Assembly (NCBI GenBank): GCA_031291795.1
Contig: JARLIJ010000094.1
Span: forward strand, 1-40,035
DNA from: Acetobacteraceae bacterium
GTDB taxonomy: Bacteria > Pseudomonadota > Alphaproteobacteria > Acetobacterales > Acetobacteraceae
Length of the DNA stretch: 40,035 nucleotides
Reading direction: 5' to 3'
Part shown: positions 1 through 40,035 of the stretch, piece after piece
How the letters are laid out: the number at the start of each line of letters is the position of its first letter
How positions within the stretch are numbered: position 1 is the first letter of the stretch
Notes under the pieces: generated by a model
Told to the model about the DNA's origin: nothing
Database searches by the model: none
The model's input: the letters and a program-made list of their open reading frames with translations, nothing else
Translations under genes and position numbers: made by a program

Positions 1-192
1 CAATGGTGACGGCAAGTCGGACATTCTCTGGCAGAGCGACGACGGATCGGTCGCCATCTGGGAGATGAACGGAACGGCGATCGTCGGCGGCGGAAATATC
101 CAGCTCAATCCCGGACCGAGCTGGCACGTGAAGGGCACCGGGGATTTCAATGGTGACGGCAAGTCGGACATTCTCTGGCAGAGCGACGACGG
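1..192 (+). repeat. 147-bp in-gene tandem repeat (FG-GAP unit)
   Basis: Bases 1-45 and 148-192 are identical, giving a 147-bp period (49 codons). The second unit differs only after this block. The repeat encodes the FG-GAP core and probably continues upstream of the window. Confidence 0.8.
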
Positions 193-583
193 CTCCGCAG
201 CGATCTGGCAGATGGACGGTACGACGATCATTGGCGGCGGCAACATCCCGCTCAATCCCGGATCGCCTTGGCACATGACGGGCAGCGATGGCATGCGCTT
301 CATCAACGCCACATCGAGCACCGGAACCCTGACTGCGACATCGGAGCCGGACGAGTTCGTGCTGACTACACACTTGCCGGGCGCTCTCGCGATCGCCGGA
401 TTCAATGCGGCACAGGACATTATTGCGTTGAGCAAGGCATCATTTGCGAACTTTGCCGCCTTGCTGGCGCACAGCACGACATCCGGTGGCAGTACCATGA
501 TCGCGCTGGACCGGTCCAGCTCACTGACAATCCTTGGCATCGCACCTGGCTCACTGCACGCCAGCAATTTCGCATTTGTTTGA
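2..583 (+). CDS. FG-GAP/VCBS repeat protein, C-terminal part (5' end outside window)
   Basis: The reading frame is open from the first bases, so the start lies upstream. About 193 residues are visible. They contain two copies of a 49-residue repeat with the FG-GAP calcium-binding core NGDGKSDILWQSDDGS, followed by W-E/Q-M-(N/D)-G-T and GGGNI. The C-terminal ~80 residues (FVLTTHLPGALAIAGF onward) lack the repeat and resemble the end of RTX/serralysin-type secreted proteins: hydrophobic with a short aromatic tail ending in NFAFV. Family knowledge suggests an extracellular, beta-propeller-like or adhesin-type protein exported by type I secretion; the export route is inference. The two repeat copies are nearly identical in DNA as well as protein, which points to recent duplication or homogenisation. 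The full domain plan cannot be judged because the N-terminus is missing. Confidence 0.8.
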   Translation, partial: NGDGKSDILWQSDDGSVAIWEMNGTAIVGGGNIQLNPGPSWHVKGTGDFNGDGKSDILWQSDDGSAAIWQMDGTTIIGGGNIPLNPGSPWHMTGSDGMRFINATSSTGTLTATSEPDEFVLTTHLPGALAIAGFNAAQDIIALSKASFANFAALLAHSTTSGGSTMIALDRSSSLTILGIAPGSLHASNFAFV

Positions 584-916
584 GCCCGACGGCGGCCATC
601 GCCGATAACGGATGGCTCGCGCCGGCCATCCGTATGGTAATGTGCCGCAATAGATAGCCGGGAGGAGCCCCATGAGCATTGGGATAAGACGGCACCAGAA
701 GATGCTCTCCCTCTCCCCTTGCGGGAAAGGGAGAACCTTCTCCATCGCCACTCTGCTGCTTATGAAGACGCATGAGCCGGCCCCCGGTCCCGTCCGGAAG
801 GCCATGACGAGGCCACAAGGGTCACTCCCGACGCCGCTTGCAATGACCGGCGGGACCACGGAAGTTGCCCTTGCCGCCATCGCTCCCTCACCGGACGAAG
901 CCGGCGCGTTCGGCCA
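584..916. other. Gene-free spacer with repeat remnants
   Basis: No convincing gene is present. A short inverted repeat at 707-733 pairs CTCCCT with AGGGAG around a CCCC-TTGC-GGG centre, a type of imperfect hairpin common in intergenic DNA of GC-rich bacteria. An 84-codon open frame crosses the spacer, but it translates the repeat itself and has no recognisable protein features. Confidence 0.5.
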
Positions 917-1381
917 CTACCCCTGACGGCTCACCCGGCCGCTATGCGGGTCCATGGTGAACCGCGCGATCACCGCCCCCTCCGGCGTCGCCACCGCGAA
1001 ACCAATCGGCCCCTCCGGTGTGGCCGCGACGTCGATGATCTTCCAGGTGTGGTTGCCCTGCCAGACCAGGAAGGCCTCGGCGATCTTCTGCACGTCCGCC
1101 GGCGCGAGCTGTCGGTCCTCATGGCGGAAGACCAGGGCAAACGTGCCCGGTGCCGGCCGTGCTGCATCCGAGCCATTCATCGGGCCATGCATGCGATGCA
1201 TCCATCCGTGCATCCAGGGCCGTCCGCCACGTCCGTCCATCCCGGGGCCACCGCCCGCCCCGGGACCCTCCATGACCTGGCCGGGAGGAGGCGGTGCCGG
1301 CTGGGCGTCAGCGACCAGTGCACCGGTGGCGATCCCGCCGATCACGAACGCCACGACGGCGGCCAGGATTGTGTTACGCAT
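917..1381 (-). CDS. Small secreted His/Met/Gly-rich protein, PepSY-like C-terminus
   Basis: A 154-residue protein. The ATG at 1381 is chosen because GGAGGA sits 4 bases upstream; a TTG 12 bases further out would overlap that ribosome binding site. An N-terminal signal peptide or anchor (MRNTILAAVVAFVIGGIATG) ends near ADAQ. A Pro/Gly-rich linker then leads into a His/Met-rich patch (PWMHGWMHRMHGPM), the kind of segment seen in periplasmic copper or other metal-handling proteins. The C-terminal ~70 residues have a lysine/tryptophan strand (GNHTWKIIDVA) and end with a pattern reminiscent of PepSY domains (strand, then FTMDPHSGRV). It is divergent from a two-component system 135 bp away, so it is a plausible target or accessory of that system. 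Metal binding is inference from composition; no family assignment is certain. Confidence 0.75.
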   Translation of the reverse strand: MRNTILAAVVAFVIGGIATGALVADAQPAPPPPGQVMEGPGAGGGPGMDGRGGRPWMHGWMHRMHGPMNGSDAARPAPGTFALVFRHEDRQLAPADVQKIAEAFLVWQGNHTWKIIDVAATPEGPIGFAVATPEGAVIARFTMDPHSGRVSRQG

Positions 1382-1456
1382 TCGATCCTCCAACAGATAC
1401 CGAAGCCGTGAATTAAGCGCCTGATGTTGCGGCCGATGCGTGATCCACGCGAATTA

Positions 1457-1472
1457 TTGCAAAGAAATGCAA
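1457..1472. promoter_or_regulatory. Inverted repeat in the divergent promoter region
   Basis: TTGCA-AAGAAA-TGCAA is a perfect 5-bp dyad with a 6-base spacer, lying between the periplasmic protein gene (start 1381) and the response regulator gene (start 1517). It is a candidate binding site for the adjacent response regulator controlling both directions. No second copy was seen, so the assignment is weak. Confidence 0.35.
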
Positions 1473-1516
1473 CGGCTTGTTCCGCTCCGTCCGCGTGCCG
1501 CTATGTTCCGCTCGCC

Positions 1517-2236
1517 ATGGAACAAACACCTCACATCCTGGTCGTGGACGATGACCGCGAAATCCGCGACCTGTTGGGCCGGTTTCTCGAGAAGCACCGG
1601 CTTCGCGTCACCACCGTGCGCGATGCCAAGGAAGCCAGGCGGGCGTGGCTGAACGGCCACTACCAGCTCATCGTCCTCGACCTCATGCTACCGGGCGAAT
1701 CCGGCCTCGACCTCGCCCGCTGGCTACGCAGCCAGTCCGATGTGCCGCTGGTGATGCTCACCGCGATGGGCGAGGAAACCGACCGCATCATCGGCCTGGA
1801 ACTCGGGGCCGACGACTACGTGCCGAAACCGTTCAACCCACGCGAGCTGCTCGCCCGCGTCCGGGCCGTGCTGCGGCGCGTGGGCGAGCAGGCCGACCAC
1901 CGCGTGGAAGCGGGGACGCGCGCCTTCCGCTTCGGCGGCTGGACACTGGAGCCGACCCGCCGCCGCCTGCTCAACCCCGATGCGGTCGAAGTGCCGCTCA
2001 CCGGCGGCGAGTACGACCTGCTGGTGGCCCTGGTCGAGCGGGCCAACCGCGTGCTGACTCGCGACATGCTGCTGGACCTGCTGCGCGGCCGCCAGGCGGG
2101 GCCGTTCGACCGCGCGATCGACGTCGCCATCTCCCGCTTGCGGCGCAAGCTGGAGGACGACGGACGCAACGCCCAACTCATCAAGACCGTGCGCGGCGGC
2201 GGGTATGTGCTGGCCGCGACCGTCGAGCGCGTATGA
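1517..2236 (+). CDS. OmpR/PhoB-family response regulator
   Basis: A 239-residue transcriptional regulator. The receiver domain spans about residues 6-120, with the acidic pocket at D11-D12, the phospho-acceptor D55 (LIVLDLMLPGESG), T82 and K104 (VPKPFNP). A winged-helix DNA-binding domain occupies about 138-236 (EVPLTGGEYDLLVALV, then RLRRKLEDD and RTVRGGGY-like wing). The ATG at 1517 is chosen because it puts the first beta strand at residues 7-10, as in the family; in-frame upstream codons would add 31 unrelated residues. Its stop overlaps the start of the histidine kinase gene by 4 bp, so the two are cotranscribed and translationally coupled. The stimulus is unknown; the divergent His/Met-rich periplasmic protein hints at metal or envelope stress. 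Confidence 0.93.
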   Translation: MEQTPHILVVDDDREIRDLLGRFLEKHRLRVTTVRDAKEARRAWLNGHYQLIVLDLMLPGESGLDLARWLRSQSDVPLVMLTAMGEETDRIIGLELGADDYVPKPFNPRELLARVRAVLRRVGEQADHRVEAGTRAFRFGGWTLEPTRRRLLNPDAVEVPLTGGEYDLLVALVERANRVLTRDMLLDLLRGRQAGPFDRAIDVAISRLRRKLEDDGRNAQLIKTVRGGGYVLAATVERV

Positions 2237-3594
2237 ACCCTTCGACAGCGCACACGAAGTTTCGGTTCTGGCCGCGCAGCCTGGCAACTCGGACCGCGAT
2301 GGTGGTGCTGGTGGGGCTGATCCTCGTACAGATCGCCGGCCTGACGATCCATGCCCTGGACCGCATTGACATCCAGCGCCTCGCGCTGGCGCGCGACATG
2401 GCGGTTCGTGTCGCCGGAATTTACCGTACGGTGGTGATGACGCCACCGCCGTCGCGTGACGCCGTGCTGTCGGAGATGCGCCGCGGGCCGGTCCTGGAAG
2501 CCACGCTGGGCCCGAACCGTCCGTCCGAGGACATGCCGGAGATGCCGGTACCGCTGCAGCGACTGTTCCGGGTCAATCTTAGTCTCGTGCCGGTCGGCGG
2601 CGCGCAATACCGCTGGAAGGAAGTGGTGGTGCTGGGCGGACCGGCGTGGCACCGCATCGTGTTCGGCCTGCATTTGCCCGAAGGCGATTGGCTCGAGGTC
2701 ACGATGGCGGCCGAACCGCCGCGGCCATGGCACTCGCCGACGTTCCTGCTCGCATTCGTGCTAATGACGATCGTGGCGGCTGGCCTCACGGTGTGGGCGG
2801 TGAGACGACTGGTCGCTCCGGTGCAGACCCTCGCTGCCGCCGCCGAGGCGCTCGGACGCGATGTCAACGCCCCGCCATTGCCGGAGGATGGCCCGCTGGA
2901 GGTCGCCACGGCCGCCGCCGCGTTCAACACGATGGCTGCCCGTATCCGCCGCTTCGTGCAGGACCGCACCGAGCTGCTGACCGCGATCGGGCATGACCTG
3001 CGCACGCCGATCACCCGCCTGAAGCTGCGCGCCGAGTTCGTCGAGGATGACGAGCAGCGCGGCAAGATGCTGGCGGACCTGGAGGAACTGGAGGCGATGG
3101 TCTCGGCCACGCTCGCCTTCGGCCGTGACGCGCGCAACACCGAGTCGGTTTCGCCGATCGACCTCGCGGAATTGCTGCGGACGGTGCTGGACGAGGCCGG
3201 CGACGCGCGGCCGGATGCGGTGGACCGGCTCAGCTATGACGGTCCCGCGCACCTGACCATCCAGGCTCGCTCCCTCAGCCTCAAGCGGGCGTTGGCCAAT
3301 CTGGTATCCAATGCCGTGACGTATGGTGGATCGGCCCATATCCGGCTGGTCCCGCCTTCGGATGGCATGATCACGATCCTGGTGGAGGATGACGGACCCG
3401 GGATCAGGCCACAGGATCTGGACCGGGTGTTCGAGCCGTTCCAACGCGGTGAATCGAGCCGTAACCGGGAGACCGGCGGCGTCGGCCTGGGATTGCCGAT
3501 CGCGCGCAACATTGTGCGCGCACATGGCGGCGATGTCGCGCTGGCCAACCGCGCCAGCGGCGGTGCGCGCGCCACCGTGACGCTGCCGGCCTAG
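2233..3594 (+). CDS. EnvZ-like membrane sensor histidine kinase
   Basis: A 453-residue inner-membrane kinase. TM1 is about residues 20-40, a periplasmic sensor region of ~125 residues follows, TM2 is about 170-190 (FLLAFVLMTIVAAGLTVW), and a HAMP linker lies at ~191-243. The dimerisation/phosphotransfer helix carries H254 in GHDLRTPITRLK, the classical type seen in EnvZ-like kinases. The ATPase domain has an N box (NLVSNAV, ~356-362), a G1 box (EDDGPGI, ~385-391) and a G2 box (GGVGLGLPIA, ~415-424). The start overlaps the response regulator stop (ATGA). The same frame is open 588 bases further upstream, but that part is an off-frame reading of the regulator gene. It phosphorylates the upstream regulator; the periplasmic domain shows no recognisable ligand-binding fold. 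Confidence 0.92.
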   Translation: MNPSTAHTKFRFWPRSLATRTAMVVLVGLILVQIAGLTIHALDRIDIQRLALARDMAVRVAGIYRTVVMTPPPSRDAVLSEMRRGPVLEATLGPNRPSEDMPEMPVPLQRLFRVNLSLVPVGGAQYRWKEVVVLGGPAWHRIVFGLHLPEGDWLEVTMAAEPPRPWHSPTFLLAFVLMTIVAAGLTVWAVRRLVAPVQTLAAAAEALGRDVNAPPLPEDGPLEVATAAAAFNTMAARIRRFVQDRTELLTAIGHDLRTPITRLKLRAEFVEDDEQRGKMLADLEELEAMVSATLAFGRDARNTESVSPIDLAELLRTVLDEAGDARPDAVDRLSYDGPAHLTIQARSLSLKRALANLVSNAVTYGGSAHIRLVPPSDGMITILVEDDGPGIRPQDLDRVFEPFQRGESSRNRETGGVGLGLPIARNIVRAHGGDVALANRASGGARATVTLPA

Positions 3595-3728
3595 CCGAAG
3601 GCGCGGTGGCTTCGCCTCTGCTCGTTCAAAGACGCGCGCCGGGGCTTGCCGGCACCGCGGCGAGCAAGGATATTGCGCGCAACCTCACAGCACGGAAACG
3701 CCCCCTTGGTCCTGCTCGACTGACGCGC

Positions 3729-4211
3729 ATGAAGCTGCAAACTGCCGAGGCGCCTCTGCTGGACGCCATCGATCGTCGCATTCTGGCTGAATTGCAGGCC
3801 GATGGCCGCATCACCAATGTGGAGCTGGCGCGGCGTGCCGGGATTTCGGCGCCCCCCTGCCTGCGCCGGGTACGGCGGCTGGAGGAGGCGGGAGTCATCC
3901 GTGGCTACCATGCCGATTCCGACCCGCAGAAACTGGGATGGGAGATCACGTTCTTCGCGATCGTCGGTCTCGATAGCCAAAAGGAAATCGTCCTGGCTGC
4001 GTTCGAGCACTCGGTCGCCGCCTGGTCGGAGGTGCGGGAGTGTCACATGATCCGCGGTGGCGGTGACTTCCTGCTCAAATTGGTGGCGCGCGACACGGCA
4101 CACGAGAACCAACTGACCCAGCGGCTGACAGGCCTGGCGACGGTCAGCAAAGTGCAGACGCTGCAGACCATCCGGACGAGCCGCCTGCTGGCCGGGGTGC
4201 CGCTGGGCTGA
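3729..4211 (+). CDS. Lrp/AsnC-family transcriptional regulator
   Basis: A 160-residue regulator of typical family length. The N-terminal helix-turn-helix lies at about 15-60 (LDAIDRRILAELQADGRITN, then ELARRAGISAPPCLRRVRRLEE). The C-terminal RAM effector domain lies at about 74-150 and includes the GGGDFLLKLVARD turn that forms the amino-acid binding and oligomer interface in the family. The ATG at 3729 is preferred over longer in-frame starts because the DNA-binding domain begins right after it. Lrp/AsnC proteins usually respond to amino acids and often control an adjacent gene, but the neighbours here (a kinase gene upstream, a surface protein gene converging from the other side) give no target. 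Confidence 0.9.
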   Translation: MKLQTAEAPLLDAIDRRILAELQADGRITNVELARRAGISAPPCLRRVRRLEEAGVIRGYHADSDPQKLGWEITFFAIVGLDSQKEIVLAAFEHSVAAWSEVRECHMIRGGGDFLLKLVARDTAHENQLTQRLTGLATVSKVQTLQTIRTSRLLAGVPLG

Positions 4212-4214
4212 AGG

Positions 4215-5432
4215 TCAGCGCTTCCGCCGCCGATAGCGGATCGCCCCCAGGCCGGCCAGAGCGATTCCGAAGGTCAGCAGGCCACCCGGTTCCGGCGTCG
4301 CGACGGTGCCGCCCGGCAAACCTCCGGTAAACGGATAGGAGTGCAACTCGCCGCTGCCACTGAAACTGTTGGCGACCACAGTCCCGTCGATCGGGCTGCT
4401 ATTGCTCACCGCCGCCAGCGGGGCCAGGACCGTGCCGCCGAACTCATTGCTGAACGTGATGCCGGTGGCATTGACGAAATTCCACAGCACCTCGTCGGCA
4501 TAGCTGGTCGGGTTGGAGAAGTTCACGCTGTTCAGGAAACTATAGGCGCAGGTCACGTCGACACAGCTGTCGACATTGACGTTGATGATGACCGAAGTGG
4601 CCCCGTCGAGGTTGATCGTCACCGTCGAGTTCGCCATGAACAGCGACGTATTGATGTCGAACACGGCAATGCCCGAGGCGTTCGGCGCCGCATTGAAGGT
4701 GATGCTGCTGCCCGAGACGCGTACGGTGCTGTTGGCGGACTGGCCGGCGAGTTGTGTCGACAATGCGGTCAGGGGCGCTTTGAATGTGCTGTTGAAATCC
4801 GGCAATGCAGGCGGGGTTATGCCGGCACTGGCTGCCTGTGTCGCGGTTGCGCCGTTGTTCATGTTCAGGCTGCCCGTGACGCTGCCCGTATAGATCAGGC
4901 CGGTACCGCCGTTCACGGACACATTGCCGGTATTGCCGTTGATCCGAACGGCCCCGCCGCTGTTCAGCGTGATCTGGCCGGTATTGTTCCCATTGATCGA
5001 GGCGGCCACGGCGCCGCCATTGCCGTTGATCGTGCCACTGTTTCCGGCGCCGACAAAAACGCTGCCCCCCGCGTTCAGATTGACGCTGGCGCTATTCGAG
5101 CCGAGAATCGTTAAACTACCGTTGATACTAAACGAATTGGACCCAGTCTCATTTCCGTAGACCATCAGGCCGGAAAAAGACGATGCAGCGGCGCTGCCGG
5201 GCGCCTGGTTGAAGCCCGCGCCCGCCGACACGTTGCCGCCCACCACCGCCCGACCTTGCACGTCGGAGGAGTTGCTGAAATTTCCAAACACTACAGCATT
5301 GAATTGGCTAAGGATTTGCGCGGACGACAGCGGCGTGGCGCCGGCGGTTCCTACGCTGAGAATCAGTCCAAACGCTGCGATCAATAATGTGATCGGACGT
5401 CGTGGCCTTGGCAAAATCATCTCGCGGGTCAT
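4215..5432 (-). CDS. Choice-of-anchor A family PEP-CTERM surface protein
   Basis: A 405-residue secreted protein. The signal peptide covers about residues 1-38 (ILPRPRRPITLLIAAFGLIL then SVGTAGATP). The mature part is very rich in Gly, Asn and Ser and begins with LSSAQILSQFNAVVFGNFSN, typical of the choice-of-anchor A domain; it also has the conserved-looking GTVLAPLAAVSNSSPIDGTV. The last ~27 residues form a sorting tag: TPEPGG, a hydrophobic helix and RYRRRKR, which is the PEP-CTERM signal processed by exosortase in exopolysaccharide-producing bacteria. No exosortase gene is in the window. The ATG at 5432 has GGTGAG about 7 bases upstream; an upstream TTG is less likely. The gene body and upstream region are less GC-rich than neighbouring genes. 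Probably part of the cell surface or biofilm matrix. Confidence 0.88.
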   Translation of the reverse strand: MTREMILPRPRRPITLLIAAFGLILSVGTAGATPLSSAQILSQFNAVVFGNFSNSSDVQGRAVVGGNVSAGAGFNQAPGSAAASSFSGLMVYGNETGSNSFSINGSLTILGSNSASVNLNAGGSVFVGAGNSGTINGNGGAVAASINGNNTGQITLNSGGAVRINGNTGNVSVNGGTGLIYTGSVTGSLNMNNGATATQAASAGITPPALPDFNSTFKAPLTALSTQLAGQSANSTVRVSGSSITFNAAPNASGIAVFDINTSLFMANSTVTINLDGATSVIINVNVDSCVDVTCAYSFLNSVNFSNPTSYADEVLWNFVNATGITFSNEFGGTVLAPLAAVSNSSPIDGTVVANSFSGSGELHSYPFTGGLPGGTVATPEPGGLLTFGIALAGLGAIRYRRRKR

Positions 5433-5643
5433 CGGATACTCACCCGAACCCAATTCCGACCAGGGTTCGATGGTGGGATATATAGGGGATATGAATTAAA
5501 AGTTAAACCGTTTTCTATAAAATAGATCTACGATACCTGTCTGTATGCGATTTGGGCTCGAAGTATGCAGAGGCATGGCTTGACGGTTCACGCGGCTCCG
5601 CTATCTGGCGCTGTCGCCGCACCGGCGACCGTCAGTGGATCGC
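5433..5643. promoter_or_regulatory. AT-rich divergent promoter region
   Basis: Between the PEP-CTERM gene (leftward) and the GT2 gene (rightward). Bases about 5475-5545 are strikingly AT-rich for this genome (ATGAATTAAAAGTTAAACCG, TTTTCTATAAAATAGATC), so promoters for one or both genes are likely here. No exact -35/-10 pair was assigned. Confidence 0.4.
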
Positions 5644-6774
5644 ATGAACGAATCACCTTCCCCCACCGCCCCGCGGCGCTCGTCCGGTGCTCCGACCCTG
5701 ACCGTCGTGGTGCCGTGCTATAATGAGCAACCGAACGTCGCGCCGATGATCGCCAAGCTCGACAGCGCCCTGGGCGGGATCGACTGGGAGGTGATCTATG
5801 TCGATGACGACAGTCCGGACGGCACCGCCGACGAGGTGCGCCGGGTGGCGCGCCATGACCCGCGGGTCCGCTGCCTTCGGCGGGTCGGGCGGCGTGGCCT
5901 TGCCTCTGCGGTAATCGAGGGCGCGCTGGCGTCATCAGCCGAGTACGTCGCAGTGATCGATGGCGACCTGCAGCATGACGAGACCCGCCTACCGACCATG
6001 CTGGCCGCGTTGCGTAGCGGCCAATACGACCTCGCCATCGGCTCGCGCCATGTGGAAGGTGGCGACGCCGGCGGCCTTGCCAACCGCTGGCGGCACCTGA
6101 TCTCCAACGGCGGCATACGGCTCGCCCAGTACTTCCTACCGGTGAAGCTGACCGATCCGATGAGCGGCTATTTCATGCTGCGCCGGCCGTTGTTCGAGCA
6201 ACTCGCCCACAGCCTGACCGGCCAGGGCTTCAAGATCCTGCTTGACCTCGTTTTGAGCGCGTCGGCGCCGCTGCGGGTGGTGGAGATCCCAGTGCAGTTC
6301 CGCGAACGCCTCGCCGGAGAGAGCAAACTGGACGCTCTGGTGATGGCGCAATTCGGCGGCCTGCTGCTGGACAAGGTGTTCGGCGGCCTGCTGCCGCTGC
6401 GCTTCATCTCGTTTGCGATCGTGGGATGCCTCGGCGTCCTGGTGCATCTCGCCGTGCTGGCCACGCTGCGCGAGAGCACGGCGATGACCTTCGAGGTCGA
6501 GCAGGCGATCGCCACGGTGGTTGCCATGGCGTTCAACTTCGAGCTCAATAACGCCATCACCTACCGCGACCAGCGGCTACGCGGGCCTCGGCTATGGCGT
6601 GGCCTACTGCTGTTCATGGTGGTGTGCGGGGTCGGCGCGATCGCCAATATCGGCATCGCCCAGGCGTTGTACGAGCAGCACGCGGCGTGGACGGTTGCCG
6701 GGGCGATCGGTGCGGTGATCGGAGTGGTATGGAACTACGCGGTCTCAGCCACGCTGGTCTGGCGCGCACGGTGA
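5644..6774 (+). CDS. Polyprenyl-phosphate sugar synthase: GT2 fused to GtrA-like membrane domain
   Basis: A 376-residue enzyme. Residues ~18-245 form a GT2 domain of the dolichol-phosphate mannose synthase type: VVVPCYNEQPNV, the YVDDDSPDGT acidic loop, DGDLQHDE with metal-binding D106-x-D108, and DPMSGYFMLRR. Residues ~255-376 form about four membrane helices of the GtrA type (VGCLGVLVHLAVLATLR, FNFELNNAITYRDQR, WNYAVSATLVWR). It would load a sugar from a nucleotide donor onto polyprenyl phosphate and anchor or flip it at the inner membrane. The next gene is a GT39 transferase that uses such lipid-linked sugars, so the pair probably modifies an envelope lipid, glycan or protein. A GTG 9 bases upstream is an alternative start. 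Confidence 0.9.
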   Translation: MNESPSPTAPRRSSGAPTLTVVVPCYNEQPNVAPMIAKLDSALGGIDWEVIYVDDDSPDGTADEVRRVARHDPRVRCLRRVGRRGLASAVIEGALASSAEYVAVIDGDLQHDETRLPTMLAALRSGQYDLAIGSRHVEGGDAGGLANRWRHLISNGGIRLAQYFLPVKLTDPMSGYFMLRRPLFEQLAHSLTGQGFKILLDLVLSASAPLRVVEIPVQFRERLAGESKLDALVMAQFGGLLLDKVFGGLLPLRFISFAIVGCLGVLVHLAVLATLRESTAMTFEVEQAIATVVAMAFNFELNNAITYRDQRLRGPRLWRGLLLFMVVCGVGAIANIGIAQALYEQHAAWTVAGAIGAVIGVVWNYAVSATLVWRAR

Positions 6775-6813
6775 GACCCGATCCGCGAGCGCTTGCGTGG
6801 TGAGGCTTCGCCG

Positions 6814-8259
6814 GTGACACGATGGGCCGCCGTCCTGGCGGCTCTGACGCTGGCGCGCCTGGCCGTCGCGGCGGCGATCCCGCTTGCGCCGGACGAGACC
6901 TATTACTGGGTATGGTCGCGCGCTCTCGCGGCCGGCTACCTCGACCACCCACCGATGGTGGCCTTGTGGATCCGCGCCGGAACAGCCCTGGCCGGCGAAG
7001 GCGCCCTGGGGATTCGCCTGTTGGGACCGCTATCCGCCGCGCTGGGATCAGTCCTACTGGCCGATGCAGCGGAGCGACTGCTGCCGGGGCGACGGGCGGG
7101 CATCATGGCGGCGGCGCTGCTGAACGCGACGCTGCTGTTTGGCGTCGGCACGGTGATCATGACGCCGGACACCCCGCTGCTGTTCTTCTGGACTGCCGCG
7201 CTTTGGGCCGCGGTGCATGCTGGGCGGTCCGGTGGGATCGCGTGGTGGAGCGTCGTGGGGCTGTGTGCCGGGCTCGCGCTGGCAAGCAAATACACCGCCG
7301 TGTTTTTGTGGTTCGGGCTCGCCCTATGGATATTGGTCGTCCCGTCGCTGCGCCGACAGTTGCGCAAGCCGGGGCCGTGGATCGGCGGCTTGGTCGCGGT
7401 CGCGGCGTTCCTGCCGGTTGTCGTATGGAACGCGGACCATGACTGGGCCAGCTTCCTGCGCCAGGGCGGACGTGCCGCCGCCTGGCGACCGACCCGTGCG
7501 ATCGGCTTCCTCGGCGAGTTGGTCGGTGCGCAGTTCGGGTTGGCCACGCCATTGGTGTTCCTACTCTGCGTGGTGGGAGGGGTGGCGGCAGCCCGCTCGG
7601 CCTGGCGACAACGCAATCCGGCCGCGACGCTGCTCGCTGCGCTGACCGTGCCGGCCACGTTGGTGTTCCTGCAGCACGCGATCGGCGACCGGGTGCAAGG
7701 CAACTGGCCGGCGATCCTGTATCCGGCGGCCTGCATCGCCGCGGCAGGGCTGGTCGGCCCCGCGTGGGAACGGTTGCAACGCCCGGCCGTCGTGCTTGGC
7801 TTAGCCATTACGGCGGCGATTTACGTCCAGGCTGCGGCCGGCGTATTACCGGTGCCGCCGAAGCGCGACCCGATCGCCTTGCAGCTCCGTGGCTGGACCG
7901 AACTGGCGGCCCAGGTGGAGGCGGTGCGGCAGCAGACAGGCGCGCGGTTCGTCGCCGCGGACCAGTATGCCCTGGCTGGCGAGCTGGCCCACGCGCTCCC
8001 CGCCGACGTGTCGGTGATCGGGGTCGAGGCTCGTTGGGCGCTGACCGCTCTGCCCCCAGCCGCGCCGGGCGATGCATCCGGGCTGCTGGTGCGCAACGCC
8101 CGCCGCGATGACGCAATTGATCCGACCCTATGGCGCGACGTCACGCCGGTGGGCGAGGCTGCCAGAGGCAGCATCGACACGTTCCGGCTTTACCGGGTCA
8201 CCGCGGCGCCAGGCTTGCGCGACGCGGTCTGGTTGCCTCGCCCCGATATGACGCGCTGA
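6814..8259 (+). CDS. GT39/ArnT-like lipid-linked sugar transferase
   Basis: A 481-residue polytopic membrane protein of the GT-C fold. The first periplasmic loop has D27-E28 in PDETYYWVWS and the YLDHPPMVAL motif at ~43-52, both characteristic of ArnT/PMT-type enzymes that move a sugar from polyprenyl phosphate to an acceptor. About ten hydrophobic helices follow to ~residue 370, with a soluble C-terminal domain after them. The GTG at 6814 is chosen because GGTGAGG lies 7 bases upstream; a TTG at 6793 is possible. It starts 39 bp after the GT2-GtrA gene and is probably cotranscribed: GT2 makes the lipid-linked donor and this enzyme uses it. The acceptor (lipid A, hopanoid, protein or glycan) cannot be told from the sequence. 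Confidence 0.88.
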   Translation: MTRWAAVLAALTLARLAVAAAIPLAPDETYYWVWSRALAAGYLDHPPMVALWIRAGTALAGEGALGIRLLGPLSAALGSVLLADAAERLLPGRRAGIMAAALLNATLLFGVGTVIMTPDTPLLFFWTAALWAAVHAGRSGGIAWWSVVGLCAGLALASKYTAVFLWFGLALWILVVPSLRRQLRKPGPWIGGLVAVAAFLPVVVWNADHDWASFLRQGGRAAAWRPTRAIGFLGELVGAQFGLATPLVFLLCVVGGVAAARSAWRQRNPAATLLAALTVPATLVFLQHAIGDRVQGNWPAILYPAACIAAAGLVGPAWERLQRPAVVLGLAITAAIYVQAAAGVLPVPPKRDPIALQLRGWTELAAQVEAVRQQTGARFVAADQYALAGELAHALPADVSVIGVEARWALTALPPAAPGDASGLLVRNARRDDAIDPTLWRDVTPVGEAARGSIDTFRLYRVTAAPGLRDAVWLPRPDMTR

Positions 8260-8311
8260 CCGGTCGGACGCCGCGGGCGCGTCTGCTGCCACAGGGTATC
8301 CGAGGGTCGCC

Positions 8312-8791
8312 TCAGAGCTTGATGTCGGCCTCGACCGTGACCGAGCGACGTGTCTCGGCCAGGGCGTCGCGCAGGGCCGCGAGGGCTGCCAGTCCGCAGG
8401 CGGTATCCTGCTCGCCGTTGCCGCCGCTCAGACCGACACCGCCGACAACCGCACCGTCCACGACGATCGGGAAGCCGCCGACGAAGACCGCGAACCGACC
8501 GTCGAAGCTCCATTGTATACCGAATGCCTCGTTGCCCGGCAGGGCCGGACCGTTCGGTGGCCGATTGAACAGATGCGTCGACCGTTTGTGGCCGGCGGCC
8601 GTGAAAGCCTTGTTCCAAGCGATCTGCGGGCCGGTGATCCGCGCGCCGTCCATCCGCTCCAGGACCATCGGGTAGCCGCCCTCATCGACGATGCACACCG
8701 TCTCGAGCACGCCGATCTCCGCCGCCGCGGCGAGGGCAGCGTCTGCCATTAGACGTGCTTCCCGCCGTTCCAGTCGCAGTGCCGTTTTCAT
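8312..8791 (-). CDS. GlcG/HbpS-family (DUF336) protein
   Basis: A 159-residue protein matching the GlcG/HbpS family in length and motifs: CIVDEGGYPMVLERMDGA (~33-50), KAFTAAG (~61-67), and the conserved GGFPIVVDGAVVGGVGLSGG run (~105-124) followed by EQD. Family members include the haem-binding HbpS and proteins encoded near oxidation pathways; many have no known activity. No signal peptide, so cytoplasmic. It is the last gene of a five-gene leftward operon, starting 11 bp after the stop of the ferredoxin gene. The ATG at 8791 is chosen by domain fit; the upstream open frame runs back into the ferredoxin gene out of frame. Whether it binds haem here is unknown; in this operon it could be a cofactor chaperone or sensor. 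Confidence 0.9.
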   Translation of the reverse strand: MKTALRLERREARLMADAALAAAAEIGVLETVCIVDEGGYPMVLERMDGARITGPQIAWNKAFTAAGHKRSTHLFNRPPNGPALPGNEAFGIQWSFDGRFAVFVGGFPIVVDGAVVGGVGLSGGNGEQDTACGLAALAALRDALAETRRSVTVEADIKL

Positions 8792-8802
8792 GGCGTTACA
8801 TC

Positions 8803-9144
8803 TCACTGTGGGGGCTGGCGCGGCGTCCAGGACACGCTCACATCGCCGCTGATGAACGTCTGGCAGGCCATGCGGTAGCCGTTTGCGAGGTCGGCCTCCG
8901 TCAGATGCCGGCGCTCCTTGGGCTTTACGGCGTCGGTGCGCTCGATTCCGGTCTCGATGCGGCACTTGCACGTGCCACACAGACCGCCGCCGCACTTGAA
9001 CGGAATGCCGCCCTGCTCGCGCAGCGACACACGCAGCAGGTTGCTGTTCGCCGGCGCCGTGACCGTCTTCCCGCCGCTAGTGACAAAGGTCACCGCAATC
9101 GTGGCGACCGGCGGCGCACATGCCGGCTGGGAGGCATCGCTCAT
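8803..9144 (-). CDS. [2Fe-2S] ferredoxin, distal copy
   Basis: A 113-residue ferredoxin. Cluster ligands are C51-x4-C56-x2-C59 (KCGGGLCGTCKC) and C94 (YRMACQTF), the plant/adrenodoxin-like arrangement for a [2Fe-2S] cluster; C61 is an extra cysteine in the loop. The region before the fourth ligand has VKPKERRHLTEADLANGYR, as in ferredoxin domains of oxygenase reductases. No other domain is present, so it is a stand-alone soluble electron carrier. The start overlaps the stop of the 98-residue gene by 4 bp (ATGA), so translation is coupled. It probably passes electrons to the operon's diiron protein; the reductase that feeds it is not in the window. Confidence 0.92.
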   Translation of the reverse strand: MSDASQPACAPPVATIAVTFVTSGGKTVTAPANSNLLRVSLREQGGIPFKCGGGLCGTCKCRIETGIERTDAVKPKERRHLTEADLANGYRMACQTFISGDVSVSWTPRQPPQ

Positions 9145-9437
9145 GGCTGTTTCTTCAACGCAATATCCATGCTGCCGAACGTGACCATGGCATGCAGTTC
9201 GGCACGCGCCTGTTCCAGCGTTGCGAACTGCGGCAGGAATTTCGGCGGCACCTCATTAACGAGCGCGGGCGGCATTTCATCGACGATCCGGATCTTCGCG
9301 TTGCCGGTCTGTTCGGCGATGACGAATTGCGCTTTCTTCTGGCCGTAGAACAGATAGTCGTATGCCTCGCACGCGGTCAGCCCATCGCCAAGTTCGGTAC
9401 GATATTGCCCCGGACGGCTGGTCAGGATCACGAACAC
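9141..9437 (-). CDS. Conserved-looking small protein of unknown function between two ferredoxin genes
   Basis: A 98-residue soluble protein that I do not recognise. It begins MFVILTSRPGQYRTELGDGL and has an aromatic core (EAYDYLFYGQKKAQFVIAE), a Pro-rich middle (DEMPPALVNEVPPKFLPQF) and a C-terminal helix (LEQARAELHAM). It has one cysteine (C23), no signal peptide and no membrane segment. The GTG start at 9437 is well supported: AAGGAGG lies 5 bases upstream, and the codon directly abuts the stop of the proximal ferredoxin gene. Its own stop overlaps the next ferredoxin start. This zero-gap packing implies a function tied to the two ferredoxins and the diiron protein, for example an adaptor or small subunit; that is inference. 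Confidence 0.85.
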   Translation of the reverse strand: MFVILTSRPGQYRTELGDGLTACEAYDYLFYGQKKAQFVIAEQTGNAKIRIVDEMPPALVNEVPPKFLPQFATLEQARAELHAMVTFGSMDIALKKQP

Positions 9438-9773
9438 CTACGCCTCCTTCGCAGCGGCCGTGGGAGCAGGCGGCGCAATGGCGCGGTCCTGCACCAGCTC
9501 GATGTCGTCTTTGATCCACAGCTGGCATACGAGCCGGTAGCCATCGTCGATCGCACCGCCGAGCCGCTTGGTTTCCTTCCAGTTGGGTGGGGGAAGGTGT
9601 TCGGCACCGGTGATGATGCGGCACGCGCATTTGCCGCATTTCCCCATACCGCACCCGTATGCCAGATACGGATAGGGGAAACGTCGGATGCCCGCAAGGA
9701 CAACGAGGTTGGTATCGTCTGCAACCTCTTCGCCGTACACCTCACCGGCCTTGTGGAAGACTACTTGCGGCAT
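9438..9773 (-). CDS. [2Fe-2S] ferredoxin, proximal copy
   Basis: A 111-residue ferredoxin distinct from the distal copy. Ligands are C41-x4-C46-x2-C49 (GCGMGKCGKCAC) and C83 (YRLVCQLW), with an extra C51. A Pro/Ala-rich tail (PPAPTAAAKEA) follows the domain. The N-terminus (VVFHKAGEVYGEEVADDTNL) gives the beta-grasp strands expected of the fold. It starts 15 bp after the diiron gene stop and abuts the unknown 98-residue gene with no gap. Two different single-domain ferredoxins in one operon suggest either a two-step electron relay or separate partners. Likely role is electron donation to the diiron enzyme; inferred from context. Confidence 0.92.
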   Translation of the reverse strand: MPQVVFHKAGEVYGEEVADDTNLVVLAGIRRFPYPYLAYGCGMGKCGKCACRIITGAEHLPPPNWKETKRLGGAIDDGYRLVCQLWIKDDIELVQDRAIAPPAPTAAAKEA

Positions 9774-9788
9774 TGCCGGTCCTGCGCT

Positions 9789-10520
9789 TCAGGCAGCGCG
9801 ATCGAGCTCCTGCAACGGCAGGTCGGCCGCGACATAATCGTGGTACAGTGCCGTGGTGTAGAGCAGGCGCATCTGCGCCCCGATCTCGCAGATCTTCAGG
9901 CAGCGCTGCTGCAGGTCGGGCGTATCCGCATGTGCCAGGACGATCTGGTAGCCACGCTCGCCGTGGATCTCGTCGGAGACAATGTGCAGGTCGAAGAACT
10001 CGACTTCCTCATCGGTGAACTTATACGTCTCGCGCAATGTCGGGGTCTGCCGGCGATAGATCGAGGGCACCTGTGATTCCAGCCCGACGACCAGGGCGGC
10101 GATCGCGACGATCGGATCCTCGCGCATCGCCACGGCATAGCACCAACTTTGCAGGCCGCGCGTGGTGGGCGACATGTTGTCCGGGTCCTTCACGCGTGCT
10201 GCGGTGGTGCCGCAGGCCTCGGCGAAGCGGATGAGCAGGTCGGTATGACGGTCGCCACCGATTTCCTCCTCATACATGTTGCTGAGCATGAAATCCTTGG
10301 CTTCCATGAAGCGCTCCGGCAACCTGGCATAGACATAGGCTAGGTAGTTCGCGAATGGACCGACGTAGTGGTAGTGATTTTCCGCCCAACGCGCGAGATG
10401 ATTACGGCCTAATTTTCCTTCTGCCCAAGCGATACTGAACGGAGACTTGTTCGCGCTTTTTCCTTTGATTGCATTCTCCAACGCGGTCCGAAACGTTACT
10501 GGATCCATCAGATCTGGCAT
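9789..10520 (-). CDS. Haem-oxygenase-like diiron protein (PqqC/CADD/TenA-related, iron-containing redox enzyme family)
   Basis: A 243-residue, mostly helical protein. Candidate metal ligands fit the haem-oxygenase-like diiron fold: E47 (WAENHYHYVGPF), E85-x6-H92 (EEEIGGDRH), E148 (VVGLESQVPSIY) and H179-x3-D183-x2-H186 (DLHIVSDEIHGERG). Known relatives include oxidases that split C-C or C-N bonds or make p-aminobenzoate, and cofactor-free PqqC; the acidic/His set here favours a metal-dependent member. ATG at 10520 is chosen because GGAGG lies 5 bases upstream. It is the first gene of a five-gene operon that encodes two ferredoxins, consistent with a need for electrons to activate oxygen. The substrate is unknown. 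A TTGTATACTG element lies about 46 bp upstream. Confidence 0.88.
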   Translation of the reverse strand: MPDLMDPVTFRTALENAIKGKSANKSPFSIAWAEGKLGRNHLARWAENHYHYVGPFANYLAYVYARLPERFMEAKDFMLSNMYEEEIGGDRHTDLLIRFAEACGTTAARVKDPDNMSPTTRGLQSWCYAVAMREDPIVAIAALVVGLESQVPSIYRRQTPTLRETYKFTDEEVEFFDLHIVSDEIHGERGYQIVLAHADTPDLQQRCLKICEIGAQMRLLYTTALYHDYVAADLPLQELDRAA

Positions 10521-10565
10521 GCGGGCCTCCTGTTCGACCGAAATTGAGAGCACCAATTCGGGATT

Positions 10566-10575
10566 CAGTATACAA
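10566..10575 (-). promoter_or_regulatory. Candidate GntR operator or -10 element upstream of the diiron operon
   Basis: Read toward the operon, the sequence is TTGTATACTG, 46 bp before the diiron start codon, with a TTGACA hexamer just upstream (10591-10586 on the minus strand). The same decamer lies ahead of gntR and a close copy lies ahead of serC. A GTATAC-centred palindrome suits a dimeric FadR-type GntR protein; TATACT could also serve as a -10 box, so the two readings overlap. Confidence 0.5.
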
Positions 10576-10618
10576 TTATCCACGATGTCAAGCAGAAACC
10601 ACCGCACGCCCCAGCCGA

Positions 10619-11323
10619 TCAGTCGACCGAGACGGGCACGTCACCGCTGCGCGCACGCAGCGAACCGGCGTTGATGACATGCCGATAGGCCAGCAAGGAC
10701 GCCAGTTCGGCATCGCCGGCGATCACCGAACGCAGGATATCAGCATGTTCGGCCCAAGAGATGCGGGCGAACTCGAGCCCGACGCGGCGAAACAGGGGCG
10801 CGGTCCGGTCACGCATGGTCCGCATCAGGTCGGCAAGAACGCGGTTGTGCCCGGCCTGTGCCAGATGAGTGTGGAAGGCATCGTTGAGCCGGGACAGCTC
10901 CTCGGTGCGGCCAACCGCGATCGCGCCGGAGCCTTCCGCAAGGATAGCCTCCAGCTGCCGCAGCACGGCCGGATCGCGGCGCCGGGCAGCCAGGCGGGCA
11001 TTGGCGGCCTCCAGCGTAGCCCGCACCTCCAACACTTCCTCCGCCTCCTGCTCGGACAGTGAAGCCACAACAGCACCGCGCCGGGCGGTCGTCTCGATCA
11101 GACCCTCGGAGGTCAACGTGCGGATCGCCTCGCGGATCGGATTGCGCGAGACGCCGAACTCCTCGGCCAGCCGATCCTCGACCAGCCGGTCTCCCGGCTT
11201 GAAATGGCCCGACAGGATGGCGGCGCGAATCTCGTCGGCAACCTTGTCACGCAACGGCGCATGCTGCGCACCGAGACTGCGGGCAACAGCTGGAACGGCC
11301 GGGGGGTCGGCAGGAGCGGACAC
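10619..11323 (-). CDS. GntR/FCD (FadR-type) transcriptional regulator
   Basis: A 234-residue regulator. The winged helix-turn-helix is at about residues 24-90 (PLRDKVADEIRAAILSGHFK, then EEFGVSRNPIREAIRTLTSE, GLIETTARRGAVV). The C-terminal FCD ligand domain spans about 95-222, with the acidic/His positions typical of metal-containing FCD folds (DAFHTHLAQAGHN). GTG at 11323 is used; GGAGA lies 9 bases upstream. It lies 98 bp ahead of the diiron operon, on the same strand, with matching TTGTATACTG elements 43-46 bp upstream of both starts, which suggests autoregulation and control of the operon. FCD regulators usually sense small organic acids or amino acids of the pathway they control. The proximity to serC-serA might mean a shared signal. 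Confidence 0.92.
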   Translation of the reverse strand: MSAPADPPAVPAVARSLGAQHAPLRDKVADEIRAAILSGHFKPGDRLVEDRLAEEFGVSRNPIREAIRTLTSEGLIETTARRGAVVASLSEQEAEEVLEVRATLEAANARLAARRRDPAVLRQLEAILAEGSGAIAVGRTEELSRLNDAFHTHLAQAGHNRVLADLMRTMRDRTAPLFRRVGLEFARISWAEHADILRSVIAGDAELASLLAYRHVINAGSLRARSGDVPVSVD

Positions 11324-11365
11324 GACGTCGTTCTCCGGTTGTCATGGGCGCGCAATAGGCGCTTG

Positions 11366-11375
11366 CAGTATACAA
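11366..11375 (-). promoter_or_regulatory. Candidate GntR operator or -10 element upstream of gntR
   Basis: TTGTATACTG read toward gntR, 43 bp before its start codon, identical to the decamer ahead of the diiron operon. Consistent with autoregulation by the GntR protein; TATACT may also be the -10 box. Confidence 0.5.
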
Positions 11376-11504
11376 AGAACAAGACCGATGTCGCGATAAG
11401 CGATCACCTCTCTCGGCCTGTTCTGTCGCAAGCAGCATAACGTCTCGTCAGAGACCCTGGCGAATGGTGAGGCTGGCAGAAACACGCCTGGTGGTTTGGT
11501 GGTT

Positions 11505-11514
11505 TTGTATACAG
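11505..11514 (+). promoter_or_regulatory. Candidate GntR operator or -10 element upstream of serC
   Basis: TTGTATACAG read toward serC, about 206 bp before its start codon. It differs at one position from the two decamers on the other strand. If it is a promoter element or operator, the serC transcript has a leader of about 200 nt. Confidence 0.42.
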
Positions 11515-11637
11515 CGGCCAGGAATGGCAAAGCAGCCACACCTCTCCGCAGGGGAATCACCCGCACCACGCAGTCGCTTGAACCAGGAAAGGCAGGTGCG
11601 TCCGTTTCGATCCCCCAGCCCGCAAGAACCATTTGAC

Positions 11638-11693
11638 GCGGGGGGGGTCACCCCGCTAGACCCCGCGGCGGGTCACGCCCCCCCACCGGGGCG
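11638..11693 (+). ncRNA. Structured serC leader: three consecutive hairpins, candidate serC-type cis-regulatory RNA
   Basis: Three adjacent stems can form in the transcript: GCGGGG/CCCCGC (11638-11643 with 11651-11656), GACCC/GGGTC (11659-11663 with 11670-11674) and CGCCCC/GGGGCG (11676-11681 with 11688-11693), the last followed by the pyrimidine run CTTCTCTTCT. The G run at 11640-11647 can instead pair with the C run at 11678-11684, so mutually exclusive folds exist, as in attenuators. The serC ribosome binding site (AAGGGAGAG) follows about 14 bases later. A conserved leader RNA motif is known upstream of alphaproteobacterial serC-serA operons; this may be a member, but I could not compare it. 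Confidence 0.5.
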
Positions 11694-11720
11694 CTTCTCT
11701 TCTGAAAGGGAGAGCTGCAT

Positions 11721-12905
11721 ATGGCATTCGCCACGACACCGGATATCCGTCCGGCCAATCCTAACTTCTCCTCCGGCCCCTGCGCCAAGCGCCCCGGCTA
11801 CACCGTGGATGCGCTTTCCGGCGCGCTCCTCGGCCGCAGCCACCGAGCGGCCGGCCCCAAGGCACGTATCGCCGAAGTGATCGAGCGGTCGCGCGCGATC
11901 CTGGGCCTGCCCCCGGACTGGCGCCTCGGCGTGGTGCCCGGTTCCGACACCGGCGCCGTCGAACTGTCGCTCTGGTCCCTCCTCGGCGCCCGCGGCGTCG
12001 ATATCCTGAGCTTCGAGAGCTTCGGCGAAGGCTGGGCGACCGACGCCGCCAAACACCTGAAGCTGACGGACATGCGAGTCCTGCGCGCACCGTACGGGCA
12101 GTTGCCAGACCTCGCCGCGGTCGATCCGGCGCGCGACCTGGTGTTCACCTGGAACGGCACGACCTCCGGCGTGCGGGTGCCGAACGCCGACTGGATCGCC
12201 GCCGACCGCCAGGGCCTGGCGATCTGCGACGCGACCTCCGCGGCGTTTGCCATGAAGCTCGACTGGGCGAAGCTGGATGTCGTCACGTGGTCCTGGCAGA
12301 AGGTGCTGGGCGGTGAGGCCGCCCATGGCATGCTGGCCCTGTCGCCGCGCGCCGTGGAACGGCTGGAGACCTACACCCCGCCTTGGCCGTTGCCGAAGCT
12401 GTTCCGCCTCACCTCCAAGGGCAAGCTGTCCGAGGGCGTGTTCAAGGGCGAGACCGTCAACACCCCGTCGATGCTTTGCGTCGAGGATGCGGTCGACGGC
12501 CTGCGCTGGGCCGAGAGCATGGGCGGGCTGGACGGCCTGATCGCACGGTCGGACGCCAATCTGGCGGCAGTCGCGGATTGGGTTGCCCGGACGCCGTGGG
12601 TCGACTTCCTGGCCGTGGTCCCCGCCACCCGCTCCTGCACCTCGATCTGCCTGAAGATCGTGGCACCGTGGTTCACGTCGCTGCCGGCGGACGGCCAGGC
12701 CAAGGCGGCGAAGCAGATCGCGTCACTTCTGGACAAGCAGGACGTGGCCTACGATATCGCGTCCTATCGCGACGCACCGCCGGGTCTACGTATCTGGGGC
12801 GGTGCCACGGTCGAGACGGCCGACATCGCCGCGTTGCTGCCCTGGCTCGACTGGGCCCATGCCCAGGTCGAAGCCGCGTTCGCGCCCGCTCACGCCGCAG
12901 AATAG
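11721..12905 (+). CDS. serC: Phosphoserine aminotransferase (alphaproteobacterial type)
   Basis: A 394-residue PLP enzyme converting 3-phosphohydroxypyruvate and glutamate to O-phosphoserine and 2-oxoglutarate, the second step of serine biosynthesis; the family also serves PLP synthesis. The opening [18 protein letters not shown] is diagnostic for this SerC subgroup. The PLP-binding lysine is K194 in [15 protein letters not shown], and [16 protein letters not shown] is the cofactor phosphate region. The start has a strong AAGGGAGAG site about 5 bases upstream. serA follows after 143 bp on the same strand, so they probably form one operon, with control from the structured leader upstream. Confidence 0.96.
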
Positions 12906-12928
12906 CGGCCGCCCTCCCTCTTTCACCA

Positions 12929-13000
12929 TCATGCCGGGGCCTGCCCCCCCTGACAGCACCGCCAGTGCGGAAAGGGTGCCCGGGTCAAGCCCCGGCATGA
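12929..13000. repeat. Palindromic repeat in the serC-serA gap
   Basis: TCATGCCGGGGC (12929-12940) is perfectly complementary to GCCCCGGCATGA (12989-13000). Between them lie GGTGCCCGGGTCAAGC-like words, the style of dispersed GC-rich elements frequent between alphaproteobacterial genes. It could be a REP-like element, or could tune mRNA stability between serC and serA. Confidence 0.6.
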
Positions 13001-13048
13001 CGGGTGGGTTTGGGAGCCGAAGCCCGCCTATACCGAAAGATCTTCCAA

Positions 13049-14635
13049 ATGCCCAAAGTCCTGATCAGCGACAAACTCTCCCCCGCCGCCGTAGACATCT
13101 TCCGCCGGCGCGGCATCGACGTGGACCTTAAGCCCGGCCTGTCTCCTGCCGATCTTCGCGCCATCATCGGCGCCTATGATGGGCTTGCCGTCCGCTCCGC
13201 CACCAAGGTGACACGCGAGTTGCTGGATGCCGCGACCAACCTCAAAGTGGTCGGCCGCGCCGGCATCGGCGTCGACAACGTCGATCTACGCTCCGCCACC
13301 ACGCGCGGCGTCGTGGTGATGAACACGCCTTACGGCAACACCATCACCACCGCTGAACACGCCATCGCCATGATGTTCGCGCTTGCCCGCCAGATCCCGG
13401 AAGCCTCTGCCTCCACCAAGGCCGGCAAGTGGGAGAAGAACCGCTTCATGGGCGTGGAATTGACCGCCAAGACGCTGGGCCTGATCGGCTGCGGCAACAT
13501 CGGCTCGATCGTGGCCGATCGCGCGGTCGGGCTGAAAATGAAGGTCATCGCCTACGACCCCTATTTGTCCGAAAAGAAGGCGATGGACCTCGGCGTCGAG
13601 AAGGTCGAGTTCGAGGACCTGCTGGCGCGCGCCGACATCATCACGCTGCACACGCCGCTGACCGATGCGACCCGCAATATCCTCTCCCGCGAGAGCCTGG
13701 CGAAGACCAAGAAGGGCGTGCGCATCATCAATTGCGCCCGCGGCGGCCTGGTCGATGAGGCAGCTTTGGCCGACGCTATCAGGTCCGGCCTCGTCGCCGG
13801 CGCCGCATTGGATGTGTTCGAGACCGAACCCGCGATCGACAGCCCGCTGTTCGGACTGGAGAACGTTGTCTGTACCCCCCATCTCGGCGCCGCAACGGCC
13901 GAGGCGCAGGAGAACGTCGCGCTGCAGGTGGCCGAACAGATGAGCGACTTCCTGCTGACCGGCGCTGTTACGAACGCGATCAACATGCCCTCGGTCACCG
14001 CGGAGGATGCGCCGCGGCTGAAGCCCTACATGGCGCTATGCCGGCACCTCGGTGCATTCGCCGGCCAGCTCACCCAGGCGCGGGAAGGCGTGATCCGCCG
14101 CGTCGCGATCGAGTTCGAAGGCCAGGTAGCAGGACTGAACACCCGTCCTCTGACCGCGGCAGTGCTCGCCGGGCTGATGTCGCCACTGATGGAAGGCATC
14201 AACATGGTGAATGCCGGTGTCGCCGCGCGCGACCACGGCATCGACGTAGCCGAGACGGTGCATGACCGCCCGTCCGAGTACCTGACCCTGGTCCGGGTGA
14301 CGGTAGAAACCGACACGCTCAGCCGTTCGGTCGCCGGCACGCTGTTCGCCGGGTCCCGCCCGCGCATCGTCGAGATCAAGGGCATCAAGGTCGAGGCCGA
14401 TTTCGCACCCCATATGCTGTACGTCACCAATCAGGACAAACCAGGCTTCATCGGCCGCTTCGGCGCCACCCTCTCCGGCGCCGGGATCAACATCGCGACC
14501 TTCCATCTCGGGCGGGCGACGCAAGGCGGCGACGCGATCTGCCTGGTCTCTGTGGACGAACCGGTGGCCGAGGATGTGCTGGCGATGGTCCGCACGCTTC
14601 CCTTGGTCGTGCAGGCCACGTCCCTGGCATTCTGA
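13049..14635 (+). CDS. serA: D-3-phosphoglycerate dehydrogenase with C-terminal ACT domain
   Basis: A 528-residue NAD-dependent enzyme oxidising 3-phosphoglycerate to 3-phosphohydroxypyruvate, the first step of serine synthesis. The Rossmann motif is GLIGCGNIGSIVADRA (~144-159). The catalytic set is R231 (NCARGG), E260 (DVFETEP) and H278 (TPHLGAAT). After the catalytic domain come an allosteric substrate-binding domain and a C-terminal ACT domain (LYVTNQDKPGFIGRFGATLS onward), where serine feedback is usually sensed; the length matches this long form. ATG at 13049 is chosen because the protein MPKVLISDKLSPAA starts there. It lies downstream of serC, separated by a palindromic repeat. Confidence 0.97.
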   Translation: MPKVLISDKLSPAAVDIFRRRGIDVDLKPGLSPADLRAIIGAYDGLAVRSATKVTRELLDAATNLKVVGRAGIGVDNVDLRSATTRGVVVMNTPYGNTITTAEHAIAMMFALARQIPEASASTKAGKWEKNRFMGVELTAKTLGLIGCGNIGSIVADRAVGLKMKVIAYDPYLSEKKAMDLGVEKVEFEDLLARADIITLHTPLTDATRNILSRESLAKTKKGVRIINCARGGLVDEAALADAIRSGLVAGAALDVFETEPAIDSPLFGLENVVCTPHLGAATAEAQENVALQVAEQMSDFLLTGAVTNAINMPSVTAEDAPRLKPYMALCRHLGAFAGQLTQAREGVIRRVAIEFEGQVAGLNTRPLTAAVLAGLMSPLMEGINMVNAGVAARDHGIDVAETVHDRPSEYLTLVRVTVETDTLSRSVAGTLFAGSRPRIVEIKGIKVEADFAPHMLYVTNQDKPGFIGRFGATLSGAGINIATFHLGRATQGGDAICLVSVDEPVAEDVLAMVRTLPLVVQATSLAF

Positions 14636-14697
14636 CGCGGTTGCCGCTTTGCCGCCCCCCGCACGCTGGCTACTATCGGCGCGCGGACCGGGCCGGG

Positions 14698-15333
14698 ATG
14701 AAGGGCAAACGCGTGCTGACTACTCGCAGATGGATGGCTGGTCTGGTCCTGCTGGCGCTCTCGGCCGGCACGGGCTGGGCGCAGGCAGAGCCGGAGCGGA
14801 CGCCGAAGCGACTGGTGGCACTACCTCCGATCGCGTGGGATCCCGAGATGACGGATGCCCGCCCCCTGCTGCATCAGGGACCGAGCGACCTGACGGCGCT
14901 GACCGGGGGGATATTGTTCGGACTGCGGCCGGAGGCGGTGAACGGGTTGCTGCCGGAACCGACCGCCGGCCTGGGCTGGAACGACCTGCCAATCGTCAAC
15001 GAGTTCACCCAGGACGTGCGGTATTTCTGGATCAAGCTGGCCGGCTCGCGGGAGCTGTCGGGCGGCATCGCCTCGTGCACCGGCGCCAACAGCTACATCG
15101 TCTTCCTGTTTCGCGATCATTCGCTGTTCCGCATGTCCTACCGGTTCCTGCCGGATGCCGACTGCCCTGATCCATCGCAGGCAGTGCAAGCGGTGTTCGC
15201 GCGCTATTCGGCGATCGCGCGGGACGTGGCGCTGACGGTGCATTATCGAAACGGACACACCGAGGTGGTCGATGTCACCGATCCCGGTTCGCGCGAGCTG
15301 CTCAGCACGCGCTGGCTGGCTCGGGGGCAGTAG
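14698..15333 (+). CDS. Secreted protein of unknown function
   Basis: A 211-residue protein that I do not recognise. It has a signal peptide (basic MKGKRVLTTRRW, hydrophobic core, probable cleavage after GWAQA at ~30). The mature part has only two cysteines (C127 in GIASCTGANSY and C156 in PDADCPDPS), a likely disulfide in the periplasm, and the segment TQDVRYFWIKLAGSRELSGG. It ends one base before the start of the next secreted-protein gene, so the two are almost certainly cotranscribed. The spacing from serA is 62 bp, so it may also be read from that operon. Function unknown. Confidence 0.78.
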   Translation: MKGKRVLTTRRWMAGLVLLALSAGTGWAQAEPERTPKRLVALPPIAWDPEMTDARPLLHQGPSDLTALTGGILFGLRPEAVNGLLPEPTAGLGWNDLPIVNEFTQDVRYFWIKLAGSRELSGGIASCTGANSYIVFLFRDHSLFRMSYRFLPDADCPDPSQAVQAVFARYSAIARDVALTVHYRNGHTEVVDVTDPGSRELLSTRWLARGQ

Positions 15334-15334
15334 C

Positions 15335-15937
15335 ATGCGGTTGATGCAGCCCCAGTTCCCTTGGCCGGCGAGGATGGCCAGGACCATCCTCGCGATGCTG
15401 CTGGCGTGCAGCGCGGCACGCGCCGCGCCGGTGCAGTTCGACCTGAATCTCGGCGTGCCGGACGTCGTGCTCGACAGCGAGCAGCCACGCGCCTGCACCA
15501 TCACCTACCTGGTGACGGATGTGACGACGGACGATACCTACGCCGTGCGGATGCAAGTCATGCCGCGGCAAGGCGCCAAGCCGGTGGCCGGGCGACTGCC
15601 CTGCCCGCAGACCGTGCCGCCACGGGTCGCCGCCCGCGCGCTCAATGCCTGCATCGCGCGCGTTGCGGACCCAAAGGGCTGCGTGTTCAGCGACATGAGT
15701 CGCAACTTCGCGCAGGGTCCGGAACTGATAAACACCGCCGAAAATTCGTCCCGTTGCATGTCCGACTCGGCCGATTTCATTGGGGTGGCGTGCTGGAAGT
15801 CGGGCGAGCTGGACATCTGCAATGTCGGTTGCGGGAAGACACGCGAGGACGCGCAGACGGCAGCGCGGGAACGCTGCGAGACGAAACAGCAGCAATCCTG
15901 CCTGACCTCGGGGACGTTGCCGGTGCTGGCACCGTAG
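15335..15937 (+). CDS. Secreted cysteine-rich protein of unknown function
   Basis: A 200-residue protein with a signal peptide ending near AARA (residue 30); LLAC at 22-25 is only a poor lipobox. The mature part contains ten cysteines (54, 90, 106, 116, 141, 153, 162, 166, 181, 189), which would allow five disulfides in the periplasm. The C-terminal region, with KTREDAQTAARERCETKQQQ then SC, vaguely recalls DUF4189-type domains, where Ala/Cys helices end secreted repeats; this is weak. ATG at 15335 follows the stop of the upstream secreted-protein gene by one base, and GGGGCAG serves as the ribosome site. The pair may act together in the periplasm. Function unknown. Confidence 0.78.
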   Translation: MRLMQPQFPWPARMARTILAMLLACSAARAAPVQFDLNLGVPDVVLDSEQPRACTITYLVTDVTTDDTYAVRMQVMPRQGAKPVAGRLPCPQTVPPRVAARALNACIARVADPKGCVFSDMSRNFAQGPELINTAENSSRCMSDSADFIGVACWKSGELDICNVGCGKTREDAQTAARERCETKQQQSCLTSGTLPVLAP

Positions 15938-15955
15938 GGCCGCACACGCGGCTGG

Positions 15956-16648
15956 TCATGCGCGACCGAACTCTGCCACGTTCAACCCGAAACGCGCCGC
16001 AAAGCCGTCTTGTCCCGCTGCGGTGATCGCCAGCGCACGCGTGTCACGCTGCCGGGCGATCCAGCCCAACTCGAAGCAGCGGCAGGCGAGCGCTACGCCC
16101 AGGCGACCGGCGATATGCGGGCGGCGCTCGCTCCAGTCCAGGCAGGGACGGCAGAACACCCGCTTGCCCGGCACCGGTTCTGCCCCGAACTCGTGCAGGA
16201 ACGCGTGGCCGGACGGTGTCACTTCCCCACCATCGCTGGTGAGCGCCACGTGGCCCCGTTCCGTCAGCACATCGGCCAGAGCCACGCCCAGACGCCCCGC
16301 GATGTGGTCGTAGCAGGTCCGCGCAGTGCGCAGTGCCTCCCCGCCACGCCAAGTGGAGCGTGGTTGCTCGTCCGGGCCGGCGAAGGCCATCACGGCCTCC
16401 ATCATCTGGCCGACCAGCGGAGAGGCAAGGCGGAAATAGCGGTGACGGCCTTGCTTCTCGAGGGCCAGCAGCCCGGCCCCGGTGAGTTTCGTAAGGTGGC
16501 CGCTGGTGGTCTGTGGCGACACGCGCGCGGCGAAGGCGAGTTCCTTGGCAGTCAGCGCACGGCCGTCCAGCAGCGCGGTCAGGATGTTGGCGCGGGCCGG
16601 ATCCCCGATCAGGGCGGCGACCGCGGCCATGCGTGTGGTACCATTCAT
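15956..16648 (-). CDS. ArsR-type winged-helix transcriptional regulator
   Basis: A 230-residue regulator. Residues 1-85 form the ArsR DNA-binding fold (AALIGDPARANILTALLDGR, then LAFAARVSPQTTSGHLTKLT, LEKQGRHRYFRLAS). The remaining ~145 residues are a C-terminal domain with an internal duplication: HIAGRLGVALA occurs twice (in YDHIAGRLGVALADVL and RPHIAGRLGVALACRCF). Between them lies CRPCLDWSERR; the CxxC and the nearby CRC could bind a metal or act as a thiol switch. ATG at 16648 is chosen because the DNA-binding domain begins there; the frame stays open further upstream without similarity. Neighbours on both sides are unrelated, so the target is unknown. Confidence 0.88.
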   Translation of the reverse strand: MNGTTRMAAVAALIGDPARANILTALLDGRALTAKELAFAARVSPQTTSGHLTKLTGAGLLALEKQGRHRYFRLASPLVGQMMEAVMAFAGPDEQPRSTWRGGEALRTARTCYDHIAGRLGVALADVLTERGHVALTSDGGEVTPSGHAFLHEFGAEPVPGKRVFCRPCLDWSERRPHIAGRLGVALACRCFELGWIARQRDTRALAITAAGQDGFAARFGLNVAEFGRA

Positions 16649-16856
16649 GCCAGGATTGTAGCGCGTTCGAGTCGGCCACGGAGGGTACATGCTTCGGCCA
16701 CGACCGAAGTGTTCTGGACACAGGACGGTGATCCCACCCAGACCTCGTAACCGGAAAGCGCGTAATTCAGCACCAGCAAAGGCAAGGTGCCCGGCGGGGA
16801 CGCGAGGCCTCGCCAGGTACCTTATCCAGGTCGTCGCAAGGGACCGATTGGGGGTT

Positions 16857-17732
16857 TCAGGCGCCCTCGGGCAGCGCCTCTTCGGAAAAGCCCACCGCAT
16901 CGACGAAACCGTATTGCGGAGAGGCAACGCGCGGCACTGGCTTCGGCTTCAGTAGGTATTGCCGCAGGAAATCCATCCGGCCCGCCGGCCCGACCGTCGT
17001 CCACATCCCCTCGGAATACAGATGCATATAGCGGTAGGATGCCAACGCCTCGGCGACCTGGAACGACGCCCGCAGCCGGGCGACAGCGTTGGCGTAGCTG
17101 TTGGCCCCCTGCACCAGGTTGAACGGATGGAACGAGACGTGCAGCCACGGCTTGCGGTCCGCCAGCAGGGCGGCGATCGCGGGCAGCACCAGATATTCCG
17201 CCCCCTCGATGTCGATTTTCAGAAGCGTGCGATGGTCGAGCCGCACCTCGCGCAGCACGGCTTCGGCGTCGCGCAACACGATTGTTGCATCGGCTGCCCC
17301 GCGCACCAACCCGTCCCGTTCGATGTCTCGAAAGATCGAGGAACCGGAATCCGCCATGCCTTTGGCGTACAGCGTCACCTCCTCCTCGCGCACGCCCAGC
17401 CCGTGGCGGAACAGCCGGATGCGCCCGGCCAGCAAGGGATTGGCTGCCACATTCTCCGTCAGCAGCGCGAAATTCCGTGGGCTTGGTTCGAAGGCGAAGA
17501 CCGACCCGCCGAACGTCGCGGCATACAAAGTGGTGAATCCGACATAGGCGCCGAAATCCACCATCCGATCGCAATGCGGCAACGCCACATTGAAGAAGCG
17601 GAGCGTTCCATCCTCGAACCCACTGCAGAATTCGGCCCCGGCAGCGGCGATGAGCGGATGGGAAGCCCGGTGGAACGATCGGCCATACTGTGTCACCTGC
17701 ACAATGCGAGTTGCCTCGATCGTCGCTTCCAT
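16857..17732 (-). CDS. FkbM-family SAM-dependent methyltransferase
   Basis: A 291-residue methyltransferase. SAM-binding motif I is MVDFGAYVGFTTLYAATFGG (~57-76), with FAFEPSPRNFALL as the acidic strand, and LLKIDIEGAEYLVLPAI as the FkbM signature. Family members O-methylate sugars or small metabolites, often in glycan or natural-product clusters; no such cluster surrounds it here. ATG at 17732 is chosen by domain fit. The frame is open further upstream, but that part is the 3' end of a broken GNAT gene, whose stop has been lost. A fusion product is therefore possible if the upstream relic is transcribed. Confidence 0.85.
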   Translation of the reverse strand: MEATIEATRIVQVTQYGRSFHRASHPLIAAAGAEFCSGFEDGTLRFFNVALPHCDRMVDFGAYVGFTTLYAATFGGSVFAFEPSPRNFALLTENVAANPLLAGRIRLFRHGLGVREEEVTLYAKGMADSGSSIFRDIERDGLVRGAADATIVLRDAEAVLREVRLDHRTLLKIDIEGAEYLVLPAIAALLADRKPWLHVSFHPFNLVQGANSYANAVARLRASFQVAEALASYRYMHLYSEGMWTTVGPAGRMDFLRQYLLKPKPVPRVASPQYGFVDAVGFSEEALPEGA

Positions 17733-17859
17733 GGTTGCCGTTTCCTCGTCAGGCCACTCATAGGCTACCTGCCGAAAGGTTGATCGGACGTTAACGGACG
17801 CGGCCTGCCGACATACAATCGACTGCAGCGCCTGCCGCTCTTGCAGGTGGCCATAGTCG

Positions 17860-18313
17860 TAACGCTTTCTCAATAAACTGGGCTCCGACACGCACAATTC
17901 TGCCTTGTGCCAGCGATACAGCACGTCCGGCTCACGCACCTCGTTGCGGCTTCCGTCGGTCTCCTCGACCGCGACGAAACGGTGCTTCGCGTATAAGTCC
18001 AGGGCGGGGGCGTTGCCCTGGAACGTCCGGAGCAGCAGACTGAAGGAGGTTCTCTTCGCGATCCGAAGCACTTGCGCTGCCTGCACCGGTGGCGCTGGCG
18101 GTGCGGCCAGACATAGAGCTGGTCGTTCCATCCGTCGCGAAATGCGATGAACCCGATCATTTCCTCCTCGAATGCTCACCAGACCTGGCATTCGGCGAAT
18201 ATGCGATCACCAAAGAACGCGCGGTCCTCGGCCGGCGTGTGCAGTCCCGCCAGCCAGGGCAGCCGCGCGTCGAACGCCGTTCGGTGGATGATAGCAGCCT
18301 GGTTCAGGCCCAT
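17860..18313 (-). pseudogene. GNAT N-acetyltransferase pseudogene (in-frame stop plus frameshift)
   Basis: Read leftward from ATG 18313, the start MGLNQAAIIHRTAFDARLPW leads to LAGLHTPAEDRAFF and ECQVW, then a TGA at about 18171, then EEMIGFIAFRDGWNDQLYV, which is the GNAT beta4 and beta5 region. The frame is then lost near 18095 within the expected acetyl-CoA loop (PHRQRHR where Q/R-x-x-G-x-G/A is expected) and resumes in another frame as LRIAKRTSFSLLLRTFQGNA and LYAKHRFVAVEETDGSRNE, then EPDVLYRW. All pieces line up in the right order for one GNAT protein. The original stop is gone, so the last frame continues into the FkbM gene. The 3' limit given is approximate. Confidence 0.8.
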
Positions 18314-18550
18314 CGCGGGACAGGTGCCTCATGAACAGTGCCATCTGGCCTTTCCGTCTCTACGCGTCCGCCACGGTCCGCTAGGAAGCGACCGCGCGTT
18401 TCAAGGCAGGAAATGGGCCGACCGCCGACGGACCCGCCGTGTGGTGTCCGTCAGTCAATGCACAGCCCGGTTCCCGTGGTGCGCCGCCGCAATCGGATAA
18501 CATACTGCAGCGACTGATCCACAGCCGGAGCCAAAAGAAGGGAACAGTCC

Positions 18551-18818
18551 GTGGACATCATGCCCGGCTTCACGCTCACCGACATCGACACGAGCGGGAC
18601 TCGCATCCATCCGCCTGCGCCATAGCGGCAGCGGACCGCCGTTGCTCCTGCTCCACGGCAACCCGCTGACCCACGTCGCCTGGCACAAGGTCGCGCCCCG
18701 CCTCGCCGAACGCTTCCACGTCGTGGCGGCCGACCTGCGCGGCTACGGCGACAGTTCGGCGCCCCCCGAAGAGCCGGAACAGGTTCTCGACTGGTTCCTA
18801 CGCTTCTTCGGCGGGTGA
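18551..18818 (+). pseudogene. Haloacetate dehalogenase pseudogene with frameshift and large internal deletion
   Basis: The start (GTG 18551 or ATG 18560) gives [17 protein letters not shown], then the frame is lost near 18610 (stop TAG soon after). One frame over, the text resumes [20 protein letters not shown], then [19 protein letters not shown] and [13 protein letters not shown]. It then jumps straight to [11 protein letters not shown] and a stop. The intact relative in this window (36509-37387) shows that about 200 residues between the RGYG and LLDWFGRFF segments, including the nucleophile, the catalytic acid and the catalytic His, are missing. Two independent lesions make this a clear relic of an alpha/beta hydrolase. 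Confidence 0.88.
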
Positions 18819-18846
18819 CCTCCCAACATCGAGGCCGCCGAACCCT

Positions 18847-19812
18847 CTACACGAACTTCGCCAGCCTCACCGCCGTATGTCCACGGCTTGGGCGCAGGCT
18901 CGGCATCACCAGCAAGCAGTCATCATGCGGCGTGCGGACCTCCGTATGGCCGTCGAGCGCGATCAGTGTGTTCCGCTGCGGGATCACATCCCCACCCCGA
19001 TATGCCTGCACGAACGCAAAATTGGCAGTCGCGGCGGTCACCGCCGTTGTCACGATCGCCACGCGCTGCGGCCTCGGAGTCGTAGGCGGCGGCAAGGGCG
19101 CATCCGGCGCTATCACGTCCAGGTGTCGTAACAGCCCCACGGCACTCGCCAGCGCGGTGTCGACAGTTGCAGTTTCCCAGTGCTGGCCCGCCTCCACCAG
19201 GCTCGCGGCGAACGGCGTCCCAGGATCGGAAAAGCGCGTGTAATCGATGATTCGGCGGCCGTTGGCGTGCCCGTGGTCAGCCACCACCAGTCCCGGCGTG
19301 CCCAAACCGAGCGCGAGGGCACGGCCTTTCGCTGTGGCACCGCTGAGGACGAGGGGATCGGACGGCCACAACATCGAATGCAGGTCCAGCAGCACGTCCA
19401 CCGTGTCGAGCAGCGGCCGGATCTCGCGCGCGCGGTCCAGCTCCCGCGAGTGGCGCGGGCCGTCCAGCACTGATTCGTCCCACACCCGGTTGATGTCTTC
19501 ATCCAGGAAGCGGGAGGCGGTTGGGCGCTTCGGGTCGAACCGCTCGAACGCGGTCAGGTTGACGAAGCCGAAGGTCAGCGTGCCACGGCGGGGCGTCAGC
19601 CCCGCCCGCAACAGCCGGTCGAGCACGATCGCGCCGGCCAACTCGTTACCGTGGGAGAGCGCCAGCAGCGCCACATGCGGTCCGGCTGAGGCCCCCCGGC
19701 GACTGGTGAAGCCCGCGATACCGGTATTGCCAACCAGCCAGGCCGCAATATCCGGCGGCACAAGCTGCACCTCGAACTTCGGCACCGGTAGCTGAAGGAT
19801 CGGTTCTACCAT
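18847..19812 (-). CDS. Succinylglutamate desuccinylase/aspartoacylase-family (M14-like) zinc deacylase
   Basis: A 321-residue enzyme of the AstE/AspA group, cytoplasmic zinc hydrolases that remove an acyl group from an N-acyl amino acid. Zinc ligands are H54-x2-E57 (ALSHGNELAGAIVL) and H145 (LLDLHSM). The DEDINRVW stretch (104-111) matches the Asn-Arg substrate-carboxylate site of the family. The C-terminal domain is beta-rich (RGGDVIPQRNTLIALDGHTE). It starts 11 bp after the stop of the ArgE-type gene and is cotranscribed with it; both deacylate amino acids, and the divergent operon encodes a peptide-type importer. The exact acyl group is unknown. Confidence 0.9.
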   Translation of the reverse strand: MVEPILQLPVPKFEVQLVPPDIAAWLVGNTGIAGFTSRRGASAGPHVALLALSHGNELAGAIVLDRLLRAGLTPRRGTLTFGFVNLTAFERFDPKRPTASRFLDEDINRVWDESVLDGPRHSRELDRAREIRPLLDTVDVLLDLHSMLWPSDPLVLSGATAKGRALALGLGTPGLVVADHGHANGRRIIDYTRFSDPGTPFAASLVEAGQHWETATVDTALASAVGLLRHLDVIAPDAPLPPPTTPRPQRVAIVTTAVTAATANFAFVQAYRGGDVIPQRNTLIALDGHTEVRTPHDDCLLVMPSLRPSRGHTAVRLAKFV

Positions 19813-19823
19813 TTGCGGCGGCG

Positions 19824-20993
19824 TCAGGCGGTCAGACGGTCGGCTAGACGGCGGATGAACGCATCACACGCATCCAGCTCGCTCTGCGCGATCCACTCAT
19901 CGGGCTGGTGCGCCTGCGCGATATGGCCGGGTCCGCAGACGATCGCCGGGATCGCCGCATGCTCGTAATAGCCGCCCTCGGTGCCGTAGCTGACCTTGCC
20001 GGTCGCATTGGAGCCGGTGAGCTGCTTCACCAGGGCGGTCAGGTCATGATCAGGCGACAGCGACAGGCCGGGTAGCTCGATCTGCACGTCGAAGTCGAAC
20101 CCAGTGCCGGGGTGCACCGCGTGCATCGCCGGTTCGATATGCTCCGCCACGAACGCCTGCAGGCGCGCCATGTGGGCACGCGGCTCGTCGCCGGGAATGT
20201 TGCGCCACTCCATGACGAACTCGGCATGTTCGGGGATGATGTTCAGGATCGTGCCGCCCCGGACCGTGCCCACGTGGACGGTGGTATGCGGTGGATTGAA
20301 GCCGTCCTCGAACGGCCCCTCCCGGGTGAGGCGGCGGGCTTCGGCGGCAATCCAGGCGAGCGCCTCGCCGGCGCACTGCACGGCGTTCACCCCGCGGGCC
20401 GGGTTCGATGAATGCCCCGGCAGGCCGCGCACCGCGACGCGCAGGTTAAGCTTGCCCTTGTGCGCCAGCACCGGCTGCATACCGGTCGGTTCGCCCACAA
20501 TGCACAGCGCCGGGCGCAGGCCCGACTCCGCCATATCGACGATCAGCCGTTGCGCGCCATAGCAGCCGACCTCCTCATCATAGGTAATGAACAGGTGCAC
20601 CGGCCTGGTCAGCGTCCGGGCGCGCAGGTCGGGCACCGCGGCGAGGCAGGCCGCGACGAAGCCCTTCATGTCGCAGGCGCCCCGCCCGGTCAGACGGCCA
20701 TTTGCCCGGCGCAACATGAACGGGTCGCCGCTCCAGGCCTGGCCGTCCACCGGCACGGTGTCGACGTGGCCCGACAGCGCGATGCCGCCGCTTTCCTGCG
20801 GGCCGATGATGGCGTGGACGTTGGCTTTCTGGCCGGTGGCGTCGGTGCTGACCCGATACGGCACACCGTTGGCGTCCAGCCAGTCGCGCACGAATCCGAT
20901 CAGCGGCAGGTTCGAATTCCGGCTCGTCGTATCGAACGACACCAAGCGTTCGAGCATCTCGGCGGTGGAGGGGCAGGCAGCAGGTCCGGTCAT
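19824..20993 (-). CDS. argE: Acetylornithine deacetylase-type M20 metallopeptidase
   Basis: A 389-residue M20 enzyme with motifs in order: SGHVDTVPVDGQAW (zinc His and Asp), GRGACDMKGFVAACLA (bridging Asp), TYDEEVGCYGA (catalytic Glu pair), GEPTG, and the dimerisation-domain PGHSSNPARG. A C-terminal GPGHIAQAHQPDEW supplies the last zinc His. The full pattern, including CDMKGF and GEPTGM, fits ArgE, which hydrolyses N-acetylornithine to ornithine; related enzymes act on other N-acyl amino acids. The start ATG 20993 is the only good candidate. It is first in a two-gene leftward operon with the AstE/AspA-like enzyme and divergent from the ABC transporter operon (155-bp gap), so a catabolic role on imported N-acyl amino acids is as likely as arginine synthesis. 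Confidence 0.9.
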   Translation of the reverse strand: MTGPAACPSTAEMLERLVSFDTTSRNSNLPLIGFVRDWLDANGVPYRVSTDATGQKANVHAIIGPQESGGIALSGHVDTVPVDGQAWSGDPFMLRRANGRLTGRGACDMKGFVAACLAAVPDLRARTLTRPVHLFITYDEEVGCYGAQRLIVDMAESGLRPALCIVGEPTGMQPVLAHKGKLNLRVAVRGLPGHSSNPARGVNAVQCAGEALAWIAAEARRLTREGPFEDGFNPPHTTVHVGTVRGGTILNIIPEHAEFVMEWRNIPGDEPRAHMARLQAFVAEHIEPAMHAVHPGTGFDFDVQIELPGLSLSPDHDLTALVKQLTGSNATGKVSYGTEGGYYEHAAIPAIVCGPGHIAQAHQPDEWIAQSELDACDAFIRRLADRLTA

Positions 20994-21148
20994 GTCCGCA
21001 GTCTATACGGGTGGGCGCTGCCGGCAACCGCAGGTGGCGGTCAACGGCACTTGACTGGTGATAAAGGCCCGGCAGCCACCGCAGATGCCTAGCGCGTGCA
21101 GCTCGTGCGCCGCTATAACGCGGATTCTGCGACCGGGGGATTTGCGCA
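20994..21148. promoter_or_regulatory. Divergent promoter region between argE and the ABC operon
   Basis: The 155-bp gap must hold both promoters. TATAAC at 21114-21119 is a possible -10 box for the rightward operon, 30 bp ahead of the ATG; no good -35 was found. Confidence 0.3.
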
Positions 21149-22729
21149 ATGACGGGTATATACCGGGCCTCGGCCCGGTTGGGCGCCGTGCTGGCCAGTC
21201 TCGTATGTGGCCCAGCCATGGCACAGACTTTGACCATCGCCTCTTCGGCGCCGGTGACCAGCATTGACCCGCACTATCACACGCTCTCGCCCAACGAGTC
21301 GTTCGACGGACAAATGTATGAGCGGCTGGTGGACCACGACGCCCACGGCAAGCTGATCCCCAGCCTGGCCGAAAGCTGGTCGCTGAAGGACGACACGACC
21401 TGGGAGTTCAAGCTGCGCCCCGGCGTGAAATTCCACGACGGATCGAACTTCACCGCCGAGGACGTGGCCTACACGATCGCGCGGGTGCCGCGGGTGAAGA
21501 ACAGCCCGGCTTCGTTCTCGATCTACACCCAGGCAGTGAAATCGGTGGAGGTCGTCGACCCGCAGACAATCCGCCTGCACACCGACGGGGTCTATCCGCT
21601 GCTACCGATCGATCTGTCGCAGGTGTTTATCATCCCGCATGGGCTCGGAGCCGATCCGACCACCGAGGACTTCAACGCCGGCAAGAATGCCATTGGCACC
21701 GGACCGTTCCGGTTCGTGTCCTACAAGCCGGGCGACCGGATCGAGTTGGACCGGTTCGACGGCTACTGGGGGCCGAAGCCGCAGTGGGAGCACGTCTCCT
21801 ACCGCATGCTCAGCAACGACGCCTCGCGCACCGCGGCCCTGCTGGCCGGCGATGTCGGGATCATCGAGTTCGTGCCGCCGACCGACCTGCCCAAGCTGCG
21901 CACGGACCCGCGCGTGACGCTGGCGGAGGTGATCAGCAACCGCTCGATCTTCCTCTGGCTGGACCACTCGCATGAGGGCCCGACACCCTACGTATTCGGC
22001 CCGAACGGCGAGACGCTGGCGAAGAATCCGCTGAAGGACCGCCGTGTGCGCCTGGCGCTGTCGCTGGCGATCAACCGCCAGGCGATCGTCGAGCGCGTGA
22101 TGGAGGGCGCCGCGATCCCGACCGGCCAGTACCTGCCCCCGGGTGCTGCCACCTACAACCCCGACATCAAGCCGCCACCCTATGACCCCGCGCGCGCCAA
22201 GGCCCTGCTGGCCGAGGCCGGGTACCCGAACGGCCTGCGCATCACGCTGCACGGCCCGAACGACCGCTATGTCAACGATGCCAAGATCATCCAGGCGGTC
22301 GGCCAGATGTGGCAGCGGATCGGCGTGCAAACGACCGTCGAGCCGTCGCCCTGGAGCGCCTTCGTCTCCCGCGCCGGGCGCCAGGAGCTGTCCGCCTTCC
22401 TGCTCGGCTGGGGTGTGTCAACCGGCGAGGGCATCAACCCGCTGCGGGCCCAGCTAGGCACGTGGGACGCGGCGCGCGGCATCGGGACAGCCAATCGCGG
22501 GCGCTACTCCAACCCGACGCTGGACGCGATGGTCGAGCAGGCGCTGCGCACGCTGGACGATGGCGCGCGCGACAAGCTCGTGCAGCAGGCGATGGCGCTC
22601 GCGATGGACGACGTGCCGGTGATCATGTTGCATTTGCAGAAGGCCATCTGGGCGACCCGCAAGGGCCTGGTCTACGAGGCGCGCACCGACGAGGAGACGC
22701 GCGCCGTGTCGGTCAAGGCGGTGCCGTGA
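21149..22729 (+). CDS. ABC transporter substrate-binding protein, peptide/Opp type (SBP_bac_5)
   Basis: A 526-residue periplasmic binding protein. The signal peptide MTGIYRASARLGAVLASLVC then GPAMA is cleaved after residue 25. The body shows the family landmarks: LAESWSLKDDTTWEFKLRPG, VKFHDGSNFTAEDVAYTI, GTGPFRFVSYKPGDRIEL, and LALSLAINRQAIVERVM. Such proteins bind di- or oligopeptides, or other solutes such as opines or glutathione, and deliver them to the permease pair encoded next. GGGGGA serves as ribosome site about 8 bases upstream. It heads a five-gene transporter set. Neighbouring deacylases suggest that the cargo is a peptide or acylated amino acid. Confidence 0.95.
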   Translation: MTGIYRASARLGAVLASLVCGPAMAQTLTIASSAPVTSIDPHYHTLSPNESFDGQMYERLVDHDAHGKLIPSLAESWSLKDDTTWEFKLRPGVKFHDGSNFTAEDVAYTIARVPRVKNSPASFSIYTQAVKSVEVVDPQTIRLHTDGVYPLLPIDLSQVFIIPHGLGADPTTEDFNAGKNAIGTGPFRFVSYKPGDRIELDRFDGYWGPKPQWEHVSYRMLSNDASRTAALLAGDVGIIEFVPPTDLPKLRTDPRVTLAEVISNRSIFLWLDHSHEGPTPYVFGPNGETLAKNPLKDRRVRLALSLAINRQAIVERVMEGAAIPTGQYLPPGAATYNPDIKPPPYDPARAKALLAEAGYPNGLRITLHGPNDRYVNDAKIIQAVGQMWQRIGVQTTVEPSPWSAFVSRAGRQELSAFLLGWGVSTGEGINPLRAQLGTWDAARGIGTANRGRYSNPTLDAMVEQALRTLDDGARDKLVQQAMALAMDDVPVIMLHLQKAIWATRKGLVYEARTDEETRAVSVKAVP

Positions 22730-22919
22730 ACGTCAATCCGATGCGGAAGGCGATGGGCTCCGCTCGTTGTCATCCTCGGGCTTGGCCTGAGGACCCGCGG
22801 CTTCGCCTTCCGTGGAACCGGAAAGCCGTGGGTGCCCGACCGAACACCGGGCATGACACCCAGTGCGCTGTCGCGGGCCCTCACGGGAAGTCGGCTCCCA
22901 TGGTTCGGTGCCCTGGGCG
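22730..22919. repeat. GC-rich palindromic spacer between binding protein and permease genes
   Basis: The 190-bp gap contains an inverted repeat TCCTCGGGCTTGGCCTGAGGA (part around 22772-22792) and the words GGTGCCCGACCGAACACC then GGGCATGAC near 22829-22858. These resemble the palindromic element in the serC-serA gap. In ABC operons, such hairpins between the binding protein and the permease genes often let the binding protein be made in excess. Confidence 0.5.
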
Positions 22920-23894
22920 ATGCTGACCTGGCTGGTCCGCCGCCTGATCCAGGCCTTGTTCGTCGTGCTGGCGATGACCGTGATCGTGTTCATCGGCGTG
23001 CACATCATCGGCAACCCGGTTGATATCCTGATCTCGCCCGAGGCTGACCAGGCCGAGCGGGCGCGGATCATCGCCAATCTGGGGTTGGACCAGCCGCTGT
23101 GGCGGCAGTACCTGGTGTTTCTGAACGGCGCGCTGCACGGCGACCTTGGGCGGTCGTTCGTGTTCAACGAGCCGGCGCTAAAGCTGATCGCCGGGCGGAT
23201 GCCGGCGACCATGGAACTCGCCGTCACGGCCGTGCTGATGTCGGTCGTGATCGGCGTGCCGCTGGGACTGTATGCCGGGCTGAAGCCAAATGGCTTGCTG
23301 GGCCGCACGATCATGGCGGGCAGCATCCTGGGCTTCTCGCTGCCGACCTTTTGGGTCGGGCTGATGCTGATCATGGTGTTCGCGGTGCAGCTTGGCTGGC
23401 TGCCGTCGACCGGACGCGGGCAGACCGCGGCGCTGTTCGGCGTGCAATGGTCGTTCTTGACCTGGGACGGACTGCGCCACATGGCCATGCCGGCACTGAA
23501 CCTGTCGCTGTTCAACATCTCGCTGGTGCTGCGGCTGACCCGCGCCGGCGTGCGTGAGACTCTGCCTATGGACTTCATTAAATTCGCCCGCGCCAAGGGC
23601 CTGTCGCCCGCACGGGTGATCTTCGTGCACGTGCTGAAGAACATCATGATCCCGGTCGTCACGGTGGTCGGGCTCGAACTGGGCTCGACCATCGCCTTCG
23701 CCGTGGTGACCGAGAGCGTGTTTGCCTGGCCGGGCATGGGCAAGCTGATCATCGACAGTATCAACGTACTCGACCGGCCGGTGATCGTCGCCTACCTGAT
23801 GATGATCGTGCTGCTGTTCATCACGATCAACCTGCTGGTGGACATACTCTATACGATGCTCGATCCGCGCGTGCGGCTGGAGACGAAGGGGTGA
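22920..23894 (+). CDS. ABC transporter permease, DppB/OppB type
   Basis: A 324-residue inner-membrane permease with about six helices. The start MLTWLVRRLIQALFVVLAMT is typical of the DppB branch, and the cytoplasmic EAA loop reads DFIKFARAKGLSPARVIFVH. The C-terminal helix and tail (NLLVDILYTMLDPRVRLETK) are equally diagnostic. ATG 22920 is chosen because the family always begins at this first helix; the open frame further upstream lies in repeat DNA. It forms the membrane channel with the DppC-type protein encoded next and is energised by the two ATPases downstream. Separated from the binding protein gene by a palindromic spacer. Confidence 0.95.
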   Translation: MLTWLVRRLIQALFVVLAMTVIVFIGVHIIGNPVDILISPEADQAERARIIANLGLDQPLWRQYLVFLNGALHGDLGRSFVFNEPALKLIAGRMPATMELAVTAVLMSVVIGVPLGLYAGLKPNGLLGRTIMAGSILGFSLPTFWVGLMLIMVFAVQLGWLPSTGRGQTAALFGVQWSFLTWDGLRHMAMPALNLSLFNISLVLRLTRAGVRETLPMDFIKFARAKGLSPARVIFVHVLKNIMIPVVTVVGLELGSTIAFAVVTESVFAWPGMGKLIIDSINVLDRPVIVAYLMMIVLLFITINLLVDILYTMLDPRVRLETKG

Positions 23895-23994
23895 GAACGA
23901 GAGGCTTACCGGACGTGCCCCAACGCGCCAGTGGGGAGGGCCGGGCCGCACCCGGGCATGGCGACTGGGAACTTCGTGCCCCGGCGCCAGCCGC
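23895..23994. repeat. Short GC-rich spacer with inverted words
   Basis: The 100-bp gap carries GTGCCCCAACGCGCCAGTGG then GGAGGGCCGGGCCGC and ACCCGGGCATGGCG, similar in style to the other intergenic palindromes in this window. No gene is present. Confidence 0.35.
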
Positions 23995-24915
23995 ATGAGC
24001 GCCGCCATCACGCCGCCCGCCCCAGCCACGCCACACCCTCGCGAGGAAACGCCGTTCCGCCGCTTCGTCTCGGAATTTGCGGAGTCGAAGCTGGCGCTCC
24101 TCGGCCTCGGCGTGTTCGTGCTGATCGCGCTGGCCGCCATCTTCGCGCCCTGGATCACCCCGCAGAACCCCTACGACCTCGCCCAGCTCGACATCATGGA
24201 CGGCCGCCTGCCCCCCGGCTCCGTCTCCGGCGCCGGCTACACCTATCTGCTCGGAACCGACGACCAGGGCCGGGACATGTTCTCCGGCATGCTGTACGGC
24301 TTGCGCATCAGCCTGCTGGTCGGCGTCGGGTCCGCGCTGTTCGCCGCCGTCGTCGGCACCACCCTGGGCCTGCTCGCCGCCTTCTTCGGCCGGCGCATCG
24401 ACACCGTCATCATGCGCCTGGTCGATCTGCAGCTCTCGTTCCCATCCATCCTCGTGGCGCTGATGATCCTGGCCGGCCTCGGCAAGGGCGTGATGAACGT
24501 CGTGCTGGCGCTGGTGATTGTCGAGTGGGCCTATTATGCCCGCACCGTCCGCGCCACCGCCATGGTGGAGCGCCGGCGCGAATACATCGAGGCTGCACAA
24601 TGCCTCGCCCTCCCGTGGCGGCGCATCATGTTCCACCATCTGCTGCCCAACTGCCTGCCGCCGCTGATCGTCATCGCCACCCAGCAGGTCGCCCGCGCCA
24701 TCGCATTGGAGGCCACTCTGTCCTTCCTCGGCCTCGGCGTGCCGATCACCGAACCCTCGCTGGGGCTGCTGATCGCCAACGGCTACCAGTACATGCTGTC
24801 GGGGAAATACTGGATCAGCTTCTACCCCGGCATTGCACTGCTGGTGACGATCATCTCCATCAACCTCGTCGGCGACCAGTTGCGCGACGTGCTCAACCCC
24901 CGGCTCACCCGATGA
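23995..24915 (+). CDS. ABC transporter permease, DppC/OppC type
   Basis: A 306-residue permease. The cytoplasmic N-terminal tail (TPHPREETPFRRFVSEFAES, then KLALLGLGVFVLIALAA) and first helix, the long periplasmic loop with GTDDQGRDMFSGMLYGLRIS, and the EAA loop (EAAQCLALPWRRIMFHHLLP) are family hallmarks. It forms the heterodimeric channel with the DppB-type protein. Its stop overlaps the start of the first ATPase gene by 4 bp (ATGA), so the two are translationally coupled. The end [13 protein letters not shown] is a standard C-terminus of the family. Confidence 0.95.
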   Translation: MSAAITPPAPATPHPREETPFRRFVSEFAESKLALLGLGVFVLIALAAIFAPWITPQNPYDLAQLDIMDGRLPPGSVSGAGYTYLLGTDDQGRDMFSGMLYGLRISLLVGVGSALFAAVVGTTLGLLAAFFGRRIDTVIMRLVDLQLSFPSILVALMILAGLGKGVMNVVLALVIVEWAYYARTVRATAMVERRREYIEAAQCLALPWRRIMFHHLLPNCLPPLIVIATQQVARAIALEATLSFLGLGVPITEPSLGLLIANGYQYMLSGKYWISFYPGIALLVTIISINLVGDQLRDVLNPRLTR

Positions 24916-25886
24916 ATGCGACCATCGAGGTGCGCAACCTGCGCACGCATTTCTTCACCCGCGCCGGTGTGCTCAAGGCGGTCGACGACGTCTCCTTCAG
25001 CGTCGCGCGCGGTCAGGTGCTCGGGCTGGTGGGCGAGTCCGGATCGGGCAAGTCGGTCACCGGTTTCTCGATCATCGGCCTGGTCGATCCGCCGGGTCGT
25101 GTGGTCGGTGGCTCGATCCTCTACCAGGGCCGCGACCTGGCAAAGCTCAGCGAGCGGGAGATGCGGTCGCTGCGCGGCGACCGCATCGCGATGATCTTCC
25201 AGGACCCGATGATGACGCTGAACCCGGTCCTTCGGGTCGATACCCAGATGATCGAGGCCATCCAGGCGCACGCCAAGGTCTCCCGCGCCGAGGCCCGAAC
25301 CCGCTCGCGCGATGCGCTCGGCATGGTTGGCATCCCCAGCCCCGAGGAGCGGCTGGAATCCTATCCGCACCAGTTCTCCGGTGGCATGCGCCAGCGTGTG
25401 GCGATCGCCATCGCGCTGCTGCACAATCCCGATTTGCTGATCGCCGATGAGCCGACCACCGCGCTGGACGTCACCATCCAGGCGCAGATTTTGGCTGAGG
25501 TGCAGAAGCTCGCGGCGGATTACGGCACCGCGTTGATCTGGATCACGCATGATTTGTCGGTGATCGCCGGCCTCGCCGACCGAATCGCGGTGATGTATGC
25601 CGGCCGAATCGTGGAGTTCGGTGAGGCCGCTTCGGTGTTGGACTCGCCCGTTCACCCCTACACAAACGGCCTGATCGGCAGCGTGCCGAGCCGCAACAAG
25701 CGGGGCGAGAGGCTGCGCCAGATCCCCGGGATGACGCCCAGCCTGCTGACCCTGCCGCCCGGTTGCGCCTTTCGCACCCGCTGCGCCCGGGCCGACGCCA
25801 CATGCGAGCAGGAACCGCCGGAAGGCACGGTGTCGCCAGACCACGTCGCGCGCTGCTTCCACCCGATGATCGCGGTGCCGGCGTGA
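24912..25886 (+). CDS. ABC transporter ATP-binding protein, DppD/OppD type
   Basis: A 324-residue ATPase. The Walker A is GESGSGKS (41-48), the Q loop is in [16 protein letters not shown], the signature is [14 protein letters not shown], Walker B is [14 protein letters not shown], and the switch His is [14 protein letters not shown]. The C-terminal oligopeptide-transport extension has [20 protein letters not shown], a cysteine motif that in some members binds an iron-sulfur cluster. ATG 24912 overlaps the permease stop. The same frame is open ~980 bases further upstream, but that is an off-frame reading of the permease gene. It pairs with the next ATPase to power import. Confidence 0.95.
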
Positions 25887-25902
25887 GGATATCCGCATCG
25901 TC

Positions 25903-26907
<1,005 letters not shown>

Positions 26908-26923
26908 GCGCGGACCGCCGCGT

Positions 26924-28030
26924 ATGAGGATCCTCGTCTGGCAGTGGAGCCGACTGGGCGGACCGCCGCGGTTCGGTGTACTGCTGGCGCGGGCGCTGGC
27001 TGCCCAGCCGGGGGTAACGGCGGTGCTGTCGCTGTCCACCAGCGCGGAATTGCCTGCCGAACTCGCCGCCTGCGATCTACCAGTCGACACCTACACCACG
27101 CTGCGCGGCTTTATCGGCCGCGTGCTGCGGGCGCCGCTCGACCTTCCGCGGCTGACCCAACGGGTGTCTGCGCTGGCGCCCGACCTGGCGATCTGTGCGC
27201 AGCCGGGGCCACTCGATCTTCTCATGGCGGCGGCTTTGCGGCGGTTGGGCGTGCCGTTCGTTGTGCTGGTGCACGACGCGACATCGCACCCCGGCGACGG
27301 CATGCCGATGCAGATGACGCTGCAAAGTTGGCTATGCCGAAGCGCGGATGCGGTCGGCGCCCTGAGTGCACACGTGGCCGATATGCTGTGTACCCAGGGC
27401 CTCGCCGGCACAGTGCGGCGCCCATTGGTCCGAGTAACCCACCCGCCACTGGCATTCGACATTGGTCCACTGCCGCCGCGCGCGCCGGGGCCACGCCGGC
27501 TGCTCTGTTTCGGCCGGCTGCTCGTCTACAAGGGCCTCGACCTGCTCGCCGACGCGCTCGCGCTGCTGGAATCGCGTGACGACTTCATCGTGCGCGTCGT
27601 CGGCACTGGCCCGGAGACTGCCGAACTCGATATGTTGCGGGCACTGCCGCGTGTGACGGTCGAGAACCGCTGGGTACCCGAGGACGAAATCGGCGCGTTG
27701 CTCGCCTGGTCGGACGCGTTGGTGCTGCCCTATCGGGAGGCGAGCCAGAGCGGGGTTGCCGCCGCCGCGCTGGCCGCCGGACGGCAGGTGGTCGCGACCC
27801 GCGTCGGCGGGCTTGTCGAGCAACTCGACGGCCACGTCGGTGCACTGTTGTGCGAGCCGAGTGCGGCGGGGATCGCGGGCGCGCTACGCGACCTGCTCGC
27901 CCAGCCGCCGGTGCCGGTGCCGCGTGCGGATGCCCAAACCGCCTGGCACGCGATGGCCGCGAGTCTCCTCCGGCAGGTCGCGCCTCTCGTCACGGCGCAC
28001 GCCGGGCCAGGGCGGCACGAGACCTGTTGA
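26924..28030 (+). CDS. GT4-family glycosyltransferase
   Basis: A 368-residue GT-B enzyme. The C-terminal half has the GT4 pattern: LLCFGRLLVYKGLDLLADAL (donor phosphate region), then VGTGPETAEL, VPEDEIGALLAWSDALVLPY, and the donor-site REASQSGVAAAALAAGRQVV. In the E-x7-E motif the first Glu is present and the second is Ala, as in several GT4 subgroups with the SQSGV variant. ATG 26924 is chosen because MRILVWQWSRLGG begins the first Rossmann strand. It lies 16 bp after the transporter genes and 60 bp before a deacylase gene, all same strand, so it is probably cotranscribed; yet no glycan function is obvious there. Acceptor and donor unknown. Confidence 0.87.
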   Translation: MRILVWQWSRLGGPPRFGVLLARALAAQPGVTAVLSLSTSAELPAELAACDLPVDTYTTLRGFIGRVLRAPLDLPRLTQRVSALAPDLAICAQPGPLDLLMAAALRRLGVPFVVLVHDATSHPGDGMPMQMTLQSWLCRSADAVGALSAHVADMLCTQGLAGTVRRPLVRVTHPPLAFDIGPLPPRAPGPRRLLCFGRLLVYKGLDLLADALALLESRDDFIVRVVGTGPETAELDMLRALPRVTVENRWVPEDEIGALLAWSDALVLPYREASQSGVAAAALAAGRQVVATRVGGLVEQLDGHVGALLCEPSAAGIAGALRDLLAQPPVPVPRADAQTAWHAMAASLLRQVAPLVTAHAGPGRHETC

Positions 28031-28090
28031 AAATTCGCCGCGTCCTGTGATGCTGCGGTGCATCGTCGCCGAACCCGGAGCCACGCCCGC

Positions 28091-29374
28091 ATGCCTGACC
28101 CATCCGTCCTCGCCGCCCTGGCCGCCGCCATCGACGCCAACTGGGACCGTGAGGTCGCATGGCTGCAGTCGGTGGTGCGCTTTCCCTCCCTGCGTGGGCA
28201 GGAGGCGCCTTGCCAGGATTGGATTGCCCGAGAGTTCGTCGAGAGGGGATGGGCAGTAGACCGATACACGCTATCGGATGTCGCGATGAGCCATTTGCCC
28301 GGCTTCGCCCCGGTGATGGACACCGACTACGCTGACGCCGTGCAGGTCGTGGCGACGCTGCGGACACCCCAGCCGGAAGGCCGCTCCCTGGTGCTGCAGG
28401 GCCATGTCGATGTCGTGCCGGAGGGGCCGCACGACATGTGGACCTATCCGCCCTTCGGGGCAGAGATCCGCGACGGATTCATCTATGGCCGCGGCGCGTC
28501 GGACATGAAGCTGGGCGTTGCCGCCATGGTGTTCGCGCTCGATGCGCTGAAGACCGCCGGGTATGCCCCTGCCGCGGATGTCTACGTTCAGACGGTGACC
28601 GAGGAGGAATGCACCGGCAACGGCGCCCTCTCGACGCTGGCGCGCGGGTATCGCGCCGATGCCTGCCTGATCCCGGAACCGACCGGCAATGCCCTGACCC
28701 GCGCGCATGTCGGCGTGATGTGGTTCCGGCTGCGGGTGCGTGGGGTGCCGGTGCATGTGGCGCAGGCCCAGAGCGGCAGCAATGCCATCCTCTCGGCTTT
28801 CGCGCTGGTCCAGGCGCTGCAGGCGCTGACCGCGCGGATCAACGAGCGGGCGAAGTCGCATCCGCTGTTCTCCGTCGTACCCGACCCGATCAAGTTCAAC
28901 CCGGGCGTGATTCGCGGCGGCGACTGGGCGAGTTCCACGCCGTCCTGGTGCGAGGTCGATTGCCGCATCGGCGTATTGCCCGGCACCGACCTGGCCGATG
29001 CACGCCAGGAGGTGCTGGACACGGTCGTCGCGGCCGCCAAGGGTGATGGCTTCCTGGCAAACAACCCACCCGAGGTCGTGTGGAACGGCTTCCAGGCCGA
29101 CGCCTACCACCTGGAACCCGGCAGCGACGCCGAGGCGGTGTTGGCCACGGCGCATGAGGCGGTCTTCGGCACCTCCCTGGGTGAGCGTCGCTCGACGGCG
29201 GTGAACGACACCCGATTCTACGGCGTGTATTACGGCATGCCGGCACTCTGCTACGGCCCGGTGGGCAGCGGCGGACACGGCTTCGACGAGTGCGGCGACC
29301 TGGCGAACCTGAAGCGCACCACCCTGACAATCGCGACATTCATCGCCGACTGGTGTGGTTTGCGCGTTGTGTAG
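28091..29374 (+). CDS. M20-family deacylase (ArgE/DapE type)
   Basis: A 427-residue metallopeptidase. Motifs in order: LQGHVDVVPEGPHDMW (zinc His/Asp), YGRGASDMKLGVAAM (bridging Asp), TVTEEECTGNGAL (catalytic Glu), PEPTG, and the C-terminal SGGHGFDECG His. It is longer than the argE-type protein and belongs to a separate M20 branch that includes formylaminopyrimidine- and N-acyl-amino-acid-active deacylases. ATG 28091 fits the start MPDPSVLAALAAAIDANWD; the open frame further upstream has no similarity. As the last gene of the transporter cluster it probably hydrolyses the imported substrate. Exact substrate unknown. Confidence 0.9.
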   Translation: MPDPSVLAALAAAIDANWDREVAWLQSVVRFPSLRGQEAPCQDWIAREFVERGWAVDRYTLSDVAMSHLPGFAPVMDTDYADAVQVVATLRTPQPEGRSLVLQGHVDVVPEGPHDMWTYPPFGAEIRDGFIYGRGASDMKLGVAAMVFALDALKTAGYAPAADVYVQTVTEEECTGNGALSTLARGYRADACLIPEPTGNALTRAHVGVMWFRLRVRGVPVHVAQAQSGSNAILSAFALVQALQALTARINERAKSHPLFSVVPDPIKFNPGVIRGGDWASSTPSWCEVDCRIGVLPGTDLADARQEVLDTVVAAAKGDGFLANNPPEVVWNGFQADAYHLEPGSDAEAVLATAHEAVFGTSLGERRSTAVNDTRFYGVYYGMPALCYGPVGSGGHGFDECGDLANLKRTTLTIATFIADWCGLRVV

Positions 29375-29449
29375 CGAGGTCGCGCCCCGCGGCTCGCCGA
29401 GGCGAAGGCCACGAGTCAGGATCGCATGCCATACCAGGTGGTGCTCGGC

Positions 29450-29501
29450 CTGACCCTCTCGTCATGGCCGAGTCCCGTCCCGGCCACGACGTAAGGGTCA
29501 G
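29450..29501. repeat. Intergenic hairpin after the deacylase gene
   Basis: The outer stem CTGACCCT (29450-29457) pairs perfectly with AGGGTCAG (29494-29501). The inner stem GTCATGGCCG (29461-29470) pairs with CGGCCACGAC (29481-29490) with one mismatch. No T run follows, so it is either a REP-like element or a weak transcription stop. Confidence 0.65.
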
Positions 29502-29570
29502 AAGAAATTTCATTTGGTTTACATCTTTAGCAGGATCGGGCCGTGCGAAGGCAGTCCAATCCCCCGAAGC

Positions 29571-29610
29571 CATCTGCGCTTATCTGCATTCATCCGCGTT
29601 CATCGGCATT
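29571..29610 (+). repeat. Four degenerate 10-bp tandem repeats
   Basis: Units CATCTGCGCT, TATCTGCATT, CATCCGCGTT and CATCGGCATT follow each other without gaps; consensus CATCTGCGTT. This decamer style is seen in dispersed repeats of unrelated bacteria and lies about 150 bp before trxB. Confidence 0.7.
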
Positions 29611-29762
29611 CTGAATGATCCCGCCACCAGGACGATCCTTCCTGGAGCGAAAGCCGAACCTGCCAGGGCCGGCAGCCCGAATCTTCCCCGCCACCGTCCG
29701 CCTTGCCTTGACGCCGAAGCACGCCGATATGGTCGGCAACCGCGACAATCGGATTCGCCACC

Positions 29763-30755
29763 ATGTCAAAGACCCACCACAGCCGCGTACTGATCATCGG
29801 CGCCGGCCCAGCCGGCTACACGGCTGCGATCTACGCTGCCCGCGCCAGCCTGTCGCCGACCCTGGTCGCCGGGATGCAACCGGGCGGCCAGCTCATGATC
29901 ACCACCGATGTCGAGAACTACCCGGGCTTTGCGGACGTCATCCAGGGCCCCTGGTTGATGGAGCAGATGGCAGCCCAGGCCGAACATGTCGGCACCAACA
30001 TCGTGCATGACCTGATCACCCGCGTGGACCTGAAGGCCCGGCCGTTCCGTGCCGAGGGCGACTCGGGCGACATCTATCTCGCTGATACCCTCATCATCGC
30101 CACCGGTGCGCAGGCCCGCTGGCTCGGCCTGGAGTCGGAGCAGCGCCTGCAAGGCCGCGGCGTCTCCGCCTGCGCGACCTGCGACGGCTTCTTCTATCGC
30201 GGCAAGCGCGTGGCGGTGGTCGGCGGCGGCAACACCGCCGTCGAGGAAGCGCTCTACCTGACGAACCACGCCGACCACGTGACCCTGGTGCATCGCCGTG
30301 GCACCCTGCGGGCCGAAAAGATCCTGCAGGCCCGCCTGTTCGCGCATCCCAAGATCGATGTGGTCTGGGACAGCGCGGTTGCCGAGATCGTCGCCGGCCA
30401 CGGCGCGGGAGGTAGTCCCGGTGGCACGCCCGAGGTCGTCACCGGCGCCCGTCTGCGCAACGTCAACACCGGCGCCGAAAGCATCCTGCCGGTCGACGGC
30501 GTGTTCATTGCGATCGGCCACACACCCACAACCGCGATCTTCGCCAGCCAGCTTGCCATGGACGCCGAGGGCTACATCGACACCACCCCCGGCAGCACCC
30601 GGACCTCGGTGCCCGGCGTGTTCGCGGCCGGGGACGTACAGGACCGCGTGTTCCGCCAGGCGGTCACGGCCGCTGGGACCGGCTGCATGGCAGCGCTGGA
30701 GGCAGAAAAATACCTGGCCGAACACGCCCCGGTCGCTGCTTTGGCCGCAGACTAG
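29763..30755 (+). CDS. trxB: Thioredoxin reductase
   Basis: A 330-residue flavoprotein that reduces thioredoxin with NADPH. FAD motif GAGPAGYTAAIYAARA (~13-28), GGQLMITTDVENYPGF, the redox disulfide C137-A-T-C140 in VSACATCDGFFYRGK, NADPH motif VVGGGNTAVEEALYL (~152-166), and the C-terminal FAD-binding GVFAAGDVQDRVFRQA. All are canonical and the length is typical. The region after the NADPH domain has a small Gly-rich insertion (GHGAGGSPGGTPE). lsrB follows 140 bp downstream on the same strand, a pairing known in other alphaproteobacteria and sensible because LsrB-type regulators are redox-responsive. Confidence 0.97.
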   Translation: MSKTHHSRVLIIGAGPAGYTAAIYAARASLSPTLVAGMQPGGQLMITTDVENYPGFADVIQGPWLMEQMAAQAEHVGTNIVHDLITRVDLKARPFRAEGDSGDIYLADTLIIATGAQARWLGLESEQRLQGRGVSACATCDGFFYRGKRVAVVGGGNTAVEEALYLTNHADHVTLVHRRGTLRAEKILQARLFAHPKIDVVWDSAVAEIVAGHGAGGSPGGTPEVVTGARLRNVNTGAESILPVDGVFIAIGHTPTTAIFASQLAMDAEGYIDTTPGSTRTSVPGVFAAGDVQDRVFRQAVTAAGTGCMAALEAEKYLAEHAPVAALAAD

Positions 30756-30798
30756 TGTCAAATCGACAAATCAGATCAATTCCTACCACAAGACTCGA

Positions 30799-30811
30799 TA
30801 AACTTCGTTTA
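30799..30811. promoter_or_regulatory. Short dyad ahead of lsrB
   Basis: TAAAC-TTC-GTTTA, a perfect 5-bp inverted repeat with 3-base loop, 84 bp before the lsrB start in the trxB-lsrB gap. A possible autoregulatory LysR site; single occurrence, so weak. Confidence 0.3.
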
Positions 30812-30895
30812 AGGTTCCCCGTCCGGCCGCCCCGATCGGTGCCGGAGCAGGCAGACGCGTGCCAGGGAGCACCGGCACACTGGGAGAGGCTGGCG

Positions 30896-31780
30896 ATGGA
30901 CTGGGACAAGCTGCGGGTGTTTCACGCTGTGGCGGAGGCTGGCAGCTTCACGCATGCTGGCGATACGTTGAACCTCAGCCAGTCCGCGGTCTCGCGCCAG
31001 ATTTCGGCGTTGGAGGAAGCGCTCCAGGTGCCGTTGTTTCATCGCCATGCGCGCGGCCTGATCCTTACCGAACAGGGCGAGTCGCTGAATCGCACCGTGC
31101 GCGAGGTGTTCGCTAAGCTGGCGATGACCGAGGCACTGCTTACCGAGAGCAAGGAAAAGCCCGCCGGGCGATTGAAAGTGACCACCACCGTGGGTTTCGG
31201 CGCCGCCTGGCTGGCGCCGCGGCTGCACGCGTTCCTGGATTTATACCCGGACGTCACGATCTCGCTGCTGCTCGACGACGCCGAACTCGACCTGGCGATG
31301 CGGGAGGCGGATGTCGCGATCCGAATGCATCCGCCCAAGCAGCCGGATCTGGTGCAGCGCCATCTGATGACGCTGCAGTGGCATATCTGCGCCTCGCCCG
31401 ATTATCTGAAGAAGCACGGCGTGCCGCAGCGGCCGGAGGACCTCGACGCCCATAGGCTGATCCTGTTCGGCCAGCACCACCCGCCCGTGGAGGACGTGAA
31501 CTGGCTGGCCGAGGCCGGAAGGCGGCCCGGCAATCCGCGCCGCGCACTGCTTGAAGTGAACTCGATGCATGCGGTGATGCTCGCCATCCGTTCGGGCCTC
31601 GGTATTGGCGCGGTGCCGGACTACGCAATCACCGACACACCGGACCTGGTGCGGGTCCTGACGGACCTGAAGGGGCCGAAGATCGACGTTTTCTTCGTGT
31701 ACCCGGAAGAATTGCGGAACTCCAAGCGCGTGGCGGTGTTCCGCGACTTCCTGTTGGCCCGGCTGACCGAACTCCACTAA
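30896..31780 (+). CDS. lsrB: LysR-family regulator, LsrB/VtlR type
   Basis: A 294-residue LysR regulator. The start MDWDKLRVFHAVAEAGSFTH, then LNLSQSAVSRQISALEEAL and FHRHARGLILTEQGE, is the near-diagnostic DNA-binding domain of the LsrB/VtlR group of alphaproteobacteria. The C-terminal effector domain (~90-294) has the usual two lobes (LKVTTTVGFGAAWLAPRLHA). Known members control oxidative-stress, lipopolysaccharide and small-RNA genes, the last including AbcR sRNAs, and respond through cysteines; here a Cys lies in LQWHICASPDYL. ATG 30896 has GGGAGAGG upstream. The frame is open further upstream without meaning. Placed right after trxB. Confidence 0.92.
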   Translation: MDWDKLRVFHAVAEAGSFTHAGDTLNLSQSAVSRQISALEEALQVPLFHRHARGLILTEQGESLNRTVREVFAKLAMTEALLTESKEKPAGRLKVTTTVGFGAAWLAPRLHAFLDLYPDVTISLLLDDAELDLAMREADVAIRMHPPKQPDLVQRHLMTLQWHICASPDYLKKHGVPQRPEDLDAHRLILFGQHHPPVEDVNWLAEAGRRPGNPRRALLEVNSMHAVMLAIRSGLGIGAVPDYAITDTPDLVRVLTDLKGPKIDVFFVYPEELRNSKRVAVFRDFLLARLTELH

Positions 31781-32041
31781 GGGCAGCCAGGCTGTATCGG
31801 GGGAACGTCGCCACCCCAGTTTCTGCGTCAGTGGTCGCCGCCGATTACCACCCGTGAAACGCAGAATATCATGACCGCTTTCTGCTGGTTTCATGATCAT
31901 CGACGCCTGGTCGGGCATCGTTGACGTGACCGTTGGATGGCATGCGCGATCGACATGGCCGCGTCCGGGTTTTGGTGGTGGATCACCTTCCATGTCACGC
32001 GTACTGTCCATTCATCGAATACGGTGGCACTGCCGCCAGTC

Positions 32042-32175
32042 TTCCAGCTCCATGGAGCTGGAAAGGGGTCTATGACCCCTGCGTCTCCCAGACGTGAAGC
32101 CTCCCTGTATACTTGCCCCCGGCGTATGCCGGGGGCACCTTCTTTGTCAGGGTCGTAATTTCGTTGCATGAAATT
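32042..32175. ncRNA. Run of four stem-loops: candidate small RNA or terminator cluster
   Basis: In order: a perfect 22-bp palindrome centred on CCATGG (32042-32063); AGGGGTC-TAT-GACCCCT (32064-32080); TGCCCCCGGC-GTAT-GCCGGGGGCA, a 10-bp perfect stem (32114-32137) followed by CCTTCTTTG; and AATTTC-GTTGCAT-GAAATT (32157-32175). All stems are perfect. Since LsrB/VtlR regulators in relatives control AbcR small RNAs, an RNA near lsrB is an attractive reading. The strand is not clear, and lsrB termination is an alternative role for the third stem. Confidence 0.4.
32114..32137 (+). terminator. Candidate intrinsic terminator hairpin
   Basis: A perfect 10-bp GC-rich stem with GTAT loop, followed by CCTTCTTTG in the rightward direction. 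The T content after it is modest and it is 330 bp beyond the lsrB stop, so confidence is limited. Confidence 0.4.
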
Positions 32176-32250
32176 CTTTTAATCCCCTAGACCATAACAT
32201 CATCGGAATCAGCTATATTGCCTGTGGGGCGCCTTTGAACCGTCGGCGCG

Positions 32251-33699
32251 TCACGCGGCCGTACTGCTGATCCCCACCCGGGCCCGGCAACGTCCGGCCT
32301 CCAGCACGCCCGCCACCAGGGCATTGACGTCGTCCAGCTGCGTGCGGTGGTTCACCACCGCCGCCCGGATCGCGAGCCGGCCGTGCAGCACCGTCGTCGA
32401 GGGTGCCGCAATCCCCGCTTCCTGCAGGTCGGCGACGATATCCGCGTTCAACCGGTCAAGGTCCCCCGACCCCGCGCGATACCGGAAACAGACGATGTTC
32501 AGCGCGACCGGCGCCATTCGCTCCAGCTCCGGTTCGGCGTCGACGCGCACCGCCAGCGCCTGGGCGAGGTCGCAGGTCTGCTCCACGATCTGGCCGATCC
32601 GGTCCGCGCCGTAGCTCTGCAGCGTCATCCATACCTTCAGCGCGCGGAAGCCCCGCGACAGGTCCGGGCCGAGGTCGCACGGCCAGATGTCGCCCCCGGC
32701 CAACCCCCGCGCCTCGCGCCGGAGATAGGCCGCGTCGGTGCCGAAAGTCGCCACCTGCCGCGCGCGGTCGCGCACCAGGATGCAGCCGGCGTCGTATGGC
32801 ACCTGGCCCCATTTGTGGAAATCGAACGCAACCGAATCTGCCTCCTCGATGCCGTGCAGCAGCGGCTTCAACCGCGGCGACAGCGCGGCCAGCGCGCCGA
32901 ATGCCGCATCGGCATGAAACCACATCCCCGCTCCGCGGGCGATCGTCGCCAGGGCGGACAGGTCGTCGACCGCCCCGATATCGACCGAACCGGCCGTGCC
33001 GACCAGCAGGAACGGCCGCATGCCGGCCGCGCGGTCGTGCGCCAGCATCGCGGTCAGGGCGGGCAGGTGCAGCCGTCCGTCCGGATCGGTCGGGACCAGC
33101 CGTAGAGCCGCGCTGCCGAAACCGGCCATGTCCATCGCGCGGGAAATGCACCCATGCGCGGCTGCCGACGTGTAGGCGGCCAGCCGTGCCGCGCCCACGC
33201 CCTCGCGTCGCACTTCCGGCCCCAGAGCGGCGGTCCGCGCAACCAGGACGCCGATCAGGTTGGCGATGGACGTCCCGGTGACCAGCAGGCCCGAGGCCTC
33301 CGGGGGGAAGCCGACCATTTCGGCAGCCCAGGCGATGACCTGACGCTCCACCTCGATCGGCGCGTGGTCGCGCCCGCCGAGATTGGCGTTCAGGCCGCCG
33401 GCGAGCAGTTCCGCCAGCATGCCGACCGGGTTGCCGCCGCCATGGACCCAACCCATGAAGCGGGGATGGAGGTTGCCGGTGGCATAGGGCAGCACCAGCC
33501 GGCGGAACGCCTCATAGGCGGCTTCGGGATCGCCTGCCTCGCGCGGCAGCGGGGCATGCAGGTCCTGGCGGAGCGCCTGCGGCATGGGCTGCCAGACCGG
33601 GCCGTCACGAAGTTCGGCGAGATGATCGATCATGTCGTCCAGCATGCGGTGCCCGAGCACCCGCAGGCCGGACCAGTCTTCGGGGTCCAGACTTGCCAT
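32251..33699 (-). CDS. Group II PLP-dependent decarboxylase (aromatic-L-amino-acid type)
   Basis: A 482-residue fold-type I PLP enzyme. The PLP lysine is K296 in FDFHKWGQVPYD; the cofactor-contacting H262 is in WFHADAAFG, and HPRFMGWVHGGGNPVGMLAE, GLLVTGTSIANLIG and VGTAGSVDIGAVDDL match the decarboxylase family. Members remove CO2 from tyrosine, tryptophan, DOPA or similar amino acids to give amines; some are aldehyde synthases. Substrate is not evident from the sequence. ATG 33699 gives the usual N-terminal helix (PEDWSGLRVLGHRMLDDMID). Five 15-bp repeats lie right upstream in its probable promoter/leader. The GH5 gene upstream on the same strand is 98 bp away. Confidence 0.9.
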   Translation of the reverse strand: MASLDPEDWSGLRVLGHRMLDDMIDHLAELRDGPVWQPMPQALRQDLHAPLPREAGDPEAAYEAFRRLVLPYATGNLHPRFMGWVHGGGNPVGMLAELLAGGLNANLGGRDHAPIEVERQVIAWAAEMVGFPPEASGLLVTGTSIANLIGVLVARTAALGPEVRREGVGAARLAAYTSAAAHGCISRAMDMAGFGSAALRLVPTDPDGRLHLPALTAMLAHDRAAGMRPFLLVGTAGSVDIGAVDDLSALATIARGAGMWFHADAAFGALAALSPRLKPLLHGIEEADSVAFDFHKWGQVPYDAGCILVRDRARQVATFGTDAAYLRREARGLAGGDIWPCDLGPDLSRGFRALKVWMTLQSYGADRIGQIVEQTCDLAQALAVRVDAEPELERMAPVALNIVCFRYRAGSGDLDRLNADIVADLQEAGIAAPSTTVLHGRLAIRAAVVNHRTQLDDVNALVAGVLEAGRCRARVGISSTAA

Positions 33700-33725
33700 G
33701 GGCGGGCATATCGGCCCGCTTCGCC

Positions 33726-33800
33726 GTCGTGGCTAGATCAGTCGTGGCTAGATCAGTCGTGGCCAGATCAGTCGTGGCCAGATCAGTCGTGGCCAGATCA
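33726..33800. repeat. Five tandem 15-bp repeats upstream of the decarboxylase gene
   Basis: Five gapless units, 75 bp in all. Units 1-2 are GTCGTGGCTAGATCA and units 3-5 are GTCGTGGCCAGATCA, so the array split into two subtypes before the last expansion. It fills most of the 98-bp gap between the GH5 gene and the decarboxylase gene, and the GH5 stop codon lies in the outermost unit. The pure repeats make copy-number change likely. Confidence 0.93.
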
Positions 33801-34937
33801 CTTGGGCGTCGTCATCAAACCCAAGGCTTGCAGGACAGCCGGATTGAGCGATGGCGACATCCCGGGCGGCCGGCGGATGTTCAGCCCCATGATGTCGTCA
33901 TAGCCCCAGAGCGCCCAGGGCATGCGAGCCGCCTCGGCAGCCGAGCGCATGCTGCGCAACCAGGCCAGGCGGGCCGGCTGGTTCAACGCGGCGGTGGCGC
34001 CGAACTCACCCAGGAGAATGGGGATGGCGTAGCGGCGCCCCCAGGCAGCGGCGGCGGCGAGCTTTGCCGTCACGCGAGTGGCGTCCCAATGCTGCGCGCA
34101 ATAGTACTGGATGACGCCCGCTGTGTCGGGGTCGGTGCGATCAGCGGCGGCGCGGCAGGCGCCCTCGTCGGTTGTGGGAAACGGCAGCCGCGCCAGTGCG
34201 GTTCGATCGAGCGCCCCCCGCCAGGCAGCCATCGAGGTCAGCTCCGCCGGGTCGTAGAGGTGGATGCTGTAGAGCACGTCGGGATCCACTTCAGGCGTCA
34301 TGGCCAGCAAGCCATTCACGCTGCCCCAGTCGTTGCCGGTCAGCACGACGGTATGCTCCGGGAGAGTCTGCCGGAGCGCCCCCAGCAGCCGGTGCTGAAG
34401 CTGTTGCCAGCCGCCCGGATCACCGGGGAATACCGGTTCGTTCAAGAGCTCGGGCACCGTGAGGCGCGGATCGAGCGAGGCGAGCAACAGGCCCAGCAAA
34501 TGCCAGGCGTCGAACAGGCGCGCCCGATCCGAGGGATCGATCTCCAGGTGCCAGCCGTCCGGGTGCAGCGCGACCACCACTGCCAGGCCGGCGTGCTGCA
34601 GGCGACGGATCGCCTCGACCAGAGCCGCGGGAACGCCGGGTGCGGACAACACGGCCGGATCCACTGCCAGGCGCACGAACCCGAAGCCAGTGCGGTGCAG
34701 CGCGGCGATCGCGTCGTCGCCGATCCAGTGCCGCAATGCGACCGGGTCGAGGCTGGCAGGGAAGCGGAACCATCCGGTGAGGTTGATCCCACGTTGCAGG
34801 GTGGCAATCCGGTCCGGCGGCGGGGCGGCGTGGGAAGCACCAGCCAGCAGGGCCACCGCTAGCAGGATGGCACACCACCAACCCACCATCGCGCCGACAC
34901 TGCGCCGACCTTGGCCAACCAATCGCGCGGCGGGCAT
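33798..34937 (-). CDS. Secreted or membrane-anchored GH5-family glycoside hydrolase
   Basis: A 379-residue protein. An N-terminal signal/anchor (GWWCAILLAVALLAGASHA, ~19-37) directs it to the periplasm or beyond. The catalytic TIM barrel follows: QRGINLTGWFRFP (strand 1), FVRLAVDP, the acid/base E167 in VPELLNEPVF, SIHLYDPAEL, and the nucleophile E311 in PILLGEFGAT. These are the GH5 landmarks; cellulase, mannanase or glucanase activity is possible. ATG 34937 has GGAG upstream; in-frame starts further out lack support. It is divergent from the GT-C gene (61-bp gap), a common arrangement of a glycan hydrolase with polysaccharide assembly enzymes. The stop codon uses the first base triplet of the tandem repeat. 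Confidence 0.9.
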   Translation of the reverse strand: MPAARLVGQGRRSVGAMVGWWCAILLAVALLAGASHAAPPPDRIATLQRGINLTGWFRFPASLDPVALRHWIGDDAIAALHRTGFGFVRLAVDPAVLSAPGVPAALVEAIRRLQHAGLAVVVALHPDGWHLEIDPSDRARLFDAWHLLGLLLASLDPRLTVPELLNEPVFPGDPGGWQQLQHRLLGALRQTLPEHTVVLTGNDWGSVNGLLAMTPEVDPDVLYSIHLYDPAELTSMAAWRGALDRTALARLPFPTTDEGACRAAADRTDPDTAGVIQYYCAQHWDATRVTAKLAAAAAWGRRYAIPILLGEFGATAALNQPARLAWLRSMRSAAEAARMPWALWGYDDIMGLNIRRPPGMSPSLNPAVLQALGLMTTPK

Positions 34938-34998
34938 GGAGCACTCCGTTAAGGTCTGGCCGTTAGCCTGCGCCGAAGTAACAGCAAGGGACTGACAC

Positions 34999-36798
34999 TT
35001 GGTTAATGGCTGGCGCGCACGGGCGGCGGTGTTGCTCCTGGCAGGTGTCGTGCTGACGGCCGCCGCCAGGCTGCGCGGCGCCGAGTACGACGAGCAATAC
35101 ACCTTGTTCCTGACCGCTGGGACACCGCGACCCGCGTGGCCGGATCGTGTGATGACCGCGGCTGAGGTGGTGGCGCTGCAAACCGGAACGGTCGGACCGG
35201 CCGCTATCGCACAGGCGTTACGGGCGACCGACGTCCATCCGCCACTCTACTTCTGGGCCGCCGCAGCGTGGCGCGGGCTGGTGGCGGACGGGCTGTTCGC
35301 GACCCGGATGCTGTCTGTCGGCTTCAGCCTGGCATCGCTGGCTCTGGTGGGCGTCATCGCGCGGCGTGTCGGCGTGCCGGGCGCGCTGGCGATGCTGCTG
35401 ACGCTGGGTTGCTACGGGTTCGCCTACACCGGCATCGTGGCGCGTGGTTTCGCGCTCGCCAACCTGTTCACGCTGATGGGGATTGCGTGCGTCATATCCG
35501 ACTGGCCGCGGCGACAGGTGTACTGCGGTGCGATCGGGGGCCTGCTGCTGGGGGCAGCAACGTTTACGAACTATCTGGCGGCATTCGTCGCCGTGGCCGC
35601 CATCGCCGGCTTTGCTACGGCAGACTGCATGCGGCCACGGATCGGACGTTCCGTGGGTATGCTCGCGGGATTCGCCGTGGCACTGCCAGTCGACGCATGG
35701 TTCTACCTGGCACAACGGGGCAGCCGCGCCGGCCAGTTCCCACCCTTCGCGCTGTGGGCCAGCCTGAGGCGGCTGGCACAGTATGGCATGGCCAACCTGG
35801 TCGGCGGCTTGCCGCTTTATGTCGACGATTCGCTGCGGCCCGCGTTCTCCATCGCACTGACCGGCCTCGCCACGACACTCCTCATCCTGGTCGCCGTGCG
35901 GTGGCAGCGTATCGCCACGCCCCCCGCCCGTCGTCTGCTGGCACTCGCCGTGGCCGCACCTCCCGTGGGCCTGCTGGCGCTCGGGTTGGCGTTCGACTCG
36001 ACGCCGATCGAGCTGCGCTACTTGGCGTTCGCCACACCGTTTGCAGCACTGCTGCTGTCAGGCGCGATCAATAGCCTGCCGCGCGGCACCAGGCTTCCGG
36101 TCACCCTCACGGTGCTGGCCGTGCAAGCCCTGGCACTCGGCGGCCTCATGACCCGGCCCGAGACCATGCAGCCGGCCCAGGCCACCGCCCGCGCGGCCGC
36201 CACTCTCGTGGGGGATGGCGTCGTGCTGCTGCCCTTCGGCAACGACGGCGTCGGTGTCGTCGGTGCCTTCGCGCGCGAGGCCACCCCCGCCCTGCCCTTC
36301 CTGGTGATCCGCCGCGACACCCCCACGGCTGCGATCCTGGCCCGCGTCGCAGCCTACCACCGCGTCACCCTGGCCTTGCTCGCCCAGGACGCCGACAGCC
36401 GCATGATCGCGACCCATCTGATGGAAATTTTCGCAACACCCAACTGGCGCCGCGTCTCCGACGGGTTCAACGTCGCAACCTACGAGCGGATATGCGTGGG
36501 AGCATCCGATGTTCTTCGAGGGATTCACGATCGCGAAACTCGACCTGCCGCAGGGCCGGATCCGGTTGCGCCACGGAGGATCCGGACCGCCGCTTGTTTT
36601 GCTGCACGGCAATCCGCAGACCCATGCGATGTGGCACCTCGTGGCGCCGACGCTGGCGAAGCATTTCACGGTGATCTGCCCGGACCTGCGCGGCTACGGC
36701 TTCTCGCTGAAGCCGCCGGCGACGCCCGACCATGCGCCCTACGCCAAGAAGGAGATGGCGAAGGACATGATCGCGGTGATGGACGCCATGGGCCATAA
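34999..36798 (+). CDS. GT-C membrane glycosyltransferase (GT39-like) with over-running C-terminus
   Basis: A 599-codon frame encoding a polytopic membrane protein. The first loop has D31-E32 (AEYDEQYTLF) and the T-D-V-H-P-P-L-Y motif at ~77-84, as in GT-C enzymes that use polyprenyl-phosphate sugars. About nine to eleven helices follow to ~residue 390, then a soluble part. The TTG at 34999 has AAGGGA 8 bases upstream. The natural end is probably near FNVATYERI (~residue 497), but no stop is found and the frame continues for ~96 residues through the first 290 bases of the dehalogenase gene in another frame; that tail is Arg/Ala-rich and looks meaningless. A lost stop or a frameshift is likely. 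Divergent from the GH5 gene. Confidence 0.75.
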   Translation: MVNGWRARAAVLLLAGVVLTAAARLRGAEYDEQYTLFLTAGTPRPAWPDRVMTAAEVVALQTGTVGPAAIAQALRATDVHPPLYFWAAAAWRGLVADGLFATRMLSVGFSLASLALVGVIARRVGVPGALAMLLTLGCYGFAYTGIVARGFALANLFTLMGIACVISDWPRRQVYCGAIGGLLLGAATFTNYLAAFVAVAAIAGFATADCMRPRIGRSVGMLAGFAVALPVDAWFYLAQRGSRAGQFPPFALWASLRRLAQYGMANLVGGLPLYVDDSLRPAFSIALTGLATTLLILVAVRWQRIATPPARRLLALAVAAPPVGLLALGLAFDSTPIELRYLAFATPFAALLLSGAINSLPRGTRLPVTLTVLAVQALALGGLMTRPETMQPAQATARAAATLVGDGVVLLPFGNDGVGVVGAFAREATPALPFLVIRRDTPTAAILARVAAYHRVTLALLAQDADSRMIATHLMEIFATPNWRRVSDGFNVATYERICVGASDVLRGIHDRETRPAAGPDPVAPRRIRTAACFAARQSADPCDVAPRGADAGEAFHGDLPGPARLRLLAEAAGDARPCALRQEGDGEGHDRGDGRHGP

Positions 36799-37387
36799 GC
36801 AATTCATGCTGGCCGGCCATGACCGGGGCGCGCGACTCGCGCATCGAGTCGCACTCGATTATCCGGACCGGGTCGCGAAACTGGCCGTGCTCGACATCGT
36901 CCCCACGCTGGAACATTTCGAGCGCGCCGACATGGAATTCGCGCTCGGCTACTATCACTGGTTCTGGCTGGCCCAGCCTCACCCCTTCCCGGAATGGCTG
37001 ATCAACAAGGCGCCGGAGGAATGGTGGCGGCAGCACACCAACCGCGATCCGTCGCAGCCCGACCTGTTCCACCCCGATGCGCTGGCAGACTACCTGGCTG
37101 CGGTGCGCCAGCCCGACATGGTGCGCGGCATGTGCGAGGACTATCGCGCCGCCGCCGGCATCGATCTGGTGCACGACACCGCCAGCCGGAGCGCCGGACA
37201 CAAGGTGCAATGCCCGATGCTGGCGCTATGGGGGGCCAAGGGGAAGATCGCCCGCTGGTACGACGCGCTTGCGATCTGGCAGTCCTATTGCAGCAACTCG
37301 GTGACCGGAGGGCCGGTCTCGTCCGGCCATTACATCGCCGAGGAGGCGCCCGAAGCCCTGCTGGACTGGTTCGGCCGGTTCTTCTGA
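36509..37387 (+). CDS. Fluoroacetate/haloacetate dehalogenase-like alpha/beta hydrolase
   Basis: A 292-residue enzyme. The catalytic set of fluoroacetate dehalogenase is complete: nucleophile D105 with carboxylate-binding R106 and R109 (GHDRGARLAHR), acid D129 (LAVLDIVPT), halide-binding H150, W151 (YYHWFWL) and a Tyr at 212 (DYRAAAGID), and base H274 (SSGHYIAEEA). The offsets to the well-studied Rhodopseudomonas enzyme are nearly constant. The oxyanion region is LLHGNPQTHAMW. It hydrolyses a C-halogen bond of a haloacetate to glycolate; fluoride activity is inference. The start codon lies inside the 3' end of the upstream GT-C frame. A broken relative is at 18551-18818. The start MFFEGFTIAKLDL fits the family. 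Confidence 0.92.
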   Translation: MFFEGFTIAKLDLPQGRIRLRHGGSGPPLVLLHGNPQTHAMWHLVAPTLAKHFTVICPDLRGYGFSLKPPATPDHAPYAKKEMAKDMIAVMDAMGHKQFMLAGHDRGARLAHRVALDYPDRVAKLAVLDIVPTLEHFERADMEFALGYYHWFWLAQPHPFPEWLINKAPEEWWRQHTNRDPSQPDLFHPDALADYLAAVRQPDMVRGMCEDYRAAAGIDLVHDTASRSAGHKVQCPMLALWGAKGKIARWYDALAIWQSYCSNSVTGGPVSSGHYIAEEAPEALLDWFGRFF

Positions 37388-37668
37388 CCGGGAGTTCCCG
37401 GACTCCGAATAGGCTGGCATTCTGGCTGGCTCCAGCATGAGGCGCGCCGATGGCGCCTGGATGAGGCAATGACCGCCTTAGGGATCGCCGAGACCATACC
37501 GGTCGAGGCGATCGCTTGTACGATGACCATTGGCAGGAAGCCTCCCGCTCATCGCGCCGCTGCTTGAAAATGTCGCCGATCCGGACCAGTCATCCGAAGT
37601 CGATGAAGCCAAGCTGTTCTTCCTGCTGCACCTGGCCACCGAGCAAGGCGACACGCGGATGCATGATC
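37388..37668. other. Spacer without recognisable gene
   Basis: 281 bp between two convergent genes. Short open frames exist on both strands but none has a recognisable motif or a good ribosome site. It could contain the remains of a lost gene; nothing specific is seen. Confidence 0.5.
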
Positions 37669-38874
37669 TCAGGTGTGCCTCGACCGGCGCGCCACATGCT
37701 GCGCACCGCCATTCGCATGGCCGTATTTGGTGATCAGCGAGGCGACGTAGCTGGCGTAGCGCTGCGCGATGTCGGCTTCCTCGATCCACAGGATGTTCTC
37801 GGCATTGTGGGTTGCGTTGGCGGAGAAATTGAAGCTGCCGGTCACGGTCCGCGCCTGGTCCACCGAGACCGCCTTGTTGTGCATGAAGTCGTGCGGGCCA
37901 CCTTCGGTGTACGGCGTCGAGTGCTTGGCAACCAGCACGGCCTTCACCTTCTCCCACAGCGCCAGCTTGTCGGCGGACTTGCCCGAGCGGCCCCAGGCTT
38001 TCTCCACTTCCGACATTTCGGGACCGTCATAGATACCGGAAACCGTCAGGCCCCGGTCGATCGCACCGGCCAGCGCTGCCAGGATACCCCCTGAGGAGAT
38101 CACCATGCAGGCGATGGATACCGTTTTCGTTGCGCCGTTGATCAGGTCGCTGACCATGCTGTCGATGCGCGAACCGTCGCCGGGTGCGAAGGATGCCCAG
38201 ACATCGGCGTCGCCCACCTTCGCCTCGCCGGTGTCGTCGCGGCCGGTGGTGCCGATCGACTCGCGTTCCCACATCTCGCCGAAATCCGTCGCGTAGAGCT
38301 TCGCGATGTCGGCCGACTGGACGATGACGATGTTGTTGTCCTGTCGCCCCCAGGCGTCGTCGGTGAAGTTGGTCGAACCGGTCCACACCGTGGGCGTGAG
38401 CGCATTGGCGTCTCGGATGATGTATTTGTCGTGCATCAGGTGGCCGCTGCCGTCGATGCCCTCGACCTCGATGCTGCGGTCGAACGTGCCGGTAATGCCT
38501 TTCTGGGTATCGATCTCTTCGAGGATGCCTTTCTGGCGGATCCGGGGATCGAGCCGGCCGAGGAACGGATGCGACGGCGGCGGGGCCGGGTCCTGCCCGT
38601 GCACGGCGAACTGAGCCGCGGTAGTGCGGTGCTGCTTCGGCTTGAAATAGGCCAGCCGGACGATGATCCCGGCCTCGGCCTGCGCATTCAGGGCGTTCAC
38701 CACCGTGTCGGCGGCGTCCCCGGTCAGCCGGAAATCGTAGATCGCGATGTCGAGCGTGGCTTTCGCCGCACCCAGGAACACCGCCAGCTTGCTGGCGACG
38801 GATTGAATCTGGGTGGTTCGGGTCGCGTCGTCGTCCGCCTGGGTCAGGAACGTGATGTCGATCCCGTCGGCCAT
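37669..38874 (-). CDS. Phospholipase D superfamily protein with two HxK(x4)D motifs
   Basis: A 401-residue protein with both halves of a PLD active site: H148-D-K150-x4-D155 followed by GSTNF (166-170), and H332-N-K334-x4-D339 followed by TGSFNFS (345-351). One active site is built from both. PLD members act on phosphodiesters of lipids or nucleic acids. No signal peptide or membrane helix is seen, so it is probably cytoplasmic. ATG 38874 is chosen because AAGGAGGGAG lies upstream; the open frame continues upstream without meaning. The N-terminal part (LDIAIYDFRLTGDAADTVVN) is the first PLD subdomain. Substrate unknown; neighbours give no clue. Confidence 0.9.
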   Translation of the reverse strand: MADGIDITFLTQADDDATRTTQIQSVASKLAVFLGAAKATLDIAIYDFRLTGDAADTVVNALNAQAEAGIIVRLAYFKPKQHRTTAAQFAVHGQDPAPPPSHPFLGRLDPRIRQKGILEEIDTQKGITGTFDRSIEVEGIDGSGHLMHDKYIIRDANALTPTVWTGSTNFTDDAWGRQDNNIVIVQSADIAKLYATDFGEMWERESIGTTGRDDTGEAKVGDADVWASFAPGDGSRIDSMVSDLINGATKTVSIACMVISSGGILAALAGAIDRGLTVSGIYDGPEMSEVEKAWGRSGKSADKLALWEKVKAVLVAKHSTPYTEGGPHDFMHNKAVSVDQARTVTGSFNFSANATHNAENILWIEEADIAQRYASYVASLITKYGHANGGAQHVARRSRHT

Positions 38875-38969
38875 GGCTCCCTCCTTGCTGGCGATATCGC
38901 CTTGCGGGGAGCCTAACGGATCGGGACGGGCGCAAATCCGACGATTGGATGAAAGCGATGCTGGGTTGG

Positions 38970-39971
38970 TCAGCCGGTGAGGCGCTTCCAGAAAAACACC
39001 GTGGCGTCCGGCGTGCCGTCGGCCAGCAGCGCAAACCCGGGAATACGCCCGACTTCCTGCCAGCCCGTCGACCGGTACAGCCACTCTGCCCGATCGCCGG
39101 CGCGGGTGTCGAGGGTGACCAGCTTCCGGCCGGCGCGCAGGGCCTCGGCCTCCAGGCGCTGCATCAGGACGCGGGCGAGGCCGTGGCGGCGGGCGTCCGG
39201 ATGCACCAGCAGCTTCTCGACCTCGGCACGGTGCGGCTGGTTCTCGGCGCTGGCGAAGGCGAGGGTCACCGTGCCGGACAGCACCCCCTCCGCCCAGGCG
39301 GCAAGCAACACGCGGCGGCCGGCGGCGACATCCTTGGCGATGCGGCGCCAGAAGGCGCTTGCGGTATCGGGGGCGAGCGGCGGGAGGAAGGAGACACCCG
39401 CTCCCTCTGCCACGCAGGTCGTCAGGATTGCGCAGAGAAGCGGTTCGGCCGAGGCGGCTGCGGCGGCGTCCAGGACTTCCACCCCGTTCACCGGCTTGGC
39501 GTAGGCGAATTCCAGCGAATGGCAGGCGTCGGCCAGCACCCGGATCGGACCGGAGCGGACATAGGAGCGCTTCTCGTAGAACCGGTGGGCGCGGTCGAAG
39601 CGGGTGTCGGACCAGAGTTTAAGCCGTGTGGCGCCCGCTGCGATGGCATACGCCTCGGCCGTGTCGAGCAGGCGGTGGCCGAGGCCGTCGCCATGCCGCG
39701 CCGGGTGGACGTAGACACGGCAGATCTCCCAGGCGCCGGTGTCGCCCAACTTACGGGTGGCGATCATGCCGACGACCGCGCCGCCGGCCTCCGCCGCCCA
39801 GAGCGCGCCGCCCTGCTCGGCGTAGTACGTGGCGAGCGTGCGGAGTTCGGGCTCCTCCCCGTCGACGTCGAGATGGACACCGGGATATTGCGCCCAGCAA
39901 GTGCCGATCAGGGCGATGAAGCCGCCGGCATCGGAGTCTCTGCCGGGGCGGATGATTGAGTGTGCCGACAT
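38970..39971 (-). CDS. Tandem GNAT-family N-acetyltransferase
   Basis: A 333-residue protein with two GNAT domains. Domain 1 (about 5-165) has the acetyl-CoA loop in ICRVYVHPARHGDGLGHRLL (with R-x-G-D-G-L-G) and LWSDTRFDRAHRFYEKRSYV. Domain 2 (about 170-333) has VEKLLVHPDARRHGLARVLM (R-x-H-G-L-A) and LDTRAGDRAEWLYRSTGWQE. Both keep the Q/R-x-x-G-x-G/A pattern, so both could bind acetyl-CoA. Tandem GNATs often acetylate small amines or antibiotics; the substrate here is unknown. ATG 39971 follows GGAGAC closely. The stretch up to the window end (39972-40035) has no gene start that can be seen. Confidence 0.87.
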   Translation of the reverse strand: MSAHSIIRPGRDSDAGGFIALIGTCWAQYPGVHLDVDGEEPELRTLATYYAEQGGALWAAEAGGAVVGMIATRKLGDTGAWEICRVYVHPARHGDGLGHRLLDTAEAYAIAAGATRLKLWSDTRFDRAHRFYEKRSYVRSGPIRVLADACHSLEFAYAKPVNGVEVLDAAAAASAEPLLCAILTTCVAEGAGVSFLPPLAPDTASAFWRRIAKDVAAGRRVLLAAWAEGVLSGTVTLAFASAENQPHRAEVEKLLVHPDARRHGLARVLMQRLEAEALRAGRKLVTLDTRAGDRAEWLYRSTGWQEVGRIPGFALLADGTPDATVFFWKRLTG

Positions 39972-40035
39972 GTCTCCATGGTCTCCCGTTGCCGGTGGTC
40001 GGGGCAAGGGAGGTCCGCGTAGTTTCTCCCCCTCC

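Follow-up and report, generated by a model that had tools for sequence, protein, structure and literature searches.

Organization of the locus

The stretch of DNA analyzed here, hereafter the window, comprises 40,035 nucleotides from an Acetobacteraceae bacterium. Its minus strand carries, in this order, the genes for a GntR/FCD regulator (gntR), a haem-oxygenase-like diiron protein (HDO), a [2Fe-2S] ferredoxin (fdx1), a 98-residue protein of no family (u98), a second ferredoxin (fdx2) and a DUF336/HbpS-like protein (glcG), and all six reading frames are open (Table 1). The tight packing of the last five, with gaps of 15, 0, -4 and 11 bp as given in the initial annotation, proved exact on recheck, and its placement of a GntR/FCD gene directly upstream of HDO is borne out by the coordinates and by the Pfam matches to the GntR and FCD domains.

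Table 1. Positions of the genes and operator-like sites of the module in the window.
Feature	Positions	Strand	Remarks
gntR (GntR/FCD regulator)	10619-11323	-	234 aa; PF00392 5.5e-21, PF07729 3e-24; candidate local repressor
HDO (haem-oxygenase-like diiron protein)	9789-10520	-	243 aa from ATG; Pfam PF14518 Haem_oxygenas_2 8.5e-36
fdx1 ([2Fe-2S] ferredoxin)	9438-9773	-	111 aa; CGMGKCGKC...C; Fer2 3.9e-07
u98 (98 aa, no family)	9141-9437	-	GTG start; candidate redox-inactive oxygenase partner
fdx2 (second [2Fe-2S] ferredoxin)	8803-9144	-	113 aa; Fer2 1.8e-13
glcG (DUF336/HbpS-like)	8312-8791	-	159 aa from ATG; PF03928 2.4e-32 on 157/159 residues
Operator-like site TTGTATACTG	10566-10575	-	46-55 bp upstream of HDO start codon
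Operator-like site TTGTATACTG	11366-11375	-	43-52 bp upstream of gntR; overlaps -10 hexamer TATACT of promoter-like site
Third operator-like site TTGTATACAG	11505-11514	+	Between gntR and serC

Conservation of the gene set across genomes

The loci to be compared were picked on HDO alone, as the best 80 of 457 relatives, and the resulting table holds 83 loci, the window included; it omits L001, L002 and L003, all from the own genome, as well as L007, from Caballeronia SBC1, which nearly duplicates SBC2. Gene calls in the locus counts were scripted and do not come from a gene finder, and matches covering less than 35% of the query were not counted. When the loci were recounted with a floor of 40% identity, the core counts were unchanged, while those of aldehyde dehydrogenase (ALDH) went from 64 to 63, of reductase from 44 to 42, of amidase from 24 to 23, and of loci with a hydrolase from 36 to 34.

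In this sample, selected by HDO alone, all five genes are present in 77 of the 83 loci, which exceeds chance, and the DNA ends near the missing genes in four of the six loci that fall short. Among the same best 80 of 457 relatives, fdx1, u98 and fdx2 are contiguous and on one strand in every locus that has u98 (80/80), and the linkage is thereby shown for HDOs that are about 80% or more identical. The five-gene loci span alpha- and betaproteobacteria, so the co-occurrence is conserved far beyond close relatives, contrary to the outcome that the initial annotation named as refuting; the hosts include the soil bacteria Bradyrhizobium, Cupriavidus, Paraburkholderia and others. Two wider searches agree with this picture: u98 was found in exactly those 4 of 398 genomes that carry a close HDO, and in 72,556 plasmid records HDO (E to 1e-5), u98 (E to 1e-3) and GlcG (E to 1e-20) all match the same six. 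In locus L095, whose HDO is 42% identical, HDO, GlcG and GntR are kept and the DNA examined gave no match to fdx1, u98 or fdx2, which indicates that the ferredoxin/u98 trio is not tied to every HDO relative. Its joint retention in many soil bacteria makes the five-gene set look like a genuine, uncharacterized pathway that oxidizes some nutrient.

Fold and metal site of the diiron protein

The haem-oxygenase fold proposed for the diiron protein is supported by whole-fold comparison of its AF2 model (pLDDT 83.2, pTM 0.82), for which Foldseek matched PqqC, CADD, UndA, BesC and HrmI with probability 1.00 each. The nearest solved relative in both sequence and fold is the 4-aminobenzoate synthase CtCADD/NePabS (23% identity, TMt 0.87, rmsd 2.5 for 8va9); PqqC gave a TMt of 0.80. 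The HDO scores fall below the NCBIfam cut-offs for the CADD family TIGR04305 (92.4 bits against 200), the PqqC equivalog (46.5 against 240) and the TenA thiaminase II equivalog (14 against 130), and the PqqC and TenA identities were dropped on these scores.

The seven residues initially listed as diiron ligands, E47, E85, H92, E148, H179, D183 and H186, are identical in all 88 HDO copies compared. Six of them, the 3-His/3-carboxylate set E85, H92, E148, H179, D183 and H186, align with the ligands of CADD, with the same six-ligand spacing, and with L092-L095; this alignment supports them as the dimetal set of HDO and is indirect evidence that they would meet in the structure. E47 could be the additional Glu of a 3H/4C-type site; its counterpart is Lys in CADD and in L095, the nearest clearly diverged homologue, and Glu in the CADD-like L092-L094. 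With such a site, HDO would bind two metal ions and activate O2.

Ferredoxins, reductase and the 98-residue protein

The two ferredoxins are 31% identical, and the pattern C-x4-C-x2-C...C is found in 78 of 78 fdx1 orthologues and in all 76 fdx2 orthologues used (76 of 77, one over-long sequence being left out). Both kinds flank u98 wherever it occurs (80/80 loci, among the best 80 of 457 HDO relatives), and a BenC-like reductase at 40% identity or more accompanies 42 of the 83 loci, in line with the dedicated electron supply suggested from the window. The Caballeronia reductase combines Fer2, FAD and NAD domains, and its best NCBIfam match is BenC (3.7e-64, below that model's cut-off). Neither a reductase nor an ALDH gene is present in the window's operon, and its own genome, which is 68.8% complete, holds no ortholog of either (best identities 25% and 39%, respectively).

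No Pfam or NCBIfam family could be assigned to u98, whose single Pfam match, at 0.08, lies below its cut-off. Its AF2 model (pLDDT 91.8, pTM 0.82) has no recognized PDB fold, the best PDB match having an E value of 0.52. Among 80 sequences there is no conserved Cys or His, and 61 lack Cys altogether; the near-invariant polar residues are T14 (80/80), E15 (79/80), Y28 (79/80), N61 (77/80) and R13 (73/80).

GlcG

The GlcG protein scores well above the cut-off of Pfam PF03928 (112.1 bits against 25), and its relatives in the PDB are OrfY, PduO-C, NahX and EfgA. Like EfgA, PduO-C, NahX, GlcG and HbpS it is a DUF336 protein, of a family connected with the handling of aldehydes; unlike them, it is linked to an HDO. 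The formaldehyde-binding residues K57, S114 and D121 of EfgA correspond to K61 (80/80), S122 (79/80) and D129 (79/80), the missing row being a gap, and are weak evidence for aldehyde binding because they are common among DUF336 proteins. Where PduO-C has its haem ligand, His18, the protein studied here has Arg13, with Arg in 75 of 80 sequences. From its sequence, GlcG may bind or buffer an aldehyde.

The regulator and its operator-like sites

The gntR gene is present in 78 of the 83 loci (best 80 of 457 HDO relatives). The hexamer GTATAC occurs upstream of 80 of 88 HDO genes, in whose upstream regions 129 copies were observed against 5.7 expected. It also precedes the genes for an unclassified transporter (62/65), the amidase (18/23) and TauE (20/28), compared with 18 of 335 other regions, and this distribution bears out the proposal of a dedicated GntR regulator. 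The motif was absent upstream of the reductase where this gene has its own intergenic region (0/21), and upstream of the genes for the ABC ATPase (0/17), the tripartite transporter (0/19) and the MFS2 transporter (0/21).

FCD-type GntR regulators have operators of the TTGTATACAA form, and the protein studied here resembles those with TTGTATACAA-like operators in its domain make-up and in the palindrome core of its sites. No characterized orthologue was found, the best NCBIfam match being phnR_burk, which reaches 121.5 bits where its cut-off is 271.5. The promoter at gntR is weak taken alone, since one promoter-like site was found where 0.7 were expected. In its own genome TTGTATACNG occurs five times, as often as the reversed control pattern, and what is striking is the clustering alone, with four of the five copies in the module. 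The only copy outside the window (G000:C357:78854) has no clear target gene, and a regulon elsewhere in this genome was therefore dropped. The strict tandem GTATACNGTATAC was found in two of ten genomes, within the module in G747 and, in G752, at a coordinate that exceeds the length of the contig carrying the module; being present in so few genomes, and once outside the module, the perfect tandem is not general.

Neighboring genes and the substrate

With a floor of 40% identity, 63 of the 83 loci have an ALDH gene; its best matches are models of alpha-ketoglutaric semialdehyde and 2,5-dioxovalerate dehydrogenases, below their cut-offs. Other genes recur, none of them constantly: an amidase (23 loci of the 83-locus table, at least 40% identity), gamma-glutamyltransferase-like, RutB-like, carboxylesterase, alpha/beta hydrolase and OCD genes (the last in 36 of 83 loci), and several kinds of transporter; one locus has a saccharopine-dehydrogenase-like gene. 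Only 34 of the 83 loci have any associated hydrolase above the same floor (36 with weaker matches), and the hydrolases thus reveal little of a common substrate. For the Caballeronia copy of the unclassified transporter there was no Pfam, NCBIfam or PDB match, and one homologue, on an Arthrobacter plasmid (37%), does not make the family clear.

The neighbors are such as would serve to import and oxidize a carboxylate or a nitrogen compound, which agrees with the small carboxylate or amino acid that had been suggested initially as the substrate. The suggested link to serine metabolism did not hold: serC or a full serA occurs in none of the 82 loci besides the window, and a single partial serA-family match was seen in L023 (129 residues at 37%), so a role in serine metabolism was dropped. 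Pyrrole and other N-heterocyclic carboxylates, pantothenate, theanine-like amides and ureides, which were considered as candidate substrates, have too little support to be named.

Proposed mechanism

From the gene content, the linkage, the fold, the ligand set and the conservation of the operator-like sites, we infer an electron-flow direction, a use of oxygen, an aldehyde product, roles for u98 and GlcG, and a repression, as follows. Electrons would pass from NAD(P)H through the BenC-like reductase, clustered with the other genes in about half of the loci and absent from the window operon, to the [2Fe-2S] ferredoxins and on to HDO. The diiron HDO would use O2 for the oxidation of a small compound taken up by the cell, either a carboxylate or one containing nitrogen, and u98, a partner free of cofactors, would act on the complex of HDO and ferredoxin. 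The product would be a reactive aldehyde, which GlcG could bind or buffer until ALDH oxidizes it further. From TTGTATAC sites, the GntR/FCD protein would repress both its own gene and the operon, with repression lasting until it binds the substrate or an intermediate.

The system is best read as a GntR-controlled, ferredoxin-fed HDO oxygenase that is probably catabolic and aldehyde-forming and has u98 as its partner. For the full scheme, a multi-component HDO oxygenase with a ferredoxin chain, a u98 partner, an aldehyde product buffered by GlcG, and GntR repression, the balance tips slightly in favor.

Monooxygenases of the soluble methane and toluene type combine a diiron oxygenase, a reductase or ferredoxin, and a small cofactor-free protein. 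The operon would work like these bacterial multicomponent monooxygenases, with a diiron oxygenase, electron carriers and a small cofactor-free protein; their oxygenase is ferritin-like, whereas HDO has the haem-oxygenase-like fold, and u98 was compared with MmoB by the general PDB search alone. According to a 2026 review, bacterial multicomponent monooxygenases require an effector, and the HDOs studied so far need no protein effector (PMC13108848). Tentatively, u98 could be an obligatory redox-inactive effector, an independently arisen counterpart, on a catabolic HDO, of those that gate the ferritin-like monooxygenases.

A second likeness is to MboAB, a characterized system described as an HDO acetylenase (MboA) with a dedicated NADH/flavin/Fe2S2 reductase (MboB) (PMC13185094). 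Both systems pair an HDO with its own redox partner, and the type of reductase resembles the BenC-like gene. MboAB differs in being biosynthetic (mangotoxin), and its six-gene cluster is, by that description, without separate ferredoxins, u98 or GlcG (PMC13185094).

Alternative readings

The conserved polar residues of u98 are also what a small enzyme would display, in which case fdx1, u98 and fdx2 could form a separate ferredoxin-dependent unit acting on the product or substrate of HDO. The trio, always contiguous, is not always beside HDO (HDO is followed by fdx1 in 47 loci, the two are divergent in 9, and genes lie between them in the others), and the HDO of L095 does without it. Set against this, u98 has neither a conserved Cys or His nor a known family, and in the 398 genomes it was seen only alongside a close HDO and thus not as a free-standing enzyme. 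We regard this reading as rather doubtful.

It is less probable still that the operon makes a cofactor, signal or chelator instead of degrading a nutrient. The 2026 review portrays HDOs as biosynthetic enzymes, of natural products and cofactors (PMC13108848), and neither ALDH nor reductase was matched in the compact form of the locus, seen in the window, L009 and L020; the GTATAC-linked importer, TauE-type permease and amidase, the frequent ALDH, and the lack of a recurrent synthetase or ligase among the neighbor families tabulated all argue against it.

A haem or iron system, made of a haem-oxygenase-like and a haem-binding HbpS-like protein, is suggested by database names (Haem_oxygenas_2, "haem degrading HbpS-like") and is very improbable: HDO has a complete non-haem dimetal set and is nearest to CADD and PqqC, the haem-ligating His is missing from GlcG, and no haem transporter was seen among the neighbors inspected, so it was dropped. 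In CADD, Tyr27 is the sacrificial residue and Lys152 the amine donor (PMC11965152). The idea that HDO is such a self-sacrificing p-aminobenzoate synthase, which its best PDB sequence relatives (4-aminobenzoate synthases, 1.8e-17 and 2.3e-18) would favor, was likewise dropped and has hardly any likelihood left, because unless another Tyr/Lys pair serves, the residues needed are missing (Ser29 and Gln158 at the aligned places in 88 of 88 copies, with Tyr and Lys kept in 3 of 3 CADD-like proteins), and the score is below the CADD-family cut-off. The operon also differs from CtCADD/NePabS in coming with ferredoxins, u98 and GlcG.

Significance

Function has been validated for only about a dozen HDOs, described mostly in biosynthesis, according to the review (PMC13108848). 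In the open-licence literature, judged mostly by title and the opening of the abstract, no paper was recognized as describing this gene set, and the main text of a Cupriavidus transposon-fitness paper (PMC12543098) does not mention the terms searched.

The module is tightly conserved, is found in culturable soil bacteria, and brings along dedicated electron carriers, a small protein of no known family and an operator-like site. Because growth defects can be looked for in mutants, the module makes an orphan reaction accessible to genetics, and it allows a test of whether a partner protein can gate the HDO scaffold, as happens in methane monooxygenase. It would also link the widespread, poorly understood DUF336/GlcG family to a partner enzyme. 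If the effector reading of u98 is true, this would be an HDO dedicated to catabolism and gated by an effector, which the HDOs studied to date do not need according to the review (PMC13108848).

Gene order and conservation of the operon

The six-gene order reported in the initial annotation, with its gaps of 15, 0, -4 and 11 bp, was borne out by ORF and family checks. A gap of 98 bp separates gntR (GntR/FCD regulator) from HDO, the gene of a haem-oxygenase-like diiron oxidase/oxygenase candidate, and the shorter gaps lead through two [2Fe-2S] ferredoxins (fdx1, fdx2) and the intervening 98-residue protein (u98) to glcG. Neither Pfam nor NCBIfam assigned u98 to a family.

Features of the operon, its surroundings and two comparison loci
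Feature	Position	Strand	Basis or remark
Protein with ice-binding-like adhesive domain	4215-5453	-	PF20597; C-terminal stretch presumably resembles a PEP-CTERM sorting signal
Glycosyltransferase-type genes	5635-8259	+	Flank the operon
glcG	8312-8791	-	Pfam/NCBIfam: DUF336/HbpS-like
fdx2	8803-9144	-	Pfam/NCBIfam: [2Fe-2S] ferredoxin
u98	9141-9437	-	ORF
fdx1	9438-9773	-	Pfam/NCBIfam: [2Fe-2S] ferredoxin
HDO	9789-10520	-	Pfam/NCBIfam: haem-oxygenase-like iron enzyme
gntR	10619-11323	-	Pfam/NCBIfam: GntR/FCD regulator
Candidate operator-like site TTGTATACAG	11505-11514		207 bp upstream of serC
serC	11721-12905	+	No Pfam family matched; taken by us to be serC
serA	13004-14635	+	Pfam
Peptide-type ABC transporter genes flanked by M20 peptidases and an aspartoacylase-like protein	18847-29374		Binding protein, peptidases, aspartoacylase-like protein: family search; permease, ATPase genes: by eye
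GTATAC site	46-55 bp upstream of HDO		Pattern search
GTATAC sites, two	Before gntR: 43-52 bp and farther		Pattern search
GTATAC sites, two	Inside glcG; 32107		Pattern search
HDO-glcG-gntR with Rieske-domain gene and unassigned 285-aa gene	L095:7419-11117		The latter two divergently beside the former three
Transporter	L004:5947-7560		About 537 aa

Scanning 84,980 species genomes with the HDO alignment alone gave 457 relatives, and the best 80 (79 loci, L008-L086), three plasmid loci and the window formed a set of 83 loci. By tblastn, HDO was present in 83 of these HDO-selected loci, fdx1 in 81, u98, fdx2 and glcG in 80 each, and gntR in 78; the co-occurrence of the five families was kept in full in 77 of the 83. 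Four of the six incomplete loci (L026, L044, L058, L086) have little sequence left toward the missing genes, while glcG was not found in the stretch searched of L069, nor fdx1-u98-fdx2 in that of L077. These three genes are adjacent and on the same strand in 80/80 loci, with HDO joined to them in 47 cases, divergent in 9 and otherwise elsewhere in the cluster. Hosts include Bradyrhizobium, Acetobacteraceae, Aminobacter, Kaistia, Azospirillum, Cupriavidus, Paraburkholderia, Achromobacter and Variovorax. Five clusters (L019, L063, L067, L072, L075) carry two HDO genes, whose products compare as identical in L019.

Of 398 genomes from the phylum, four, the window's own among them, have a close HDO (E < 1e-150), and exactly these four have u98; a fifth has a 42% HDO without u98, and three weak matches (E 1e-11 to 1e-13) resemble CADD, the self-sacrificing 4-aminobenzoate (pABA) synthase. 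Searches of 72,556 plasmid records with HDO (E to 1e-5), u98 (E to 1e-3) and GlcG (E to 1e-20) each gave the identical six records, and the recurring transporter matches these and one Arthrobacter plasmid. The window's u98 as query found 1 of 385 genomes class-wide, its own. Since HDO and u98 share the same few genomes and plasmids, the module is rare but coherent, with linkage established for HDOs of ~80% identity or more only. HDO copies share a mean pairwise identity of 87%; the corresponding values are 80% for GlcG, 69% for fdx2, 66% for fdx1 and 55% for both u98 and GntR, the lead of HDO being partly built in because loci were ranked by HDO similarity. The observation of the operon is confirmed and stronger than first stated. 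No description of its gene composition was found in the open-licence literature searched; the HDO superfamily itself is known.

At the diverged locus L095, HDO (42%), GlcG (56%) and GntR (53%) are found together, the ferredoxin-u98 trio has no match in 19.5 kb of locus sequence, and the Rieske-domain and 285-aa genes stand in its place. The content of this single locus suggests that HDO-GlcG-GntR may be an older core whose electron module can be exchanged.

The candidate oxygenase and its probable electron supply

The best AF2 model of HDO (pLDDT 83.2, pTM 0.82; the remaining four with mean pLDDT 63-75) matches CtCADD (TMt 0.87, rmsd 2.5 Å, 23% identity), PqqC (TMt 0.80), UndA, BesC and HrmI, and the nearest solved proteins by sequence are 4-aminobenzoate synthases. 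Seven diiron ligands had been proposed: E85, H92, E148, H179, D183 and H186 align with what we take to be the CADD ligand positions and are kept in 88/88 copies and all four diverged relatives compared. The seventh, E47, is a tentative candidate: no family member deviates there and the three CADD-like proteins also have Glu, but L095 and CADD have Lys. CADD sacrifices Tyr27, with Lys152 as amine donor (PMC11965152); these residues are retained in the three CADD-like proteins, whereas all 88 copies have Ser29 and Gln158 there. With the ligand set kept and the sacrificial pair absent, HDO, as judged from sequence, fits the HDO superfamily but not a pABA synthase.

In a 15-sequence alignment, the window's fdx1 shares 59-66% identity with seven other fdx1 proteins and 26-32% with seven fdx2 proteins, which indicates an old pair rather than a recent duplication. 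A reductase occurs at ≥40% identity in 42 of the 83 loci (tblastn, best 80 of 457); its Caballeronia copy has Fer2, FAD and NAD domains, with BenC, AntC and MmoC as top models, below the cut-off. No ortholog was found in the window's own genome (best 25% identity), whose 4.87 Mb assembly, with the window in contig 293, is 68.8% complete. MboB, the reductase dedicated to the HDO MboA, is described as employing Fe2S2, flavin and NAD(P)H, and the authors put MboAB forward as possibly the first pairing of an HDO with a dedicated redox partner (PMC13185094). No precedent for two extra ferredoxins with an HDO was found in the open-licence literature searched.

The u98 model is confident (pLDDT 91.8, pTM 0.82), with seven strands and one helix. 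Against the PDB, Foldseek gives a best match of E 0.52 and, among the 50 listed of 464 matches at E up to 10, no TM-score higher than 0.32; it thus identified no known fold. Neither Cys nor His is conserved across 80 sequences, and 61 of them lack Cys altogether, which makes a metal or cluster unlikely and, with the place between two ferredoxins, suggests a redox-inactive partner. According to PMC13108848, the HDOs studied to date work without a protein effector, which many ferritin-like monooxygenases require.

Regulation

GTATAC, the operator-like core proposed as GntR target, occurs in 80/88 HDO upstream regions (129 occurrences versus 5.7 expected from whole loci). Per intergenic region, counts that are not independent because divergent genes share several regions, it precedes HDO in 79/84, the transporter in 62/65, TauE in 20/28, amidase in 18/23, gntR in 38/82, OCD in 9/29, fdx1 in 10/70, ALDH in 4/48, glcG in 1/32 and the reductase in 0/21. 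Other genes have it in 18/335 regions, some shared with a core gene and some preceding likely pathway genes, namely an NMT1 binding protein (L009) and gamma-glutamyltransferase-like genes (L040, L067). The window holds five occurrences versus 1.35 expected, a number reached in 0/100 shuffles. The pattern TTGTATACNG has five sites in the whole own genome, four of them within this module (one inside glcG); as its reversed control also has five, what stands out is the clustering, not the count. The strict tandem form is rare (2/10 genomes, one outside the module). The gntR-proximal site overlaps the -10 hexamer of a promoter-like site (one versus 0.7 expected). The putative role of GntR as a local, self-controlled repressor fits.

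GlcG, neighbours and the likely pathway

GlcG is a DUF336 member (Pfam) with OrfY, NahX, PduO-C and EfgA as PDB relatives. The haem ligand of PduO-C, His18 (PMC4923194), is replaced by Arg13, whereas EfgA K57, S114 and D121, implicated in formaldehyde binding (PMC8153426), are all matched, by K61, S122 and D129 (80/80, 79/80 and 79/80, one row being a gap). From these residues, we prefer a putative aldehyde-handling role over a haem role.

Genes serC and serA adjoin the operon in the window only (0/82 other loci), and the serine link once proposed was rejected. At ≥40% identity (tblastn, same 83 loci, best 80 of 457), neighbours are an unclassified transporter (64), ALDH (63), OCD (36), TauE (29) and amidase (23). 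The transporter is very hydrophobic, with NMT1-type ABC, TRAP, tripartite and MFS transporters as alternatives; L004:5947-7560 and its relatives have GTATAC upstream, and this product, with no Pfam, NCBIfam or PDB match, belongs to an unclassified family. On the Arthrobacter sulfonylureivorans plasmid p1 (L087), a 37% homologue adjoins amidase, ALDH, Rid, LLM flavin oxidoreductase and adenylate-forming enzyme genes, with no HDO match in the stretch searched; a parallel pathway for a related substrate is possible there.

The nearest ALDH models are alpha-ketoglutaric semialdehyde / 2,5-dioxovalerate dehydrogenase, and OCD-family genes and C-N/ester hydrolases of several folds recur near the operon. 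The first interpretation of the operon is partly supported. Transporters, ALDH, OCD and hydrolases together fit the catabolism of a small carboxylate containing, or released from, a nitrogen compound.
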